From positions 97,209 to 161,208 of IMG/VR virus record IMGVR_UViG_3300037042_006682: DNA of 64,000 bases; one strand, given 5' to 3'. A program made the translations under genes and the position numbers. Of this stretch, positions 1-64,000 are shown one piece after another. How positions within the stretch are numbered: the first letter of the stretch is position 1; each line of letters begins with the position of its first letter. The notes beneath the pieces were generated by a model. That model had not been told where the DNA came from. It saw only the letters and a program-made list of their open reading frames with translations, and did not search any database. The DNA comes from a virus.

Positions 1-95
1 TGGATGCGCACCACGCACTCCTGCGCCACCGCCTGGATCCACCCGCTGGAGACATCCTCCGTCTGGAAGCTCAACCGATACCGCACAGGACTCAT
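1..95 (-). CDS. Partial protein of unknown function (N-terminal 31 residues)
   Basis: Only the first 31 codons are inside the window. The protein begins MSPVRYRLSFQTEDVSSG. Its ATG overlaps the TGA of the thymidylate kinase gene as ATGA, so it is very probably the next gene of the same operon, translated by coupling. A GAGGAAA-like ribosome site lies just upstream. The visible residues do not identify a family. Confidence 0.6.
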   Translation of the reverse strand, partial: MSPVRYRLSFQTEDVSSGWIQAVAQECVVRI

Positions 96-796
96 CGCGT
101 TTCCTCCTGGTGCCGCGCGCACCGCGCCCACGCCTCCGGGGTCAGGCCCCGGTCGAGGTCCGCCCAGACCGCATCCTGCACCGCCTCGGCCGCCAGCGTC
201 CCGTCAACCCGCTTGACCACCCCCGTATCCAGCGCCACGTCCCACACGAAGCTGTGGTAGGCCGCGACGACCTTCTGGTGGAACGTCTGCTCCTCGAACC
301 GATCCGGCAAAAACCCGCGCGCCCGCACCCGTTGCCAGAACACCCCAGCGGGCCCGTCCAGGATGAACGTCATGTCCGGCGCCACCCACCACGGCACCTC
401 GGGCACCCCGTGATCCCGCGGCACCCCGGCCCGCACCTCGCGCGCCAGGGCCATCATCCGCTCCAAGTGCCCCCCCTCGGAGAGCCCCTGGTAGACCACC
501 GTCGAATGAAAGAACCGATCGCAGACCACGACTACGCCCTGCCGCAGCAGGGGGCGGATCACGTGCTCCACGTGCCAACAGCGGTCCGCCGCGAAGAGGT
601 GGGCGAGCCCCCGCCAACTGAGGTGCACGCCACCCCGCAGGTACTCCCGCAAGGTATGGCCGATCGGCCCGTGCGAGGGCTCTGCCGTCGCCTGCGCCGC
701 GATCCCCATCCCCTGTAGCCGAGCGACCAGCAGCGCGGTCTGCGTCGTGGTCCCCGCGCCATCCGCACCCTCGAATACGATGAACGGCGCTCTCAT
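92..796 (-). CDS. tmk: Thymidylate kinase (dTMP kinase)
   Basis: Phosphorylates dTMP to dTDP with ATP in the cytoplasm, supplying dTTP for phage DNA synthesis. The 234-residue length is normal to slightly long for the family. Visible motifs are the P-loop region FEGADGAGTTTQ (residues 8-19), an EPSHGPIG substrate-loop segment (39-46), LFAADR (67-72) and the CDRF motif (92-95), followed by a lid-like Arg-rich stretch RVRARGF. The Walker A lysine is Thr here (GAGTTT instead of GxGKTT). I recall this TTT variant together with an EPSxGPIG motif in a branch of bacterial Tmk proteins, so it is probably still active. The gene overlaps both neighbours by ATGA, indicating an operon with the DUF3850 gene upstream. 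Confidence 0.9.
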   Translation of the reverse strand: MRAPFIVFEGADGAGTTTQTALLVARLQGMGIAAQATAEPSHGPIGHTLREYLRGGVHLSWRGLAHLFAADRCWHVEHVIRPLLRQGVVVVCDRFFHSTVVYQGLSEGGHLERMMALAREVRAGVPRDHGVPEVPWWVAPDMTFILDGPAGVFWQRVRARGFLPDRFEEQTFHQKVVAAYHSFVWDVALDTGVVKRVDGTLAAEAVQDAVWADLDRGLTPEAWARCARHQEETR

Positions 797-1497
797 TCGG
801 CCACCTCATCGGGCACGACACCGACGATGTCCACCTCGCTGAACAAGTCCACGGCGTCCCCGTGTTTGGCCCGCACGACACAGGCATTGAACAACGAAAT
901 GATGCGCACCTCCTGGGGTCCCTCGACCGCGCCCCGCTGCAACCACAGGACGCACATCCGCCCCTTATAGACCGCGTACTCGCTCATCTTCACCCACGCA
1001 AGCATCGCCGCGTCCATGTCCCCTCGTGGAATGCGGCACAGCGTGATCGACCGATTCCACGCACTCCCCGAGATCGGCGTCCGTGCCGTCGCCGTCTCCT
1101 CTTCGATGTGGACCGCCCTCATGGGAATGCGCGTCGGCCACGCCTCCCAGGCATCAAACGTCGTCGTCCCCTCGGGGGCCAGGTAGAGGTCGATCCGCGA
1201 GGGCACCATGCAAGACGGCACCCCCTCCTGAATGTCGCCCACTTCGGTCAACGCCAACGCCCACACCGGCTGACCAAACCCCACGAACCGCGCCTGTTCC
1301 GTCCGCTGACACGCCGCGATCCGCGCCGTGAGCCAGCGCCCCGTATAGACCGCTGCCCCGTGCTCCCACTCGCGGAACACGATCGTGTCCTCCGCCGCGT
1401 ACTGGCGGTCGTCGCCGAACCGGATCTCCAGCGTCTTCGCCCCGCGGGCGATCTCCACAAAATAGGCGCGCCAGATCTTCAACTCGTGCGTGATCAC
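793..1497 (-). CDS. DUF3850 (ASCH-like) domain protein with a C-terminal extension
   Basis: I chose a GTG start (MITHELKIW) that overlaps the methyltransferase stop as GTGA, with AGGAGG 10 nt upstream. Residues 1-90 match the DUF3850 pattern: HELKIW at the start, a GAKTLEIRFGDDRQY core, a DTIVFREWE strand and a YTGRWL segment. DUF3850 belongs to the ASCH/PUA-like fold, thought to bind RNA or modified nucleotides. The next ~140 residues (from about MVPSRIDLYLAPEG) have no family I recognise and may be a fused second protein; no stop separates them, but an internal ATG could also give a shorter product. The position between a DNA methyltransferase and Tmk suggests a nucleic-acid or nucleotide role. 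Confidence 0.7.
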   Translation of the reverse strand: MITHELKIWRAYFVEIARGAKTLEIRFGDDRQYAAEDTIVFREWEHGAAVYTGRWLTARIAACQRTEQARFVGFGQPVWALALTEVGDIQEGVPSCMVPSRIDLYLAPEGTTTFDAWEAWPTRIPMRAVHIEEETATARTPISGSAWNRSITLCRIPRGDMDAAMLAWVKMSEYAVYKGRMCVLWLQRGAVEGPQEVRIISLFNACVVRAKHGDAVDLFSEVDIVGVVPDEVAE

Positions 1498-2553
1498 AAC
1501 GGCAATACCTCCTGCGCCAGCCGCCGCGCGGCCACCGCACAAAACTGCTCCTCGCGCTCGATCCCGATCACGCGGCGCCCCAGCTCCTTGGCCGCGCGCA
1601 GCGTGGTCCCGCTCCCCATGAACGGGTCGAGCACGAGGTCCCCCTTGTGGCTGCTCACGCGCACCATCTGCTGGATCAGCGGCAGGGGCTTCTGCGTGGG
1701 GTGCTGCCGGTCGGTCTCCCCGCCGAACCGCCAGACCTCCCCCCATTGGTCGTGCTTCGTGAGGTTGAAGGGCCGGCGCAGGGCCTCGTACTCGCGCTTC
1801 AGCTCGTTGTACTCGCGGCGCAGCACGTCGGCCTCCCGCTGCAGCAGCGCGAGGTCGCGGTCCAGGGCGGGCTCCCCGTCCGCAGCCCGCGCCGCGTTGA
1901 ACAGCTCGCGCAGGCGCAGGTAGTGGGCCTCCGTGGGGAGGGCCCACTGCGAGCTGCTGAACCAGTGCCCCGCCATGTTGGTGTTGAGGGCGCGGTTCAC
2001 GTCCCCCCGCGAGAGCCCGGCCCGCGCGCGCTCCCCGTCGAGGTAGGCCCGGATGGGCTCGAAGATGCGCCCCCGCAGCTCGTCCTCGACCCGCGTGCGG
2101 TGCTCCTCGGCCCCCGGCCGGAGGCCCTCCCCGCGCTGCTCCGCGAAGACGATGCGCTCGTTGTTGCGCGTCCAGTAGGTCCGCAGCATCTCGAAGTCGA
2201 CCTGGCCGTTGGCCCCCGGCTTCTGCCACGTGATGTTCGCCAGCACGTGGAACTGCGCCCGCATCGCCACGTCGACCCGCGTCAGCATCTGCGGCGAGGT
2301 GAAGACGTAGAGGCTCCCCCGCAGCTCCAGGATGCCCCGCAGCAGGCCGAGCACCCCGTCGAGCCACGCGAGGAACGCGGCCTCCGTCTCCCACTGGTTG
2401 TCCCAGTCCTCCTCGACGACCCCGCAATAGGGGGGGGTCCGCGATGACGAGCTGCACGCTCGCCAGCTCCAGCTGCGGGAGCACCTCCTCGCAGGCCCCG
2501 CAGTAGATCGTGACCCCATTGCGCTCGTCGGCGTAGTACGGCGTCAGCGCCAT
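1494..2553 (-). CDS. Beta-class DNA methyltransferase (N4-cytosine/N6-adenine), frame interrupted at a poly-C tract
   Basis: Predicted SAM-dependent DNA methyltransferase. The coding sequence starts at MALTPYYADERNGVTIYCG with a GGAGGG ribosome site and reads to LVIADPP. Eight C residues (8 G on the plus strand, 2430-2437) then shift the frame. With one C fewer it would continue as DPPYCGVVEEDWDNQ, which is catalytic motif IV, followed by a target-recognition region and C-terminal QHPTQKPLPL and LDPFMGSGTT (the SAM-binding FxGxG motif). This DPPY-first order is that of the beta class. About 352 aa after correction. It sits 2 nt after the Dam-type gene. The shift may be a sequencing error, phase variation or recoding; as written the two halves lie in different frames. 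Confidence 0.8.
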
Positions 2554-2555
2554 CG

Positions 2556-3593
2556 TCAGAAGCCCTCCCAGAGCGCCCGCTGGCGGGGCTCCGCGGGGAG
2601 GCACCCCGGCGAGTACCAGATCGCCTCCTGGTCCTTCGTCTTGCTCGACCCATAGGTGGTCCGCAGGCGCTCCCAGCCCACGCAGTCCCACCCCGGCAGG
2701 TCGTAATCCCCGAGGTGCCCGCACAGCGCGACGCGGAGGTCCCCGTGCTCGCGGCACCACGCGATGACCCCCGCCACCACGCTGTCCGCGCGGTAGAGGT
2801 CCTCGTAGCCGTCATAGGGCGGGTCGAGGAACACCGCGGTCTCCTCCTTGCCATAGTAGCTGTTGAGGCAGCGGTCCCAGGCCCCATGCACGACCCGCAC
2901 GCGATTCAGGCGCGCCGCGAGCCGCCGCAGCCACTGCGCCGCCACCGCCCCGCTGGAGGTCCAGTGGTCGGGGCCCGCGCCGTCCTCGGCGATGTGCGTC
3001 TTCGAGGCGTAGCCCCGCCCCACGTCGTTGATCTGCGGGATCTGCCCCACGGCCTGCACGCCCCGCCCCAAGTTGTTGACGTGCGGGATCTTGCCCCCCG
3101 CCTGCACCCCCATGCCGGGGCTGCTCAGGAAGGGGATCTGCCCGCCCTCCACCGCGTCGCCCATGGGCCGCGTGCGCCACCAGTCCGCCCAGCCGCTGCC
3201 GATCCAGCAGCACTGCCCCCACATCCACCACCCCGCGACCTGCGCGTCCCCCGGCCACTCCGGGTCCTGCAGGGCCGCCCCGAGGCGCTCGCGCTGCGCC
3301 ATCAGCCAAACGTGCCGCGCCCCGAGGTCCACGTTGACCACCGGGTAGTCCGCCCACCGCGCGACCTCCGCGTGCTGGTTCACCACCGCCCGCCAGAAGT
3401 TCGCGATGAACCCGTTGGCGTCCCCGATGACCTCCAGCGCGGCCGGCCGCGGCGCCCCGAGGAGCATCGCCGCCGACCCGCAGAACGGCTCGATGTAGTG
3501 CTTGGGCCGCCCGAAGCGCGCCCAGACCTGCGTCACCACGTCCCGCTTGCCGCCGAAGTACGGAAAGGGGGCTACTAGGGGTTGTTCAACCAC
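2556..3593 (-). CDS. D12-class DNA adenine N6-methyltransferase
   Basis: Transfers methyl from SAM to adenine in DNA; in phages this usually protects against host restriction. Motif X is PFPYFGGK near the N-terminus, motif I is YIEPFCGSAAML, and catalytic motif IV is FLDPPY near residue 258, the alpha-class D12 order. Between them lies a three-fold repeat of about 16 residues around G-x-IP...GRGVQA (roughly residues 150-197), inside the presumed target-recognition region and, as I recall it, typical of phage Dam-like enzymes. I chose the GTG at 3593, five bases after GGAGG; a GTG two codons upstream is possible. It is followed directly by a second methyltransferase, so the phage probably methylates two sequence contexts. 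Confidence 0.9.
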   Translation of the reverse strand: MVEQPLVAPFPYFGGKRDVVTQVWARFGRPKHYIEPFCGSAAMLLGAPRPAALEVIGDANGFIANFWRAVVNQHAEVARWADYPVVNVDLGARHVWLMAQRERLGAALQDPEWPGDAQVAGWWMWGQCCWIGSGWADWWRTRPMGDAVEGGQIPFLSSPGMGVQAGGKIPHVNNLGRGVQAVGQIPQINDVGRGYASKTHIAEDGAGPDHWTSSGAVAAQWLRRLAARLNRVRVVHGAWDRCLNSYYGKEETAVFLDPPYDGYEDLYRADSVVAGVIAWCREHGDLRVALCGHLGDYDLPGWDCVGWERLRTTYGSSKTKDQEAIWYSPGCLPAEPRQRALWEGF

Positions 3594-3614
3594 CGACACC
3601 TCCGGCCAACGCCA

Positions 3615-4418
3615 TCATCGCCGTCCCCGCGTCACGATGGCACCAGGCCCCGCCGCGAACAGCTCAAAGGCTATCGCATAGACCTGCCGCAGGAGGCCAG
3701 GGTGCTCGCCCGCATCCAGCGACTCCGCGAGGTCCAACACGCTCATCTCCGCGCGGTCCGCCCGCCGCTTGAGGTCCAGGTGGCAGCGGTCCCGCACCTC
3801 GCGATACAGGCGGTTCCAGGTCTCGCGGTAGTCCGCCCCCGTGAGCTGGCAGAACCCCCGCACCACCTGGTTGATCTGCATGCGCTCCGTCAGCTCCGGG
3901 GCCGGCAGGGCCGGTGCCGGGAGGGCCCGTAGCGCCTGATCGCCCGCCGCGGCGCGCGCCTCAATAGCGTCCACCCGCTGCGCCAACGCCGCCGTCTGGC
4001 GCTCCTGCTCAGCCAAGGCCTGCACCGACTCCAGCAACAGCTCGATCTGCGTCTTGGCCCGTCCCGCCACCGCGTATTGCCCCGTGCGCCGGATGCGCGG
4101 GAGCACCTCCCCCGCGATCCACTTCTGGAACGGAAGGGCCATCGGCTTGTCCGATCGGGCCAGGAAGAAATAGAGGCCCTGCTCGGAAAGGCAAAGGATT
4201 TCCTGCACTCCGCCAGGGGTCGGTATTGGATACCGCCCCTTCCACTCCTCCGGGATGTGGTCCGTCATGCGCTTGGCATTGTCTGCTGTCGATTCAGGAT
4301 ACCCCAGGGCCAACGCGACATCTCGCGCCACCCACCAGGGCTCGCCCTCGATCAGCTCGACGCGCACCGCCCGTTGCTCAAAATCAAACACCTGCACCAC
4401 CGCTTGCTGCTCGCTCAT
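3615..4418 (-). CDS. BRO-N/ORF6C antirepressor-like protein
   Basis: 267 aa. Residues 8-115 form a BRO-N domain (VFDFEQRAVRVELIEGEPW, later CLSEQGLYFFLARSDKP and WIAGEVLPRIRRTG). A coiled-coil linker with an Ala/Pro-rich stretch follows, then a C-terminal ORF6C-like domain (INQVVRGFCQLTGADYRETW). Proteins of this layout are phage antirepressors or DNA-binding regulators. The BRO-N half is nearly the same as that of the gene at 60.8-61.8 kb, while the C-terminal halves differ. The BRO-N DNA is visibly less GC-rich than its neighbours, suggesting transfer or shuffling. Ribosome site GGAGCGGAGCG precedes the ATG. Confidence 0.85.
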   Translation of the reverse strand: MSEQQAVVQVFDFEQRAVRVELIEGEPWWVARDVALALGYPESTADNAKRMTDHIPEEWKGRYPIPTPGGVQEILCLSEQGLYFFLARSDKPMALPFQKWIAGEVLPRIRRTGQYAVAGRAKTQIELLLESVQALAEQERQTAALAQRVDAIEARAAAGDQALRALPAPALPAPELTERMQINQVVRGFCQLTGADYRETWNRLYREVRDRCHLDLKRRADRAEMSVLDLAESLDAGEHPGLLRQVYAIAFELFAAGPGAIVTRGRR

Positions 4419-4470
4419 CGCTCCGCTCCTGGGCCCTCGCCCGCAACCGTCAGCCGTTCAACCGTTCAAC

Positions 4471-4794
4471 TCACCGCCGCCGCACGAGCCACGCGGGGAC
4501 CCCCTCGGGGCCCACCGGGGCGGCCGGGGCCGCGCTCCGCCGCTGCGCCTGCACCTGCGCCACCGCCTCATCAAGCGCCCGCAGCACCCCCTCGTGGGCC
4601 TCCACGAGCCCCAGTAGGCGCCCGCGCTCCGCCCGCAGCGCCACGAGGTCCCGCGCGAGGCCCTCCGCGAGGCAGGGCCAGCAGCGGTGCTGCCCCTCCA
4701 ACAGGACAGCCGCGCGCCCCCCGCAGGCCCCGCACTCCTCCCCCCGCAGGCCTACCCGCGTCCACCGCGGGCACTCCCCCGTCAAGAAGCCCAT
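4471..4794 (-). CDS. Small zinc-ribbon/coiled-coil protein
   Basis: 107 aa with a strong ribosome site (GGGGAGGTGAT before ATG). Cys pairs at CGAC (residues 21-24) and CWPC (38-41), plus C8, suggest a zinc ribbon in the first 45 residues. Residues 45-90 are a helix rich in Ala, Leu, Glu and Arg, probably a coiled coil. I do not recognise a specific family. It precedes the BRO gene and may be a small nucleic-acid-binding regulator. Confidence 0.6.
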   Translation of the reverse strand: MGFLTGECPRWTRVGLRGEECGACGGRAAVLLEGQHRCWPCLAEGLARDLVALRAERGRLLGLVEAHEGVLRALDEAVAQVQAQRRSAAPAAPVGPEGVPAWLVRRR

Positions 4795-5050
4795 ATCACC
4801 TCCCCTGCACCATGCCGCGCGGCCCGCCGCCCCCCGCCAGGGGCCGGGTTCACGGCCGGCACCCCCTCACATGGTGTGGTTCCCTGCCACCCCCAGCTAT
4901 TCTTCACCCTGAACCATTGGTTTCGCTGCATCTTGGAGGGGCCTGCGTGAGTTTTTAGGGGGCAGCAGGCCGCGCCGCACGCCGCGCCCCCACCCCGTTG
5001 CTGTGTCCACGTTCGCACCCCATCGGGCTACCACGGGGCCACCATGTTTG
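4795..5050. other. 256-nt intergenic stretch without a supported gene
   Basis: Reading frames here are GC-driven and lack ribosome sites. Inverted repeats around 4845-4872 (GGGGCCGG with CCGGCACCCC) could form an RNA hairpin upstream of the zinc-ribbon gene, but no T-run follows. I see no clear promoter. Confidence 0.4.
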
Positions 5051-5293
5051 TCAACTTTCATCCTCCTCCCCCGCACTTTCCCCCGCCGCGCCCCGCGCCA
5101 CGAGCCGCACGCGCCCCCGCTGGGGCACCCACAGCATCGCCGCCGCCTTGGCCCCCGCCCGCCGATGCATGCTCACCCACCAGCCCTCCTCCCCGTCCAG
5201 CGCCCCCCGCGTCACCTCCACGCGCAGCCCCAGGAGGTCCGCCGCCATGCGCCGCACCACGCCCCAGCCCTCCCAGCCATCACCCAAAAACAT
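5051..5293 (-). CDS. Small hypothetical protein, 80 aa
   Basis: The start is supported by GAGGAGG five to six bases upstream of the ATG and by an extended -10 element 31 nt upstream of the start. The product (MFLGDGWEGWGVVRRM...) is Trp- and Gly-rich at the N-terminus, mixed alpha/beta, with an acidic tail ending GEEDES. No family recognised. It is the first gene after the non-coding control region, a place where small early host-takeover genes are often found; that role is only inference. Confidence 0.5.
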   Translation of the reverse strand: MFLGDGWEGWGVVRRMAADLLGLRVEVTRGALDGEEGWWVSMHRRAGAKAAAMLWVPQRGRVRLVARGAAGESAGEEDES

Positions 5294-5323
5294 CCATGCC
5301 TCCTCTCCGGACTGCCCCGCCCC

Positions 5324-5332
5324 ATCCTACCA
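5324..5332 (-). promoter_or_regulatory. Extended -10 promoter element before the 80-aa gene
   Basis: The minus strand reads TGGTAGGAT, an extended -10 (TGn plus TAGGAT). There is no good -35 at 17 nt. It sits 31 nt upstream of the 80-aa gene ATG. The words GGCTGTGGTA recur in the promoter at 24.92 kb. Confidence 0.35.
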
Positions 5333-5467
5333 CAGCCCTCCCCCAGGTTATCGCGCGAGACACGCGCGCGGCTTCATCCGCTTCGATCCTGCGCGATGTG
5401 GTCTGTTCTAGATCGATCTGGCCTTCCCCGAGCCCCGAGCCAAAGGCAGAGGACCCCTGTACCTTTA

Positions 5468-5515
5468 CGTCTTGTTCTTCGTCTTGTTCTTCGTCTTGTT
5501 CTTTGTCTTCGTCTT
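5468..5515. repeat. Tandem 12-bp repeat, four units
   Basis: CGTCTTGTTCTT occurs three times head to tail (5468-5503), followed by a diverged fourth unit TGTCTTCGTCTT. The minus strand is therefore a purine-rich, unstructured AAGAACAAGACG array. It lies between the hairpin cluster and the promoter of the 80-aa gene. Confidence 0.8.
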
Positions 5516-5516
5516 A

Positions 5517-5608
5517 GATCTCGAGAGAGATCGCGCGGCCCTGCGCGCAGGGCGAAACTCCCGTAGGGAGTTGAGCTAAGACCCGCAAGGGATCCGGATC
5601 CGGAGATC
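5517..5608. other. Cluster of short perfect hairpins
   Basis: Four inverted repeats within 92 nt: GATCTC-GAGA-GAGATC (5517-5532, GNRA-type loop), CCCTGCGCGCAGGG (5539-5552), AACTCCC-GTA-GGGAGTT (5556-5572) and GGATCCGGATCC (5590-5601). As RNA this would be strongly structured. No tRNA cloverleaf can be drawn and no T-run follows, so it is not a simple terminator. Confidence 0.5.
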
Positions 5609-5707
5609 CACGCGCTCTCCAAGGCGCGAAGACGCCCCCGATCGAACGCCCGTCGTCACGCGCGAGACAAAGGAGAATCCACGGGGTTCACGTAGATTCT
5701 TGAGGTT

Positions 5708-5723
5708 GCGTACGCGCGTACGC
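5708..5723. repeat. GC palindrome, control-region copy
   Basis: GCGTACGCGCGTACGC, a perfect 16-nt palindrome of the same type as those found at many gene borders in this window. It forms the left end of the first 36-bp direct repeat. Confidence 0.6.
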
Positions 5724-5750
5724 GGATTCTAGGATTCACCTTAACTATGC
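5715..5750 (-). repeat. 36-bp direct repeat, copy A
   Basis: Minus-strand copy: a 26-nt block beginning GCATAGTTAAGGTGAATCC followed by CGCGTACGCG. It aligns without gaps to copy B, sharing TAGTTAA, GAT/AATYCT and GTACGC. Confidence 0.6.
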
Positions 5751-5824
5751 ACATCAAACGGCTCGACATCGCTTGTGAAATCTCGCAAGGGCACGCGAAG
5801 CATCCCATCTTGCCGCTTTGCCAC

Positions 5825-5860
5825 TGCGTACGCAGGTTCGAGAATCTACTTTAACTATTG
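5825..5860 (-). repeat. 36-bp direct repeat, copy B
   Basis: Minus strand begins CAATAGTTAAAGTAGATTC and ends TGCGTACGCA. It starts 110 bp from copy A and 86 bp from copy C, with a 26-nt variable arm and a 10-nt palindromic end in all three. Confidence 0.65.
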
Positions 5861-5910
5861 CGTGTAACCACCACGTAATCTCACAGCTATCGCCAAACGC
5901 GAGCGCCCAC

Positions 5911-5946
5911 TGCGTACGCAACCTCGTGACTTTACTTGAAGGATTG
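5911..5946 (-). repeat. 36-bp direct repeat, copy C
   Basis: Minus strand begins CAATCCTTCAAGTAAAGTC and ends TGCGTACGCA. It is the most diverged arm but keeps CAAT, AAGT, CGA and the 10-nt palindromic end at the same spacing. Confidence 0.6.
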
Positions 5947-5975
5947 ATACTCAACTCCACGATTACACAAGGCAA

Positions 5976-6359
5976 TCACCGCTTTTTCCACTCATCCTCG
6001 TGGACAAAAGCACGCAGGATCGCGGCCACGCCCCCCTCGGCCTCCTCCGGGGGCACGCTGGTGCGCGCCTGCACCGCGGCCACCGCGCGCCCCACCCCGT
6101 CCCCCGCCGCGGCCAGCGCGTCCACCTGCACCTGCAGGGCATCCGCGCGCTCCCGGTGCTGCTTGAGGGCCGCCACCATGCCGAGGCGCGCCCGCTCCAG
6201 GGCCCCCACCTGGACCTCCGCCGCGACGAGGGCCTGCCCCAGCGCCGCGACCTCGCGCTCCACCCGCGCGAGCCCCGCCGTCAGCGCCCGCACGGTCCCC
6301 GCCAGCTCCGCGACCCGCGCCTCCACCCCCACCCACGAGGGCGCCCGCGGCGGCGTCAC
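5976..6359 (-). CDS. Coiled-coil protein, 127 aa
   Basis: GTG start overlaps the stop of the membrane protein gene as GTGA, so the two are coupled. Residues 10-105 show heptads rich in Ala, Leu, Val, Glu and Arg (VEARVAELAGTVRALTAG and onward), predicting one long coiled coil. The C-terminus is RAFVHEDEWKKR. No signal peptide. No family recognised. Paired with a membrane protein in its own transcription unit, it could belong to a lysis or membrane-associated module, but no catalytic domain is visible. Confidence 0.6.
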   Translation of the reverse strand: MTPPRAPSWVGVEARVAELAGTVRALTAGLARVEREVAALGQALVAAEVQVGALERARLGMVAALKQHRERADALQVQVDALAAAGDGVGRAVAAVQARTSVPPEEAEGGVAAILRAFVHEDEWKKR

Positions 6360-6970
6360 GAGCGGCCCCGCACCCCCGCCCCGTCCGCCTCCGTCACCGT
6401 CTGGAACGAGGCCGTGATGGCCTCCCCGAGCGGCCCCTCGTCCCCCGCCATCGGCGGCGGCGCCACCGTGGGCACCGGGGGCGGCCCCAGCGGCGCGGGG
6501 ACCCCGCCCATGCGCACCACCCACGCGGCCAGCGCCACGGCCACCCCGTGCGCCGCCTGGCGCCACGACGTGGGGAGCGCCCCGAGCCCCAGCCCGAGCC
6601 CCCGCGCCACCGCCAGCAGCAGCGCCAGCCCGTGGACCCCCCACACCGCCCCGGCCTCGTGGCCATCGGCCCCGCGCACCCCGCCCCCCGTCGCCCCGAG
6701 GGGCCGGTGCCAGCGCGCGAGCCCCATCACCAGCGCCGGGGGGAGCCCCCCCGCCACCAGCGCGTCCACCGCGTAGATCCCATGGCCATCCGCCCCCACC
6801 ACGCGCAGGAGCCCCTCCACCGCCGCGCGGTCCAGGGCCTGGCGCCCCGCCGCCGCCCGCGTCCCCACGCGCGTCCCCAGCGCCGGCGTCCGCATCTGCC
6901 CCGCCAGCTCCGCCGCGGCCCCCGCCCGCGCCCCGTCCGGCCGCGTTGGCCGTCCCTGCTCGTCGCCCAT
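6356..6970 (-). CDS. Putative membrane protein (holin-like?), 204 aa
   Basis: I chose ATG at 6970 because AGGAGG sits six bases upstream and a good sigma70-type promoter lies at 7004-7032; a longer frame running upstream through the terminator is rejected. Residues ~45-90 form a compact helical segment (VEGLLRVVGADGHGIYAVD). Two hydrophobic stretches follow (about 107-131 and 140-154), then a Pro-rich segment (157-174) and a polar tail. Two membrane segments and separate promotion resemble a holin-type lysis gene, but no endolysin is nearby and I cannot assign a family. Confidence 0.5.
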   Translation of the reverse strand: MGDEQGRPTRPDGARAGAAAELAGQMRTPALGTRVGTRAAAGRQALDRAAVEGLLRVVGADGHGIYAVDALVAGGLPPALVMGLARWHRPLGATGGGVRGADGHEAGAVWGVHGLALLLAVARGLGLGLGALPTSWRQAAHGVAVALAAWVVRMGGVPAPLGPPPVPTVAPPPMAGDEGPLGEAITASFQTVTEADGAGVRGRS

Positions 6971-7003
6971 CACGCGCCTCCTCTGCTGGATCGTCTCTGG
7001 GGT

Positions 7004-7032
7004 ATTGTAGGCCGCCGCAGGGGCGCTATCAA
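7004..7032 (-). promoter_or_regulatory. Sigma70-type promoter for the membrane/coiled-coil unit
   Basis: Minus strand: -35 TTGATA (7027-7032), 17-nt spacer, -10 TACAAT (7004-7009). This is the best promoter match in the window. It drives the gene starting at 6970 and lies just after a terminator. Confidence 0.65.
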
Positions 7033-7038
7033 GGCGAC

Positions 7039-7056
7039 GCGCACGCGCATACGCAG
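7039..7056. repeat. Degenerate border palindrome
   Basis: GCGCACGCGCATACGCAG resembles the palindromic elements found after other stop codons (CTGCGTATGCGC type) but with one arm altered. It lies between the terminator and the promoter. Confidence 0.35.
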
Positions 7057-7067
7057 GCACAACGCCA

Positions 7068-7108
7068 CCAAAAAGAAGAGCCGCCGTGGTTGCACCCACG
7101 AGCGGCTC
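7068..7108 (-). terminator. Rho-independent terminator after the internal-protein block
   Basis: The minus strand forms a GC-rich stem GAGCCGCTCGTGG with CCACGGCGGCTC around a 6-nt loop, followed by TTCTTTTT. It ends the long leftward operon whose last gene stops at 7145. Confidence 0.75.
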
Positions 7109-7144
7109 GAGTCGGTCCAGGACAAACACAACGACCAGGGCCTT

Positions 7145-7642
7145 TTACCCCACCGCACCGCCGCGTGTCAAGCCCTCCACAAGCGCCCGCAGGCGCTGGC
7201 TCAGCGACCGGGCCTCGCCCTTCAGCGTCCATGGCCCCTCGAACTCCGCGCGCCTCTTGCCCACGAGCTTGTAGTACTTCGCGTCCTTCGCGGCGTGGTT
7301 CCGGTCCCGCTGGTGCCTCTGGATGTACTTGCGCCCGCGCGGCGTCTGCTGGTGCGGCTTCCGCCGCTTGAAGTACGGCAGCTTGGGCCCGTGGTGCAAC
7401 GCCGCGACCCCGCGCGCGATGGCGTGCGCCTTCGGGGCGTCCGAGCGCCGCGGGGGCGTCTTCTTCCGCAGCCCCCCCACGATCGCCACCACGGCGTGCC
7501 GCGTGTAGGGGTCCGCCGCCCGCGGCTTCTGCACCTTGATCGCGGCCCCCCCATGGGGCGTCTTCCCCTCGATCAGGGCCCGCAGGCGCGCGCTGAGCCG
7601 CTCCCCGCGCGTCAGCGCCACGGCGTCAGAGGCTCCACGCAT
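7145..7642 (-). CDS. Basic leader-bearing protein, putative internal head protein
   Basis: About 165 aa from ATG 7642; a GTG at 7621 is an alternative start. The N-terminal part carries LSARLRALIEGKTP, the leader seen in the neighbouring genes, with LIE-G as possible cleavage site. A second copy, SLSQRLRALVEG, is ten residues from the C-terminus. The middle is strongly basic and His-rich (KRRKPHQQTPRGRKY), fitting contact with DNA. It is the last gene before the terminator. If the LxE sites are cut, both ends would be removed. Confidence 0.65.
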   Translation of the reverse strand: MRGASDAVALTRGERLSARLRALIEGKTPHGGAAIKVQKPRAADPYTRHAVVAIVGGLRKKTPPRRSDAPKAHAIARGVAALHHGPKLPYFKRRKPHQQTPRGRKYIQRHQRDRNHAAKDAKYYKLVGKRRAEFEGPWTLKGEARSLSQRLRALVEGLTRGGAVG

Positions 7643-7949
7643 CCCAGACCGCCTCGAACTGCTTGTACGCCTCGGCCACGGCCGCCTGCGCCAGGAACAG
7701 CGTGTGGGCCTGCGTCGCCTCCCACGTGGCCTCGTAGTCCTTGCGCGGCACATCGACCTCGTAGTGCATCAGCGGGCGGATCCCCGCCATCTCCTCCCGC
7801 TTCGCCTTCAGCGCCCGCACCGCCTGAGCCAGGGCCTCGGCCGCCTTGAGGACGGGGTCCACCTTGGGCACCACCTTGCGGGCCTTGATGACCGCCTCGG
7901 GGACCTTTACCTCGTCCAACTGCCGGATCAGCGCCTTCATGCTCCTCAT
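7626..7949 (-). CDS. Leader-bearing small helical protein, 107 aa
   Basis: Starts MRSMKALIRQLDEVKVPE; the ATG overlaps the preceding stop as ATGA. The leader lacks LIE but has LDE-V four residues further on. The rest is helical (AAEALAQAVRALKAKREEM) and ends WDAWSL. No family recognised; grouped with the putative internal head proteins by its leader and place. Confidence 0.7.
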   Translation of the reverse strand: MRSMKALIRQLDEVKVPEAVIKARKVVPKVDPVLKAAEALAQAVRALKAKREEMAGIRPLMHYEVDVPRKDYEATWEATQAHTLFLAQAAVAEAYKQFEAVWDAWSL

Positions 7950-8305
7950 ACGGGCCTCCCCATCGCGAGTTCCCACGCGTCCGTCACGCCCCACTTGGCC
8001 TCGTCAATAGCGATCAGTTGCTCCTGGTACGCCGCCATCGCCTGGCGGTCCGCCCGGTCCAGCCCCTTGACCAGCTTGGCCAGGTCCGCGACCTCCTTGT
8101 CGAACCGCGCCACCGCCGCATGCACGCCCTTGAGCACGGCCTCCGTCGGCACGTGCATCTGCTGGTTCCGCTGGTCGATCTCGCGCCGCCGCGCCTCCTT
8201 CGACTGGAAGTCCCCCGGCGCCACCTCGCGCCGCCGCTGGACCCCCTCGATCACCGCGATCCGCCGCTTGACCCCCTCGATCACCGCGCTCATCCGCTGT
8301 GCCAT
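7946..8305 (-). CDS. Leader-bearing helical protein with a doubled leader, 119 aa
   Basis: ATG 8305 has GGAGG seven bases upstream. The N-terminus is MAQRMSAVIEGVKRRIAVIEG, that is, two tandem copies of xAVIEGVxRR. At DNA level a ~30-bp unit is repeated at about 8232-8297. The remainder is helical and charged, with a C-terminal VTDAWELAMGRPV. Two VIE-G sites would offer two cleavage points. Confidence 0.7.
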   Translation of the reverse strand: MAQRMSAVIEGVKRRIAVIEGVQRRREVAPGDFQSKEARRREIDQRNQQMHVPTEAVLKGVHAAVARFDKEVADLAKLVKGLDRADRQAMAAYQEQLIAIDEAKWGVTDAWELAMGRPV

Positions 8306-8307
8306 CG

Positions 8308-8652
8308 TCACTCCTCCGTGTCGGAGTGGGCCGCGCCGTGCGCGAACCCCACCTGGAATAGCAGCCCATCGACGGCCTTGTTCAGCGCGATCACGGCCGC
8401 CTGCATGCGGGGGTCCGTCGCCGGGCGGTCCAGCCCCTGGACCAGCTCCGCCACGCGCCCCGCCGCCTGCTGCAGCGCCGCCGCCTTGGCCCCCGCGGCC
8501 TGGCGCGCGTTGGCCACGCCCCGCGCGTCCTGCGGGGAGCGCCACGCCACCTGCATCCCGCTGGTGACCTGCCCCCAGTTCGCGGGCACGCCCTCGGCCA
8601 GCAGGCCCGAGGCGACCAGGCTCGCCTCGATCATCGTGCGCATGCGCGTCAT
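8308..8652 (-). CDS. Leader-bearing small protein, 114 aa
   Basis: Begins MTRMRTMIEASLVASG after AAGGAGG; MIE-A is the leader site. Residues 55-90 are an Ala-rich helix with AAALQQAAGRVAELVQ. The C-terminus is acidic (AAHSDTEE). Two bases separate it from the next gene. Function unknown. Confidence 0.65.
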   Translation of the reverse strand: MTRMRTMIEASLVASGLLAEGVPANWGQVTSGMQVAWRSPQDARGVANARQAAGAKAAALQQAAGRVAELVQGLDRPATDPRMQAAVIALNKAVDGLLFQVGFAHGAAHSDTEE

Positions 8653-8661
8653 GGCGCCTCC

Positions 8662-9051
8662 TTACTCGGTCGCACCCCTGAATTTCCATTCCTTCTTGGC
8701 GAAGTCGTACCACGCCTGTAGCAGCGTGATCCCATTGCTGCCGCCAGCCCTGTGCTCCCACGAAATATCCAGTGGGATCTGCATCATGTTGTGCTGGGCG
8801 CTGTAGTGCCCCGCGCCCTTCACGACCACCGTGCTCATCACGGCCTCGAAAACCCCCGCCTTGCCCACTAGCTCGTCGCTCTTCACGATCAAACGCCAGG
8901 GTCCAGCAGACGACAACTTGGCCGTCAACTTCACCGGCACCTTGAGGGCCTTGGAGACCTGCTGCTCCAGCGGCTTGATGTCGATCTCGTCCTCGCTCGG
9001 ACCCTCAGTGGCCTCGTGCAACCGCCCGATCAGGGTGCTCATCTTCTGCAT
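8662..9051 (-). CDS. Leader-bearing small protein, 129 aa
   Basis: Begins MQKMSTLIGRLHEATEG, with LHE-A at the position where others have LIE. The body is mixed alpha/beta (VPVKLTAKLSSAGPWRLIV), a single globular domain I do not recognise. A 6-bp-arm hairpin GGCGCC-GGT-GGCGCC on the minus strand (plus 9077-9091) lies between it and the gene before. Confidence 0.65.
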   Translation of the reverse strand: MQKMSTLIGRLHEATEGPSEDEIDIKPLEQQVSKALKVPVKLTAKLSSAGPWRLIVKSDELVGKAGVFEAVMSTVVVKGAGHYSAQHNMMQIPLDISWEHRAGGSNGITLLQAWYDFAKKEWKFRGATE

Positions 9052-9119
9052 GGTATCTCCATTCTCAGGGGCGCCACCGGCGCCGCGTTTGCTACTTCGC
9101 GAGCCCCGCGCGCGCCGCC

Positions 9120-9641
9120 CTACGGCAGCACGTAAATGGTGCTGACCCCGCGCTTGCGCGCCTCCGCCTGGGCCGCCTTGACCGCCTCGGCATAGAGCAT
9201 GTTGCCGCCGGGGGCGAACGCCTCGTCCGACCGCATGTCCGGGTCCTGCGTGCCAATGCCGAACATCCAGTTGCCGCGCCCCTTCGGGGCCGCCCCGTGG
9301 TTGAAGCGGTACAGGTTGGTCTCCACGTTGACCTTGCCGGTCGCCTCTTCCAAGCGCCGGATCAGGCTCTGCATCTTCGTCATGGTGTCCTCACCCTTGA
9401 TGGCCCGCTCGTAGGCCGCATCTTTGCCATGGGCCGCCGCGTCGCGTCCATGCGCCCGGATCGCCCGCTTGCCCTTGGCCGTCTTGTGCTTCGTGCCGGG
9501 CTCGTAGTAGCCGGCCTTGTTCCCGCCCGCCTTGCAGATCGCGAAGGCCGCGCCCTTGTCCTTGCCACCCTTGGTGACGCCCGCCACGCAGTGCCGCATG
9601 TAGGCGTCCGCCCGCTCGATCAACGCTTGCATCGACTCCAT
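9120..9641 (-). CDS. Two leader-bearing modules fused in one reading frame, 173 aa
   Basis: Module 1 (1-85) starts MESMQALIERADAYMRHC and holds the Cys-containing AFAICKAGGNKAGYYEPGT motif seen in various phage proteins, then a basic stretch. Module 2 starts at about residue 86 with a complete second leader, MTKMQSLIRRLEEATG, itself preceded by GGTGAGG, so an 88-aa product could also be made from an internal start. The second half resembles no family I know. The layout suggests either an operon fusion or a polyprotein cut at LEE-A. Confidence 0.75.
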   Translation of the reverse strand: MESMQALIERADAYMRHCVAGVTKGGKDKGAAFAICKAGGNKAGYYEPGTKHKTAKGKRAIRAHGRDAAAHGKDAAYERAIKGEDTMTKMQSLIRRLEEATGKVNVETNLYRFNHGAAPKGRGNWMFGIGTQDPDMRSDEAFAPGGNMLYAEAVKAAQAEARKRGVSTIYVLP

Positions 9642-9651
9642 GCTCGCCTAC

Positions 9652-10023
9652 TCACACGCTCGCCAGGATCCGCACGGGGACCGGGCTCGTCGGCGCCGTG
9701 GTCCCCGGCGTGCCGGGGCTCGTCACGCAGCAGCACGTGAGCCCCACCCCGAACGCCAGGCCCTCCGGCACCGCGAACGACCGCTTGACCGCCGCGGGGA
9801 CCATCAGCACGAGGTGCGGGTCCACGGACCCCGGCGCCGCGCTCACCGCGTTGTAGAACTTCACGTAGCTGGGGGCCCCCGCGTTGCCCGTGTTGTCGGC
9901 CTCCACGAGGTACAGCGTGCAGGGCGCCCCGAAGAGGTTGTTCTGCGCCGTCACGCCGAGGGCCGTGTCCACCGCGAGGCGGGTCGCGACCGGGTTCACC
10001 TGGGTACTGACTGCCATCACCAT
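9652..10023 (-). CDS. Small structural-type protein, 123 aa
   Basis: Begins MVMAVSTQVNPVATRLAV after a GAGG ribosome site. It is beta-rich, with many small residues and a Cys triplet near residue 98 (TCCCVTSPGTPGTT). It lacks the leader of its neighbours. Size and composition recall small capsid decoration or connector proteins; that is inference. It is preceded by a 26-nt palindrome that may mark a new expression unit. Confidence 0.55.
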   Translation of the reverse strand: MVMAVSTQVNPVATRLAVDTALGVTAQNNLFGAPCTLYLVEADNTGNAGAPSYVKFYNAVSAAPGSVDPHLVLMVPAAVKRSFAVPEGLAFGVGLTCCCVTSPGTPGTTAPTSPVPVRILASV

Positions 10024-10041
10024 GCTCGTCCTCGTTTCCTC

Positions 10042-10067
10042 GCGCTGCGCATGCGCATGCGCAGCGC
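10042..10067. repeat. Border palindrome, 26 nt, perfect
   Basis: A perfect self-complementary element with core TGCGCATGCGCATGCGCA extended by GCGC on both sides. It overlaps the stop codon of the metallopeptidase gene by one base and ends 18 nt before the next ATG. Confidence 0.85.
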
Positions 10068-11440
10068 TACCTTACCACCGCGCCCCCCGCCCTGTCCGCA
10101 AACTCGCGCAGGAGGGCCCCGAGGCCCCCGTCAACCCCCTCGCTCTGTGCCGCCCGCCCCAGCGCCAGCGCCTCGAAGCGCGCCCGCTGCGGGCCCGTCA
10201 GCACCACGCCGTTATAGTCCCCCAGCACATAGGCCGCGAAGGTCTCCGCGAACTCCTCCACCGCCGACTCTGCCCCGTAGGCCGTCGGCGCGGGCACATA
10301 CCCCGCCTGCGGGCCCTCGCGCTCCTGGTCCGCCTTGCTGCGCGGGTCGAACCACGCCGCGAAGCGCGCCCGCGCCCCCGCCTTCATCACCTTGTACCAA
10401 TAGCGATGGCCTAGCTCGTGTACTGCGATCTCCGCCACCACATCGGGCGTCCACCACCCCTTTGGGTTCAGGACAATCTCCTCGCTCGTGTTGTAATGCC
10501 CCGCAACCTTAAAGTTCACCCCAGACTTAGCCTTCTTTAACGTAAGCGCACGCGCCACAGGACGCACAAAAATCTCCCCATACCACACGCCCCCCATCCC
10601 CCGCTGTACCAGCGCCCGCTGCGCCGCTTGCAACCCTGCATGCACAGCCCGCATTACACCTATGTTCACGCTGCGCTCCCCAACGGGCGCTCCCGCAATG
10701 TCATCGGATCGTGCCAGGGCACTCAAATCCACTTGTGCACCTGGATCTGTCACGACTTTCATGCGCCCTAGACTGTACTCTAGCGGCGGGGCCTCCGCGA
10801 CGACCGCGGCCGTGTTCGGCGAGACCTGCAACAGTTTAAGATAGGCGCGCAAGGCCGCCTGCACCTCGATGTCGACCGCCTTAACCGCATTGCCCTCGTT
10901 GCGCATCTCAAGCTGCCACGAGGTTAGCTCCCCCTCGTCCGTGGCCCCCGTTTGCGAGCGATTGCCCATGCGATCATTAAAGGCGCGCTTGGCCTCCGAA
11001 TCTGGATATTCTACATCGAACCATTGCTGCTCCCGCCCCATCATATTTTGTAGCGCCTTATGGGCTACATCCAGATGCGGCAAAACCCCCTGCTCCGGCG
11101 CCTTTGAAAGAGCATGCCCCGCCACACGGGCTGGCATCTTTAGCACGGCATAGGCTCCCGCTTTGTAAGGGCGCCGCTCCATCGCAGTAAGGGCCGCCTT
11201 CGCAACATCCTGCGGCACCGCTATCCCAGCCGCCCGCACCAAGGCATCCTTCAGCGCCGCGATCCGAGCCTGCCCCTCGGCAAACCACGCGAGCACCTGG
11301 CCGCGATCTTTAGGGTCGCGGATCTGCGCCACCGTGGCCGCGGCCTTCACCCACTGCCCCCACCACTTGCGGACCCCCGCCAGCCACGCCTTGGTGCCCG
11401 GCTCGGGGGCCGCCTCCAGCAGGGTCAGCAGCTCACGCAC
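10067..11440 (-). CDS. Leader-bearing zinc metallopeptidase-like protein, 457 aa
   Basis: GTG start at 11440 gives MRELLTLLEAAPEPG, matching the neighbouring leaders (LLE-A), with AAGGTG upstream and an 8-nt overlap with the preceding gene. Around residues 350-360 the protein has VHELGHRYW, an HExxH zinc-peptidase motif, and about 40 residues later ESAVEEFAETFAAY, whose glutamate could be the third ligand. This is a gluzincin-like or phage MuF-associated peptidase pattern. The middle third (about 10.5-11.2 kb) is less GC-rich than its surroundings. It may be an injected protease or a structural protein with a vestigial peptidase fold. Confidence 0.75.
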   Translation of the reverse strand: MRELLTLLEAAPEPGTKAWLAGVRKWWGQWVKAAATVAQIRDPKDRGQVLAWFAEGQARIAALKDALVRAAGIAVPQDVAKAALTAMERRPYKAGAYAVLKMPARVAGHALSKAPEQGVLPHLDVAHKALQNMMGREQQWFDVEYPDSEAKRAFNDRMGNRSQTGATDEGELTSWQLEMRNEGNAVKAVDIEVQAALRAYLKLLQVSPNTAAVVAEAPPLEYSLGRMKVVTDPGAQVDLSALARSDDIAGAPVGERSVNIGVMRAVHAGLQAAQRALVQRGMGGVWYGEIFVRPVARALTLKKAKSGVNFKVAGHYNTSEEIVLNPKGWWTPDVVAEIAVHELGHRYWYKVMKAGARARFAAWFDPRSKADQEREGPQAGYVPAPTAYGAESAVEEFAETFAAYVLGDYNGVVLTGPQRARFEALALGRAAQSEGVDGGLGALLREFADRAGGAVVR

Positions 11441-11828
11441 GGCGCACCTTCGCAGCCAGCGTACCGAGGGCGACCCCCCAGTCCGTCGCCGCGCTCGCCG
11501 CGCCCCGCAACCGCTGGTCCGCCGCCCGCACCGCGGCATCCTTCATCTGGTCCCCCGGCCAGAACAGCCCCATGCGGCCCAGCTCATAGCTCGTGGCTAG
11601 GGACCACACCTTCGCATCGTGCTTCTTCTTGACCAGGAGCACCTCGCGGTCAAAGCCCTCGACCCGCGCGTAGGCCCCCCAGTAGGAGCGCGCGGTCCCC
11701 GGCCGATCGCGCCCCATGATCCAGCCCTCCCACGTGATCGTCACGGGGCGCTTCGCCCCCGCCACCACCACGCGGACCGCGCCCGTGCCCTCGACCAGCG
11801 CCCGTAGGCGTGCGCTCAAGCAGGTCAT
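11433..11828 (-). CDS. Leader-bearing protein, 131 aa
   Basis: Begins MTCLSARLRALVEGTG with GAGGAGG before the ATG. LVE-G is the leader site, and SARLRAL is shared with the protein at 7145-7642. The body is a mixed alpha/beta domain (VRVVVAGAKRPVTITWEGW) with a C-terminal helix. Unknown family. Confidence 0.7.
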   Translation of the reverse strand: MTCLSARLRALVEGTGAVRVVVAGAKRPVTITWEGWIMGRDRPGTARSYWGAYARVEGFDREVLLVKKKHDAKVWSLATSYELGRMGLFWPGDQMKDAAVRAADQRLRGAASAATDWGVALGTLAAKVRRA

Positions 11829-11838
11829 CGCGCCCTCC

Positions 11839-12696
11839 TCAGTCCATCGTGCTGAAGATGTGGTACGCCAGCTTCGCATCGGACAGCGCCTTGTACAGCT
11901 CGCGGAACGTCATGCGCTTGATGTCGCTGAGGTTCGCCTGCACCCACAGGTAAAAGGCCTTGATCGCCGTCTTCTTTGCCCCATAGGTCGGCGGCATGAT
12001 GATCGGCGTGTCGTCCCCCCCGTGGCCCGGCCGCGGCTTCTCCGACACGGAGAAGTCCGTCAGGGAGGCCTCCAGCGTGAAGGTCGGCGTCTCGACCTTG
12101 ATCTGCGCCCCCGCGGCGCCCTGCGCGGGCTCCACATCGACCCCGCGCGACGACCCCTCGGTGAACTTGACGCGGTCCGCATACGCGGCCTTCCCACTCT
12201 CGGCATCCCGCACCTGCGCCGCCGTCTCGCGCGCGATCTGCACGGCCTGCGCGTACCCCTTGGCCTTCGCAATCGCCTTCAAGCCAGCCTCTAGGATCGC
12301 CACCGCCTTGGCGCTAGCGAAGCCGTCGTTGCGCGGGTCGAACCCGCTGAGGGTGAACGAGGACACCGTCTTGCCGCGCTTGCCCGCGTTGGCGAGGTCC
12401 AGGACATGCAGGTTCGTCATGAAGCGGTGCAGGCGCATGCCGTTGCGCTCCACCGTCTGCGCCATGGGCACCCCCGCATTCTGGTCCACATAGAAGCGCT
12501 CGGGCGCCTCCGCCTTGGGCAGCGCCTGCTGCGTCGCCCCCTGGATCACCGCCGCCATGCCCTGCGCGGGGCTCGCCGGGGGCGCCGGGGGCGTCGCCAC
12601 CGTCTGCCCCTTGGGGTCCTTCCCGCCGGGCAGCACGCGCAGGGTCACGCCCGTCTTCGTCGTCGTCTCCACCCGCTCCAATAGCTGCCGCATCAT
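11839..12696 (-). CDS. Leader-bearing protein, 285 aa
   Basis: ATG 12696 with AAGGAG seven bases upstream gives MMRQLLERVETTTKTG. A Pro/Ala linker (residues ~30-45) follows, then a domain with RFYVDQNAGVPMAQTVERNG and a GSSRGVDVEPAQG stretch, and a C-terminal helical part ending YHIFSTMD. No catalytic motif identified. Confidence 0.7.
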   Translation of the reverse strand: MMRQLLERVETTTKTGVTLRVLPGGKDPKGQTVATPPAPPASPAQGMAAVIQGATQQALPKAEAPERFYVDQNAGVPMAQTVERNGMRLHRFMTNLHVLDLANAGKRGKTVSSFTLSGFDPRNDGFASAKAVAILEAGLKAIAKAKGYAQAVQIARETAAQVRDAESGKAAYADRVKFTEGSSRGVDVEPAQGAAGAQIKVETPTFTLEASLTDFSVSEKPRPGHGGDDTPIIMPPTYGAKKTAIKAFYLWVQANLSDIKRMTFRELYKALSDAKLAYHIFSTMD

Positions 12697-12707
12697 GAGT
12701 CTGCTCC

Positions 12708-13793
12708 TTAGCTCCACGTCGAAGACGTGCCTTTACGGGCAATTTTATGATCGTCCAACCAGGCCCCTAAGTCCTTGTAGGCCACGCCCTTGAGGGCTGC
12801 GGGCTGCGCCTGCAGCAGCTTGAACAGCTTGGCCGCGGCACTCGGCCCCTTCTCCACGGTCCCCGTGTAGTAGGGGCTGCTCTGCTGGAAGTCGCTGTTC
12901 GGCGAGTAGGCGCGGAAGGTCTTCCACGTCACCTTGAGCGCGAAGTCCTTGCCGTCCACGACCAGCTCCGTGTCCCCGCCCTCGGGGGCCACGCGGCCCG
13001 CCGGCACGGCCTGTTCCCGCCAGCTCCCCTGCTGCTGCAGCCAGTCCGGCCGGTGTGCCCCCTCCCACTTCGCGATGACCGCGCCCTGCGCCTCGGCCAC
13101 CGCCTTCCCGACCTTGTCCTTGATCGCGTCGAAGCCGTCGCTGTCCGCGAGTTTGGCAAAATGCAGGATGTTCTGCGGGAGCATCGCGTCCCAGGCGCGC
13201 GCCATCTGCCCCCCGCGGTACCCCGTCCCCAGCTCGGCCACGCGCAGCTGGCGCTTCCCCTTCACGGGCAGCTCCTCCAGCCGGTAGCTCTCCCCGTAGT
13301 AGCCGATGGTGAGCCGCGCTCCCGCCCCTGTGAATACCATGGTGTCGTTGCTGCGCTTCTCCAGCTTCTCCAGCAGCACGCGCAGCGAGGCCTGCTGCGC
13401 CCCCTCGCTCCGCTCGCCCTGGCCCAGCGCACGGGAGGCCGCATCCTTCGGCGCGTACCCGTCCTTCTGCGCGGAGGCATACGCCTTCTGGAGGCGCTCC
13501 CACCACCCCGCCACGGCCTGCCCCGCTGCTGCCTCCGACTTAAAGGCCTGCCCCTGGAACATCGCCTCCCAGGTCGGCAGCCCCTTGCGATCGACACGCC
13601 ACGCCGTGCCCTCGTTGTTATCCTGAATGATCCGCACGGCTACGTCCACGGGGCCCACCTTGAAGGTCCGCCCGTAGGCCATCCGCTTGCCATCCGGGCT
13701 CGGGTGCTCCTCCCATCCCTTGAGGTAGAGCGCCTTCGCCTCCTTGTGTATGTCAAACTTCTCCAACAGGGTGTGTATCGTCGGGATAGTCAT
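12708..13793 (-). CDS. Leader-bearing protein with a second internal leader, 361 aa
   Basis: Begins MTIPTIHTLLEKFDIHKEA; the ATG and the preceding stop overlap as TGATG. Around residue 136 a second leader-like segment, SLRVLLEKLEKRSND, follows a linker (GERSEGAQQA), dividing the protein into two domains of about 130 and 220 residues. The first domain has a possible nucleotide- or phosphate-independent beta core (KVGPVDVAVRIIQDNN). Neither domain matches a family I know. The design parallels the fused protein at 9120-9641. Confidence 0.7.
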   Translation of the reverse strand: MTIPTIHTLLEKFDIHKEAKALYLKGWEEHPSPDGKRMAYGRTFKVGPVDVAVRIIQDNNEGTAWRVDRKGLPTWEAMFQGQAFKSEAAAGQAVAGWWERLQKAYASAQKDGYAPKDAASRALGQGERSEGAQQASLRVLLEKLEKRSNDTMVFTGAGARLTIGYYGESYRLEELPVKGKRQLRVAELGTGYRGGQMARAWDAMLPQNILHFAKLADSDGFDAIKDKVGKAVAEAQGAVIAKWEGAHRPDWLQQQGSWREQAVPAGRVAPEGGDTELVVDGKDFALKVTWKTFRAYSPNSDFQQSSPYYTGTVEKGPSAAAKLFKLLQAQPAALKGVAYKDLGAWLDDHKIARKGTSSTWS

Positions 13794-15397
13794 CACTTGC
13801 CTCCGTAGACCGCGTGGTCCGCCGCCTTGACGAGCAGCTTGCAAATCGCCTGATACTTGGGGTCGTGACCGCTCGATGGAATCGCGCGGCTCTCCGGGGC
13901 CACCTTCACCATCCCGCTCAGCATCCGCCCGAGGTACATCACGATCTCGGGATGCACCTTCTGCAGCTTCCCTACCGCCTCGCGTATCCAGTCGAGGTTG
14001 ACCTCCTCAGTCATCCCCCCCACCGCCTCGGTGAAGCCCTTGGGGTCCTTCAGGGCGATGTCGACCGTGCGCCCCATGCGCTGCTGCACCACCAGGAAGC
14101 GGTCCCCCTCGACCTCCTTGGCCACCGCCAGGAGGTAGTTCTGGTTCAGCGCCCGCTTGCCGTCCGCCGCCGCCATCAGGGCATCGTTCTTCTTCGCCGA
14201 CTGCCCGCTCGTCGTCGCGCTCGGGCTCGCCAGCAGCACGGCCTCCGCGGCCTGCGGGACCCCGCTGATCAGCTGCCAGCCCTTGCGCCCCTTCCAGAGC
14301 GTCACGAAGGCCTGGGAGTCCGCCGCCGGCCCGTGGTCCTTATTCACAAAGACCAACCACTCCTTGCTCGTGCCCTCCGCCCACGGGGCCATCCCCGCCC
14401 GGCGGAAGGCCGCCTTGGCCGCCCCCTCCAGCGTCCGCTCGCTGGGCGCGCGGTCCCCCGCCGCCTCGCCCATGGCCCCCGCCTTCTTGCGCGCGATCGT
14501 CCCGCACAAGGCCTTGGGATCGCTCACGCCCCCCTTGGCCTTCATGTACTTCACGCAGTTCCCAAACTTCTCCCCCTTGCGCCCCTTGAAGGCCCCCGTC
14601 TTCGGGTTGATGTACTTCGCGCTGAGCTGCTGCTGCTTCGACGCCTTCTTCTTCTTGGCCGCCGCCTCCATCAACGCCGCGACCCAGTGCCCCACGGCCT
14701 CGCTGGCCTCCTCGGCGTCCATCTCCTCGTCGTCGTCCTCGGGCCCCTCGCAGTCCTCGCAGGCCGCCCCGTCGCTCTCATCCCGCGCCTCGCAGGCCCG
14801 CGGCTCGCCCGTCACCGGGCACACACCCTCGTCGCCCATGTCCTCGCCCTCGTCCCCACCGTCCTCCTCGTCCTCGTCGTCCTCCACCGCCTCAAACCTC
14901 TTCGCCGCCGGCGCGAAGGCCTGCGTCGTGCTGAAGTACCGCTGCAGGATGAGATCCGCCATCTCGCGCCCGCTGATCCGCACCATGAGCAGGTACCAGT
15001 AGATCGGCATGTTCTCGGGCTGCGCCCGCATGAGCCGCGCCGCCTTCGGGGCCACCTTCGCGATGTTGCGCAGCGCCAGCTTGAACGCCTCGCGCGGCCG
15101 GTTCGCCAGCACGTCCTGCGCGTCCGCCATGTTGTCCGCCCCCAGCAGCGCGGGGAGGTCCTCGCGCGGGATCGCCTTCAGGAGCGCGCGCTGGTTGTCA
15201 AAGATCATGTTGGAGAGGTCCAGCTTCCCCTGGTCATCCTTCCACGCCGCCGGCGCGTCCTTCTCCCACATCCTGAGGATCTTGCTGCTCACCTTGAAGG
15301 CCCCCGGCCGCACCGGGGTGTCCTCGCCCGCCATCGCCATCGCCGCGGGGCCCGTCTGGCGCTCCATCAATGATCCCAACCGCTCGCTCAACCGCAT
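13793..15397 (-). CDS. Large leader-bearing protein with acidic, Cys-containing middle, 534 aa
   Basis: ATG 15397 (MRLSERLGSLMERQTG) is preceded by GAGGGA; frames extending further upstream run through a border palindrome and are not used. Residues 20-165 are helical. About 170-250 is highly acidic with Cys pairs (CPVTGEPRAC, CEDCEG). Then come a lysine run (AAAKKKKASK) and a motif FGNCVKYMKAKGGVSDPKAL found in many phage proteins. The C-terminal 200 residues are alpha/beta. Length and acidity recall a head core or scaffold component, but that is only an analogy. Confidence 0.65.
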   Translation of the reverse strand: MRLSERLGSLMERQTGPAAMAMAGEDTPVRPGAFKVSSKILRMWEKDAPAAWKDDQGKLDLSNMIFDNQRALLKAIPREDLPALLGADNMADAQDVLANRPREAFKLALRNIAKVAPKAARLMRAQPENMPIYWYLLMVRISGREMADLILQRYFSTTQAFAPAAKRFEAVEDDEDEEDGGDEGEDMGDEGVCPVTGEPRACEARDESDGAACEDCEGPEDDDEEMDAEEASEAVGHWVAALMEAAAKKKKASKQQQLSAKYINPKTGAFKGRKGEKFGNCVKYMKAKGGVSDPKALCGTIARKKAGAMGEAAGDRAPSERTLEGAAKAAFRRAGMAPWAEGTSKEWLVFVNKDHGPAADSQAFVTLWKGRKGWQLISGVPQAAEAVLLASPSATTSGQSAKKNDALMAAADGKRALNQNYLLAVAKEVEGDRFLVVQQRMGRTVDIALKDPKGFTEAVGGMTEEVNLDWIREAVGKLQKVHPEIVMYLGRMLSGMVKVAPESRAIPSSGHDPKYQAICKLLVKAADHAVYGGK

Positions 15398-15423
15398 CGC
15401 TCGTCCCTCATTCCCTTGGTTAT

Positions 15424-15441
15424 CGCGCATGCGCATGCGCG
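15424..15441. repeat. Border palindrome, 18 nt, perfect
   Basis: CGCGCATGCGCATGCGCG, six bases after the stop of the 259-aa gene and 26 nt before the next ATG. Confidence 0.85.
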
Positions 15442-15447
15442 GCTCGC

Positions 15448-16227
15448 TCATCTCTCGCCCGGCAGCGCGAAGTCCACCGGCACGCGCGCCGCCCGCAGGC
15501 CCGCCCGCAGCGCCGCGAGGTCCATCCCCGGCAGCGCCGCCGCGTGCTCGTCCACCCAGCGCGCGAACATCGTCCCCACCGCGTACTTGCCCGCGGCCCC
15601 CGTGCGGATCGCCACGTCCCGGCCATCCCACATGCGCAGGCTCACGGCTGGCCAGCTGTAGGACAGCACGAAGTCCTTCCCCCGCAGCTCCTCGCTGCTA
15701 TGCGCCAGCCCCACGGGCCGCCGCTGGCTCTCCTCAAAGGGCGTCCGCAGCGTGGCCGCCCCGTCGATCAGGAACCGCTCGGGGCCCTGGAGCCCGCGGT
15801 TCGCGGCCTCCGCCGCCGCCTGCACCCGCGCCCAGACGCGCGGCCACCCCGCCTCGCCGTAGGCCGCCCGCAGCGCCGCCCGGAAGCCCTCCACCGCCGC
15901 CTCGACCATGGCCCCCGCGCGCCCCGCCTCGACCCGCTGGGCATCGCGCGCCGCCCACTGCGCCTTCGTCAGCTTGCGCCCCCGCGGCGGGGCCGCCATG
16001 GGCACCCGCGGCGTCGCCGGCACGCTCACGCGCCCCACGTGCCCCAGCCCCGTGAGGTCCACCACGAGCACATCCACGAGGTCGCGCGGATACCGCGTGC
16101 CCTGCGCGCAGAACACCCGCACGTCGTCGACCGCCCAGCCCAGCTCGGCGTTCCACACGCTCTCCACGCTCGCGTTGTACCGGGTCCCCCGCTCGATCGC
16201 TTCCAGCAGTTGTCGCATCGCAGCCAC
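15448..16227 (-). CDS. Leader-bearing protein, 259 aa
   Basis: Begins MAAMRQLLEAIERGTRYN (LLE-A site). It has its own promoter at 16276-16304. A beta-rich N-terminal half (VRVFCAQGTRYPRDLVDVLVV) is followed by an Ala-rich helical region and a C-terminal beta segment with FVLSYSWPAVSLRMWDGRDV. Not recognised. The promoter suggests the block from here leftwards can be transcribed separately. Confidence 0.7.
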   Translation of the reverse strand: MAAMRQLLEAIERGTRYNASVESVWNAELGWAVDDVRVFCAQGTRYPRDLVDVLVVDLTGLGHVGRVSVPATPRVPMAAPPRGRKLTKAQWAARDAQRVEAGRAGAMVEAAVEGFRAALRAAYGEAGWPRVWARVQAAAEAANRGLQGPERFLIDGAATLRTPFEESQRRPVGLAHSSEELRGKDFVLSYSWPAVSLRMWDGRDVAIRTGAAGKYAVGTMFARWVDEHAAALPGMDLAALRAGLRAARVPVDFALPGER

Positions 16228-16275
16228 GTCTACCCTCCGGCAAGCGCGCGCCCCCTCTCGTCTGCTCGCTGATCG

Positions 16276-16304
16276 ACTCTACCGACCCGCCCGCCCCCTG
16301 CCAA
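16276..16304 (-). promoter_or_regulatory. Sigma70-type promoter inside the internal-protein block
   Basis: Minus strand: -35 TTGGCA (16299-16304), 17-nt spacer, -10 TAGAGT (16276-16281), 48 nt before the ATG of the 259-aa gene. Confidence 0.55.
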
Positions 16305-16329
16305 GAAATCCCCACGCCCCGCTCGCGCT

Positions 16330-16434
16330 TTACCCCGCCGCGAGCCACGCGAGCACCGCCAGGACGAGCCCCGCCACGGCCAGCCCGATGAGCGCCGCGA
16401 GGGCCACGTCGCGCCCGCCCGGCCCTACGCCCAC
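16330..16434 (-). CDS. Single-pass membrane mini-protein, 34 aa
   Basis: GTG start overlapping the upstream gene end by about 8 nt. The peptide MGVGPGGRDVALAALIGLAV continues as one hydrophobic helix of about 22 residues and ends WLAAG. Too short to classify. It may be a small membrane protein or a chance frame in GC-rich DNA. Confidence 0.35.
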   Translation of the reverse strand: MGVGPGGRDVALAALIGLAVAGLVLAVLAWLAAG

Positions 16435-16739
16435 GCCGGCCCCACCGGGGGCTGCGAGATCGGCCCCTCGGCCGCCCCCGTCGCGCGCAGGGCCTCCGTG
16501 AGGGCCGCCACGCACAGCGCCACGTGCCGCCGCGTCGCCGCCGCATCCCGCCCCAGGCCCCCGGCCTCCGCGAGCTTCGCCAGCAGCGCCGCCGCATTGC
16601 GCACCGCCGCCCAGGCGTCCGCCGCCTCCGCGGGGTCCCCGCCCCGCTTGCCGTCCAGCAGCAGCCCCAGCGCCGCGCGCATCAGCGCGTTCGCCTCGGC
16701 CTCCGCCAGCGCCTCCATCCTCTCGATGAGCTGTTTCAT
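16425..16739 (-). CDS. Leader-bearing small helical protein, 104 aa
   Basis: ATG 16739 gives MKQLIERMEALAEAEANALM (LIE-R). The protein is Ala-rich and helical throughout, ending ISQPPVGPAWA. The leader places it with the internal-protein set. Function unknown. Confidence 0.6.
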   Translation of the reverse strand: MKQLIERMEALAEAEANALMRAALGLLLDGKRGGDPAEAADAWAAVRNAAALLAKLAEAGGLGRDAAATRRHVALCVAALTEALRATGAAEGPISQPPVGPAWA

Positions 16740-16749
16740 GGCCCCCAGC

Positions 16750-17055
16750 CTACCGCCGCGCGGGCCGCCCCGCAAGCTCGTCCCCCGCCCCCGATGGCAC
16801 GAGCCCCGCCGCCTCCGCCTTCTCCTGCAGCGCCTTGAGCGCGAACGCAAACAGCTCCGCCGGGGGATGTCCATAGGCCCGCCCCAGGGCCCGCGCGCGC
16901 TCCCAGGTGTCCCTCGTCACGAGCATCATCACCAGGTCGTCGTGCTGGAGGGCCTCATCCGGCCGCGGGTCGAGCTTGCCATCCTCGGCCCCCGCGATCT
17001 CCCGCTGCGGCCCCCCGCGCGGCCCCCCGCGCGCCTGTGCCCGCATCACCATCAA
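16750..17055 (-). CDS. Small hypothetical protein, 101 aa
   Basis: Begins MMVMRAQARGGPRGG; the start overlaps the stop of the 252-aa gene as ATGA. The N-terminus is Gly/Arg-rich. Residues 45-85 form two helices (VTRDTWERARALGRAYGHPPAELFAFALKAL written in two parts: VTRDTWERARALGRAYG and PPAELFAFALKAL), reminiscent of a small RHH- or HTH-sized unit. Coupled translation suggests a partner role to the upstream protein. Confidence 0.55.
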   Translation of the reverse strand: MMVMRAQARGGPRGGPQREIAGAEDGKLDPRPDEALQHDDLVMMLVTRDTWERARALGRAYGHPPAELFAFALKALQEKAEAAGLVPSGAGDELAGRPARR

Positions 17056-17810
17056 ATGGCCGTCTGGTCGAGCTTGCCAACGCCGTGCCCCGCCCCGTCC
17101 CAGGTCTTGTCGTCAAACTTGTACGGCGCCGCCCCGCTCCCCACCGCATCCTTCTGCCGCCCCACGTAGGCCACGCCCTTCATGGGCTGCTGCACCACCT
17201 GCCGGAACGTCAGGGCCACCGTGGCGAGCCGTGGCACGCCGTTCGCGAAGCAGAGGCTGTACGTCACGTCGCAGCCCGTCATCACCGCGAAGATCGCATC
17301 CCCGCCCTTCTCGTTCCAGTTAAGCCCCGGCGCGTGCAGGATCGCGATCGGCGGGGGGTACGCCTCCACGTGCGTCTCCCCCTGCGTGTACAGCGGGTAA
17401 CAGAACGCCCGCAGGTAGCGGATGGCCCCCGCGACGTCCGCGTTCCACCCCGGCGCGTCCGCCCCCTTCGTCATCCCAAAGGGGTCGAAGAGCTTCTCCA
17501 TCACCGTGCGGTCGCCCTCCGGCTTCATGAGCCGGCTCATGGTGACCTCGAACGAGATCGTGCGCCCCCCGTTGCTGCCCCACGTCGCGAGCGCGTGCGA
17601 GGCCCCAGGGATCTCGCTGAAGTTCCAGCCGATCTCGATCGTGTCGGAGATGCTCTCAGGCCAGTACTGGAAGGCGCGCTGCGGGAGCGCGGGCTTCCCC
17701 GCGTCCGCCGCCAGCGCGTCGATCCCGCACATGCTCATCCACGCCGGCTTCTCGCCGGTGGGCCCGTCCATGATAATGCTGGCGATGCCGCCGAAGACCC
17801 CGAGGGCCAT
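17052..17810 (-). CDS. Putative tail or baseplate structural protein, 252 aa
   Basis: The N-terminal region contains FQYWPESISDTIEIGWNF followed by a short EIPGASHALATW segment and ISFEVTMSR. This WP-x-SI-D...G...isF pattern is what I associate with tail-tube-cap or baseplate tube proteins of the T4 gp48/gp54 or LysM-tube type. The middle contains MTKGADAPGWNADV and a hydrophobic core, with KFDDKTWDGAGHG near the C-terminus. It lacks the leader of the surrounding genes. Role inferred from the motif only. Confidence 0.5.
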   Translation of the reverse strand: MALGVFGGIASIIMDGPTGEKPAWMSMCGIDALAADAGKPALPQRAFQYWPESISDTIEIGWNFSEIPGASHALATWGSNGGRTISFEVTMSRLMKPEGDRTVMEKLFDPFGMTKGADAPGWNADVAGAIRYLRAFCYPLYTQGETHVEAYPPPIAILHAPGLNWNEKGGDAIFAVMTGCDVTYSLCFANGVPRLATVALTFRQVVQQPMKGVAYVGRQKDAVGSGAAPYKFDDKTWDGAGHGVGKLDQTAI

Positions 17811-17836
17811 GGCCTACCTCCCGCGGCGCCCCGCGC

Positions 17837-18745
17837 TCAGTACTCGACCCCTAGCGCGTCATCCACCAACTTGGCTGTCCGCGCATCGAGCTTGCGTGCT
17901 AGCGTCCGCAGGGCCACGGGGGAATAACCCATCTTGCGCATCATGGGATTGGCCCGCTGCAGGAACATCTCCAGGGGGGTCCCCAATGCCTTGACCAGCG
18001 TCACGACCGGCTTGTCCAACCCGCCCCCCATCAAGGTCGTGAGCTTGTCCTGCAGCAACAGGGCATACACATAGGCCAACGCGGCCTCCGCGTCTTCTGG
18101 ATTCGTGTCCATCACGGCCTCCGCGACCGCCTTGCCCTTGCCGCCCGCCGCGCAGCCCCCCTCATCATCCGCCTTGGCCTTCCCCTTCCCCTTGGCCGCC
18201 TTCTTCTTGCCCTTGCGCCCTTCGTCGAGGATCGCCCGGAGCGACGCCAGCAGGGGGTCCGCCCCCTCCATCTCGGGCTCCGCGTCCGCCGCGCTGCCGT
18301 TGGGCTCCTCGGGCTCCAGGTCCTGCGCGCCCTCGTCCTCCAGGTCCGCGCCCTCGTCGCCCTCGGCGATGGCCCAGCCCACGGAGCCCTCCGCGTCGAT
18401 CGCCAGCATGGTCTCGTCGTCGAGCATGATCACGGCGCCCGGCGGGTCCTCATCCAGCGCCACCCCCACGACCTCGGCCGTGGTGTCCGCCGGCACCTCG
18501 ACGGCCTCGCCGTCCTCCGTGTACGCAATCGTGTCGCTGACCGCGACGAGGGGCACGCCCTCCTCCCAGCCCGCGAACAGGTCCCCCTCAGCCATCGCGT
18601 TGGGCTCCTCCGGCTCCAGGGCCTCCCCGTCGCCTTCAAACCCCGCGTCCACCATCTCGCCTTCGGCCTCCGCGCCCTCGCGCACCACGGCCACGGCCTC
18701 GCCCGCCTGCCCCTTCAGGGCCTCCATCAATGCTCGCATCGTCAT
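17837..18745 (-). CDS. Acidic leader-bearing protein, 302 aa
   Basis: ATG 18745 (MTMRALMEALKGQAGEA) has GAGGAG eight bases upstream and follows a border palindrome. LME-A is the leader site. Residues 20-165 are very acidic, with two EPEEPN repeats and a beta-rich core (VEVPADTTAEVVGVALDEDP). A lysine-rich linker (GRKGKKKAAKGKGKAK) follows, then a helical C-terminal domain. The acidic body plus leader recalls scaffold or core proteins of T4-type proheads. It is first in the leader-bearing block. Confidence 0.65.
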   Translation of the reverse strand: MTMRALMEALKGQAGEAVAVVREGAEAEGEMVDAGFEGDGEALEPEEPNAMAEGDLFAGWEEGVPLVAVSDTIAYTEDGEAVEVPADTTAEVVGVALDEDPPGAVIMLDDETMLAIDAEGSVGWAIAEGDEGADLEDEGAQDLEPEEPNGSAADAEPEMEGADPLLASLRAILDEGRKGKKKAAKGKGKAKADDEGGCAAGGKGKAVAEAVMDTNPEDAEAALAYVYALLLQDKLTTLMGGGLDKPVVTLVKALGTPLEMFLQRANPMMRKMGYSPVALRTLARKLDARTAKLVDDALGVEY

Positions 18746-18785
18746 CGCTCGATCTCCTCGTGCGGCCCGCAGCCGCGCTATGCCT

Positions 18786-18805
18786 GCGCTGCGCATGCGC
18801 AGCGC
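18786..18805. repeat. Border palindrome, 20 nt, perfect
   Basis: GCGCTGCGCATGCGCAGCGC, four bases after the stop of the 167-aa gene and 40 nt before the next ATG. Confidence 0.85.
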
Positions 18806-18809
18806 CCGC

Positions 18810-19313
18810 CTACAGGGTCACCGTCACGTTGCGCTGCAACGACTTCTCCGAGGTCTTGATCACCTCGTCAAAGGTCACGTAAAACATCATGTTGTCCCCC
18901 GCATCGAACGCCGCCAGCTCGAACAGCGAGGGGCTGCCCCCCGTCCCATCGTCGTTCGCCTCAGCCGCGTCCAGCGCGCAGACCACCGTGAGCACGTTGT
19001 CCACCACGCTCACGGTCCCCGGCGCCAAGGGCTTGCAATAGTACCAGTTCTGCCCCACGCGCGTCCCCACGAGGGCCGTCCCCTCGCTCCCCGCCGGCGT
19101 GGGCCAGCCCGGCGGCACGGGGCACGCCGCGCCGCCCGCCGCCTGGATGTCCCCGTAGCTCGCCGCTGGCGCCGGCATCGCCGACCCCGAGGGCAGGTTC
19201 GCGCACCCCCACTTCACATAGCTGAGCTTCAGGGCGTCGAGCGGCGCGCCGTCCCGCGCCACCGCCGCGTACCGCTCCCGGTAGAGGTCCGTAAACACGC
19301 CTGCCGATGCCAT
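18810..19313 (-). CDS. Hypothetical structural protein, 167 aa
   Basis: Begins MASAGVFTDLYRERYAAVAR. N-terminal helix, Pro/Gly/Ser-rich middle, then a beta-strand C-terminal half (GTVSVVDNVLTVVCALDAAEA; FYVTFDEVIKTSEKSLQ) ending RNVTVTL. The shape fits a baseplate or fibre-associated protein. It directly follows the large tail protein gene (12-nt gap), suggesting a partner or chaperone. Not recognised. Confidence 0.55.
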   Translation of the reverse strand: MASAGVFTDLYRERYAAVARDGAPLDALKLSYVKWGCANLPSGSAMPAPAASYGDIQAAGGAACPVPPGWPTPAGSEGTALVGTRVGQNWYYCKPLAPGTVSVVDNVLTVVCALDAAEANDDGTGGSPSLFELAAFDAGDNMMFYVTFDEVIKTSEKSLQRNVTVTL

Positions 19314-19325
19314 GCCGTCTCCTGT

Positions 19326-21764
19326 CTAGCGCGTGATCGTGAACGTGAAGCGCACCTCGCCGTTCGCCACCGCCGCCGTTGCCCTCGCCTGGAGCGTAAC
19401 CGCCCCCGCCCCGGCGAGCAAGGAAGTCAGGTCCACCGCGCCGCCGCCCGGCGCCACGCGCCACACCAGGTCGTCGTAGCCCGTGCGCACGTCGTCCAGG
19501 CCCCACGGGGTGTCCCCGTCCACGTCCACCCAGATCGACTGCTCCTCGCCGATCTCGTTGAGGTCGCCCCGCTGCTCCACCGTCAGGAGCACCTGCGTGG
19601 CCCCCGCGAGGTCCTCCACGTCGAAGGCGTGCGCCACCGTGGCCCCCGCCTCGACCGCCAACAGCACGTGCTGGCTCGTCAGCACGAGGGCCCCCGTCAC
19701 CGGCAGCACGTGCCCGTCCATCGGCAGCACGTCCGCGGGCCACCCCGGCGCATCGAAGGTCTCCGTGAACGGCAGCACCGTCACGAGGGTCTCCTGCAGC
19801 GCGCCCACCGCGAGGCCCGGCACCCCCATCCCGATCGCCGTCGTGTAGACCAGCGCGTACTCGCTCACCCGCACGTGGATCGGCACCAGCGTCGCCTCGA
19901 TCTTCGCGATGAGGCGCCGGACCGCCGCGTCCAGCGGGAGCCCAAACCCGAAATAGGTGTCCGCCCCCCAGGGCCCGCCCTGCGGCGTGATCTCCACCCG
20001 GATGCGGTTGCTCCGGCAGTACCCGCAATCCACCAGCAGCTCCGGCCAGTAGCGCACCGCCACGTCCGCCCCCAACGCCGGCGTGGGCGCCGCGGGGTCC
20101 TGCCCCACCACGACGTCCCAGTGCCACCGCAGGGGGTCCAGCGGGTCGACCCCCGTCCCCACCTCCGCATCGATCCACCACACGGCATCCCCCAGCGCCG
20201 GCGGCACGCCCCCCGCCCGGTCGTACACCGAGAGCCCGAAGACCCCCTTGCGCACCCCCCGGAAGTCCCCCAGGGCCTCCTTGAGGATCGACACCGTAAC
20301 CACGTGCCCCCCCATCAGGTTGTAGCCCGCGGCCTCCGCCGCCGTGAGGTCCCGCACCGCCACCACGCGCGCGGGGTCCCGCTCCGGGTGGGCATAGCCC
20401 TGCGCCACGTCCAGCGCGAAGGCGAGCCCCACGGAGAGCCCCGCCGGGGAGAAGTCCTCGTACAGGAAGCAATCGTCGATCAGCGTCTTCCAGCGATCCG
20501 CCTCCACGGCGTCCCGCCAGTCGTAGTACCGCACGTCCGCGTTGATGTCGTCGAACCGCACGGCCCGCGGCTCGATCGTCGTGTACCACTTGTCCCCCAC
20601 GTGATGCACCGCCGGCGCCGGCAGGAGCCCCGCGAACCCCGCGTCGCCCAGTAGGTGCAGGGGCCGCGCCGCCACCGCGAAGCCGCTCACCGCCCCGCGG
20701 ATCCGGTAGCTCTCCGCCGTGGCCTTCAGCCCGAAGAACTTGTGCGCGTGCGCGATCGTCGCGCGCTGCACGCTCTCCGGGTCGTTCGCATCGTTCTCAA
20801 ACCCAAAGTCCCGCGCCAGCACGTCCAGCAGGCTCGCGGGCCGCGCCGCCACGTAGTAGCCCGCCACCCGCCAGTCCGCCGTGATCGGCGTGGTCCCCCA
20901 CGGCAGGTCCCAGGTCCCCGTCCAATCGGGGCTCGCGAGCGCGCGCTCGTAGTCCACGGTCCCCCGCGCCTCCCCGAGGTCCGCCTCGCCCGTGCCGGGG
21001 TCCACGAAGTACAGCACGCCATAGCCATCGTAGGGGTCGTTCGGCACGTCCACCAGCGCCACGCGGTCCACCCACCAGGGGCTGCTGTACCACAGCACGA
21101 GCCCCGCCGCGGCCACCGTCAGGGGCCCCGACGTGTCCATGGGCCGCAGGCGCCAGGGCGCCCCCGGCAGGGCCACCGGCGGCGTCTGCGTGCCGTCCCC
21201 AGCCCCCACCGCCACGCCGTACTGCGTGGCCGGCCACAGCCCCAGGGGCACCCCCGCCACCCAGACCTCGTTCGCCTCGGACTGCGCGGGGGCCGCCGCG
21301 TCGAAGAGGCGCGTCCGCACGTTCACCACGCGGTAGCGCGCGCCCCCCCACTCTACCCACCACTGCGGGGCCACCCGGCTGATGGCCGCATAGGGCGCCC
21401 ACGCCACGCCGAAGGCCTCGTCCCCGTAGGGGAAGGCGCTCGCCAGCGCGGGCTCCCGCAGCACCACCACGGGGCCATGCGTCGCGTCCACCACCCACGT
21501 CGCGCTCTCAAAGTACAGCCACTCCTCGGTCCCGAGCCGCCCCCGCACCTGGAAGGGATCCCGCTGCGCCGGCAGCGCCGCGATCTGGTCGCGCACCGCC
21601 TCCAGCTCGTCCGCCCACGTCCCCAGCAAGCGCTGCAGGACGTCCCCCTGGCCCGCGTCCTCCGCCTGCCAGAGCTGCGGCACGTTGCCCCACAGCACGC
21701 GCCGCGCCCAGCTCCCCTGGCCGAAGCGCCCGCTACCAAATGGCTCGTTTCCAAAGGTCGGCAA
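19326..21764 (-). CDS. Large tail/baseplate protein, 812 aa
   Basis: Begins MPTFGNEPFGSGRFGQGSW. The first ~80 residues contain a helical LLGTWADELEAVRDQIAALP segment like gpI-type tail proteins. Residues ~315-360 have VLARDFGFENDANDPES then HKFFGLKATAESYRIRG, also like gpI-type or tail-end proteins. Around residue 570 CGYCRSNRIRVEI could bind metal. The C-terminal ~200 residues are beta-rich. I infer a baseplate protein linking J to fibres, but it is far from J in the gene order. No enzymatic motif seen. Confidence 0.55.
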   Translation of the reverse strand: MPTFGNEPFGSGRFGQGSWARRVLWGNVPQLWQAEDAGQGDVLQRLLGTWADELEAVRDQIAALPAQRDPFQVRGRLGTEEWLYFESATWVVDATHGPVVVLREPALASAFPYGDEAFGVAWAPYAAISRVAPQWWVEWGGARYRVVNVRTRLFDAAAPAQSEANEVWVAGVPLGLWPATQYGVAVGAGDGTQTPPVALPGAPWRLRPMDTSGPLTVAAAGLVLWYSSPWWVDRVALVDVPNDPYDGYGVLYFVDPGTGEADLGEARGTVDYERALASPDWTGTWDLPWGTTPITADWRVAGYYVAARPASLLDVLARDFGFENDANDPESVQRATIAHAHKFFGLKATAESYRIRGAVSGFAVAARPLHLLGDAGFAGLLPAPAVHHVGDKWYTTIEPRAVRFDDINADVRYYDWRDAVEADRWKTLIDDCFLYEDFSPAGLSVGLAFALDVAQGYAHPERDPARVVAVRDLTAAEAAGYNLMGGHVVTVSILKEALGDFRGVRKGVFGLSVYDRAGGVPPALGDAVWWIDAEVGTGVDPLDPLRWHWDVVVGQDPAAPTPALGADVAVRYWPELLVDCGYCRSNRIRVEITPQGGPWGADTYFGFGLPLDAAVRRLIAKIEATLVPIHVRVSEYALVYTTAIGMGVPGLAVGALQETLVTVLPFTETFDAPGWPADVLPMDGHVLPVTGALVLTSQHVLLAVEAGATVAHAFDVEDLAGATQVLLTVEQRGDLNEIGEEQSIWVDVDGDTPWGLDDVRTGYDDLVWRVAPGGGAVDLTSLLAGAGAVTLQARATAAVANGEVRFTFTITR

Positions 21765-21772
21765 CGCCTACC

Positions 21773-22168
21773 TCACTGGGGGTGCGCCTGCAGCCACGCC
21801 GCGTGCGCCTTGGCAAAGGTCTCCGCCAGCGGCACCTCCACCGGCGCCCCCGAGGGCCACGCCGTCGCGCCCGCCACCATCTCTGCTGGAATCTGATCCG
21901 CCGTCACCCCCTTGGCAAAGCGCCCCGCCCCCACGAGCCACTGCATCACAGCCTTCGCCGCCCGCAATCGCTCACACGCCTCCTCGGGATACCCCGCAGG
22001 AAGCTCGCCATACACCATAATATCCGCCCGCCGCTTCTCACAGGCAGGGCAGAGGGGCGTCGCCACGACCCCGATGCCCACCGTCATGTCCGCCGCTGCA
22101 TACACCGTCGGCGCCCCGCACATGCACACGATCTCCACACCGTCAACTAGCAGCCGCTTGATCGACAT
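21773..22168 (-). CDS. Small Cys-pair protein, 131 aa
   Basis: Begins MSIKRLLVDGVEIVCMCGAP; Cys pairs CMC (15-17) and CPAC (about 40-43) suggest a zinc ribbon in the first 45 residues. The second half is helical (RLRAAKAVMQWLVGAGRF) with a Pro-containing C-terminus. It lies between two large tail genes. Unknown family. Confidence 0.55.
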   Translation of the reverse strand: MSIKRLLVDGVEIVCMCGAPTVYAAADMTVGIGVVATPLCPACEKRRADIMVYGELPAGYPEEACERLRAAKAVMQWLVGAGRFAKGVTADQIPAEMVAGATAWPSGAPVEVPLAETFAKAHAAWLQAHPQ

Positions 22169-22177
22169 CGCATCCTC

Positions 22178-24322
22178 CTACACGTAGGTCACTACGGCAC
22201 ATCCATGCCAATACGCAGACTCATAAACATCGAGGGTGTCCGTTTCTACAGTGGCCAATGCCCCAACGCCATCCCCCGGTATCCCTGTTCCCCCAACTAC
22301 CGTAGGCATAGCAGCGATGCGTATCTGCACCGTCCTCTCAAAGGTAATCGAAGCAACAAAACCGCGATAGGTCCGATGGATCTCCGAAAAGGCCACACAT
22401 GGTTGCGACAAGGCAGAAGGGTTGTAAAAACCAAACCCCAATGGCACGCACTCCACGCTGCCCCCGCCCACCACGATCGGCGAGAGATGGCCTGCGAGCA
22501 CCGAGTCCATCCACGAGATCGCAGTGTCCCAGCCTAGCAGCGCCCACCCCGTCGCATACCCCGACGACAAGCGACTCTTGTCGTACATCTGGAATCCGCC
22601 CAGCGCCGTGATCTCGAACATCTTGGCGTCAAAGTCGGTATCGTCCGGCCGCCACTTGCTCGTTGCCTGGTTCCAGTAGGCGTTCGTCGTGACCATGATG
22701 GCGCCCGCCCCGCCAAAGTAGATGCGCGACTTGATGGACGAGGTGCCCCCGCTCTCCCAGAGGAGCCCCAACGCATCCTGCCCCCCCACCCCTGGCTCGT
22801 ACGCGCTGGATAAGTAGGTGGTGTCGTTGCTCAGCGTCACCTGCCCGCCCGCCAGCGTCACGCCGCTGTCGAGCGTGAGGAGCCCCACCACGTTGGCGAT
22901 CAGCGCCGTGATGTTGAAGATCCCCCCGCCGATGTCGAACCCGCTGGCCCCGCCCACGTTCCCCACGCGCGTGTACGCGCTCCAGTTCGCCAGGTTGTTC
23001 CAGGCGAGCCCCCCGCTGAAGGCCCCGTGCTTCGCGAGCAGCATGGGCCCCATCTGGTTGTCGGAGCTGAGCCGCAGCATCGTCACCGAGGTCTGCGGCG
23101 CGACCGGCGCGCGGTGGAAGTTCCCCGCATTGAGGTACCCGCCCACGATCGCCGCGAAGCCCAGGGGCGAGCCCCAGTACAGCGTGATCGTCTGCCCCGT
23201 CACCAGCGAGTCATCCGTGATGCCGTGCGACCGCCAGATCTGGACCGCCCCGCTCGGCGCCGTCTCGGGGTCGATCTGCGGCACGCGGCCGTTGATCGCC
23301 CCCGTCAGGATCGCGATGGCCTCGGAGACGTTCTTGCTCGTGATGCTGGTGGGGTCCCCCGCGACGTCCCGCGTCGGGATGTCCTCGGCGTGCGGGAAAA
23401 CGTCGAACTCCTCCAGGAAGCGGTCGTCCGTGACGAGGTCCCGCACCGTGGCCCGCGTCCAGTACCACGCGGTCCCCGCCGGGGGCGCCGTGTCGCTCGT
23501 CTTCGTGAGGTCCAGCTTGATCCAGGGGTTCGTGACGAACCCCTCGCTGTCCGCCGTCGCCAGCGTCGTGGCCCCGCTGTCCGCATACAGCGACGCCACC
23601 GTGATGCGCCCGTGATCGTCCCCCACGTAGGGCCCCTGGAACCGGAAGCTCCCATCCCCCGCCCCCAACTGGACATAGCTCGATTTGATCGTCCACGCGC
23701 CGCCCCCCAAGGGGCAGTACACCTTGCCCGTGATCTGGAACACGGGGGGCGCCCCCGTGGGGGCCGCGAAGTTCACGTAGGCGCGCTTCACCGTCACGCG
23801 GTCCAACGACGCCGTCATGCGGTAGCAGCTCGCCGGCGTCGCCGACGTGCTGCGGTCGATGTAGCTGTCCAAGATCGTCGTCGCCCCCATCGGGATCGTG
23901 ATCTTGGCCAGGCGCACCGCGCTCCCGCTCGTGCTGGGCGCCGTGGTGTCCACGTAGAAGGCCCCGCTCGTGGGGGCCCCCGTCGCGTAGGTGCAGCTCA
24001 GGTACACGTAGTACGTCTTGGTGCTCGGCATCGTGCCGCCGCCCCCGGTGAACTGCCCACTAAGGTTCACCGCGACGTCCGTCGCGTAGCGCACCGCGAG
24101 GGCCGCCCCGCCGGTCTTCTCCACCCACAGGTAGAAACTATCCTGCTCCCCGTTGGGCGTGATCTTGACCGTCTGGGTGCCCTGCGCCATGACGTAGCCC
24201 CCCCGGTAGATGCCAGGGTCCAGCACCGCAAGCGCCTTGTTGATCCCCTCGGAGACATAGGTCTCGCGCCACCGCACCTTCATCTGCGCCTCGGGGATCA
24301 CGACCGTCTGTACTACCGCCAT
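22178..24322 (-). CDS. Tail fibre-like protein, 714 aa
   Basis: Beta-rich, Gly/Thr/Ser-rich protein. Residues 1-60 begin MAVVQTVVIPEAQMKVRWRE; then come repeated strand-turn units with GGGGTMPSTKTYYVYLS and ITSKNVSEAIAILTGAING (a segment common in phage fibres). The C-terminal 250 residues contain GGASGFDIGGGIFNITALI and a globular end (HRTYRGFVASITFERTVQI). No enzymatic motif. The last ~150 codons (about 22.2-22.5 kb) are less GC-rich. Likely a host-contact fibre. Confidence 0.65.
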   Translation of the reverse strand: MAVVQTVVIPEAQMKVRWRETYVSEGINKALAVLDPGIYRGGYVMAQGTQTVKITPNGEQDSFYLWVEKTGGAALAVRYATDVAVNLSGQFTGGGGTMPSTKTYYVYLSCTYATGAPTSGAFYVDTTAPSTSGSAVRLAKITIPMGATTILDSYIDRSTSATPASCYRMTASLDRVTVKRAYVNFAAPTGAPPVFQITGKVYCPLGGGAWTIKSSYVQLGAGDGSFRFQGPYVGDDHGRITVASLYADSGATTLATADSEGFVTNPWIKLDLTKTSDTAPPAGTAWYWTRATVRDLVTDDRFLEEFDVFPHAEDIPTRDVAGDPTSITSKNVSEAIAILTGAINGRVPQIDPETAPSGAVQIWRSHGITDDSLVTGQTITLYWGSPLGFAAIVGGYLNAGNFHRAPVAPQTSVTMLRLSSDNQMGPMLLAKHGAFSGGLAWNNLANWSAYTRVGNVGGASGFDIGGGIFNITALIANVVGLLTLDSGVTLAGGQVTLSNDTTYLSSAYEPGVGGQDALGLLWESGGTSSIKSRIYFGGAGAIMVTTNAYWNQATSKWRPDDTDFDAKMFEITALGGFQMYDKSRLSSGYATGWALLGWDTAISWMDSVLAGHLSPIVVGGGSVECVPLGFGFYNPSALSQPCVAFSEIHRTYRGFVASITFERTVQIRIAAMPTVVGGTGIPGDGVGALATVETDTLDVYESAYWHGCAVVTYV

Positions 24323-24341
24323 GGCTTACCTACCTCGCTCG

Positions 24342-24361
24342 CTGCGTACGCGCGTACGCAG
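24342..24361. repeat. Border palindrome, 20 nt, perfect
   Basis: CTGCGTACGCGCGTACGCAG, two bases after the stop of the 165-aa gene and 19 nt before the next ATG. Confidence 0.85.
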
Positions 24362-24363
24362 GG

Positions 24364-24861
24364 TCAGTCCTCTAGGATCCCACACTTGAAAAACACCAGC
24401 ATCGCCTCGGCATCGAGGATGCCGTCGGGGATCTCGGTCCGCTTGATCTTGTAGGGCTCGAAGTCGGTGGTGAGCCGGAGCAGCTCCTCCTCCTTCTTCG
24501 TCAACGCCTGCTCATCGATCTCCGCCTGGGGGTGCTCCTGACGGAGGGCCGCCTGGGCGATCTCCAGGGCGTCGGGATGCGCGATCTGATACCGGAAGGC
24601 CCCCGGCTGATCCATGATCGGCGTCCGCTTGGGCTCCCCCGCCGCCGTCTTCTCCGCGTGCGCCTCGACCAGCTTGTTCCGCGCCGTGCTGAACGCCTTC
24701 ATGGCCTCCGTGGGCTCGATCTGCTTCTTGAGATCCTCGATCGGCTTGTCGAGCTTCGCCCGATTCCGCGCGATGGCCCACGCCACATTCGTCACCTTGA
24801 CCGCACTGTGCCGCCGCAACGTCGCGTCGCACACCAACATCAACTCGTTCAACAACTGCAT
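24364..24861 (-). CDS. Helical protein, DUF1617-like, 165 aa
   Basis: Begins MQLLNELMLVCDATLRRHSA. The order VTNVAWAIARNRAKL, ARNKLVEAHAEK, a short turn, then EEELLRLTTDFEPYKIKR and a C-terminal hydrophobic strand LVFFKCGILED fits my memory of the small phage family DUF1617, found next to tail genes. Function unknown. It has its own promoter and an inverted repeat upstream, so it may start a unit that includes the 714-aa fibre. Confidence 0.5.
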   Translation of the reverse strand: MQLLNELMLVCDATLRRHSAVKVTNVAWAIARNRAKLDKPIEDLKKQIEPTEAMKAFSTARNKLVEAHAEKTAAGEPKRTPIMDQPGAFRYQIAHPDALEIAQAALRQEHPQAEIDEQALTKKEEELLRLTTDFEPYKIKRTEIPDGILDAEAMLVFFKCGILED

Positions 24862-24898
24862 CGTCCTGCTCCTTCATTGGCCACGTTCAACCGTCCAT

Positions 24899-24920
24899 CT
24901 TTGAGTGGTTCTTACTCAAG
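24899..24920. promoter_or_regulatory. TTGAGT inverted repeat, possible operator
   Basis: TTGAGT and ACTCAA with 7 nt between lie just downstream of the -10 element, a place where a bound repressor would block transcription. A similar perfect repeat lies at 40133-40151. Confidence 0.4.
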
Positions 24921-24922
24921 CC

Positions 24923-24952
24923 ACGCTACCACAGCCGATCGCCCCCCGCCAA
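24923..24952 (-). promoter_or_regulatory. Promoter before the DUF1617-like gene
   Basis: Minus strand: -35 TTGGCG (24947-24952), 18-nt spacer, extended -10 TGG-TAGCGT (24923-24928). It lies 62 nt before the ATG at 24861. Confidence 0.45.
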
Positions 24953-24973
24953 CCTTCCGCGCACCCATGCACG

Positions 24974-25228
24974 TCACGCCACGGGGATCTTCGCGATCTC
25001 CGCCTCGACCACCATGGCCTGCGCATCGAGCGCCGTGAGCTGCGCCTCCAGGCGGGGCTTCACGGTCCCCATCGCATAGGCCACCGCCACCGCGATGCGG
25101 TCCGGCTCCGTCGCCCCGAACACGAGCGCCTCGACCTGCTCCGTCGTCACGCCACCCCCGCCCATGCCCAAGTAATACTGCCGCAGCATCTCGTTCGCCC
25201 ACGCCTTCTGATCCGTTGTAAAGGCCAT
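24974..25228 (-). CDS. Small helical protein, 84 aa
   Basis: Begins MAFTTDQKAWANEMLRQYY, with a Gly loop (MGGGGVTTEQ) and a long C-terminal helix (RLEAQLTALDAQAMVVEAEI). It follows the LamG protein gene by 15 nt. It could be a fibre chaperone by size and position, as small helical genes after fibre genes often are; this is inference. Confidence 0.55.
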   Translation of the reverse strand: MAFTTDQKAWANEMLRQYYLGMGGGGVTTEQVEALVFGATEPDRIAVAVAYAMGTVKPRLEAQLTALDAQAMVVEAEIAKIPVA

Positions 25229-25243
25229 CCACGTGCTCCTGGG

Positions 25244-28200
25244 TTAGTACCGCGTGATCTGATTGGGCATCCGTGCGTCACACGGATCGGGGATGAAATT
25301 CTGCTTATACTTCGCCACCCCCACATGACACTGGAAGTTGCTGATCGATCCCGCCATCGACCGACTCGCCGCCTGCGCATCATTGAAAAACGTCGGGGTT
25401 GCCGACGAGGCCCCGACCAACGTCGTCGTCGTGACGCTCTCGGACATATAGCCATTCTTAAACATCTTCAACGAGGACCCACTGCGCACGACCGCGATAT
25501 GCGTCCACCCAATACCGAGAACCGACGAATTCACGGTCGCCGCCAAGGTCCGCGTAACATCGTACAACATCGCCTGGATGATTTTGCCTGTCGTCTGGAC
25601 AATCTGGAACCCATAGTTGTTGCCCCCCATCAAGGCGCATCCCCCCACCACGATCCCATACACCCCTGAACCGGGGGCACTCGTCAAGTGGACCCAAAAC
25701 TCAATCGTGAAGTCCCCCGCCCCCAACGACAGCGGCATCCGAATGGCCGTCTGTGGCACGACCTCTACACCAAACGCCACGACCCACCACGGCTGGCTCA
25801 TCGACCCGTTACATTCAATCTTTGGAGACGCTTTTACTGTCGGAGATACCTTGCGCGACCCATGCACCCAATGCTGGCACTCCGCCGTGTAGGCCCGGCG
25901 ATACTGATCCACCGTGGTCGGCGGCGTAAAGGCCCCCGTCCACAACGCCTTGCCCACAAAGATCCGCAACTGGTCGGCATACCCCGCCGTCGTCTCATTC
26001 GTCGTCCCATACGCTGCCCACCCCAACGCCACCCAATTTATGAGGGAGTAGTTCGACGCGACGACCTGCGAGCACACGGAAACCCCACCGACATACAGCG
26101 TGATCGTCGTTCCCACCCGCACTAACGCGACGTGCTGCCAGACATTCGCGATGCGCGACGTATACGAGGGCACCACGTACTGGACCGATCCGTTATAGAC
26201 GGAAAAACAGAAATAACCGCTAGTGTTGGTGTAAATCCGGATCGCCCCATATGTCTCCACCGAACTTAACGGCCAATTACACGAATTCACAAACAAATCG
26301 AATTCCGTTAAACTGTATGATCCTCTTGTCCAGAAATCGACCGTAAAATCCTGCGTACCAAAGACCGTCCCATTGACCGGCGTCGCGATCCACCCCGGTG
26401 TCGATAAAACATCATGACTGAATTCAGCCAGTGCAACACGATCATACGGCATCACCTGCGTCGTCCCCGTCAAAAACTCGGGTGACACCGAGGCAATACT
26501 ACCGCTATGCACGAAATCCCGCCGATCCGTCGGCGGCGTAAAACTGGTCGTCCACAAGGCCGTCCCCTTCAACACCTCAACACAGGCAATGGCCCCCAAG
26601 ATCAACTGCTGTCCCGACGGATTAGCCCCCCCACTATCTCCAATGGTAAAATACCCGGACATGTTGTCCCAATACTCGGTGCTCGATGTCTCGCTGCCCC
26701 CACTAACCCCGTCAATATAGACCGTCGTCGTCGTCCCACTGCGCACGATCGCCGCGTGATGCCAATTACCATCATTAAGCGTCACGCCTGCGCGGGAGGC
26801 CGTAATCGCGTGCTCCGTTGCCCCCGCATTGACCGCCTTCCATCCCAGTTGTGTCGCACTATTGATCGACAGACGGAACGCCACGCTCGTATTAGAAAGT
26901 GCCACACCACGGTTCAAAAGAATCTTAGGGTACGCCGTCCCCGCATAACGAAACCACAGGTGGATCGTGAAGGGGTCATTGGCTAGGTAATACTTGTTCC
27001 CCGTACCAGCTTCATAAATGGCTTCAAACTTTGTAAAGTCAAAGGCCGTCTGGACACAGCACGCCCGCGCCCCCGACTGGAAGGCGATCGCATACCCCAT
27101 GCCCCCAAAAGTGCGGTGCATCCGTTGATAGTTGGATGTCCCCCCCGTGCTGATCAGCCCCGCCGGACGCTCCGCCCGCCGGGCCATCGACCCCCCCGTA
27201 TTCGTCGCGACCGTCCCGCCCCTGACGGGCATCCCGCGATACTCGGACAAGGTTCCCCCCAAACTACCTGGGAAACTCATCCCATCGGGGCCAGCATCCA
27301 CCAGACGAAAGCCCAACCCCACCTCTACACTATTCCCACGCAGGAAGAACTTGACGTTGCTCATCTCCGCGTAGTCCGCCGTGGTCACCGGCGGCGTAAA
27401 GGGCGCCGTCCACCGCGCAGCGGCCGTGAACCGTATGTTCACCATCCTGCCATAATGGAACGCCGCCGACACACTACCCACCGTGAACGGTTGAGACGAA
27501 GACAGGCTCTGCCACGGCGTGGGTTGTGAACTGTATGCCGGTTCCACCCCGTTGACATACAACTTCCCCTGTCCCGCCCCCATCCCACTGCGCACAAAGG
27601 CCACATGCGTCCATTTACGTTGCGGCACCACTCCGGCCACAGAGACGACCGCATCCCCCGTTCCGCACGATAACGCCCCCGTTTTGGTCACCAGGAAAGA
27701 GTAATCGCTCGATCGACTGCAAATCTCGGTAATATATTGACTGGCATTATTCCACTCGCTGAACACCCAGGCATCCAACGTGTAATTCCCGTATCCTAGG
27801 TTAAACGGCGTGGTGCTACTCGTCTGGGCATACCATGTGGCTTCCAGGTGTTCCAATTGCTCTTCATCATCGACGAACACCACCGAACTGTTCTTACGCA
27901 ACATTTTTGTGGGCGGCGCGAAGTCCCCCGCATACAACGCCTGACCAATCGCAATGCGCAAACCAGCAATCTTGCCAAGAAAATAATTAACCGCTGTATA
28001 ATATCCAGTAAACTCCGCCGCTAACATCAATGGGGCACTTGTAAATTCCAAGACCGAGGAACCAATGCTAAAGGTCTCTGTCTTCCCATCAATGGCAAAC
28101 AACAGACTGCTACCCACACGACTGATCGCCACATGGTACCATCGAGACAACTCTAGCGTTACCGTACTATCCACAGTCACCGTCGCCCCTGACGCGGTTG

Positions 28201-29815
28201 AATACAGAAAGGCCAATCGGTAAATCGCCGCTTGTACCTTTAACGCCCAACCCATATACACAGACGCTTCCTGCATCGAAACAATGCACTTGCCGTATCC
28301 AGTGGCCAAAGACACCCAACATTCAATCGTAAAATCCTGTGACGTGATCACCATCTTTGAATACGGATTGTTATAGCGTGTTTTAGCCGTCCCCGTCGTC
28401 ACCGTCCACACCCGATCTGGTTTGGCCTTATCAAAGATGTTAACCCCCGATTGAATATAACCAAAATCCTGATCCCCCGGAATTAAAACCTTGGTATTCG
28501 CCGTAACGGTATAGGACGCCTCCGATGGCACGGTAAAACTGGTCCCCGTCCATAGTGCCGCGCCCAGGGTGACGCGAAAATACGACAGAAACAAAGAAGC
28601 AACATTGTAATAATTCCCACCTATGTAAACATCATACCCATTAAGATTTTTTATACTAACCGTGATCGCCTCATCCGTACCACACTGTACGCCATCCTGG
28701 AACATACGCAGGACATTCCCCGTACGCACCCACGCGACATGATGCCACGCACCATTCTGATTCGAGACAGGCGTCGTCTTTGTCACTGTCGTCGTATTAA
28801 TACCATCCGAACTATAAATAAAGGTCAAAGCGTTAGCACTAGCCCGACAGATCCAACACATCCCGCCCGACGCACCATACTTTGTGTACACCTCGTCCAC
28901 ATAAAATCTGATCCATACATCCACCGTAAAATCCGCACTGCCAAACGACAACTGCGTCCCACTGTCATTCCACCGCAACGACGCCCCGTCGATCCACAAA
29001 TACGGATTCGACGCGAAATCCTGTGTCCACGAATACGACGCATTCCCCTCCCACGTGCGCGCTTGGATCCCCCCCTGCCCCGTAACCAGGGCGGTCCCCA
29101 CGGGCGTCGGTACCATCTTGCTGATCGCATTGCCCACCGTGTCCAACGTCCAGTCATACCATGTCGCACACCCCGCTGGCCGAGGGGGGGGCACATTGCG
29201 CCGTGGCGGCGTGAACGCCGCTGTCCACAATGCCTTCCCCTTCACCACGCGCGTCCACCCCAGTTCCCCAGCAAAATACGTTGAACCATCGGTCCCGAGC
29301 CTAACCGAACCGGCGGTCGTCGTCGTCCCACTGGCCGTCTGGGTCCCGACCTGGACCCCATTCGCAAACAGTCGATGTACATTGCCACTGCGTGTAACGG
29401 CTACATGTGTCCATACGCCTGTGAGCAACGCATTATTCGTACTAGAAAAACTTACCAAATTCGTCACAACCGTCATCGCCTGATTAGCTGCCGTCGACAG
29501 TCTTAATGACTCAATATTACAGAAACACTGTACACCAATGCTATCCCGCATAACGTACAAATCAACCGTGTAATCCCCCGTGCCAAAATCCAACTGATAC
29601 CCGTAGGTGCTAGAATCAGTCAGCGTAGAACTCGTTCCATTGTATATCATCCCCTCTAGTGGCATCATTTTTTCAGTATTGATCTCTGTGTGCGAGACAC
29701 TGACATTCGTTCCCGTGTATGTATAACGCCGATTGCCCCGCGAGGGATTGAACGGGATCACGCAAGGCAACCCCCGTGGCACTTCCCGCGTCCACCGCTT
29801 TTGCCCACCCGGCAT
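25244..29815 (-). CDS. Giant fibre with seven LamG/ConA-like lectin repeats, 1523 aa
   Basis: After a ~30-residue head, the protein has seven repeats of about 200 residues. Each has a FTVDVWIR-like strand, a W-x-HVA-x-x-R-x-G motif (WTHVAVTRSG, WHHVAWVRTG, WYHVAISRVG, WTHVAFVRSG, WHHAAIVRSG, WQHVALVRVG, WTHIAVVRSG) and an end unit like GKALWTAAFTPP. This is the Laminin-G/concanavalin A-like jelly roll, typically binding glycans or peptides. Its DNA is clearly less GC-rich than flanking genes, suggesting acquisition. It is 3 nt from the preceding fibre gene and has no clear ribosome site, so it is probably coupled. Likely a receptor-binding fibre. Confidence 0.8.
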   Translation of the reverse strand: MPGGQKRWTREVPRGLPCVIPFNPSRGNRRYTYTGTNVSVSHTEINTEKMMPLEGMIYNGTSSTLTDSSTYGYQLDFGTGDYTVDLYVMRDSIGVQCFCNIESLRLSTAANQAMTVVTNLVSFSSTNNALLTGVWTHVAVTRSGNVHRLFANGVQVGTQTASGTTTTAGSVRLGTDGSTYFAGELGWTRVVKGKALWTAAFTPPRRNVPPPRPAGCATWYDWTLDTVGNAISKMVPTPVGTALVTGQGGIQARTWEGNASYSWTQDFASNPYLWIDGASLRWNDSGTQLSFGSADFTVDVWIRFYVDEVYTKYGASGGMCWICRASANALTFIYSSDGINTTTVTKTTPVSNQNGAWHHVAWVRTGNVLRMFQDGVQCGTDEAITVSIKNLNGYDVYIGGNYYNVASLFLSYFRVTLGAALWTGTSFTVPSEASYTVTANTKVLIPGDQDFGYIQSGVNIFDKAKPDRVWTVTTGTAKTRYNNPYSKMVITSQDFTIECWVSLATGYGKCIVSMQEASVYMGWALKVQAAIYRLAFLYSTASGATVTVDSTVTLELSRWYHVAISRVGSSLLFAIDGKTETFSIGSSVLEFTSAPLMLAAEFTGYYTAVNYFLGKIAGLRIAIGQALYAGDFAPPTKMLRKNSSVVFVDDEEQLEHLEATWYAQTSSTTPFNLGYGNYTLDAWVFSEWNNASQYITEICSRSSDYSFLVTKTGALSCGTGDAVVSVAGVVPQRKWTHVAFVRSGMGAGQGKLYVNGVEPAYSSQPTPWQSLSSSQPFTVGSVSAAFHYGRMVNIRFTAAARWTAPFTPPVTTADYAEMSNVKFFLRGNSVEVGLGFRLVDAGPDGMSFPGSLGGTLSEYRGMPVRGGTVATNTGGSMARRAERPAGLISTGGTSNYQRMHRTFGGMGYAIAFQSGARACCVQTAFDFTKFEAIYEAGTGNKYYLANDPFTIHLWFRYAGTAYPKILLNRGVALSNTSVAFRLSINSATQLGWKAVNAGATEHAITASRAGVTLNDGNWHHAAIVRSGTTTTVYIDGVSGGSETSSTEYWDNMSGYFTIGDSGGANPSGQQLILGAIACVEVLKGTALWTTSFTPPTDRRDFVHSGSIASVSPEFLTGTTQVMPYDRVALAEFSHDVLSTPGWIATPVNGTVFGTQDFTVDFWTRGSYSLTEFDLFVNSCNWPLSSVETYGAIRIYTNTSGYFCFSVYNGSVQYVVPSYTSRIANVWQHVALVRVGTTITLYVGGVSVCSQVVASNYSLINWVALGWAAYGTTNETTAGYADQLRIFVGKALWTGAFTPPTTVDQYRRAYTAECQHWVHGSRKVSPTVKASPKIECNGSMSQPWWVVAFGVEVVPQTAIRMPLSLGAGDFTIEFWVHLTSAPGSGVYGIVVGGCALMGGNNYGFQIVQTTGKIIQAMLYDVTRTLAATVNSSVLGIGWTHIAVVRSGSSLKMFKNGYMSESVTTTTLVGASSATPTFFNDAQAASRSMAGSISNFQCHVGVAKYKQNFIPDPCDARMPNQITRY

Positions 29816-29818
29816 GGC

Positions 29819-32800
29819 CTACAGCACCACGAAGACGAGTTGCACGCTCGCCGTCAACGCATCGTCGTTGGTCCCCGCCGCATCCGTACTCAACTCGATC
29901 GCCTGGCCATTGGTGATCCCGTAGTTCGCCGTGCTGATGTCCACCGCCGACGAGACCCAGACCGTATTGCTCATGTCCCACCCGTTGTTCGAGTTCGCCG
30001 TGCCCACCTTGTTCCCGTTGACCACCGCATTGAGGCGCGGTTGCAACGTCCCCGTGTCCATGCTCTCGGTCTTGTGCACCACCCGCACACAATAGGCGGG
30101 GCCATGCTCCCAGCGCGCCCACTGCCCCATCACGTCCCACAACAGGGTCGTGCTCGCCACCGTCGCAAAGGCCCCGTCCAGGCGGAACTCTCGCAGGACC
30201 ACGTTGGAAAGCGCCGCGTATTCCAACTCGTCGTCATCGTTCGTCGTCATGGGCGCCCCGGCGATCGTCACCGTGCCCGTGCTGTACCCCGTCACGATCC
30301 CGTAGCGCCAGGTCCCCGCCGTCGCGCGATACCGCAGGGGCCGTCCCGCCACGAAGATCCCCTGGTTCGTCGCGTTGTCCGTCACCGTGAACGTGCTGTC
30401 TGCCGTCCGCGTGAACGGCGTCACCGCCGTCCAGGAACTCGCGCCTCCCCCACTGCTGCTCGCGGGCTGGTCGTACCACCCCTTGGTGCCCGAGGCGTTC
30501 GTCCCATAGAGCTTCGTGTTGCCCGGCGTCGCACTATCGTTGACGAGGTTGACCGTCGTGGTCCCCGTGATCGAGTGCTGGAAGGTGATCGGCGCCTGGT
30601 AGTCGGTCCCCGCCGATGCCGCACTAATGAGCCCCGCCGTCGCCTTGAGCAGGCCGCCCAGGGCCGTTGCCAACGTCGTGGTGCCCACCACCTCCACGTT
30701 CCCGTCCAGGTACGTGACCCCGTTGACCTCCAACCGGCCCGCCACGAGGAGGTCCGCGTCCGTGTTGAAGGTGTGCGAGGTCGTCCCGCTAAGGCCGATG
30801 CGCGCGTAACCCGTGCCCGCGCCCGCGAGGCTGAGGATCGTGTTGTTGTAGCTCGTGAGCTGCTGCGCGGTGCCCCGCAGGCTGACCGCCCCGTCGTCGC
30901 CCACGACCACCGTGGAGTCCTGCGCGCTCGTCCCCGTCGCACCGTTCCACCGCATGATGGCGTGGTCCGTGCTGCTGCCCACCCCCACCACGGCCCCATC
31001 CAGGTTCATCTGGATGATGTCCCAGTAGGCCCCCACCGTCGCGTGGTCCCCCGTGGGCGTGCTGTCCGTCGTGCAGACCATCATGTCGCCCGCCTCGACG
31101 TTCGGCCCACTCGCCCCGCCAATCTTGCCCGCCACGCTCACGCGGTAGGTGTCCCCCGCATCCGCTGCCGGATAGTTGGGGTTCGTCGAGCAGTTGAGCG
31201 CCCCCTTGTAGGTCATGGGGTCCGTCACGTCGACGCCGGCATTCTTCCAGACCGCCCCCGTGTACCACCGCACGTTCGTGCCGTCCCACTCCACGGTCCC
31301 CGCGAGGGCCGTCGCGTTCTGATGCGCCCCGATCACGATCGCCCCGTTACCGGAGCCATCCTTGAGGTGCAGGCGCTCGCCCGGCGCGGCCTGGCCGATG
31401 CCCGTGTAGCCCGACGCCTTGAGCTGGTAGATCGTCGCGACCGCCCAGGCCCCCGTGTCGTTGTAAATGATCTGCGTGTCCCCAGCGGGCGGCGCATGCG
31501 TGTGCGCGTCCAATGTCCCTAGGGCCGTCTGCACGTCCACATCCGTCCCACTGAGCTTGCCCGTGAACCCCGAGGCGACCACGGTGATCGCACTCGCGGG
31601 GTGCGCCCCGAGCAACTGCCGGTTCGTGAGGCTCTGGTGATCCGTCGCCACGTAGGTCCCCGACGAGACGACCGCCAGGCTGCGGAGGTCCTGCGCCTCC
31701 TCGTACGGCGTCGCGTCGTTGCGCAAGATCACGCGGAACAGGACCTTCATCTCCGCGAAGGGGAGGTTCGTCAGCGCGAGCTGGTCGTAGGCGTTGTTCG
31801 TGCGCGCAGCGGCGAGCGTGGTGTCCTTGCGCTGCCCCATGATCACGTAGATCGGGCACGTGGGGTCGTTCCCCACGAAGAACCAGTAGGCCACGTACTC
31901 GTTCGATCCCAACTCCGTCAGCGTCCCCGCGTTATCGTAGCAGAGGTTCGTGTTCTGGACGGTGTAGTAGTCCGTCCCCTTGGCCGTCCAGACCCAGTTC
32001 CCACTCGACCGCCGGAGGATGCGGCCCTGCGTCTGCTCCCCGATGACCATGCGCATATCCTCGTCGCGATATACGCCCTCGGTGATCGTGAAGGTCGTGT
32101 TGCCGAAGGTGCCCCCGAACCCGTTCACGTACCGCGCGCCCAGGCACTCGTGGAAATACTGGTGCGTGGCCCAGTCCATGACGAGCCCGTGGCGCTCCTC
32201 GCCGGGGCGCCCCTCGGCCAGTGTGCTGTTCCAGTACACCGTCTGGACGGGCACGATCCCGCCGTCGAGCGTCCAGGCCCCCGAGGACTTCTGGAGCACC
32301 CCGCTGGCGTCGAAGTAGATGTACCAGAGCCCCGTGGTGTCATCGAGCGTCACCGTCTGGGCCGCGCTCTTCGTGTACTTGTTGCCCTTCGTGTAGAAGT
32401 CGAAACTCGTCACGGTCGGGGCGATCGTGACCTCGCGCGTCGTCGCATTGAAACTGACCGTGGAATCCGTACGGTTGGGGAACCCCGTGGGCTCCGCCTG
32501 GAGCGTCGCAAACAGCGTCGAGGGCGTGTAGTCCCACGTGGCGTCCCCCCGCAAGAACTTGGTCGCGTCGTTCGGCGCGCGGGGCACGAGCCCGTGCATG
32601 CCCGTCGTCACGTCCGCCGTCGTCACGTTGCTGAGCGTCAGCGCCCCCTCGGCGATGGCCGATCCGTCCCCCCCGATGTGGTCGTGCGTGTCCCCGTTGG
32701 TCACGAGGCGGGCCGTAAGGTTGCTCTCCACCCCCGCGCTATCCAGCGTGAAGATCTCGGTCGCGCTACTGACTGCCTTCACGTAGATCCGCAGTTTGGT

Positions 32801-32971
32801 GGCGGCCGGGGTGCTGGGCTTCACGATCTCCGTCAGGCCGATCGACGTGGACGCCGTGACGGCCTCGGCCTCCGTCGCCCCGAGCGCCACCTCGTCCGCG
32901 CCCACGCGCCGCACCTCGGCATCGCCGCCGTACACCGTCTTGTTGTTCGCCGCATCGTGAATCAGCGCCAT
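29819..32971 (-). CDS. Tail fibre protein, 1050 aa
   Basis: Begins MALIHDAANNKTVYGGDAEV. Long beta-rich, Thr/Ala/Gly-rich sequence with fibre-type segments such as LVPRAPNDATKFLRGDATW, TDHAIMRWNGATGTSAQDS, AGLISAASAGTDYQAP and LDGNVEVVGTTTLATALGG. These are typical of trimeric phage fibres. The C-terminal ~200 residues look globular and could hold the receptor-binding tip (VLREFRLDGAFATVASTTLL). No enzymatic motif seen. It follows a border palindrome. Confidence 0.75.
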   Translation of the reverse strand: MALIHDAANNKTVYGGDAEVRRVGADEVALGATEAEAVTASTSIGLTEIVKPSTPAATKLRIYVKAVSSATEIFTLDSAGVESNLTARLVTNGDTHDHIGGDGSAIAEGALTLSNVTTADVTTGMHGLVPRAPNDATKFLRGDATWDYTPSTLFATLQAEPTGFPNRTDSTVSFNATTREVTIAPTVTSFDFYTKGNKYTKSAAQTVTLDDTTGLWYIYFDASGVLQKSSGAWTLDGGIVPVQTVYWNSTLAEGRPGEERHGLVMDWATHQYFHECLGARYVNGFGGTFGNTTFTITEGVYRDEDMRMVIGEQTQGRILRRSSGNWVWTAKGTDYYTVQNTNLCYDNAGTLTELGSNEYVAYWFFVGNDPTCPIYVIMGQRKDTTLAAARTNNAYDQLALTNLPFAEMKVLFRVILRNDATPYEEAQDLRSLAVVSSGTYVATDHQSLTNRQLLGAHPASAITVVASGFTGKLSGTDVDVQTALGTLDAHTHAPPAGDTQIIYNDTGAWAVATIYQLKASGYTGIGQAAPGERLHLKDGSGNGAIVIGAHQNATALAGTVEWDGTNVRWYTGAVWKNAGVDVTDPMTYKGALNCSTNPNYPAADAGDTYRVSVAGKIGGASGPNVEAGDMMVCTTDSTPTGDHATVGAYWDIIQMNLDGAVVGVGSSTDHAIMRWNGATGTSAQDSTVVVGDDGAVSLRGTAQQLTSYNNTILSLAGAGTGYARIGLSGTTSHTFNTDADLLVAGRLEVNGVTYLDGNVEVVGTTTLATALGGLLKATAGLISAASAGTDYQAPITFQHSITGTTTVNLVNDSATPGNTKLYGTNASGTKGWYDQPASSSGGGASSWTAVTPFTRTADSTFTVTDNATNQGIFVAGRPLRYRATAGTWRYGIVTGYSTGTVTIAGAPMTTNDDDELEYAALSNVVLREFRLDGAFATVASTTLLWDVMGQWARWEHGPAYCVRVVHKTESMDTGTLQPRLNAVVNGNKVGTANSNNGWDMSNTVWVSSAVDISTANYGITNGQAIELSTDAAGTNDDALTASVQLVFVVL

Positions 32972-32986
32972 CGGTCAGTCCCTCTC

Positions 32987-33006
32987 CTGCGTATGCGCAT
33001 ACGCAG
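32987..33006. repeat. Border palindrome, 20 nt, perfect
   Basis: CTGCGTATGCGCATACGCAG, five bases after the stop of the 969-aa fibre gene and 15 nt before the next ATG. Confidence 0.85.
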
Positions 33007-33011
33007 CGTCG

Positions 33012-35921
33012 TCACGCGAAGGTGTGCTTGGTCGTCCAGGTGCCCGCGATCCGCTTCTCGACCACGAGGTCGTCCCCGGTGCGCCCCGTGCGCCACGACC
33101 CGTTCGTGGTCGGATCGCCGTAGTAGGTCCACGCATCGCTGGCGACCTCGATGTCCCCGCCCACGTCGAGCCGCGAGCTGGGCGCCGCCACGTTGATGCC
33201 GACCCGCTTGTTCGTATCGTCCCACACCCACTCCGAGGTCTCGGCGTAGGTCCACTTGGTGTTCCCGTTATCCCAGAAGAGGAGCTGCCCGGCCGCCGTG
33301 CCCGCATCCACCGTAGTGCCGCCCCCCGCCGCGATCCAACTGCACACGCCCGCTGTGGTCGCGCTGAGCACGTAGCCCGTCACGCCCGGCGCCGCCGCTG
33401 GGAGCGTCATCGTCCACGATCCCGCCGCGTCCGCCACCTTGAGCGTCACGGCGCCCGAGGTCGTGCCCAACAGGTCGATCCGGCCCGTCGCCCCGCCCGC
33501 CTTGCCGATCTGCACCACGCCTACATCCGTGATCCGCACGCGCTCGACCGAGGTCGCGGTGTCACTGGGCGTCGTGTTGAACGTCAGATGCCCGCCGTTC
33601 GCTCCAGAGGCCCAGGTCTGCGCCGCGAAGGCCCCGATCCACGCCGTCCCCCTGAATCCCGCCTCGTAACCGCAGAAATACAGGGCACCCAAGGCATCCC
33701 CGCTGGAGACCACCGAGGGCGACGCATCGCTCGTCCCGCGCGCCCGCCCTACCAACAAGGTCCCCTGATCGGACGCCGTGTTGCTAACCCCAAACACCGC
33801 CTGATAGGCGCTACCCACCCGCGTGAGCTGGAAATCAAACATCGGCGTGTAGGCGCCCATCCGCAACTTGTTGTCGCTGGTGAGCCGCATCCGCTCAACA
33901 AAGGCCCCTGCCCCACTCATCGTCGAGAAAACGATCCGCCCCGGCACGTAGATCCCTGACAGCGCCGCGTCGACCTCGAACCCGACACCGGACGACACGC
34001 GATAGCACGCTGAGGTGTTCGTGTTCCACCCATAGGCGTAGAACCCGCCCAAGGTATCCCCACTGGCAACCACCGTCTTAGAAGCGACCGTCCCGTTGCA
34101 GCGCAGGAACTCGTAGTAGGCCGCCCCCGCCGATGACTCATTGGCGATGCTGTTATAGCCCGCTGCCCCTGACACCACGAGGCGCCGGTTCTGGACCGCC
34201 CCCTCGATGATGGGATCCACCGTCGTGTTGATCTGCACGTAGCCCGCACTTGTGACCCGCACGCGCTCCACCGACGCGGCACTTCCCGTCGGCGTCGTCA
34301 AAATCCGCAGGTGGGATCCCGCCGCCGAGTTCGTGTACGCCTCGTCCGCGTATGCCTGGAGCGCCACCGGCAGCACCCACTGCGAGGTCCCGAACCCGAT
34401 AAAGGTGTACTGCCCGAGGAAGTCCCCGCTCTGCGTCGCCGTGGGGGCCAGCCGCGTCCCGCGCGTGTGCCCTGCGTAGTAGTACGCCCCGTGGGCGGCC
34501 GTGGCGGAGTGCACGATGTTCGCGATCTCGGTGATCACGCTCTCACGCGAAACCGTCAGCGGCCACTCTACCGAAGCTGGGCCGTTTCCGATGTTAAGGC
34601 CGTTGCTCGTAAACCGCGCCACTTCGGCCGAGGTCGCCGACCCCGAAAAACACGTATACACCGCGAGGTCCGAGCGAGCCGTACTGTTCGTGAATGCCTC
34701 TCGCGCTATCGCTCGGATCGAAACGGCATTGACCCATGTCGAGGCGCCATAGCCGCTGAAATACACCAACCCGATCACGTCATTCGTCTGGATCGCCGTC
34801 GGCGTCGCGAGGGATCCGCGCGAGCGATAGAGCCCCATCAACGTCGGGTCTGTGATCGAAGCCGTCAGCCCCAGGATGTGCACCTGGCCATCCCGCCGCA
34901 CATCCAACTGGGTCGCAGGCGCCGAGTGCCCGATCCCCAACCACTTGTTCGTGTTGTCCCAGAACAGGTTCGCGTCGGCGTTGAACGCCCCGCCCGTATT
35001 GAACTGCACCCACCCCGTGCTGCCCGCTGCTGCCGCCGCCACGGCCGCCCACGAGGTCACCCCGCTGCCGTTCGTCTTAAGGTAGTAACCATCCGTGCCG
35101 TTGGTAGCAGGGTACTGGAACGTCGTCGTCCCCGCCACTGCCGCCACTTGAACAGTGCATGTGCCCGAGGTCCCACCCGCCAAACTTAGGGATCCCGCTG
35201 TCGTCCCTGCCGTCCCCAGAGTCAACAGGGCAGCCGGTGCTGCATTGGCAATCCCAACCTTGCCATCGCCAGTAATCCGCACGCGCTCCGCGAAGGTCGT
35301 CCCGTCCAGCGTACTGATCGTGACGTGCGTCTTCTTCGCCGTCGTGCCGTCCGCCACCACCCCGATCTGCGCCCCCACGTAGTCCGCCCCCGCACTACGC
35401 CCTGAGATCGAGATGAGCCCTAAAGTGTCCCCCGTGTTGATGTCCGCTGGCGAGGCTGCCGTGCCCCGCGTCCGATGGAGCGCCAGGACCGCCGGGGCGT
35501 CCGCCGTCGCGCTGTAATTCCGCTGCTTGATCCCGCGCGCCCCCGCGCTCTCCGTCACCACATCGAAGTCGACCGTCGGCGTGCTCGTCCCGAGGCCCAC
35601 GCGACTGGTGCCATGGTCCCAATACAGCGTCGCCGCCCCGTTCACCGTCCCGCCATCGTTGAACTGGATCTGATGGTCGCTGCCGCCCGCCCCCGCCGCG
35701 TCCGTCGTGTAGGCGAGCCCCTTCCAGACCGCATTCGTGAAGACCTTAACCCGATCGACCGCCGTATCGTAGAAGCACATCCCCTCCTGGGGATCGCCCG
35801 TCCCGTCGCCCGCACTGTCCCACTTGTTCGCACGGATCCACGCCAGCACCGACCCCGTCCCGGTCTCCGTCGCGTACTCCCCCTGATAATGCTTCTGCCG
35901 GTAAGGATTCGTCAGGCCCAT
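33012..35921 (-). CDS. Tail fibre protein with PYRQ head, 969 aa
   Basis: I chose ATG 35921 (MGLTNPYRQKHYQGEY) with GAGAGG eight bases upstream rather than a GTG three codons before. The head resembles that of the next fibre upstream (MAGFTSPYRQHAF). The shaft carries at least five units of the type GDTLGxxxxxG followed by a VERVRITxxGxVxI strand (FAERVRITGDGKVGI, VERVRVTSAGYVQI, VERMRLTSDNKLRM, VERVRITDVGVVQI). The C-terminal part ends with a VWDDTNKRVGINVAAPSSRL peptidase-chaperone-like fibre segment. It is a long repetitive side or tail fibre. Confidence 0.75.
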   Translation of the reverse strand: MGLTNPYRQKHYQGEYATETGTGSVLAWIRANKWDSAGDGTGDPQEGMCFYDTAVDRVKVFTNAVWKGLAYTTDAAGAGGSDHQIQFNDGGTVNGAATLYWDHGTSRVGLGTSTPTVDFDVVTESAGARGIKQRNYSATADAPAVLALHRTRGTAASPADINTGDTLGLISISGRSAGADYVGAQIGVVADGTTAKKTHVTISTLDGTTFAERVRITGDGKVGIANAAPAALLTLGTAGTTAGSLSLAGGTSGTCTVQVAAVAGTTTFQYPATNGTDGYYLKTNGSGVTSWAAVAAAAAGSTGWVQFNTGGAFNADANLFWDNTNKWLGIGHSAPATQLDVRRDGQVHILGLTASITDPTLMGLYRSRGSLATPTAIQTNDVIGLVYFSGYGASTWVNAVSIRAIAREAFTNSTARSDLAVYTCFSGSATSAEVARFTSNGLNIGNGPASVEWPLTVSRESVITEIANIVHSATAAHGAYYYAGHTRGTRLAPTATQSGDFLGQYTFIGFGTSQWVLPVALQAYADEAYTNSAAGSHLRILTTPTGSAASVERVRVTSAGYVQINTTVDPIIEGAVQNRRLVVSGAAGYNSIANESSAGAAYYEFLRCNGTVASKTVVASGDTLGGFYAYGWNTNTSACYRVSSGVGFEVDAALSGIYVPGRIVFSTMSGAGAFVERMRLTSDNKLRMGAYTPMFDFQLTRVGSAYQAVFGVSNTASDQGTLLVGRARGTSDASPSVVSSGDALGALYFCGYEAGFRGTAWIGAFAAQTWASGANGGHLTFNTTPSDTATSVERVRITDVGVVQIGKAGGATGRIDLLGTTSGAVTLKVADAAGSWTMTLPAAAPGVTGYVLSATTAGVCSWIAAGGGTTVDAGTAAGQLLFWDNGNTKWTYAETSEWVWDDTNKRVGINVAAPSSRLDVGGDIEVASDAWTYYGDPTTNGSWRTGRTGDDLVVEKRIAGTWTTKHTFA

Positions 35922-35972
35922 CGATCGCACCTCTCAGCGCCGCGCAGTCAGGCAGCTCTCTACATCGAGCCT

Positions 35973-36049
35973 AAAAGAGCCGAGGTGCCCCGCGTGCGCC
36001 TAGAGAGGGAGGGTCCAATTCCTGACCCCAAGCCCACGCGGGACACCTC
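35973..36049 (-). terminator. Long stem-loop between two fibre genes, probable terminator
   Basis: The minus strand pairs GAGGTGTCCCGCGTG (36035-36049) with CACGCGGGGCACCTC (35982-35996): 15 pairs with one G-T. A second small hairpin GGGTC/GACCC lies in the loop. Only TTTT follows, so termination may be partial. Confidence 0.5.
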
Positions 36050-36065
36050 CGCATCCGTTCCGATC

Positions 36066-37268
36066 TCAGACCACGAACCACACCGCCGCCGCCGCGATCC
36101 CCGCCGTCTTGCACACGTAGAGGATGTCGTTACTGGTGTCGAGGACGAACTCGCCCTTGACGCCCGCGACGTTGGTGTTCGGATTGCCCGCGTAGAACTG
36201 CATGGAGCGCACGCCGTCGCTGTCGACGACGAGGCCGCCCTTGGTCGCCACCGCCGCCGCGACCACCGCGAGCGCCGAGCCAGCGCCACCCGTGATGCCG
36301 TTCCCAGCCACGCCACTATTGAGCTGCGTGGCGGTGATCCCGCCGTTCTTGACGATGAGGGAGCCCGGCCCGGTGCCGCTCACGCCGATCGTGCTGTTGT
36401 CGTAGTTGACGCCGATGTCGTTGTTGCCCACCGTGATCCCGCCGGTATCCGCCGCGCCGACGTTCAGGGTGTTGCCGTCCTTCGTGAGGCCCGCGCCCGC
36501 GTTGATCTGTCCGGCGCCCGTGAACTGGACCCACACGGAGCCGCTGTACACGTAGCCCCAGTTCTCGTAGAGGCTGCCATCCGCGCTGACGATCACGGCG
36601 TCGGCATCGGCCGCCGCCACGAAGCTCCAGGCCGTCCCGCTGTACTGCGCGAACTTCTTGCCGTGCCCCGTGAAGGACCCCGCCGCCGTGCCGCTGAGAC
36701 CCGTGATGACCGCACGGGTGCCCGCCCCGATGGCCCCGAGATCCGTCCACACCGTGCCGCTGTACTCGTACATGTGGCCGTCGGTGTACAGGGTCGGGGT
36801 CTCCTCCCAGTTGTTGGCGATGTGCGTCTCGCCCTTGACGCCCGTCGGCACCACATGGCTGGTGTCCGCGTCACTGACGAGGTTGATCACCTTCACGGGC
36901 TGCTTCCACGCGAGGCCCGAGGCCACGCTGTCCACGTAGCCCTTGTTCGCGGCGTCGGTCGCATCATCGGGCGCGAGCAGCCCGGTGATCTTGTGGGTGT
37001 TCATGTCGATGGTGTAGGACCCCGCGCTGTTGCCCGCCGCCAACACGGAGGCCAAGGTCGGCGTGCTGGACGTGATGTCCGCCCACGCCGTGCCGTTCCA
37101 CACCATTACCCGCGCCGTCGCCGTGTTGAAGAACATGACGCCGAGGCCCACGCTAGCCCCGAGCGTGCCCCACCCGAGGGTGGTCTCGAAGAACGTGGTC
37201 GCTGCGCCACTGGTCGCGTGATCGCCGATGAATGCGTGCTGTCTGTACGGACTGGTAAACCCTGCCAT
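36066..37268 (-). CDS. Short tail fibre with PYRQ head, 400 aa
   Basis: Begins MAGFTSPYRQHAFIGDHATS, sharing its head with the 969-aa fibre. Contains the classic fibre segment THKITGLLAPDDATDAANKG, ending in YVDS, then a YSGTVWTDLG / YSGTAWSF / YSGSVWVQ series of small repeats, and a Gly/Asn-rich C-terminal half. Ribosome site AAGGAG is 8 nt upstream. Probably a short fibre or adaptor that attaches at the same baseplate point as the 969-aa fibre. Confidence 0.75.
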   Translation of the reverse strand: MAGFTSPYRQHAFIGDHATSGAATTFFETTLGWGTLGASVGLGVMFFNTATARVMVWNGTAWADITSSTPTLASVLAAGNSAGSYTIDMNTHKITGLLAPDDATDAANKGYVDSVASGLAWKQPVKVINLVSDADTSHVVPTGVKGETHIANNWEETPTLYTDGHMYEYSGTVWTDLGAIGAGTRAVITGLSGTAAGSFTGHGKKFAQYSGTAWSFVAAADADAVIVSADGSLYENWGYVYSGSVWVQFTGAGQINAGAGLTKDGNTLNVGAADTGGITVGNNDIGVNYDNSTIGVSGTGPGSLIVKNGGITATQLNSGVAGNGITGGAGSALAVVAAAVATKGGLVVDSDGVRSMQFYAGNPNTNVAGVKGEFVLDTSNDILYVCKTAGIAAAAVWFVV

Positions 37269-37328
37269 CTGTGATCTCCTTGTGTCAGTGCGCCGGGTTT
37301 CCCGGTCGCCTTCGTTGGGGTCGCCGAC

Positions 37329-40118
37329 CTATTCGATGACCCACACCGTCCCGCCACTCGTGTTCAGCCAGAACATCCCGTTGGTGCTCTGGTAGTACAA
37401 CTGTCCCTGCACCCCCGTCACCGTGCCGTTCGGGTTCACCGCCCCCGTGAGCGTCCCCGGCGCGATGACCAACTGATCGATCGTCGCCAGCGCGTGCTGC
37501 ACCGTGGTATCCGCCGCTGTGAGATTGCGCGAGAAGGTCCCCGCCGCGACCCCGAGGTACGCCGCCTTGTCCGTAAACGTGTAGCCCGGCGCCGTGAGGT
37601 TGTCGAAGGTCGTCCCCGCCTGGAGGAGGGGCCGCGCACTGGGCGCATCGAACGCCACCTGCGCCGGGGCCGCCCCCGTCGCGCCGTCCCACCCGAACTT
37701 GTAGCTGCCCAGCGCACTCAACTCGCAATCGCTGAGCCCCTGGCCGTCCCCCGTGGGGCCGCCCAACTTGCCCGCGTAGCCGCCCGGCGTCCCGCGCGGA
37801 TGCACATCCCACCGGATCGCCCCACTGAGGATGGTCCCGCGCACCGCCTGGAGCTGCACGCACCCCCGCACGTCCTGGGCGAACTCGCACCCCCGCACCG
37901 TGAGCCACAGCATGTTCTCGGCCGTCAGCACCGTGGCCTCGCGCTCGCCACCGAGCACGCCCCCGCTGCCTACGCACCCATTGGCCACCACCTTGAGCGG
38001 TCCCGTCCGGCGGCCCGCCGTGAGCCCCCCGCTAGCCGCCGCGAGCACGCTACCATCGAGGCGCACCCCCTCGGCGATCAACGTACCCACCACGTCCCCC
38101 AGCGTCGCCGGGTTCGCGTTCTTGTACTCTAACCCCGCGAGGAGCCCCGCCTGGCGGGCCGTCCCCGTCGCGAGCACGCAGGCCAGGTGGTACGTCGTCA
38201 AACTCTGCCCGTACCAGTCCTCGGGGCGGTAGTACCACTGGACCAACCCACTGATGAGCCACCGATCGCCCACCACCGCGATGGTCCGCCGTCTGGGCAG
38301 CGTCACGGGACCGGCGTAGGTCCCCGGCGCGAGCACGAACTGCACTGGCACATCGAACTCGGCGAACGAGATCGGCGCCGCCACGGTCCCCACCGCGTGC
38401 GTCAACGTCTGGTAGGGCTTCTGGACCGTCCCGGTGCCCGTCGTGTCACTGCCGTTGTGCACGTCTACGTGGACGTTGCCGAACCCCGTGGGGATCGGTG
38501 CCCCACTGGGGCTCAGCGCATCGAGCGTCGCCAGGGCCTTCTGCACCGTGTCGTCCGCAGCGCTCAGGTTGCCCGAGAACCCCGCGCTATCCACGTGCGT
38601 GCCGAGCGCGCGCTCCGTGAAGGCGTAGCCCCGGCCGCCCGGCGTGGTCCCCGCGTCAAAGTTGTCGAACTGCGGCACGCCCCCGCTGGTCAGCGCGCGC
38701 CACGAGTAGCTGTCGCACCACACGGCCGCGGGCTCGTCCATCGTCGGGTCGGTCCCCGCATAGCCCGCTTGGAAGGTGCTCCCGTTGGCAGCTGTGTGCG
38801 CGAGCCCCGGCGCGGGGCCATCGATCCAGCCGCGCGCGTAGGCCGCCCCGCTCGGCTGCAGGGCGTGGCTCACCACGCCGAGCTGGCAGTGGTCAAGGGC
38901 CCGCAGGCGCACGTTGCCCAGCAGGCGCCACCCGCTGAAGTCGCTCCAGCTCGCCACGAGGTCGACCGCGTTGGGGCTCCACGCCGCCGCCGCAGGCTCC
39001 GCCTCGCCGAAGATGCAGAGGTAGGGGCTCGTGCCGTGCGTGTCGACGAATCGGCACCGCTCGACCGCCAAGGCCATCGTCCCGCAGGCATCACCCGCTG
39101 TTACCGACCCCGATGCCTGGTTCGTGATGCGCCCGTCCCGCCACTCGATCCCCGCCAGCACGAGGCGCTTCTGGGCGGGCATCGTCGCCCCCGCCCCGAC
39201 GTTCAGGTTGTAGGCGCGCAACTGGCCCAACATCCGCGCCGTCACCGCCATGCCAGCCTGCGCGCCACAAAGCACCCCCGCGTCGCCGTAGATCCCCACC
39301 GTGGGCTGGTCCGCCACGAGGTCGAGGCCCAGGCTCGCGTACTGCGTCGGGCTGATCCCCCACTCCAGATCGCCGCTGATCACGTAGGCGGCGCCCCGCA
39401 GGATCACCGCCTGGCGCCGCGGCAGCGTCACCGCCCCCGCATAGGTGCCCGGCGCGAGCACGAAGATCAGGGGCACCCGGAAGGCCTCTGCCGTCGCCGC
39501 CACGGGCTGCGCGTTCGCCGCCACCACCAGCGTCTTGTAGGGCTTCGCCGGCGTACCGTCCCCGCTCGTGTCGCTCCCGTACACCGCATCGACGTAGACC
39601 ACGCCGTAGCCGCCGGGGATCGTGCCCCCGCCGCCGCCGCCGCTGCCCGCATGGGCGAACAGCACCGCCGCGACGCCCGGCACCATCTTCGCCGCGTTCC
39701 ACCACGTGATGCTGTAGTCGCCGTTGACGTAGCCCAGCACGCGGTGGTCGGGGTCGATGGGGACGCCGTTCTGCCACAGCTCCAGGAGGACGGTGGTCTC
39801 CGTCGTGGATCCCGCGGGCACGCGCGCCACCACCAGCCAATCCGGCTGGAGGGTCAGGGGCACCGCGCTGCTGATAATCATGGTGGTCTGCAGGGTGCGG
39901 CTCACGAGCCGCGCATCCCCCGCCAACACCAGGCGAAAACCGCCGCCATGGGGCGCGATCGTCGCCTCGGGCAGATCCTGGAAGACCCACGCCGCGGCCT
40001 CCAGCTGCTCGAAGATCAACGCGTCGATGGCCACGGCAAAGTCGCTAAACTGGTGCCACCACCCCTGGGCGTTCTCGTTCGGGTAGGGGACCTTGAATCG
40101 CGGGGTCTTCGCCGGCAT
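37329..40118 (-). CDS. Fibre/tailspike with shared adaptor and two beta-helix domains, 929 aa
   Basis: Residues 1-160 are the adaptor shared with the 547-aa and 320-aa proteins (TPRFKVPYP...AAAWVFQDLPEATI...NGVPIDPDHRVLGYV). Then two homologous pectin-lyase-like regions follow: the first opens with GSDTSGDGTPAKPYKTL and LAPGTYAGAVTLPRR, the second with GSDTTGTGTVQKPYQTL and LAPGTYAGPVTLPRR. Right-handed beta-helices of this kind form tailspikes that bind or cleave polysaccharide; no catalytic residue can be assigned by eye. The C-terminal part has ATIDQLV and a small tip. Confidence 0.8.
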   Translation of the reverse strand: MPAKTPRFKVPYPNENAQGWWHQFSDFAVAIDALIFEQLEAAAWVFQDLPEATIAPHGGGFRLVLAGDARLVSRTLQTTMIISSAVPLTLQPDWLVVARVPAGSTTETTVLLELWQNGVPIDPDHRVLGYVNGDYSITWWNAAKMVPGVAAVLFAHAGSGGGGGGTIPGGYGVVYVDAVYGSDTSGDGTPAKPYKTLVVAANAQPVAATAEAFRVPLIFVLAPGTYAGAVTLPRRQAVILRGAAYVISGDLEWGISPTQYASLGLDLVADQPTVGIYGDAGVLCGAQAGMAVTARMLGQLRAYNLNVGAGATMPAQKRLVLAGIEWRDGRITNQASGSVTAGDACGTMALAVERCRFVDTHGTSPYLCIFGEAEPAAAAWSPNAVDLVASWSDFSGWRLLGNVRLRALDHCQLGVVSHALQPSGAAYARGWIDGPAPGLAHTAANGSTFQAGYAGTDPTMDEPAAVWCDSYSWRALTSGGVPQFDNFDAGTTPGGRGYAFTERALGTHVDSAGFSGNLSAADDTVQKALATLDALSPSGAPIPTGFGNVHVDVHNGSDTTGTGTVQKPYQTLTHAVGTVAAPISFAEFDVPVQFVLAPGTYAGPVTLPRRRTIAVVGDRWLISGLVQWYYRPEDWYGQSLTTYHLACVLATGTARQAGLLAGLEYKNANPATLGDVVGTLIAEGVRLDGSVLAAASGGLTAGRRTGPLKVVANGCVGSGGVLGGEREATVLTAENMLWLTVRGCEFAQDVRGCVQLQAVRGTILSGAIRWDVHPRGTPGGYAGKLGGPTGDGQGLSDCELSALGSYKFGWDGATGAAPAQVAFDAPSARPLLQAGTTFDNLTAPGYTFTDKAAYLGVAAGTFSRNLTAADTTVQHALATIDQLVIAPGTLTGAVNPNGTVTGVQGQLYYQSTNGMFWLNTSGGTVWVIE

Positions 40119-40132
40119 CCGCCACCATCTCC

Positions 40133-40151
40133 TTGAGTGTCATCCACTCAA
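40133..40151. promoter_or_regulatory. TTGAGTG/CACTCAA inverted repeat before the 929-aa fibre
   Basis: Perfect 7-bp arms with a 5-nt spacer, overlapping the leader just upstream of the AAGGAG ribosome site. As RNA it would form a hairpin next to the ribosome site; as DNA it could be an operator. Confidence 0.45.
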
Positions 40152-40178
40152 AATAGGCTTCCCCCCCACACTACCCGA

Positions 40179-40445
40179 TCACGGCACCGCGCGCACGATT
40201 TGAGGCACCTCGCGGTTGGCCGGACCACTATCCGGCGGGCACGCGATCCCCTCGCCCGCCTGCACCAGCCCCCCCGACACGTACATGGCCCACCCCCCGA
40301 TCGTCCGCTCCACCCCCGCCGCATCCAACACCAGGGAGGTCGTCCCCGGCACGCCCTGCGGGGCCTCGGCATCCGTGGCCAGGGATGTCGTCCCCGGCAC
40401 GCCCTGCGCCATCCCCCCGAGCACCGCCACGTTGTAGCTCGCCAT
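40179..40445 (-). CDS. Small repeat protein, 88 aa
   Basis: Begins MASYNVAVLGGMAQGVPGTT. A 16-residue unit (QGVPGTTSLATDAEAP then QGVPGTTSLVLDAAGV) occurs twice. The tail CPPDSGPANREVPQIVRAVP shares CPP and REVP with the 75-aa protein at 42.5 kb. Both lie between members of the receptor-binding array, so they may be small connectors or chaperones of those fibres. No family known to me. Confidence 0.6.
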   Translation of the reverse strand: MASYNVAVLGGMAQGVPGTTSLATDAEAPQGVPGTTSLVLDAAGVERTIGGWAMYVSGGLVQAGEGIACPPDSGPANREVPQIVRAVP

Positions 40446-40458
40446 CGCTCACCTCGCC

Positions 40459-40478
40459 CTGCGTACGCGCATGCGCAG
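40459..40478. repeat. Border palindrome, near-perfect
   Basis: CTGCGTACGCGCATGCGCAG: mixed TAC/ATG arms make it imperfect. Two bases after the stop of the 326-aa gene and 13 nt before the next ATG. Confidence 0.7.
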
Positions 40479-40480
40479 CC

Positions 40481-41461
40481 TCACGGGATGGCCGGCTGGC
40501 TGCCATCCCATCCGATCAGCAGGTCGCCCATGACGATCCAGTCCCAGGGGTCGCCCGTCCCGCGCGCGTAGGCCCCGTCCGGCAGCACGCTCGGCGCCAG
40601 GTACATGTCCCAGGGCTCGCCCGGCTTGCCCCGCGACGCCGTGTTCTCCGAGATGAACCCCGTGGGCAGGAAGTTCCAGCACCCGTCCCCGTCCGGCCGG
40701 TTCAGCAGCGTCTCCGTGACGAGCCCGCCCTTCGCGGTCTCCCCGCTGAGCCGCAGCGTCGTCGTCGAGGCCGCCAGCGTCGTCTTGGGGCCCGCCGCCG
40801 CCGTCTGCACGAGGTTCGCGATCGTCGGCGCCTTCACGTACCCCACGTAGGGGTTCGTCCAGTACGCCTCGGGGTTCCGCGCCTTCTCGACCCACAGCAG
40901 CGCCTGCACCACCCCGCCGTTGCAGAGGAAGGCCCGCGTGCTCTGCCCATCCGCCGCCATGACCCGCAGCACGCCCCCGCTCCCCGTCGTGGGCAGCGCC
41001 GTGGGCAGGATCGCCCCCGCGAGCAGGGACACCGCATCGGTCGCCGTCGGCGCCGCCGTCGTACTACCGTCTGTGAATCCAGCGGCGGGCGAGATCGAGA
41101 TGTTCATGGATTGCCCCTGCGCCGACGCGATCGAGCAGTCGAGGAGGAGCTGGAGATAGCCCGGCGCCACCCCGACGTTCACCTGCTGAAGCACGATCCA
41201 GGAGCGCGCCCCGCTCGTCGCAAACGTGATCTTCGAGTAGTCCACCCAGCGGTCTAGCCCGTCGCTCACGCTGGCCGTCGCGCCGTCGCTCGATCCCCGC
41301 ACCGCCCAGGCATTCGGCCCCGCCTTGGCCCCATTGTTCCCGTACTGCAGGGCCTCCTTGAGGTCCCACCAGATCCACTTGTTCAGCGTCAGGATGTCGT
41401 ACGCCGCGCTCTGGTGGTAGAGCAGCTTCGCCACCCACGTCTTGGCCCGCGTCAGCGCCAT
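40481..41461 (-). CDS. Array paralogue 7, putative receptor-binding protein, 326 aa
   Basis: Begins MALTRAKTWVAKLLYHQSAA. Shows the full family pattern: AWAVRGSSDG, DGLDRWVDY, SWIVLQQV, TAAPTATDAVS, MAADGQSTRAFL, EKARNPEAYWTNP and a C-terminal DLLIGWDGSQ. Beta-rich throughout and without a signal peptide. It is closest in order of motifs to the 345-aa paralogue. The family has no name I know; the position among fibres implies a tail tip or head-fibre role. Confidence 0.7.
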   Translation of the reverse strand: MALTRAKTWVAKLLYHQSAAYDILTLNKWIWWDLKEALQYGNNGAKAGPNAWAVRGSSDGATASVSDGLDRWVDYSKITFATSGARSWIVLQQVNVGVAPGYLQLLLDCSIASAQGQSMNISISPAAGFTDGSTTAAPTATDAVSLLAGAILPTALPTTGSGGVLRVMAADGQSTRAFLCNGGVVQALLWVEKARNPEAYWTNPYVGYVKAPTIANLVQTAAAGPKTTLAASTTTLRLSGETAKGGLVTETLLNRPDGDGCWNFLPTGFISENTASRGKPGEPWDMYLAPSVLPDGAYARGTGDPWDWIVMGDLLIGWDGSQPAIP

Positions 41462-41470
41462 CGCGCCCTC

Positions 41471-42502
41471 CTAGTCGAGCACGACGGCCCCGCCGTCGCT
41501 CGCGTGCATGATGTCCCCCACGACCACCCACTGGCGGGTCCCGTCGTTCGGGTAGTAGTCGCCGTTCGCCATGTTCTGATGCACCCAGTAGGCATCTGAT
41601 AAACGCCCCATATAGCCGATCGACTGCGCACACGTCCCCACGATCCCCACGGGGCTACACATCCAGTTGCCGTTCGGGTCCGCCCCACCCAAGATCGCCT
41701 GCTTGCCGAGGGCCCCCGCCGTTCCAAACCCGTCCGCGCTGAGGTAGGCCGGGATGCCCGACACGACTCCCGCGCGTGTGAACAGCCCAATGCTCGCCTC
41801 GTTCAGATTGGCATACGTCGGCGTCTCGCTGTACCCCGCCAAGCACGGCTTGTCCCACCACGTCTTCGCCGCCTGGGGCTTCTCAAAGCACCACATGTGC
41901 AGCGTCCCCATCGCGTTGGAGGAGAACAGGATCCGCGTCTTGCTACGATCCGCCGAACTGAGGATGTTGAACCCCCGCGCCGCATCGCCGTAGTACGAAA
42001 ACCCCGCGTTCAGGGTGGACAGCATCGGCACCTGGTCGCTCGCGGTGGGCCGCACCGTCACGCTCCCCCCCGTGAAGCCCGCGCCGTAAGACTCGATCAA
42101 CACGATGGGGTACATCATCGATTCGGATGTCATCTCGGGGGCCAGGTAGATCTGGTAGCCCGCCCCATCCGCGCTGATCGCCGTGTTCCGCAGCACAATC
42201 CACGACATCTTGCCAACATGCGGCGCATAGGTCCATGTCCCCGTCACGGCGTGCATGTCGATCCACCGATCGACGCCGTCCATGCCCGCCGTGACGTTCA
42301 CGCCATCCCACCCGCAACTCCCCACGACGGTCCACCCCACCGTCTTCAGGGCCTCCTTCAGCAGGTAGATCATCTTGCGCATCTGCCGGACCTGCGTGTA
42401 CTCCGTCGGTCCGCGCGGCACCGCCGATGGCAAGTTGGCCGTCCCAGCGGGCACCCCGCCATAGACCCGCGTCCACGTGAACTCACGCGCTGGCGCCGTC
42501 AT
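41471..42502 (-). CDS. Array paralogue 6, 343 aa
   Basis: Begins MTAPAREFTWTRVYGGVPAG, a longer head than its relatives. Core: GWTVVGSCGWDG, GMDGVDRWIDM, SWIVLRNTAI, GFTGGSVTVRPTASDQ, SADRSKTRILF, EKPQAAKTWWDKP and C-terminal DIMHASDGGAVVLD. Ribosome site GGGAGGTG. Very similar to paralogue 4 in the N-terminal third. Confidence 0.7.
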   Translation of the reverse strand: MTAPAREFTWTRVYGGVPAGTANLPSAVPRGPTEYTQVRQMRKMIYLLKEALKTVGWTVVGSCGWDGVNVTAGMDGVDRWIDMHAVTGTWTYAPHVGKMSWIVLRNTAISADGAGYQIYLAPEMTSESMMYPIVLIESYGAGFTGGSVTVRPTASDQVPMLSTLNAGFSYYGDAARGFNILSSADRSKTRILFSSNAMGTLHMWCFEKPQAAKTWWDKPCLAGYSETPTYANLNEASIGLFTRAGVVSGIPAYLSADGFGTAGALGKQAILGGADPNGNWMCSPVGIVGTCAQSIGYMGRLSDAYWVHQNMANGDYYPNDGTRQWVVVGDIMHASDGGAVVLD

Positions 42503-42503
42503 C

Positions 42504-42731
42504 TCACACCTCCCGGCGCGGCCACCGCCGCGTCAAATAGGGCACCTCTCGAAGGATCTGCGCGTACCACGGGGGGCACGTCGCCCCGAGCGTCCCCTGC
42601 GCGGGATCCAGCGCGTAGCCCTCCATCCCCACCTGCGCCCCGCCCACCGCCGGGTCCACCCCATAGCTCGCGATCGTGAGCTGCGCCCCGCTGCTCGCGG
42701 GATCGACCGCATAGGCGTTCACGTTGGCCAT
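42504..42731 (-). CDS. Small repeat protein, 75 aa
   Basis: Begins MANVNAYAVDPASSGAQLTI. A 16-residue unit occurs three times: YAVDPASSGAQLTIAS, YGVDPAVGGAQVGMEG, YALDPAQGTLGA. The tail CPPWYAQILREVPYL resembles the tail of the 88-aa protein (CPP...REVP). Its stop is next to the start of paralogue 6, so it is co-translated with the array. Confidence 0.6.
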   Translation of the reverse strand: MANVNAYAVDPASSGAQLTIASYGVDPAVGGAQVGMEGYALDPAQGTLGATCPPWYAQILREVPYLTRRWPRREV

Positions 42732-42740
42732 CGCGCCTCC

Positions 42741-43778
42741 TCACGGCAGCATCAGGTGCGTGCCGTCCCACGGGACGATCATGTTGTAGAGGTTGATGAA
42801 CTGGCGCTCTCCCCCGCCCGTCGAGGCGATGTACTCGCCCAGCGGCATGCTCTGGGGCGCCAGCCACAGATCGAAAAACTCCCCGAGGCGCCCGCGCATC
42901 ACCGTCGAGCAACTGATGATGCCCGCTGGGGAGACCACCCACTCCCCGTTGAAGTCCGGCCGCTGCAGGGGCGCCTTGTTGATGATCCACCCGTAATAGA
43001 ACCCGCCGGGACCGATCCCCGAGATCCCCGTCCCCTCGGCCGTGAACCGCGCCGTGATCGGCGTGGCCCCTATGCGCGTCCGGAGGGGATCCCCGCCAAC
43101 CTCGCCCGCAAACCACGCCCACATCGTCTGGCTATACCCCGTGGCTACCGAAAACAGACACGGATTGGGCCACCAACTCACGGGATTCTTGACCTTCTCC
43201 ATGAAGATCAACGCCAGTGGCGGCCATCGCCCCACCTCAATGCCCCCGCCTTGCGAGAAGAATACCCGCGTGACCTCGCCATCCGTGCTCTTCACGCAAT
43301 TCACCCCCACCGTGTAGGGCAAGAATTGATTGGTCGACGTGTGCCAGACATTCAGCCACGTCACCTCATCACTGGCCGTCGGCCGCACGATCGTCGTGCC
43401 GCCCGCGAACCCCGCACTAAAACTTGCCACAAGGTTCGCGTACAACGCCGTGGTCACCTTCATGTCGATGAGGAGCTGGTAGTACCCCGGCGCGAGTCCC
43501 ATCGCGGGCTGCCGGAGGATGATCCAGGAGTGCGCCGCCGTCGTGCTAGCGATAATCTTGTTGTAGTCCGTCCAACGGTCCACCCCATCCATCCCGTAGG
43601 TGCTGCCGTCGCACGACCCCATAACCTCCCAAGCCCCCGGCCCCCCCTTGATGCCACCGCTGCCATATAACAGGGACTCCTTGAGCGCCCAGAGATTCCC
43701 CCTCGCGTTTCCCGTCTCAGAGGAGAACGACACCGACACCATCTTGGTGAAGTAGGTTTTGATCGCCGTCAGCGCCAT
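42741..43778 (-). CDS. Array paralogue 5, 345 aa
   Basis: ATG 43778 gives MALTAIKTYFTKMVSVSFSS; a longer upstream frame is not used. Core: AWEVMGSCDG, GMDGVDRWTDY, SWIILRQPAM, GFAGGTTIVRPTASDE, KSTDGEVTRVFF, EKVKNPVSWWPNP and C-terminal IVPWDGTHLMLP. All family blocks are present in order. Confidence 0.7.
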   Translation of the reverse strand: MALTAIKTYFTKMVSVSFSSETGNARGNLWALKESLLYGSGGIKGGPGAWEVMGSCDGSTYGMDGVDRWTDYNKIIASTTAAHSWIILRQPAMGLAPGYYQLLIDMKVTTALYANLVASFSAGFAGGTTIVRPTASDEVTWLNVWHTSTNQFLPYTVGVNCVKSTDGEVTRVFFSQGGGIEVGRWPPLALIFMEKVKNPVSWWPNPCLFSVATGYSQTMWAWFAGEVGGDPLRTRIGATPITARFTAEGTGISGIGPGGFYYGWIINKAPLQRPDFNGEWVVSPAGIISCSTVMRGRLGEFFDLWLAPQSMPLGEYIASTGGGERQFINLYNMIVPWDGTHLMLP

Positions 43779-43788
43779 ACCATCCTCC

Positions 43789-44850
43789 TCAGTCCAGCGG
43801 TACGGGGTTGCCGTCATTCGGCAACAACAGATCGCCGAACACGAAGAAATCGAAGGTCGCCGTCGGCAGGTACTCACCCGTTGCCATCGCTGCGGGCACA
43901 AACCAGAGATCCTCGCGCCGCCCAAACCACCCCGCAATCGCGCCGAACGCACTCACGCCCACACGCGTCGCGATCCAATTGCCCCCGCCGTCGACCGTCT
44001 GCGTGTAATCCAACTGGCCCAGCGCCGCCCGCTCGTAGTAGTTGTTCGCGCACCCCGTCGTCTCGGAGGTATTGGCCACCCCTGTCTGGTAGTCACCTAC
44101 CCGCGTGACCATGCGGGTCAGGGTATCCGTCTGGCCCCCCTGCAAAGAAAACGTCTCCGCCCGGTAGTATGCCCCCGCTACCGTCGCGATATATGGCTTG
44201 TCCCACCACGCTCGACGCCCCGCCACGGCCGCCACCTCGAAGCACCACACGTAATTCAGGTAATGATCCGCCCCCTCGTGGCATGTCATGCAGATCCGCG
44301 TCATCGTGTGATCGGTGGTCCACAGGCAATTAACACCCACTGTTGCAGTCGAACTAGAGTGCACCGCCGATCGATAGTATGCGTACTCCCCTTTATCCAA
44401 GATGACCTGCTCATCGCTCGCCGTCGGCCGCGCCGTCGTCGTCCCCCCCGTGAAGCCCCCGCCCCACGAGTCCACGAGCGTCATGCAATGCGTGTTGTTC
44501 ACCGTCGCATTGCACGCGATGCAGATCTGATAACCCTGCCCACTCGCGTTGATCGCCGTCTGGCGCAGCACGATCCACGAGAAATAGCCGCCCGTGGTCT
44601 CCGTCCAGCGCACCGCCACGGTATCCGGCCAACGGTCCACGCCATCCATGCCACTCGCCCAGACCGCCCCCACGTAGCCGCAACTCCCCACGACGGTCCA
44701 CCCCGCGCCGAGCAGCAGCGTCTTGATGGCCCACATGTTCGCGCGGTGCCCCGGCGAGAAGTTCGTCTGGCCCGCCTGTGCCACAGGCTTATCTGCTACC
44801 GTCACCTGGCGGTACGCCCGCTGCCACGTCTTCACCTTCGTGATCGCCAT
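43789..44850 (-). CDS. Array paralogue 4, 353 aa
   Basis: Begins MAITKVKTWQRAYRQVTVAD. Core: GWTVVGSCGYVG, GMDGVDRWPDT, SWIVLRQTAI, GFTGGTTTARPTASDE, TTDHTMTRICM, AVAGRRAWWDKP, GRREDLWF and C-terminal DLLLPNDGNPVPLD. It is the first of the four-member sub-array that follows the 320-aa adaptor protein. Confidence 0.7.
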   Translation of the reverse strand: MAITKVKTWQRAYRQVTVADKPVAQAGQTNFSPGHRANMWAIKTLLLGAGWTVVGSCGYVGAVWASGMDGVDRWPDTVAVRWTETTGGYFSWIVLRQTAINASGQGYQICIACNATVNNTHCMTLVDSWGGGFTGGTTTARPTASDEQVILDKGEYAYYRSAVHSSSTATVGVNCLWTTDHTMTRICMTCHEGADHYLNYVWCFEVAAVAGRRAWWDKPYIATVAGAYYRAETFSLQGGQTDTLTRMVTRVGDYQTGVANTSETTGCANNYYERAALGQLDYTQTVDGGGNWIATRVGVSAFGAIAGWFGRREDLWFVPAAMATGEYLPTATFDFFVFGDLLLPNDGNPVPLD

Positions 44851-44853
44851 CGC

Positions 44854-45816
44854 CTACACCTCGAAGCCCAGGCCGCGCAGGGCCACGTGGACCGTCACGG
44901 GGGTGGCCCCCGCGTTGCTGACCCGCCAGTAGAGGGTGCCCCCCGTGAGCCCCTCGATCCCAGCCGGGTTGCGGTCCACCCAGGGGCCGTCCACCGCCGG
45001 GTTCCACCGCGCCTCGACCCCCGCGTAACCGATCTGGTAGAGCAGGGTCGGCCCGCCCGTGAAGGCCGCGTCCCCCAGTTCGATGTCGACCGCCTCGGAG
45101 GCCCCCGCCGTCACCGTCGCCACGAGGCTGTAAAGGACCCCCTCGCCCACCCCGATGACGACCGCCCCCAGCGCCACCTCGCCGTTCGGCACGGCCGCCT
45201 CGAACGTCGCTGTCCAGCGCCGCGCATGCAGGTCCCCGTCGTCCAGGTGCTCGCGCACCTCCTGGGCCATCGACACGTGGGCGGTGCCCCCATCGCTGGA
45301 GAGCCCGCGCGCCCAGATCGCCTCCGTCGCCACGCCGCCCCCCGCGTGCGAGAAGAGCCGCGCGGTCTCCCCGACCGTCAGGACGCTCGCGTTCCACCAC
45401 GCGATCGAGGAGTCCGCCCGCACGTAGCCCAGCACGCGGTAGTCCGCCTCGATGGGCACCCCGTTCTGCCGCAGCTCCAGGGCCGTCGTCGCCGCGGCCC
45501 GCGCCCCGCTTGTCACGCGCACCACCACGACCCACCCCGGCACGAGGGCCAGGGGGCTCGCATAGCCAATGGTCACCTGCGTCTGGTAGGTGCGGCTCAG
45601 CGCGATGCAGGGCCCCAGCAGGCGCAGCTGATAGCCGCCCCCCGCGGCCTCGATCGTCGCCTCCGGCAGCGCCACGAAGGTCCACGCGTTGGCCTCCAGC
45701 CCCCCCAGCATGGCCGTGTCGATGCCCGTCGCGAAGTCCTGGAAGACCTCCCACCAGCTCTCCGCCGTGCTGCCCGGATAGGGGAACTTGAACCGTGGGG
45801 TCTCCTGGCGCGCCAT
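44854..45816 (-). CDS. Adaptor-headed tail protein, 320 aa
   Basis: Residues 1-165 are the shared adaptor (MARQETPRFKFPYPGSTAES, then AWTFVALPEATIEAAGG and NGVPIEADYRVLGYVRADSS), about as close to the 547-aa fibre as paralogues get. The C-terminal 150 residues form a small beta domain (LYSLVATVTAGASEAVDIEL) rather than a long shaft. Probably a short fibre or the attachment base for the four paralogues downstream. Confidence 0.7.
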   Translation of the reverse strand: MARQETPRFKFPYPGSTAESWWEVFQDFATGIDTAMLGGLEANAWTFVALPEATIEAAGGGYQLRLLGPCIALSRTYQTQVTIGYASPLALVPGWVVVVRVTSGARAAATTALELRQNGVPIEADYRVLGYVRADSSIAWWNASVLTVGETARLFSHAGGGVATEAIWARGLSSDGGTAHVSMAQEVREHLDDGDLHARRWTATFEAAVPNGEVALGAVVIGVGEGVLYSLVATVTAGASEAVDIELGDAAFTGGPTLLYQIGYAGVEARWNPAVDGPWVDRNPAGIEGLTGGTLYWRVSNAGATPVTVHVALRGLGFEV

Positions 45817-45825
45817 CCTGTGTTC

Positions 45826-46005
45826 CTACTCCTCGGTCCTCGTGAGGATCCCGCCGTAGCCGCCCGCCTGGTTGATCGTCAACTCGACGGTGATCGGCGT
45901 GCCATCTTCGGTCGCCGTCGGATCCTCGGCGATCTGCGCCACGTACTCCGTCATGTAAAACGGCGGGAGCATCCCCGTAGGGATCCAACTGGTACGCGCG
46001 ACCAT
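45826..46005 (-). CDS. Small protein, 59 aa
   Basis: A clean short gene: ATAGGAGGTGAC immediately before the ATG is one of the best ribosome sites in the window. The product MVARTSWIPTGMLPPFYMTE continues with an acidic turn and a beta pair (GTPITVELTINQAGGYGGI). It joins the two sub-arrays of paralogues and precedes the 320-aa adaptor gene. Family unknown. Confidence 0.6.
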   Translation of the reverse strand: MVARTSWIPTGMLPPFYMTEYVAQIAEDPTATEDGTPITVELTINQAGGYGGILTRTEE

Positions 46006-46013
46006 GTCACCTC

Positions 46014-46928
46014 CTATAACACCAACGCGGTGCCGTCATTGCCTAGCACCATGTTGCCAATGACCACCTGTGTCTTGATGTCATTCCCAGGGCCAGGGAA
46101 GGTATCGCCCGTAAGCAACTGCGTCGGTGCCCACCAAGCATCCGCGCAATATCCATAAAGTCCTACGTTACCAACGCGATAGCCAGTCCCATAACAAACC
46201 ATAGGATGCAACGGCCACTTACCATCATTGTCCCCCGAGGCACCTACTGCGGTCGCAATTAAAGAATTTACAGAAAGGTAAATGGGCACTTTTAGACCAT
46301 CTACAATACAATATAAATAATCGTAATCACTCGCCAATGCTGTCTTTTCACTAACTGTCGCAAGATGCGGACTGGAAAACCACGCAGGGGGATCCACTGG
46401 ACGATCAAACATCATATATCCCTGAACCGTCGTAGGGCCGATGAACAGACGCGTACACTCAAAATCAGACGAATTAAAGACGTTAGCTGACAAGGTTGTC
46501 AACGCCGACGTCGCCTTCCACCACGTGTTAATCTGATAAGAAAAAGTCGATGTCGGTTTGTACTGTAACGACCCCCCCGTAAACCCCACCACGGAAATGT
46601 CACAATTGGCACGCTCTGTCGCCCCAGCCATAAAAAAATCAAACAACACCTGAAATCCCGTCGTGATGTGGTCATTCTGCAACACCACCCACGAATGATT
46701 AACGCCCGCTGCTCCACCAACAATATGCGCCGGAGTGTCCGCTGTAATATTATCCCCCGCACCAGCGGTATCCACCCCATTGCTAGAGGACACTACCGTC
46801 CAACCACAATTGGCAGCCAGGTGCTTGTAGATACGCTCAAACAAGATTTTGTGCGCATTTTGCGAGGAGGACCCCGTGGCCGTCAACCGCGTCTTCGTCC
46901 ACACCTTGCTATTGGAAATTTCAGCCAT
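46014..46928 (-). CDS. Array paralogue 3, 304 aa
   Basis: ATG 46928 gives MAEISNSKVWTKTRLTATGS, overlapping the end of paralogue 2 by 8 nt. Core: GWTVVSSSNGVD, SWVVLQNDHI, VGFTGGSLQYKPTSTF, SSDFECTRLFI, DRPVDPPAWFSSP and C-terminal NMVLGNDGTALVL. Its DNA, like that of paralogues 1 and 2, is less GC-rich than the rest of the array. Confidence 0.7.
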   Translation of the reverse strand: MAEISNSKVWTKTRLTATGSSSQNAHKILFERIYKHLAANCGWTVVSSSNGVDTAGAGDNITADTPAHIVGGAAGVNHSWVVLQNDHITTGFQVLFDFFMAGATERANCDISVVGFTGGSLQYKPTSTFSYQINTWWKATSALTTLSANVFNSSDFECTRLFIGPTTVQGYMMFDRPVDPPAWFSSPHLATVSEKTALASDYDYLYCIVDGLKVPIYLSVNSLIATAVGASGDNDGKWPLHPMVCYGTGYRVGNVGLYGYCADAWWAPTQLLTGDTFPGPGNDIKTQVVIGNMVLGNDGTALVL

Positions 46929-47985
46929 TAAACACCATACTCGTGCCATCGCTTCCCAAGAGCAGATCTCCGTGCGTGAACAAGCCCATATCAGAAAGCG
47001 TAGATGGCACATAAAAATAGGGCGCCAAGGATCCTTGGTTCGTCAACCCTCCACCCGTACCAGACCGATCCCTGAAAACATAAGAGATGAAATACAAATC
47101 AAACATCTGACCCAAAATACCTAAAACAGTCGCATGCCGCGAATAAGGGATCACTTGTGAAACACAAATCGAACCATCATGAAACACTCGGTTGCCCAAT
47201 ATACTATTGCTTTGCAGCGGACTCATCATGCTCACGGGTAAAGCCGCACCATGATAACACCGCGCAACCCCCAGCGCCGTCGGCGTTGAACACCAATAAT
47301 AGCTATCTGGTATTCGTCCACCGTGTGTATCTGTGCCCATCCAATTCCACACCGTCCCCGTTGTCCCCGATGGATACATGATCACGATATAGGGCACTGT
47401 GAGCCAAGGCGTCGGATCCTGGAGCTTCTCAAAAAACCATGGACCACATGACCCCACAAAACTACCAGTGCTATTGTGAAACAAGACCCGCGTGCACTCC
47501 CCGTCGGACGACGTGAGCACAATCGCACTGAGGGTCGACGTGGTCACATTGCAATAATCAAGATTCGTCAGCAAGGTTTGCTCGCTGCCCACCGCCGTGG
47601 GGCGCGTAGTCAACATGCCGTTGCTGTTGTATCCCTGGTGCGTAACGTACGCGCACATGTACTGCTTGTTCGTCGCCGTCGTATTAATCCACTCGAAGCA
47701 CACCGCAAAGTCTGGCGCAATGGCGGGATTCTTAAGCACGATCCACGAGTGCGCGGTTCCCGCCGCCGCGCAGTAGATGTCCGCTGGCACCTGGAGGTAA
47801 TCGGTCAGCAACCCCACTGAAACACGATTGCTCGACGCGACCACGGACCAGTATCCCGTCGCCACCATCGCGTTCTTGACACCAATGAAGGTCCGCGCCC
47901 ATACGTCCCCAATCGTCGGCGCCGTGGTTCCGACAAAGGGACTCAACCGCACCGACGCCCACGTCTTAACTAAGGTGATCGCCAT
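46921..47985 (-). CDS. Array paralogue 2, 354 aa
   Basis: Begins MAITLVKTWASVRLSPFVGT. Core: YWSVVASSNRVS, SWIVLKNPAI, MLTTRPTAVGSEQ, SSDGECTRVLF, EKLQDPTPWLTVP, GQMFDLYF and C-terminal DLLLGSDGTSMVFNG. The ATG follows the stop of paralogue 1 directly. Confidence 0.7.
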   Translation of the reverse strand: MAITLVKTWASVRLSPFVGTTAPTIGDVWARTFIGVKNAMVATGYWSVVASSNRVSVGLLTDYLQVPADIYCAAAGTAHSWIVLKNPAIAPDFAVCFEWINTTATNKQYMCAYVTHQGYNSNGMLTTRPTAVGSEQTLLTNLDYCNVTTSTLSAIVLTSSDGECTRVLFHNSTGSFVGSCGPWFFEKLQDPTPWLTVPYIVIMYPSGTTGTVWNWMGTDTHGGRIPDSYYWCSTPTALGVARCYHGAALPVSMMSPLQSNSILGNRVFHDGSICVSQVIPYSRHATVLGILGQMFDLYFISYVFRDRSGTGGGLTNQGSLAPYFYVPSTLSDMGLFTHGDLLLGSDGTSMVFNG

Positions 47986-48999
47986 TTAACACACCTTTAC
48001 GATGCCGTTGGGAGCCCCCGTGGCCATGCACCCCATACGAATCAACCCTACTGGATTGCCAACGGTGGCATACCGAAAACAAGCAGCATGCGTACAGGGA
48101 GCGGAGTACAAATCTACCGCTCTGCCTAAGACCCCCACGACACCGTTGGTATATCCCTCGTAAAAAATGGGATACAACAACGACGCCCCATTCGCGGATA
48201 CCCCACTGGCCATCGGCGTCCACCCCACCCATCGCGTATCCCCCATCATCGAACTCATCAACAAATTGATCATCCGGGATTCTACGACCGCCACACATCC
48301 ACGATACGACTGAGCTGGATTATATGTCCACCCGCCCCCCCCTGACATCACGCCGCTTACAGCCGCAAACGCGGCAAGGACAAAGGGATCGGTCCACACC
48401 GCGTGCACATTGGCCGGTCGCTCAAGCGTAATGACCGCACCGCCGTAGGAGGAAAAAAACCCGAAATCATCCCCGCAACTCCCACAATGCGTATTGAAAA
48501 AACGAAAACACTGGCTATCCGACGAATACAACAAGGTCGTCCCCGTACAATCTAGGACGACATCCACAAAATTGACATTGTCACGCACCGCCTCGACCCC
48601 ATTGGCCGTCGGACTCAACATGCGCGTCCCATTCATGGCATAGCCCTGCGCACACGCCCCAAACCGCGCATTGATACTATCCACCTGGCTGGTCGTCGGC
48701 CCGCGATCCAAAATCACCGAAAATCCCGGCATAAACGCCGCATTCTGCAACACCACCCATGAATGTGGTGTTCCCGCGATCCCATAAATCACATCCGACA
48801 CGCTGAGCCAGTAATCCCCTGCCCCCGTCCCCAGCACCGTCCCGTTGCTACTTTGCACTACCGACCATCCCGCCGACACCAACATCCGCTTCATGTTCAA
48901 CAACGTCGCTGCCGTACGCAGCAAAGTGGTTGTATGCGTCACCCAATCCGTCGGGATGGCCGCCGCAAGCCAGGTCTTCTTCAACGTGATCTGAGGCAC
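47986..48999 (-). CDS. Array paralogue 1, 337 aa
   Basis: Begins MPQITLKKTWLAAAIPTDWV. Most diverged member: GWSVVQSSNGTV, SWVVLQNAAF, LSPTANGVEAV, SSDSQCFRFFN, a Cys-rich insertion (CGSCGDDFG), LERPANVHAVWTDP, GRAVDLYS, and a C-terminus GCMATGAPNGIVKVC. It is first in the array, 9 nt after the 547-aa fibre gene. Confidence 0.7.
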   Translation of the reverse strand: MPQITLKKTWLAAAIPTDWVTHTTTLLRTAATLLNMKRMLVSAGWSVVQSSNGTVLGTGAGDYWLSVSDVIYGIAGTPHSWVVLQNAAFMPGFSVILDRGPTTSQVDSINARFGACAQGYAMNGTRMLSPTANGVEAVRDNVNFVDVVLDCTGTTLLYSSDSQCFRFFNTHCGSCGDDFGFFSSYGGAVITLERPANVHAVWTDPFVLAAFAAVSGVMSGGGGWTYNPAQSYRGCVAVVESRMINLLMSSMMGDTRWVGWTPMASGVSANGASLLYPIFYEGYTNGVVGVLGRAVDLYSAPCTHAACFRYATVGNPVGLIRMGCMATGAPNGIVKVC

Positions 49000-49008
49000 C
49001 GCACCCTC

Positions 49009-50652
49009 CTACTTGTTGTAGACCGCCCACCCGATCGCCAACCCCGCCTGGCCCGTCACGGTCACGCGCATGGTGTCATCCCCATCGTTGATCGCCAACG
49101 CGATGTCCCAGTCCGCCGTGCCCCCGCTGGCGTCCGTCTGGTCGACCACGGTGTAGATCGGCGTCACGCGCACCCACGACGACACCCCTGTGAGCGTCCG
49201 CGTCGCCACCGCCCGAATCTCCCACACCTTGGTCTTGTCGGTGATCGCCTCGCGGGCCACCGCCGTCAGCGCAAACGAGGTCACGGAGTTGCCGGTCAGC
49301 GCGTACCGCGTCGAGGACACCCCGCCGAGGAAGATCTCCGTCGGCGTGTTGCTCCCCGTGACGCCCGACCAGCAGAGGGACCCCGCGCCGATGTACGCCT
49401 TGTTGATCGCGTCGATGAGCGAGCTGCACGCGAAGATGAAGTCCAGGACCCCCGTGTTCGTCATCGGTAGGTTCGTCACTGGCCCGAACCCGCCCGTGTA
49501 GCGCCCATCCTCGAGCGTCATCTCGCCGTCGGCCTTGAGCGAAAGGTCTCCCCCTGCCGTCACATCAATCGCCGCGTCGGCAGCGATATTCATCGCCGCA
49601 CCCGACGTGAGGTCTAAGTCACCGGACGAGGTGGACAGATCTAACGTCGTCCCAGCCGAGACGCCGATCGCCCCCGAAGCTGCCGTGACGTTGATCCCCC
49701 CGCCCGCCGCCGTGAGATCAAGCACCCCATCCGAATAGATGTCCCGACTACCCGTGCCGCCCATCTCGAGCGCGTGCCCATCGGCATCGTTGTTCGTGAC
49801 CGTGACGGGCGCCCCACCGTCGGGGATCACGATCTCGTGGCCCAGGTCATACGCTTCCTGGAGCGACCCGCCGCCCCGCTGGAGCTTCCAGCGCCAATGC
49901 AGCAAGTCGGGGTCGTTCAGGAAGACCGCGTCCAGGAAGTCCCCCCGCACGTAGGCCGCCCAGCCCTCGACCGCGTGCTCGTGCTCCCATGCGGTGCCCG
50001 TCCACTCCACGATGTCGTTGACCAGGGCGCCCACCCCCCACCCCGCATGCACGGGGGCCGCCGCGTAATCGAGGATGTACCGATCCCCCACCGTGGGGCC
50101 CACCGGCGGCGGCGCCGTGGGGTCCACGATGGCCAGCACGCGGGGGCGCCGCACGCTGACCTCGCCCCCGCCCCCGCCCGCGAAGGCGAAGAGCTGGCGC
50201 GTCTCCCCCGGCGCGAGGACGCTCGCGTTCCACCACGCGATGCTGTAGTCGTCGCGCACGCAGCCCAACACGCGGTAGTCGGGGTTGACCGGCACGCCGT
50301 TCTGCCACAGCTCCAGGGCCGTCTCCGCGCTCGCCTTGGCCCCGCTCGTCACGCGGGCCACCACCATCCACGCCGGCGTCAGCGCCAGGGGCGTCGCGTG
50401 CGCGATCGTCAGGTAGCTCTGGAAGGTGCGGCTCGCCACCACGCAGGGGCCCAGCAGGCGCAACTGGTAGCCGCCCCCCGCGGCCTCCACCGTCGCCTCG
50501 GGCAGGGCCACGAAGGCCCAGGCGTTGCCCTCCATGACCCCCAGGAAGGTCGTGTCGATGCTCAGCGCGAAGTCCTGGAAGGTCTCCCACCAGCTCTGCG
50601 CCGTGTCCGTGGGGTAGGGCAGCTTGAACCGTGGGGTCTCCTGGCGTGACAT
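49009..50652 (-). CDS. Adaptor-headed tail fibre, 547 aa
   Basis: Residues 1-160 are the shared adaptor (MSRQETPRFKLPYPTDTAQS ... AWAFVALPEATVEAAGG ... NGVPVNPDYRVLGCV). Residues ~175-240 form a DUF2793-like module (PPPVGPTVGDRYILD, GWGVGALVNDIVEWTGTAWE). Then comes a repetitive beta shaft of short DLTAAGGGINVTAASGAIGV units and a C-terminal globular domain. It starts directly after the J gene stop, the place of the main tail fibre in many myoviruses, so the adaptor probably docks on the baseplate. Confidence 0.75.
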   Translation of the reverse strand: MSRQETPRFKLPYPTDTAQSWWETFQDFALSIDTTFLGVMEGNAWAFVALPEATVEAAGGGYQLRLLGPCVVASRTFQSYLTIAHATPLALTPAWMVVARVTSGAKASAETALELWQNGVPVNPDYRVLGCVRDDYSIAWWNASVLAPGETRQLFAFAGGGGGEVSVRRPRVLAIVDPTAPPPVGPTVGDRYILDYAAAPVHAGWGVGALVNDIVEWTGTAWEHEHAVEGWAAYVRGDFLDAVFLNDPDLLHWRWKLQRGGGSLQEAYDLGHEIVIPDGGAPVTVTNNDADGHALEMGGTGSRDIYSDGVLDLTAAGGGINVTAASGAIGVSAGTTLDLSTSSGDLDLTSGAAMNIAADAAIDVTAGGDLSLKADGEMTLEDGRYTGGFGPVTNLPMTNTGVLDFIFACSSLIDAINKAYIGAGSLCWSGVTGSNTPTEIFLGGVSSTRYALTGNSVTSFALTAVAREAITDKTKVWEIRAVATRTLTGVSSWVRVTPIYTVVDQTDASGGTADWDIALAINDGDDTMRVTVTGQAGLAIGWAVYNK

Positions 50653-52779
50653 TTACTTGATCTCGCTGAGCGCGAGCGTCCCGCGCTTGATGATGTAGCT
50701 CGCCGGGGTCATCACGTTGCCGTCCACGTCCACGAAGCCCTCGTGGCCCGGCGCCGCCAGCGTCACGTTCGCGTAATCCATGCCCTTCGTCGCCGCCTTG
50801 ATGGTGTCGTGCACGGTCTGCTTGTAGAGGGGCTGGTTGAAGTCGCGCCCCCGCAGGACCTCCAGCAGCGCCTGCTCGATGTCCGCGAGCACCTCGGCCG
50901 CCACGTAGCTCGGCAGCACCTTGACCGCCACCGCCACGTCCACCGGCACGAGCATCGCGCTGCCGTCCGTCACCTGCACGAGCTGCGTGACCTCCTTGAT
51001 CCCGTCGATGTAGGCCTGCATCCCGTAGATGAGGCCCGCCGCCGGCGCCACGTAGTCCCCGTCCCCGTTCACGCTCACGATGGGGACCTGCACGTAGTTC
51101 GCCTTGCAGTCCGCATCGAACAGCGTCGAGAGGTGCGCTTGGAGGTCGACGAGCACTGCGAGGATGTCCGCCTGGAGCTGCGCCGCGCTCCCCGGCAGGG
51201 GCGCGATGGCCTCGGCCGCGTTGCCCACCGCCGTCACGGCCGTGCCCGCGAGGCCCAGCAGCGTGGTCAGGTACTGCGCCATCGTGACCTGGCCCTCGCC
51301 CGTTGGCGTGAGCAGCTGCTGCATGGCGAACCCATAACCGTCGAGCTTGGTCGCCGCCGCCCCGCCGTTGCTGAGGCTCGTGCTGATCGTGCCCCCCTGC
51401 GCCGCCAGCGTCCGCGAGTAGTTCGCCAGCGTCGTGTCGCTGGGGTAGGTGGCCTTGATGTAGTTGTCGAGGTCCGTCAGCGTCGTGCCCATCGCCTTAT
51501 AGGCCGCGTCCCCCGTCGTCATCTCCACCTGGAGCTGCTGCGCCACCGCCCGCACGTTGGCCGCCTGGACCTCCAGGGCGCTCTTCAAGAACCCCATCTC
51601 GGCGAGAAGCACCTGCATCTCCGCGAGAATGCCCTGCGCCGTGACGATGTCCGCCGCCGCCGCCGCCTCGGCCGGGGCCACGAGCAGCAGGTAGTTCGCC
51701 AGATAGCCATCGATCCGCTCGCACTCCCCGACCAGGATCGCGTCCTCCTCGGAGGCCCGCACGTTGATCGCGTAGCCCTTCGCCACGCGCCCGTAGAGGG
51801 GGTCGGAGAACCCGTTGACCTGCGCCTGGTAGTCGGTCTGCGTGATGGCCGCCCCGCGCGCCGCAAAGGCGTAGGGGGCCAGCTTGCGGGCCTCATCTGG
51901 GGTCTCGGGGTCCGCCCCGCCGCTCGCCCCCAGCGGGTTCGTGCAGGCGATCTTGATGGCCGCCCCGCCGACGCTCAGCACGTCGGTCGCGCTCGCCACC
52001 GTGCCCGCCGCGGCCCGCCCCGTGGCCCCGTGGATCAGCGTGTACTGGATCTTCACATCCGACCCGGCCTCGGGGATGTTCCCCGCCACGCCATCCCCGC
52101 ACGCCACGGCCGGGGGGTCGTAGAGGTAGTCCACCTCGTACTGGTTCGTCTGCGCAAAATCGAGGAAGTCGTTCTCGGCCCACTCCGCGCCGTCGATCCA
52201 CACGCGCACGCTCCCCTGCGCGACCCAGATCCCGTTCGCGGGGTCCCCGCCCTGCATGCGGAAGCGCTGGTTCTGCGTCCCATCCCCCGTGTAGCCCACG
52301 GTCCGCGTGGTGCCCTCGCGGCACGCCACGGTGATCGTCGCGGTGCCCGGCGCGAGGAAGGTCGGCGCCACGGTCTCGAAGACCAACCCCGATGGCCCCG
52401 CAAAGCGGAACCCCGCCTGGAGCTGCGCGGGCGCCGGGATCGCCGGGGTGAACGTCAGGTCGAGATCGACCGTCGCCGCCGCCGCGGGCCGCATCTTGTA
52501 GCCGACCTGCTTGACCAGCTTGGCCACCGCGGAGTGCGTGCGCGCCGTGTCGAGGTAGCAGTCGCTCGCCACGCGGTCCATGTACCAGCAGAGCTGCCCC
52601 ACCGCGTTCGCCACGAGGTCGATGAGCATGATGCCCACGCTCGTCGAGGCGTAGTCGTTGTAGTCGCTCACGTATTCGACCTTGAGCCGCCGCAGCAGGC
52701 TGTCGAAGATCGAGGCGTAGTCCTTCGCCGCAAACTTTACGGCGTTCAGAGGCTTGCGGTCCGCTACGGGGACTCCCAT
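50653..52779 (-). CDS. Baseplate J-like wedge protein, 708 aa
   Basis: N-terminal region MGVPVADRKPLNAVKFAAKD, VSDYNDYASTSVGIMLIDLV, then LCWYMDRVASDCYLDTARTH is the J/gp6-type start. The central motif PDEARKLAPYAFAARGAAIT plus DYQAQVNGFSDPLYGRVAKG is the J signature. A helical insertion (about residues 350-560) makes it longer than P2 gpJ. The C-terminal ADIEQALLEVLRGRDFNQPL with YANVTLAAPG matches the J end. It forms the baseplate periphery to which fibres attach. Confidence 0.85.
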   Translation of the reverse strand: MGVPVADRKPLNAVKFAAKDYASIFDSLLRRLKVEYVSDYNDYASTSVGIMLIDLVANAVGQLCWYMDRVASDCYLDTARTHSAVAKLVKQVGYKMRPAAAATVDLDLTFTPAIPAPAQLQAGFRFAGPSGLVFETVAPTFLAPGTATITVACREGTTRTVGYTGDGTQNQRFRMQGGDPANGIWVAQGSVRVWIDGAEWAENDFLDFAQTNQYEVDYLYDPPAVACGDGVAGNIPEAGSDVKIQYTLIHGATGRAAAGTVASATDVLSVGGAAIKIACTNPLGASGGADPETPDEARKLAPYAFAARGAAITQTDYQAQVNGFSDPLYGRVAKGYAINVRASEEDAILVGECERIDGYLANYLLLVAPAEAAAAADIVTAQGILAEMQVLLAEMGFLKSALEVQAANVRAVAQQLQVEMTTGDAAYKAMGTTLTDLDNYIKATYPSDTTLANYSRTLAAQGGTISTSLSNGGAAATKLDGYGFAMQQLLTPTGEGQVTMAQYLTTLLGLAGTAVTAVGNAAEAIAPLPGSAAQLQADILAVLVDLQAHLSTLFDADCKANYVQVPIVSVNGDGDYVAPAAGLIYGMQAYIDGIKEVTQLVQVTDGSAMLVPVDVAVAVKVLPSYVAAEVLADIEQALLEVLRGRDFNQPLYKQTVHDTIKAATKGMDYANVTLAAPGHEGFVDVDGNVMTPASYIIKRGTLALSEIK

Positions 52780-52792
52780 CGTTAGCTCCTTC

Positions 52793-53209
52793 TCACGGCC
52801 CGGTCGGGGCGCCCTGGATCGGCACCTGCTGCTGGTACACCTGGTTGTTGATCCGGTACACCACGTCGAGCACGATCGCCGTGTCCTCCAGGCCCACGTC
52901 CTTGCCTGTCCGCGCCTCGACTGACAATACCTCAGCGCGGGGCTCGAACAAAGCGATGGCCCGCGCCGTCACGGCCCCCACGCGCGCCTGCGTGAGCGGA
53001 TCGAGGTTGTCAAAGACGAACGCCTGCACGCTCGTCCCGAGGGCCCCGCGCATCACGCGCTCCCCCACGCTCGTCGTCATGAGCGCCTTGATCGAGTTGA
53101 AGACCACGGCGTCCAGCCCCTGCACCATCATCGGGAAGGCCTGGCTCCCCACCCGGAAGGGGTACGCGATGCTCCGCAGCACCATCGGCGTCGTCGTCGG
53201 CACCGGCAT
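52793..53209 (-). CDS. Baseplate wedge protein, gp25/W-like, 138 aa
   Basis: Shows the gp25/GPW lysozyme-like wedge pattern: LMTTSVGERVMRGALGTSVQ, then ALFEPRAEVLSVEART (the conserved EPR) and a C-terminal VLDVVYRINNQVYQQQV. Length is typical. Its ATG shares one base with the TGA of the proline-rich gene (TGATG). In contractile systems this protein starts sheath assembly at the baseplate. Confidence 0.85.
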   Translation of the reverse strand: MPVPTTTPMVLRSIAYPFRVGSQAFPMMVQGLDAVVFNSIKALMTTSVGERVMRGALGTSVQAFVFDNLDPLTQARVGAVTARAIALFEPRAEVLSVEARTGKDVGLEDTAIVLDVVYRINNQVYQQQVPIQGAPTGP

Positions 53210-53367
53210 CAGACGGCCGCCTCGTCGGGGTCATCCAGGGGGCACGCCGGCAGCTTGGGCAGCTCCGGGATCTTGGGCAGCGCCGGGAGGTCGAAGGGGA
53301 GCCCCGGCATCGGGATCGCCAGCGCCGGCAGCGCCGGCAGGGGCGGGATCTTGCACTTGGTCGCCAT
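53209..53367 (-). CDS. Proline-rich mini-protein between spike and gp25, 52 aa
   Basis: MATKCKIPPLPALPALAIPM continues with PGLPFDLPALPKIPELPKLP and ends DDPDEAAV. Almost every third or fourth residue is proline in LPxLP / IPxLP units, giving an extended polyproline rod. It is framed by the spike gene and gp25, where PAAR-like tip or small hub components occur in other contractile systems; it has no PAAR motif. The TGATG coupling to gp25 supports expression. Confidence 0.65.
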   Translation of the reverse strand: MATKCKIPPLPALPALAIPMPGLPFDLPALPKIPELPKLPACPLDDPDEAAV

Positions 53368-53379
53368 CGTCGTCCTCCT

Positions 53380-53398
53380 CGCGCATGCGCATACGCAG
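53380..53398. repeat. Border palindrome, imperfect
   Basis: CGCGCATGCGCATACGCAG, five bases after the spike gene stop and 12 nt before the next ATG. Confidence 0.65.
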
Positions 53399-53403
53399 CG
53401 CCG

Positions 53404-54372
53404 TCACCCGATCGATACCACCTCGGACAGCTCCTTGTAGAGCATCGGCGGGGGGGTCGGCCCCGGCGTGCTGGGGGCCCCCGGCGCCGCACACATGTGC
53501 TGGTGGATCATCGACCACGCCAGGAACTTCATGCCCCGCACCGCGGGCTCGAACACCGGCCCGGCCCCGAGGCAGACCTTGCCCGCGTTCAGCCACGCCT
53601 TGCCCCCCGCCATCACCGTGGCATCCCCCGGCGCGCTCAGCGTCGCGGCCTTCCCGTCGAGCGCCAGCATGGCCCCACTCTGGTTCGCCAGCGTGATCTT
53701 GTCCTTGCCCAGCGTGAGCCACGCGAGCACCTGGTTGGTGTCGGGGTCCACGTTCATGATCGTGACGCTCGCGTTCTTCGCGTCGATCGCGAGGTGCGTG
53801 CCGCTCTCCGCCATGAGGAGGATCCCGCCGTCCTTGTCCAGCGTGATCACGCTCCCGCTCTCCACCCCGCTGCCGTCGCCCTTGGCCAGCGTGATGTGCA
53901 GGTCCTCGGGCTTGTCGCCGAACCGCAGGTAGTGCCCCGCAGGCGTCTTGAACCCCTTGCGGAAGGCCTCCCCGCTCGCTGTCAGGGCCGTCCCCGCGGC
54001 GTCCTTGGGCAGCCACCCCCCGAGGTACACGGGCACCGTCATGTCCCCGTGCTCGAACATCACCCACACGGCGTCCCCCACCTCGGGCGGCACGAAGAGG
54101 CCGTGCATCTGCCCCGCCGCCCCCTTCGCGAGCCCCGGCCAGCAGGGGAGCGCCCAGTAGCCCTTCGGCACCTCGGCCTCCGTCGCCATGCCCAGCGCCG
54201 GCACCTGGATGCGGCAGCGCCCCCGCTTCTCCTCGTCCTTGTTGTCGACGACGAGCCCCGTGTAGAGCCCGTAATAGCGGTTCGCGTGGTTCTCCAGGCC
54301 GTCCGCGTGGATCGCGTCCATCACGTAGCCCGCGGGGTCGTTCTTGCGGCGGCTGTCGGAGAGGTCGAACAT
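53404..54372 (-). CDS. Baseplate spike protein, gpV/gp5-VgrG-like, 322 aa
   Basis: Residues ~34-120 form the OB-fold: YYGLYTGLVVDNKDEEKRGR, then CRIQVPALG and VPPEVGDAVWVMFEHGD, PVYLGGW. The rest is repetitive beta sequence (SVITLDKDGGILLMAESGTH; LTLGKDKITLANQSGAMLAL; GKAATLSAPGD) fitting the triple-stranded spike shaft, then IHQHMCAAPG and a Pro-rich end. No lysozyme domain is inserted. It forms the membrane-piercing tip of the contractile tail. Confidence 0.85.
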   Translation of the reverse strand: MFDLSDSRRKNDPAGYVMDAIHADGLENHANRYYGLYTGLVVDNKDEEKRGRCRIQVPALGMATEAEVPKGYWALPCWPGLAKGAAGQMHGLFVPPEVGDAVWVMFEHGDMTVPVYLGGWLPKDAAGTALTASGEAFRKGFKTPAGHYLRFGDKPEDLHITLAKGDGSGVESGSVITLDKDGGILLMAESGTHLAIDAKNASVTIMNVDPDTNQVLAWLTLGKDKITLANQSGAMLALDGKAATLSAPGDATVMAGGKAWLNAGKVCLGAGPVFEPAVRGMKFLAWSMIHQHMCAAPGAPSTPGPTPPPMLYKELSEVVSIG

Positions 54373-54375
54373 CGT

Positions 54376-55788
54376 TCAGGCCTCCTTCATGGGCTGCGCC
54401 TGGGTCTGCGTCTGCGCCAGGTTGCTCGTCTGCGTGGAGCCCCACTTCACCAGCTCCAGCACCGTCTTCCAATCCCCCGGCGCGTAGTTGTGCGTGACCT
54501 TCCGCACCTGGTAAGTCGAATTCATCATCGAGCTGCACCCCGCCACCGTCACGGGCATCCCCGGCTGCACACTGGGCAGCCCCAGGGTCGTCACCGTAAG
54601 CACGATCGCCATGCGGTCCGCGGCCCCCACGCCCTGCGCCGCTAGCTCCGCCTGCGCCTTGGCCTTCTCCGCCCCGCTCGGCGCCGCCACGGCCCGCTTA
54701 GCGGGCACCCCCTTCTTACCACCAGGGTCGATCTTCGCATCGGCCTGCACCTCGCCGCGCTTGTCGTCCTGCGCCTCAGAGGCCACCGCGCTGCCCTTGG
54801 GGTCGGCCGGGCGCTCCATGTCCTTGGGCCACACCCACAAGGGATCCAGGACGATCCCCGTGTCCTTCTCGATCACCACCGCGCGCACCCCCGCCGTGGC
54901 CCCCGGCACGGGCACCGCATCCCACTTGCGGCCCTCCGCCCACATCGCGGCCCCCCCACTGAACGACACGTCCAAGATCGGGTACTGCGGGGGATCCGAC
55001 GAGGGATCAAAGAGCCCCCGCAGCACCAGCGCATACATCGGGGTCTGCGTCGCCGCATAGCCCTTGGGGTAATAAAAGACCGCCGGCTTGAACGTGCTCA
55101 CCGTCGCAATCGCGTTGCCGAAGTGAAAGTCCAGGTTGGCCATGCTGAGGATCCGCCGGATCGTCACCATGTGCGCCGTGGTCCCCGCCACGCCATAGGC
55201 CACTGACTCCAAGTCCTTGCCCCCCGCCTTCATCTGCTTCGACATCTCCTCCAGCTTTGCCGCCCCATCCCCCAACGGCACCATCGTGTAGCCGATCGCC
55301 CGTGCCGCCTCCTCCAGGATCTGCTTGGCGGAGTCCCCAAACATCCCGTCATCGGCCTTCACGTACGCGGCCTGCCGTGCATCCTGGTAGTTCGCCGTCA
55401 GGGACCCGCTCAGCTTGTCGCTGCTCAGCGCGAGCCCGTCCCCGCCCTTGCCCAGGAACCCCCCATAGTCGGCGGTCACCTCGGTAGCCGTCCCCGCGAG
55501 GTACCCCATGCGCGCCCGCACCTCGTTCAGCATGTCAAAGGCGCCCTGCTCCAGCAGGTAGATGCCCTCCTGGTAGGGGGCCTCAATGCCGATCGTGAGC
55601 CCCTCGTGCGTCCCCTCAAGGTCCTGCGTCACGCTCACCGAGGTCACGAAGGGGCCGCCCATCACGGCGTCGCTCGACGGGGCGTTCCCCGTGGGCCAGC
55701 GCCCCACGTCAAAGACCCACTCCTTGCCCGCCTTGTTGCGGATCTCCACCTGCGCGAAGGGGGCAAAGAAGTCTGCACTCCCCGCCAT
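54376..55788 (-). CDS. Baseplate hub protein, gpD/gp27-like, 470 aa
   Basis: Starts MAGSADFFAPFAQVEIRNKA immediately after the LysM gene. The N-terminal half has the hub pattern (PFVTSVSVTQDLEGTHEGLT; long beta-rich sequence), a helical KQILEEAARAIGYTM domain, and a C-terminal TVAGCSSMMNSTYQVRKVTH - NYAPGDWKTVLELV segment typical of late-control D proteins. It is placed between LysM protein and spike, as expected for the hub that bridges tail tube and spike. Confidence 0.75.
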   Translation of the reverse strand: MAGSADFFAPFAQVEIRNKAGKEWVFDVGRWPTGNAPSSDAVMGGPFVTSVSVTQDLEGTHEGLTIGIEAPYQEGIYLLEQGAFDMLNEVRARMGYLAGTATEVTADYGGFLGKGGDGLALSSDKLSGSLTANYQDARQAAYVKADDGMFGDSAKQILEEAARAIGYTMVPLGDGAAKLEEMSKQMKAGGKDLESVAYGVAGTTAHMVTIRRILSMANLDFHFGNAIATVSTFKPAVFYYPKGYAATQTPMYALVLRGLFDPSSDPPQYPILDVSFSGGAAMWAEGRKWDAVPVPGATAGVRAVVIEKDTGIVLDPLWVWPKDMERPADPKGSAVASEAQDDKRGEVQADAKIDPGGKKGVPAKRAVAAPSGAEKAKAQAELAAQGVGAADRMAIVLTVTTLGLPSVQPGMPVTVAGCSSMMNSTYQVRKVTHNYAPGDWKTVLELVKWGSTQTSNLAQTQTQAQPMKEA

Positions 55789-56151
55789 CTAGCGCCCCCC
55801 CAGGATCCGGTTGCGCACGTAGTCCGCCGCCGGCACGTAGAGCGTCATTCCCGGATAGATCTCGTTGTCCGGCAGGTCGAGCCCGTTGCGCAGGGCGAGC
55901 ACCCACCACAGGGCCTCGTCCTGGTAGTACTCCAGCGCGATCTGGTCTAGCCGCTTGGCGCGCCCCTCGATCACCACCGCCGACTCGTGGTTGGCCACGT
56001 CCGGCAGCGCGGGGGGCTCGAACGGCGTGTAGAACCGCACGTAGGCGTCCGCCTCGCTGTCGAACACGTACTCCTCGGCCATGCGGCGCATGGGCGAGGA
56101 GACCGGCGCCTGGAGCGTCCGCAGCGTGTTGCCCTTCCCGAGATCCGCCAT
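55789..56151 (-). CDS. LysM-domain baseplate protein, gp53/gpX-like, 120 aa
   Basis: N-terminal ~55 residues are a structural arm; residues 60-112 are a LysM-like module (RLDQIALEYYQDEALWWVLA, then RNGLDLPDNEIYPGMTLYVP). In phages such proteins connect tail tube or wedge parts rather than cut peptidoglycan. It lies 8 nt after the tape measure gene and directly before the hub gene. Confidence 0.8.
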   Translation of the reverse strand: MADLGKGNTLRTLQAPVSSPMRRMAEEYVFDSEADAYVRFYTPFEPPALPDVANHESAVVIEGRAKRLDQIALEYYQDEALWWVLALRNGLDLPDNEIYPGMTLYVPAADYVRNRILGGR

Positions 56152-56159
56152 CGCCTACC

Positions 56160-59100
56160 TCACTTCGGCGGGGGCGCCGCCGCCCCGTTGCCCTGCGGGA
56201 TCTGCGCCCACCCGCTGCCCGCCCCCGGCGTCCAGCCCTTGAGCCCCGCCGTGTTGTCCTTGATCTCCGTGAGCACCTTGCGCGTCTCCACGCCATCCAG
56301 CACCACCGCGTTGATCACGCCGTAGAGCCCGCTCATGTCGAGGCTCGATTTGAGGACCTTCTTGTCGTCCTCGGTCAGGATGCCCGCGTACTGCGCCGTG
56401 ATCTTCCCGAAGATCTCCTGGTTGATCGGGCTGTTCTTGAACTCCTCCAAGGCCTTGGCCTGGAAGGCGTCGATCGCGAACACGGCTGACTGCTCCAGCA
56501 CCGTCGCGAAGCCCGTCTCGAAGGAGGCCTGCGCCCCCGTGATGCCGTCCATGAGGCACTCCAGGACGTTCGCGCCAGCGTCCCATAGCACGTAGCCCGA
56601 CAGCGGCCCCTCCTTCGGGGGGCTGTTGCCGAAGATCTGGTTGCCAATGCTCTTCGTGAAGGTGTCCCCCACGACCTTTGTCATCTGCGGCTCGGCCTCG
56701 ACCACCCCCTTGCCGACCTCGCCCAGGATCGTGATGCCCGCCGCCGCGGCCTTCGCGATCAGCTCCTGCGAGGGCCCCGCCACGCTCTGCCCATAGGCCT
56801 CGGCGAGCCGCACCTGCAAGTTGTTCGCCTGAATCATCATCTGGTCGATGTCGGCCTGGCCCTTGACGGCCCATGCCTTCTGCAGCGTGTCGAGCTGCTC
56901 GTACCGGAACTGGTCCTTGCGCTGCTGAACCTGCCACGGAGCGAAGGCCTTGTCTCCAAACGCGCCCGCCTGCTCCTGCGCCGCGGCCTTCTGCTCGATC
57001 TCCGCCGCCTGCATCTGGAAGGCTGGCACCGCCTGGACCTTGGCGAAGGTCGCCGCCATGCGGCCCATGTCGATCTTCTGCCCCGAGACCTCACTGACGT
57101 AATTGCTCCCCTTCAAACGCCCCGTCTCGCCCGCATAGTCCTTCTGAGTGCGCAACGCGTCCTTGAGCGCCCGGTCCATCTTGGTCACGTCGCCCGTGGT
57201 GCCCGTCCGCCCAAAGTCCTCGTTGATGTTCTGCCGGTCGATGCGCGTAGTCTCCTGAAGGCCCTTGACCTTCTTGTACTGCGCATCGATCTTCGCCGTG
57301 GCCTTGGCGATCTGCTCATCAAGCCCCTTGTTTAGGTAGTCAAACCACGCGTTGATCGCCACCACGCCGATCCCCGTGATAACCCCCGCGAGCCCGAGCA
57401 GACCGGGGCTTGCCTGGGCCGCGGCCCCGATCCCGTTGAACGCCAGGCCCAGGGCGCCCCCCACCACCTTCGTGATGATCATCCCCACGCCGGGGATCTG
57501 CGCGGCGAGGCCCCCGATCACCCCCACCATCGCGACCTTCCCGAGGAAGCCCGCGTTGTCCCACATCTTGCCGAAGAACTCCTTGAGCTTGGCGATCCCC
57601 TGGTCGATGGGGCCGCCCTCGCTCGTGAGGTAGGCCCACGCGTCCTCCCCCGCCTGCGCGATGGCCGGCCACACCGACTCCTTGAACCACTTCGTGAAGT
57701 CCGCCCACCCCGCCTTCACGTGCGGCACGATCTTGTCCCAGATCGCCCACGCCTGATCCTTGATCTTGATCCACAGGGGCTCGAACTGCTTCCAGATCTC
57801 GTCCCGCGTGGCCTGTGGCAGCATGAACCACCCCGCGATGCCCCCGACGATCCCCGCGAAGGGCCCCATGCCCAGGGTCTCCATGAGCGGCGCGATCGAC
57901 TCGCGGACCTTCCCCACGCCGTCCATCGCCAACTCCAGGCCGATCCCGAACTTCTGGGCGTCCTTGGTGTTCATCCCCATCTGCTTGCCGAAATGGAGCA
58001 TCACGCCCTTGGCGCCCATCTGGTCGAATACGGAGTACGCCTTGATGAGCGGCCCCCACGTGGCATCGCTGGCCATGGCCTTGGCCTGCTTGCCCATCTC
58101 CTTGTAGCTCGCGATCTCCTCCTTCACGAACCCCTTGACCTCGGGGCGCGTGATCGCGCGGATGCGCGTCTGGAACATCTCCTTGGCCATGTCGAGGCCC
58201 TCCTGCAGGGTGCGCCCGCTGGAGTAGGAGTCGTTCGCGAACTTCTTGAGGGCCCCATCCGCCTTGACCGTGGCCGTGCTCATCTTCTCCAGGGCCGTGG
58301 CCCCCTGCGTCGTGCTCATGGCCAGGTAGACCGCATTGCTACCGGCCTCCCCGAAGGTCTCCGTGAGGTCGCCAAGGACCGCAGCGTCGAGCTGCTTCCC
58401 GCTCTGCTGCGCGACCTTCATCCACTTGCCCATCTCGGCCATGCCGGCCGCGGAGTCCTGCGAGCCGAGGGCGATCATGCGCATCGCCTCCTCGGTCCCC
58501 ATCCCGAGGGCGCTGAGCTTCGTGAAGATGTCCGGCATCTCCCCGAGGCCGAGCTGCGCGCGCTCCACGGCCACCTGCCACTCCAGGAACTTGTTGGAGG
58601 TCTCCGAGGCCGCCTTCGAGGCCTCCTCCCCGCTGAGCCCCATCTGGTGATAGGCCCCCGCGAGACGCACCGAGGCCTGCACCGTGCCCTGGATCTCAGC
58701 CGCCGAGCGCATGTGCGTGGCCACCTGCTTAGCAAGGATCGTGTTGAGGCCGCCCATCTGCTCGCCCATCTGGGTGAACATCTGCGCGCCGATCCCGCCC
58801 TGGTTGCCCATGGCGACCATGTACTCCAAGGTCTGCTTGGCCTGCTTGCCCGTAAAGCCCCACGACGCCACGAGGTCCCCGCCCAGGGCCCCGAGCTGCT
58901 CCGTGGCCATGCCCGTGCCCTCGGCGAGCTTCACGAACTCCTGCGTGCTCATCCCCAGGGCATCGAACACGCTCTTCGAGGCCTCGCCCGCGTTGCGCAG
59001 GGCCCCCATCGTCTTGACCACGGTCTCCACGCCCACGTTCATGCCGTAGGCCATGCCGCTGGCCTGCCCCGTGAGCTTCTTCAGCTCCGCCCCCGTGACG

Positions 59101-59486
59101 CCCATCATCGCCAGGGCGGGCCGCGCCTGCTGCGCGTAGCTCGCCCCGATGCTCTCCATGCTGTTGCTGAGGTTGCCGCTGTCCTGCGTGAGGCTGCGGA
59201 CGCCACTCGCGATCGTCGAGAGGTTGAAGCTGTTGACGCGGTTCCTAACGCTATTGGAGAAGGCCCCCGCGAGGCCCTTGGCCATGCCCCCGACCCCCAG
59301 CGCCGCCTTGCCCGCGCCGCCCGCCACGGCCTTGAGGGCCCCCGCGAGCTTGCCCCCCGCCGCGAGGCCGTTCTGCGTGGCCAGCCCCTTGTTGATCTTG
59401 GTGATCGAGTCGAGCGCAGACCCCATGGCCCGGCCCATGCCGTCATCCCGCGCCCCGAAGCTAAAGGCGAACCCGAGCTTGGCCAT
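56160..59486 (-). CDS. Tail tape measure protein, 1108 aa
   Basis: Sets tail length and is held inside the tube. Begins MAKLGFAFSFGARDDGMGRA. Long helical N-terminal half with coiled coils and many Gly/Ala/Met, TP901-1-type segments (GVTGAELKKLTGQASGMAYG; TGMATEQLGALGGDLVASWG), and hydrophobic stretches near residues 560 and 665-720 that could cross the host membrane. The C-terminal part is again helical. Position right after the chaperone genes is canonical. Follows a border palindrome. Confidence 0.9.
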   Translation of the reverse strand: MAKLGFAFSFGARDDGMGRAMGSALDSITKINKGLATQNGLAAGGKLAGALKAVAGGAGKAALGVGGMAKGLAGAFSNSVRNRVNSFNLSTIASGVRSLTQDSGNLSNSMESIGASYAQQARPALAMMGVTGAELKKLTGQASGMAYGMNVGVETVVKTMGALRNAGEASKSVFDALGMSTQEFVKLAEGTGMATEQLGALGGDLVASWGFTGKQAKQTLEYMVAMGNQGGIGAQMFTQMGEQMGGLNTILAKQVATHMRSAAEIQGTVQASVRLAGAYHQMGLSGEEASKAASETSNKFLEWQVAVERAQLGLGEMPDIFTKLSALGMGTEEAMRMIALGSQDSAAGMAEMGKWMKVAQQSGKQLDAAVLGDLTETFGEAGSNAVYLAMSTTQGATALEKMSTATVKADGALKKFANDSYSSGRTLQEGLDMAKEMFQTRIRAITRPEVKGFVKEEIASYKEMGKQAKAMASDATWGPLIKAYSVFDQMGAKGVMLHFGKQMGMNTKDAQKFGIGLELAMDGVGKVRESIAPLMETLGMGPFAGIVGGIAGWFMLPQATRDEIWKQFEPLWIKIKDQAWAIWDKIVPHVKAGWADFTKWFKESVWPAIAQAGEDAWAYLTSEGGPIDQGIAKLKEFFGKMWDNAGFLGKVAMVGVIGGLAAQIPGVGMIITKVVGGALGLAFNGIGAAAQASPGLLGLAGVITGIGVVAINAWFDYLNKGLDEQIAKATAKIDAQYKKVKGLQETTRIDRQNINEDFGRTGTTGDVTKMDRALKDALRTQKDYAGETGRLKGSNYVSEVSGQKIDMGRMAATFAKVQAVPAFQMQAAEIEQKAAAQEQAGAFGDKAFAPWQVQQRKDQFRYEQLDTLQKAWAVKGQADIDQMMIQANNLQVRLAEAYGQSVAGPSQELIAKAAAAGITILGEVGKGVVEAEPQMTKVVGDTFTKSIGNQIFGNSPPKEGPLSGYVLWDAGANVLECLMDGITGAQASFETGFATVLEQSAVFAIDAFQAKALEEFKNSPINQEIFGKITAQYAGILTEDDKKVLKSSLDMSGLYGVINAVVLDGVETRKVLTEIKDNTAGLKGWTPGAGSGWAQIPQGNGAAAPPPK

Positions 59487-59508
59487 CGCTATCCTCTTCG
59501 CCCCCGGT

Positions 59509-59526
59509 TGCGCATGCGCATGCGCA
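59509..59526. repeat. Border palindrome, 18 nt, perfect
   Basis: TGCGCATGCGCATGCGCA, six bases after the stop of the frameshifted chaperone frame and 22 nt before the tape measure ATG. Confidence 0.85.
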
Positions 59527-59532
59527 GCGCGC

Positions 59533-59766
59533 CTACCGCCGTCGTCGCGCCCGCGCCGTGCTCGCCTCGCGCTGCCCCGCGCGCCGCTGCTCCATCTCCA
59601 TCTTCTCCCGCAGCAGCCGCTGGCGCCGGCTGTAGGGCATCGCCATCGCGTCGGTGTAGTTCAACCCCATGTGCTCGATGAGGGAGAACACATCCGACTC
59701 TAGCGCCCCGACGCTGCCGACGGGAAGAAAAAACCCGGCTGTGACACGTCCAGGCTCGCCGTCCAC
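59533..59766 (-). CDS. Frameshift extension of the tail assembly chaperone
   Basis: This frame overlaps the end of the 287-aa gene by 67 nt and continues to 59533. Taken alone it could only start at a GTG without a ribosome site. Entered from the upstream gene by a -1 shift at GGGTTTT it adds FLPVGSVGALESDVFSLIEH, MGLNYTDAMAMPYSRRQRLL and a basic tail. This matches the G/GT or E/E' design of tail chaperones upstream of tape measure genes. The fusion product would be about 342 aa. Confidence 0.7.
   Translation of the reverse strand: MDGEPGRVTAGFFLPVGSVGALESDVFSLIEHMGLNYTDAMAMPYSRRQRLLREKMEMEQRRAGQREASTARARRRR

Positions 59767-64000: not shown

Follow-up and report, generated by a model that had tools for sequence, protein, structure and literature searches.

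A gene block with a shared N-terminal leader in an uncultured T4-like phage as a candidate island of capsid-targeted cargo

Results

The virus record IMGVR_UViG_3300037042_006682 (G000) is 161 kb long and comes from an uncultured, T4-like phage (gp23/gp21-type) of a lineage without close cultured relatives. We read the record in stretches, without positions 96001-97208, and analyzed its last 64 kb, hereafter the window; a gp23-like capsid protein is encoded outside the window. Positions 7145-18745 of the window hold 17 genes, all on the minus strand, and 14 of them start with a leader of 6-18 residues ending in [LMV]-x-E. The genes are listed below, with an arrow at the putative cut.

7145..7621, minus strand: leader gene, 158 aa; MALTRGERLSARLRALIE↓G; putative mature form with pI 11.6
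7626..7949, minus strand: leader gene, 107 aa; MRSMKALIRQLDE↓V, long form
7946..8305, minus strand: leader gene, 119 aa; MAQRMSAVIE↓G
8308..8652, minus strand: leader gene, 114 aa; MTRMRTMIE↓A
8662..9051, minus strand: leader gene, 129 aa; MQKMSTLIGRLHE↓A, long form
9120..9641, minus strand: two-module leader gene, 173 aa; N-terminal MESMQALIE↓R
9652..10023, minus strand: leaderless block gene; the blocks of relatives G002-G004 have, at a corresponding position, a similar N-terminus
10067..11440, minus strand: leader gene, 457 aa, GTG start; MRELLTLLE↓A and a probable zincin metallopeptidase body
11433..11828, minus strand: leader gene, 131 aa; MTCLSARLRALVE↓G
11839..12696, minus strand: leader gene, 285 aa; MMRQLLE↓R
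12708..13793, minus strand: leader gene, 361 aa; MTIPTIHTLLE↓K, with ASLRVLLEKLEKR as an internal leader around residue 137
13793..15397, minus strand: leader gene, 534 aa; MRLSERLGSLME↓R
15448..16227, minus strand: leader gene, 259 aa, GTG start; MAAMRQLLE↓A
16425..16739, minus strand: leader gene, 104 aa; MKQLIE↓R (also RME↓A)
16750..17052, minus strand: leaderless block gene
17052..17810, minus strand: leaderless block gene
17837..18745, minus strand: leader gene, 302 aa, acidic; MTMRALME↓A
10438..14053, no strand: core of the hypervariable island; adjoining blocks up to 97-98% identical to relative G001

An earlier note had described a shared leader on about 14 proteins with unrelated bodies. 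All 14 are present in the sequence, and their bodies show no similarity to one another at E <= 1e-3; the three genes at 9652, 16750 and 17052 have no leader. The last gene had been read from the leucine of LSARL, but that codon is CTC, and the start is probably the GTG at 7621, giving VALTRGERLSARLRALIE↓G. The long forms that had been set apart (LHE, LDE and LEE) and the short ones (LIE, LLE, LVE, LME, MIE and VIE) are variants of one motif, [LMV]-x-E. Extra leader copies occur near the C-terminus of 7145-7621 (LSQRLRALVE↓GLTRGGAVG), inside 12708-13793, and inside 9120-9641, where a second leader, MTKMQSLIRRLEE↓A, runs from 9383 downward with its own GAGG box. Gene 12708-13793 looks like a fusion of two modules; in G001 a homologue of the first stands alone, behind another leader, MGTMRAMLE↓A. 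Three further leader genes form a second cluster by the tail sheath, outside the window, so that the record holds about 17 leader genes in two clusters.

The pattern [LIVM][LIVMAF]E occurs within the first 16 residues of 11 of the 17 block genes and of 3 of the 46 other window genes (Fisher p = 5e-6), and within-protein shuffles reached 11 block matches with p = 5e-5. A matrix trained only on the diverged relatives G003 and G004 and applied to 196 genes of the record placed leader genes at ranks 1-8 (AUC 0.93, p = 3e-9); with all block genes labelled by coordinate alone, the AUC was 0.81 (p = 1e-5). The shared leader described in the earlier note is confirmed. Among 45 leaders, P3 is leucine in 41, P1' is alanine or glycine in 36, and the commonest length is 10, with several G000 leaders being short (6-9 residues). 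The three diverged relatives, G002-G004, each carry 6-9 genes with near-uniform leaders, MRSLIRxLEE↓[A/G].

A DNA pattern for the leader gave 36 matches in six related records, on a single strand within each record, against 0 for a reversed-pattern control; in two more distant phages it gave 0. A codon-specific pattern scanned against the whole library found nothing beyond the three known diverged relatives, so the leader form appears confined to this lineage. Leader codons 2-11 have pS values of 0.66-0.76 and pN values of 0.24-0.26, against a pN of 0.72 in the following 10 codons, the low leader pN being partly circular because leaders were picked by motif. Synonymous saturation together with low pN indicates that the peptide, not the DNA, is conserved, and the same leader residues are encoded by different codons.

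In the 96%-identical relative G001, the flanks of the block are kept and the mid-block leader genes are swapped. Within 10438..14053, leader genes are replaced, fused or diverged. At 7626..7949 the leader is identical in G001 and the body is 65-69% identical; at 11433..11828, SARLRAL[VI]EG is kept over a body of only 36-38% identity; and for 11839..12696 no homologue was found in the G001 stretches compared. The 7145..7621 gene is 91% identical to its G001 homologue, and the cargoes at 13793, 15448 and 16425 are strongly conserved (96-100% identity). These comparisons support a leader whose peptide sequence is kept while the bodies behind it are unrelated and exchanged rapidly, as in the T4 internal proteins.

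Scans of the bodies against Pfam and PHROG gave nothing above curated cut-offs and no family with a meaningful score, the sole exception being phrog_9437, a family without assigned function, in one relative. Among the bodies scanned, no Pfam or PHROG match supported homology to the T4 IPI-III or Alt families, none matches a known anti-defence family, and PDB sequence searches returned nothing useful.

The body of 10067..11440 has homologues in G001, G002, G003 (two copies) and G004, at 49% identity in the diverged relatives (n=3). VHEL[GA]HRYW and EEFAE are invariant in 5 sequences, and this HExxH with a downstream Glu marks the body as probably a zincin-like zinc metallopeptidase, although it has no Pfam match and only a marginal structural one. 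AlphaFold modelled the full protein poorly (pLDDT 59) and the domain alone with a pLDDT of 69 and pTM of 0.74. The domain model had no PDB match at E <= 0.001; its best BFVD matches were phage putative peptidases, at a marginal E of 0.01 (probability 1.0). No relatives were found among 84,980 bacterial and archaeal genomes, hence no host clue.

The record encodes an S77/gp21-family prohead protease outside the window (PF03420; phrog_207, E 8.5e-34). The protease is fused to its scaffold, and an intein-like insertion interrupts its domain; the gene next to it codes for a conserved core protein distinct from it. PF03420 is above the Pfam cut-off in all four relatives G001-G004 (66 bits in the intein-free G001 protein, cut-off 27), and the motifs ELDHP and GVSSRG are conserved in alignment with T4 gp21. 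A genome lacking any prohead protease would speak against capsid targeting, as the earlier note had pointed out; that objection fails because the enzyme is encoded here and in the four related records. The likely cut site, L-x-E, recurs at the junction of the capsid propeptide, as NLSE↓DALST in this record and SLHE↓DTLST in G004, and at the start of the protease itself, which reads MPQLLIET in G004 and MNEPQLLIET in T4 gp21.

Discussion

Detailed knowledge of how short tags target proteins into phage heads comes mainly from T4-type phages, in which the cargoes that have been characterised, Ip1-3, block restriction enzymes of type IV. We read the block as an unusually large, hypervariable cargo island with a T4-type capsid-targeting leader, and from the sequence comparisons we put the probability of this reading at roughly 0.84. 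The sequence itself shows the leader, the way it is kept on bodies that are unrelated, the turnover of cargoes, and the protease. Docking, cleavage and packaging are strong inferences, as follows. Each cargo would carry a short amphipathic N-terminal helix, with consensus M-R-x-L-I-(R-x-L-E)-E↓[A/G], which would dock it into the prohead core during assembly, as the T4 capsid-targeting sequence (CTS) does. The S77 prohead protease would cleave after L-x-E, the leader departing and the mature body remaining in the head. Mature bodies would probably enter the new host together with the DNA and act there early on, in counter-defence or takeover; injection and anti-defence roles are no more than plausible.

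The leader proteins might instead be protease-cleaved parts of the prohead core that set head size or shape, like T4 gp67/gp68, and not delivered effectors. The T4 gp67 start, MEGLIEAIKS, is almost the short leader seen here, IPIII has an assembly role (PMC9026906), and the three cargoes at 96-100% identity in G001 would suit such parts. We nevertheless consider this unlikely, since most mid-island bodies are replaced or lost while neighbouring DNA is 97-98% identical, which is unlike essential head parts, and a separate conserved core protein already lies beside the protease. Less probable again is that the leader stays uncleaved and is a helix that docks to a host factor or to some other part of the phage (tail, baseplate or injection apparatus). 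Tail/baseplate-type genes do adjoin the block, the tail sheath is close to the second cluster, and residues 2-9 of the leader are predicted, with low confidence, to be helical; but T4 ip genes likewise lie away from capsid genes, and the conserved Glu followed by a small A/G points to the protease, as does the presence of L-x-E, in the same phages, at the capsid junction and at the start of the protease.

Rapid gene exchange in the island could suggest that the leaders are alike at the DNA level, through recent duplication or a recombination hot-spot at gene starts. This is very improbable: the codons differ, the peptide is kept, and we rejected recent duplication on the synonymous saturation of the leader DNA. 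LxE is common in helical proteins, and the loose motif does appear in a few window genes outside the block, so amphipathic N-termini might arise by chance in a high-GC proteome rich in Leu, Glu and Arg; the block enrichment, the independent cross-genome ranking and the reversed-pattern control led us to reject chance, whose probability we regard as negligible.

Under the cargo-island reading, some 17 tagged proteins in one genome, and more in relatives, were detected by the tag alone, and should they indeed be packaged, the tag offers an immediate way of picking out phage effectors that act early. Near-identical genomes with swapped tagged cargoes show the pattern expected of counter-defence genes. 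We give slightly better than even odds to a broader proposal, an open cargo-loading platform with a portable 10-residue protease-cut tag, about 20 exchangeable cargoes per genome, a protease among the cargoes and double-cargo polyproteins cut at the internal tag. Were this so, it would be the largest short-tag capsid cargo set known to us, and to list the proteome that the phage delivers, reading the tag would suffice.

What is new here is the scale, a leader specific to the lineage, and the fusions of two modules; the T4 internal proteins had already shown the principle. As in T4 IPI, IPII, IPIII and Alt, a short leader (10 residues in IPIII, MKTYQEFIAE↓A) places hydrophobic-x-E before a small residue, the bodies are unrelated and variable, and the genome encodes an S77 prohead protease. 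T4 Ip1-3 have the leader alone in common, on unrelated bodies (PMC12373910), and in IPIII targeting depends on residues 4 and 7 and processing on 8 and 10 (PMC9026906). The consensus here differs, MRxLIRxLEE↓A/G, and about 17 leader genes rather than 4 lie in two clusters, with two-module genes that contain an internal leader and bodies without detected relation to the T4 IPs. A site matrix from these leaders did not rank gp21 substrates higher among T4 proteins (AUC 0.61, p 0.16), so the leader is T4-CTS-like in length, register and P1/P3, and not demonstrably of the same sequence family. The capsid-targeted set proposed earlier is partly supported: the protease, the peptide-conserved leader and the exchanged, unrelated bodies all speak in favour; the leader does not score as a T4 CTS. 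Compared with the starts of T4 gp67, gp21 and gp22 (MEGLIEAIKS, MNEPQLLIET and MLKEQLIAEA), the short form, MxxLIE↓A, resembles the gp67/gp21 type, and the G004 protease N-terminus is nearly identical to that of gp21; those T4 proteins are core proteins and the protease, whereas here the leader marks a candidate cargo set.

At least 10 IPs have been reported from the T-even phages as a group (PMC12373910), and phiKZ and 201phi2-1 have 19 protease-cleaved head proteins each (PMC10052503), so there is precedent for a cleaved set of large size. The claim of a set far larger than T4's holds against T4's own three IPs plus Alt. In phiKZ, 201phi2-1 and SPN3US, large sets of head proteins are likewise cut after x-x-E by a gp21-type protease, but several propeptides exceed 100 aa, the SPN3US motif is A-x-E, and there is no shared 10-residue L-x-E leader. 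The P1 Dar system also directs an anti-restriction protein (DarB) into the head by an N-terminal signal, which is longer than 9 residues and without consensus among Dar N-termini (PMC9024508). Zincin-like domains (HExxH plus a downstream E) occur in injected polyvalent proteins, predicted phage proteins delivered with DNA (PMC5512222). The probable metallopeptidase of 10067..11440, whose marginal structural neighbours are phage putative peptidases, has these residues in common with the polyvalent proteins, but would itself be the cargo, preceded by a CTS-like leader, rather than part of a giant multidomain protein. The leader described here also provides a second packaging-tag consensus for comparison with T4's.

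Leader genes in the block and at the record start

The 14 gene starts at which the earlier note had read a shared N-terminal leader ending [LMV]-x-E all exist, most with good ribosome sites, although the last had been placed too far downstream and its true start lies upstream. Of the 17 minus-strand genes in the block (window 7145-18745), 11 encoded [LIVM][LIVMAF]E within the first 16 residues, compared to 3 of 46 other genes (Fisher p 5e-6; shuffle p 5e-5). When 196 N-termini were scored with a matrix derived from the leaders, which is circular for its training set, 18 exceeded 12, versus 0.2% of internal segments. For a non-circular test we trained the matrix on diverged relatives only; leader genes took ranks 1-8 (AUC 0.93, p 3e-9), and with block genes labelled by coordinate alone the AUC was 0.81 (p 1e-5). 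As claimed, the bodies downstream of the leaders are mutually unrelated within the record, the sole exception being a weak pair in a second cluster outside the window (below).

Three more leader genes were found at the record start (stretch L011), close to the tail sheath gene, and similar genes lie at 103-107 and 143 kb in G001, a close relative (↓, predicted cut site):

L011 308-712, leader gene, MGTLSSRLRALVE↓G
L011 726-1334, leader gene, MRALLRRLEE↓G
L011 1331-1567, leader gene, MRALLTHLEE↓G

Head genes and the predicted cut site

The record is 161,208 bases long, the window being 97209-161208, and stretches beyond the window, L003 among them, gave the following head genes:

Large terminase region
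Portal (phrog_213, E 2.8e-35)
Prohead protease fused to a coiled-coil scaffold-like tail (phrog_207, E 8.5e-34)
gp23-like major head protein (phrog_138, E 1e-63)
L003:6437-9202 (record 24437-27202), prohead protease with an intein-like insertion
L003:11332-14364 and L003:14383-16233, portal (HNH match) and large terminase with intein-like insertions

The prohead protease sought elsewhere in the genome is thus present, and every related record searched encodes it too; its ELDHP and GVSSRG motifs line up with those of T4 gp21. Several features point to it as the enzyme that probably cuts the leaders. Its N-terminus, [K/Q]LL[I/T]ET, matches QLLIET of gp21, in which LIE-9 fits the gp21 cleavage logo (PMC9026906, a review). 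The capsid propeptide junction reads NLSE↓DALST in one lineage versus SLHE↓DTLST in another, with L and E retained and x differing. Among 45 leaders, P3 was L in 41 and P1' was A or G in 36, although P1 is E by construction and, for some of the relatives' leaders, the DNA pattern already specified P1'. The T4 IPIII leader has 10 residues, with 4 and 7 serving targeting and 8 and 10 processing (PMC9026906). The commonest leader here likewise has 10, positions 4 and 8 being hydrophobic and position 10 being E. This likeness is architectural, and a matrix from these leaders failed to single out T4's substrates.

While gp21 and gp22 are two genes in T4, protease and coiled-coil scaffold-like region form a single polypeptide in this lineage (L003:6437-9202; L010:8335-9939). 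G004, a diverged relative, also carries the protease insertion, which G001 lacks. In this record and G001, a conserved protein adjoining the protease (L003:9402-10460; record 27402-28460) is strongly basic in its central part, which is flanked by L-x-E sites; the protein is a candidate core component, and its middle may remain with DNA once cut. The nearest capsid relatives in named phage collections reached only ~32% identity over most of the protein (uncultured 595-kb phage LR756511) or 35% across two thirds of it (Microcystis phage Mel-JY01).

Conservation of the leader and exchange of putative cargo

Diverged relatives G002, G003 and G004, reached via the body of a probable metallopeptidase (10067-11440; 49% identity), carried 6-9 leader genes each (e.g. 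MRSLIRQLEE↓A, MRSLIRRLEE↓A, MRQLIRRLEE↓A, MRHLLRRLEE↓A). When the long leader was written as a degenerate DNA pattern, it matched 36 times across six related records, on a single strand per record; the reversed pattern gave 0 in the same search, and the long-leader pattern 0 in two distant phages.

Among leaders of G004 or of G003, synonymous differences affected 66-76% of sites over codons 2-11 and 66-71% over the next ten codons, and nonsynonymous differences 24-26% and 72%. The leader has therefore been retained as a peptide on bodies with nothing in common. Choosing leaders by motif lowers pN by construction; synonymous saturation is unaffected, and rules out recent copying.

G001 (168,532 bases) has flanking blocks up to 97-98% identical to this record, and the alignment mostly breaks between window 10438 and 14053. 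Relative to the stretches compared, leader genes exclusive to G001 began MSSLIERLQE↓G, MHTMSTLIE↓G, MRKMRALIE↓A, MTMRALIE↓G, MRTLLGRLEE↓T and MRELLQRLEG, the last deviating from L-x-E; exclusive to our record were 11839-12696 together with the latter half of 12708-13793. The first half of 12708-13793 was 47% identical to a stand-alone G001 gene bearing another leader.

In T4, Ip1-3 have the leader alone in common and are packaged and injected, each blocking a distinct GmrSD enzyme, and at least 10 IPs are reported for T-even phages together (PMC12373910). phiKZ and 201phi2-1 each have 19 protease-cut head proteins (PMC10052503), and propeptides of giant phages are often much longer (PMC5694885). 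The novelty lies in the lineage with a leader consensus of its own and ~17 leader genes in a single record, together with sequence evidence for cargo exchange behind a conserved tag, a predicted signal for packaging and cleavage of bodies that may then be delivered to the host.

Putative cargo bodies

Predicted mature products in the window were 10-56 kDa, with pI above 8 in 9 of 14 (extremes 4.1 and 11.6). A second, internal leader occurred in 9120-9641 and 12708-13793, and an extra one at the C-terminus of 7145-7621; in T4, Alt is cleaved at both termini (PMC5694885). Lys/Gly-rich segments with Cys in 13793-15397 (mid-protein) and 9120-9641 (KFGNCVKYMKAKGGVSDPKALCGTIARKK; AFAICKAGGNKAGYYEPG) look like a common small phage domain, and Pfam gave no identification of them.

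VHEL[GA]HRYW and EEFAE in 10067-11440, the probable metallopeptidase, were invariant across five homologues. Its modelled domain appears to resemble phage putative peptidases (E 0.01, probability 1.0), with no significant match in the PDB. Zincin metallopeptidases are the most frequent domain in predicted injected polyvalent phage proteins (PMC5512222). In G003 (L017:10001-12650) the metallopeptidase cargo stands in tandem duplicate, the copies 47% identical and each with its own leader.

Follow-up and report, generated by a model that had tools for sequence, protein, structure and literature searches.

Probable fiber proteins with a gp47-like fold

The nearest known fold to the proteins described here is found in the tail fibers of the siphophage JBD30 (Casadabanvirus; PDB 8rk3/8rk5). 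As presented in the JBD30 report, this phage has three tail fibers, each consisting of three gp47–gp48 heterodimers whose subunits have similar folds, and the fiber embraces the type IV pilus; gp47 was assigned to the nitrilase superfamily (PMC11445458). We found that gp47 and gp48 are paralogous to each other (hhalign E = 5.6e-18), and both match PHROG 687. In JBD30 and in all ten siphophages that were fetched (picked among the 60 listed of 392 matching records), the tape measure gene precedes the gp47-like one; each of these ten has a second gene, encoding 307–353 aa, after the gp47-like gene. One of the ten, DLP_3, is named as a pilus-binding phage (PMC9206674). Lydia (Mesyanzhinovviridae) has the tandem fiber proteins gp67 and gp68, which are described as having a JBD30-like fold and are proposed to form heterodimers, with a receptor that is predicted only (PMC11946847). 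Phages with multiple adhesins have also been described (PMC11414711, PMC8432352), among them the Ackermannviridae, which are reported to have up to four tail spikes (PMC8432352).

Here, we describe an array of seven paralogous genes, P1–P7, that shares several features with these systems. Like gp47 and gp48, the genes encode proteins of ≈300–350 aa that display the full-length gp47 fold in the models of P5 and P1, and they are paralogues arranged in tandem, a few nucleotides apart, in the tail module. Unlike JBD30, a siphophage with two such genes, there are seven genes here, and they come after a J-like baseplate wedge gene, whereas the genes for gp47 and gp48 are flanked by those for the tape measure and the distal tail protein. 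Lydia resembles the array in its tandem fiber proteins, but has a pair, and is a siphophage. The Ackermannviridae likewise carry several adhesins per phage, with module exchange, but their spikes are described as recognizing polysaccharides, and no tail spike was among the fold matches listed for P5 and P1. In a search of the literature, mostly by titles and the openings of abstracts, we found no seven-copy array of the gp47 fold.

Organization of the array

The stretch of DNA analyzed (the window) makes up the final 64 kb of virus record IMGVR_UViG_3300037042_006682, which is 161,208 bases long. The source is a large phage, probably with a contractile tail; the latter assignment rests mainly on the baseplate genes, since a tail sheath (PF17482) was matched in 4 of 19 records, and over the cut-off in 1.

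All of the genes considered here are on the minus strand. In minus-strand order, the baseplate genes, including a hub-like gene (59700–60563), a gp25-like gene (52793–53209) and a J/gp6-like wedge gene of 708 aa (50653–52779; PHROG baseplate wedge, E = 2e-25, with a partial PF04865 match below the cut-off), are followed by U1, P1–P3, a 59-aa ORF, U2, P4–P7, S, U3 and more fiber genes, the wedge gene being the one immediately upstream of the array module. U1 (49009–50652, 547 aa) is the head gene of block 1, which continues with P1 (47986–48999, 337 aa, with a GTG start), the most divergent of the paralogues, P2 (46921–47985, 354 aa) and P3 (46014–46928, 304 aa), and ends with the putative 59-aa ORF (45826–46005). 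Block 2 is headed by U2 (44854–45816, 320 aa) and contains P4 (43789–44850, 353 aa), P5 (42741–43778, 345 aa), P6 (41471–42502, 343 aa) and P7 (40481–41461, 326 aa). Block 2 is followed by S (40179–40445), a small ORF of 88 aa that is 99% conserved in the close relative G002, and by U3 (37329–40118), a tail protein of 929 aa (phrog_4577, E = 1.3e-12). The N-terminal ≈150 aa of U1, U2 and U3 constitute a common domain (72% identity between U1 and U2 and about 52% between U1 and U3 by BLASTP).

The seven ORFs listed in the first-pass annotation of this DNA are all present, but two of the starts needed correction. P3 starts at 46928, not 47012, at an ATG that overlaps the stop codon of the preceding gene, and P5 starts at 43778, not 43952, at an ATG preceded by GGAGG. 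The same annotation described seven tandem paralogues with minimal spacing between the genes. The array is not a single run, but is split into two blocks, P1–P3 and P4–P7, separated by the 59-aa ORF and U2. Within the blocks, spacing is indeed minimal between P1/P2, P2/P3, P4/P5 and P6/P7 (short overlaps or gaps of no more than about 10 nt), but not between P5 and P6, where the gap is about 238 nt.

Homology of the seven proteins

The seven proteins are ≈20–36% identical to each other. In the proposed all-against-all comparison, carried out with BLASTP, identity reached 36%, the strongest pairs being P5–P7 (E about 1e-51) and P4–P6 (E about 1e-48). In leave-one-out searches, HMMs built from any six of the proteins found the seventh with E values from 4e-30 (P1), 2.5e-33 (P3) and 9e-36 (P2) up to 1e-65, compared to 0.004–0.4 for the best of 200 shuffled controls in each case, and neighboring proteins were absent from the best four matches listed. 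By this measure, P1–P7 are homologous, as the first-pass annotation had proposed. Not every motif block on which that proposal was based occurs in all seven: DRW and the C-terminal DLLLxxDG are missing from P1. There are 17 invariant columns among the seven. Only four columns are invariant across the 46 family members, with W, P, D and D as the sole residues. Recent duplication as the origin of the array was ruled out by the divergence between the paralogues and by the tree described below, in agreement with the earlier view that these are not recent copies.

None of P1–P7 had a Pfam family above the cut-off, belonged to a PHROG family or could be assigned to a family in a search of PDB sequences, and the family HMM had no match among the PDB sequences. 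We regarded two sub-threshold matches of P7, one to Herpes_UL1 (E = 0.16) and one to phrog_11600 (E = 0.06), as chance hits.

Predicted structures

AlphaFold2 models were produced separately for P5 (pLDDT 81.3, pTM 0.86) and P1 (pLDDT 82.4, pTM 0.87). Structure prediction had been suggested as a way of revealing whether the folds differ and the motif similarity is merely compositional; the two models (out of the seven proteins) agree in fold, but are not independent, since they were built from the same 46 sequences. Both models matched chain K of 8rk3, with Z = 16.1 over 258 aa for P5 (next entry 4.3) and Z = 16.6 over 256 aa for P1 (next entry 5.2). Foldseek alone also placed 8rk3_K first, but with an E value of only 0.006. 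We considered the possibility that the match was to the tripod receptor-binding protein gp54. However, chain K comprises 317 residues, numbered 2–318, in agreement with gp47 (318 aa) but with neither gp48 (307 aa) nor gp54 (382 aa), and the gp47 sequence was found in 8rk3 by sequence search, ruling out gp54. Matches in BFVD, which holds predicted viral structures, included proteins of Atu_ph07 and Sphingomonas phage MMDA13, gp371 of phage G, and A7KUT2 and A7KUT4, which may be proteins of Bacillus phage 0305phi8-36.

At the sequence level, homology of the P1–P7 family to gp47 and gp48 is marginal. Profile comparisons with hhalign gave E values of 0.003–0.07 and probabilities of 1–10% overall, the best being that to the gp47 set (E = 0.003, probability 10%), with E = 0.07 for the gp48 set and colinearity at the C-terminus. 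The family HMM was silent in JBD30, YuA, DLP_3 and Atu_ph07 (0 of 4). PHROG 687 was not matched by any of the seven at E values up to 1, nor by 19 rows of the family set, one of which is a non-member, a glycosyltransferase. The array is best filed as an expanded variant with the fold of the known pilus-gripping fiber protein; we do not claim membership of that family.

Relatives and duplication history

The HMM search for other phages that had been proposed located the family in further large phage contigs, usually as two to four tandem copies. The close relatives of the window are G001, a 34-kb contig, which has P1–P4 and the start of P5 before the contig edge, and G002 (168,532 bases), which has all seven genes in unchanged order. 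Distant relatives were found by IMG/VR profile scans on contigs of 24 kb to 354 kb. Among the 21 records examined, 14 had two to four copies, 6 had one, and G022 had a single, interrupted match. (These are counts of records, not of lineages, since G015, G016, G017 and G021 look near-identical.) A tblastn search of 50,697 phage records with five members yielded no match, and scans of genome contigs found only one relative, on an Acidimicrobiia MAG contig. Seven versions of one protein, considered rare for a phage in the first-pass annotation, is the highest copy number seen in the P1–P7 family, but phages with several adhesins are otherwise known. Of the 19 records searched for PF04865, 13 had a match, and in 9 of these no more than about 3 kb separated Baseplate_J from the family; in G003, G004 and G009, the J gene was tens of kb from the family genes.

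A tree was calculated from 46 rows and 326 columns, with long branches among them. In this tree, the window group, with 18 members, is a clade (support 96/92), in which the P1–P3 clade (100/98) and the P4–P7 clade (95/92) match blocks 1 and 2, and the orthologues of P1–P7 cluster 1:1 across phages. P4 and P6 are sisters (100/98), as are P5 and P7 (99/97). AU tests rejected a P4+P5 clade (p = 0.031) and a P6+P7 clade (p = 0.005), the groups having been named post hoc from the tree. The pairing corresponds to an A-B-A'-B' order, indicating that a two-gene unit was duplicated.

In the family as a whole, grouping of the copies by phage was clear in the window group, I57, K59, M60 and N61, and weaker in A32 (93/83) and J58 (85/64). 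In H56 and Q67, a per-phage clade was not seen, yet was not rejected either (p = 0.53 and 0.55, respectively), while B33 and F53 have no per-phage clades, but two old paralogues common to both. The branching pattern suggests repeated independent expansion of the family, or concerted evolution. Gene conversion could mimic per-phage grouping.

Replacement of alleles between closely related phages

Comparison of the window with G002 showed that the genes around the array have barely changed: the amino acid identity is 99% for J (dS 0.03), 99% for U2 (dS 0.05) and 96% for U3 (dS 0.16). In contrast, the identity is only 51% for P1 (dS 2.1), 66% for P2 (dS 1.2), 56% for P3 (dS 2.9) and 62% for P6 (dS 1.05), where dS values above 1 are saturated; P4, P5 and P7 are 87%, 78% and 92% identical. 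The GC3 of P1–P3 is 0.54–0.66 in the window and in G001, compared to 0.89–0.92 in G002, and P6 differs as well, with a GC3 of 0.88 in the window against 0.68 in G002; flanking genes are mostly at 0.91–0.97. The low identity and shifted GC3 indicate that the alleles at these positions, or slots, were replaced from outside sources, while the tree position stays with the slot. P1–P3 were apparently replaced as a set. Near-identity of P5 with the G002 orthologue is confined to about the last 100 residues, and the last 351 nt of P7 are identical, indicating breakpoints inside the genes.

U1 and U2 have swapped N-terminal domains between the window and G001: that of U1 in the window is 95% identical to that of U2 in G001, versus 71% to that of U1 in G001, while the C-termini of U1 and U2 keep their own orthologues (94% and 88%, respectively). 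The dN/dS ratio between orthologues (0.14–0.39) shows no gene-wide positive selection. As a possible sign of a diversity-generating retroelement, reverse transcriptase (PF00078) was sought and found in none of the three window-group records, of which G001 is a 34-kb fragment, and this reading was dropped.

Proposed function of the array

We consider it reasonably probable that P1–P7 are subunits of receptor-binding (side) tail fibers, in which the paralogues are paired in fixed slots of composite fibers. Each protein would have the gp47 fold, as predicted for two of the seven, and the paralogues may pair as heterodimers by analogy with JBD30, with different copies occupying different fixed slots. 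There would be two such fiber modules, one made from block 1 (U1 and P1–P3) and one from block 2 (U2 and P4–P7, a duplicated two-gene unit), with U1 and U2 as possible baseplate anchors via their common N-terminal domain. Changing receptors would be met by swapping the alleles of slots or co-adapted blocks between related phages, and not the slots themselves. Points that weigh against this reading are the marginal sequence homology to gp47 and gp48, the different gene context, the common input of the two models and the lack of gene-wide positive selection. The first-pass annotation had offered alternative receptor-binding tips, a heteromultimer or decoys as explanations. Receptor binding and a heteromultimer are supported indirectly by the gp47 fold, the published gp47–gp48 heterodimers, the gene location in the baseplate and tail-fiber region and the host-range-like turnover; nothing was found in support of decoys. 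The proteins would then be part of the virion. By analogy with JBD30 only, the receptor might be a pilus, which we regard as doubtful.

The paralogues could also be interchangeable adhesins, each forming a homomeric fiber tip, with all of them displayed to provide a broad host range and no need for pairing. Such an arrangement would accommodate the high divergence, the presence of up to seven copies and the existence of records with a single copy (6 of 21, plus the interrupted match in G022), and has a precedent in the multi-adhesin phages (PMC11414711, PMC8432352, in the aspects cited above), but it is unlikely given that the slot orthologues and their order correspond strictly 1:1 between phages, that P1–P7 themselves lack an anchor domain (the shared N-terminal domain sits on U1–U3), and that the nearest known fold forms heterodimers. 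Alternative tips, if understood as interchangeable versions, are likewise less favored, since each of the seven positions retains its own orthologue between phages.

Alternatively, the array might be a structural ornament, making whisker- or collar-type fibers for reversible, low-specificity surface attachment with no specific receptor recognition. The whiskers of CBB, a jumbo phage described as having unusual fibers (PMC5259590), and the curly fibers reported for 0305phi8-36 (PMC2147016) show that such appendages exist; however, the concentration of replacement in the P genes, with U2, U3, S and J barely altered, fits specificity determinants better, and we consider an ornament quite improbable. 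That the seven are surface-modifying hydrolases, as might be concluded from the published nitrilase-superfamily assignment of gp47 (PMC11445458), is more improbable still, to the point of being hardly credible. No Pfam family, including nitrilase, was matched by gp47 or gp48, and none reached the cut-off in the seven. The nitrilase triad is Cys-Glu-Lys, and no conserved set of this kind was present over the 46 members.

If P1–P7 are indeed slot-specific subunits of receptor-binding fibers, the scheme might extend to the whole family. Tentatively, and with more reservation than for the window itself, we propose that these large phages build heteromeric, multi-slot fibers from two to seven gp47-fold paralogues, which would amount to an expandable gripping fiber, that a two-protein repeat was multiplied several times independently, and that slot orthologues are kept while specificity is altered by replacing the allele of one slot or one co-adapted block, with the remainder left as it is. 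Receptor-binding diversity may then arise from many fixed slots and slot-by-slot exchange of alleles, with a baseplate that hardly changes, and the array suggests where in such phages the determinants of host range are to be sought. The fold match ties this tandem family, which has no name and occurs in large, mostly uncultured phages, to a solved fiber with a known receptor, and so makes the function of the family directly testable.

Bacillus phage G offers a cultured system for testing the fiber idea. Its gp371, gp372 and gp373 (280, 290 and 285 aa), which carry no functional annotation in their record, are tandem paralogues that are ≈30% identical, and among BFVD folds the P1 model matches gp371 best (E = 1e-5). 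These proteins have no sequence match to the P1–P7 family (hhalign E = 0.2), but their profile matches the gp47/gp48 set weakly (E = 1.3e-4, probability 53%).

Exchange between the array head genes

U1 (49009-50652) and U2 (44854-45816), the minus-strand head genes of the two paralogue blocks, have exchanged their N-terminal ~150 aa between the window phage and its close relative G001. Crosswise identity in this region is 95% and 94%, compared with only 71-74% between each protein and its own orthologue. Because the N-termini are swapped, these sequences suggest that the two putative anchors are interchangeable.

Each paralogue block is followed by one small minus-strand ORF, encoding 59 aa behind block 1 (45826-46005) and 88 aa behind block 2 (40179-40445), perhaps candidates for a chaperone or fibre cap. 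The gap between P5 and P6 (42503-42740; about 238 nt) is equally long in G002, another close relative.

Elsewhere in the window, a 1523-aa protein (25244-29815) had repeated PHROG matches to baseplate wedge or virion structural proteins; GC is clearly reduced (0.53-0.63) in the surrounding stretch. The tail gene cluster includes an anti-repressor (Ant-like) gene (60826-61917).

Family members in other genomes

In the stretch L036, four tandem family members (7539-12503) lie immediately behind a 2231-aa protein with Baseplate_J and kelch domains (843-7538). Three of the four are interrupted by an extra domain resembling an Ig/FN3 fold. A single member (L076 7863-8801) was encountered on a contig from an Acidimicrobiia MAG; this contig may represent a prophage or a misbinned phage.

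The JBD30 paper (PMC11445458) places gp47 (L077 4083-5039) in the nitrilase superfamily; this assignment was not reproduced by a Pfam search of gp47, in which nothing matched even with the E-value limit set at 1. Bacillus phage G, a cultured giant phage, encodes three unannotated tandem paralogues, gp371-gp373 (L090 18965-21568), the first of which, gp371, gave a fold match to the AlphaFold2 model of P1.
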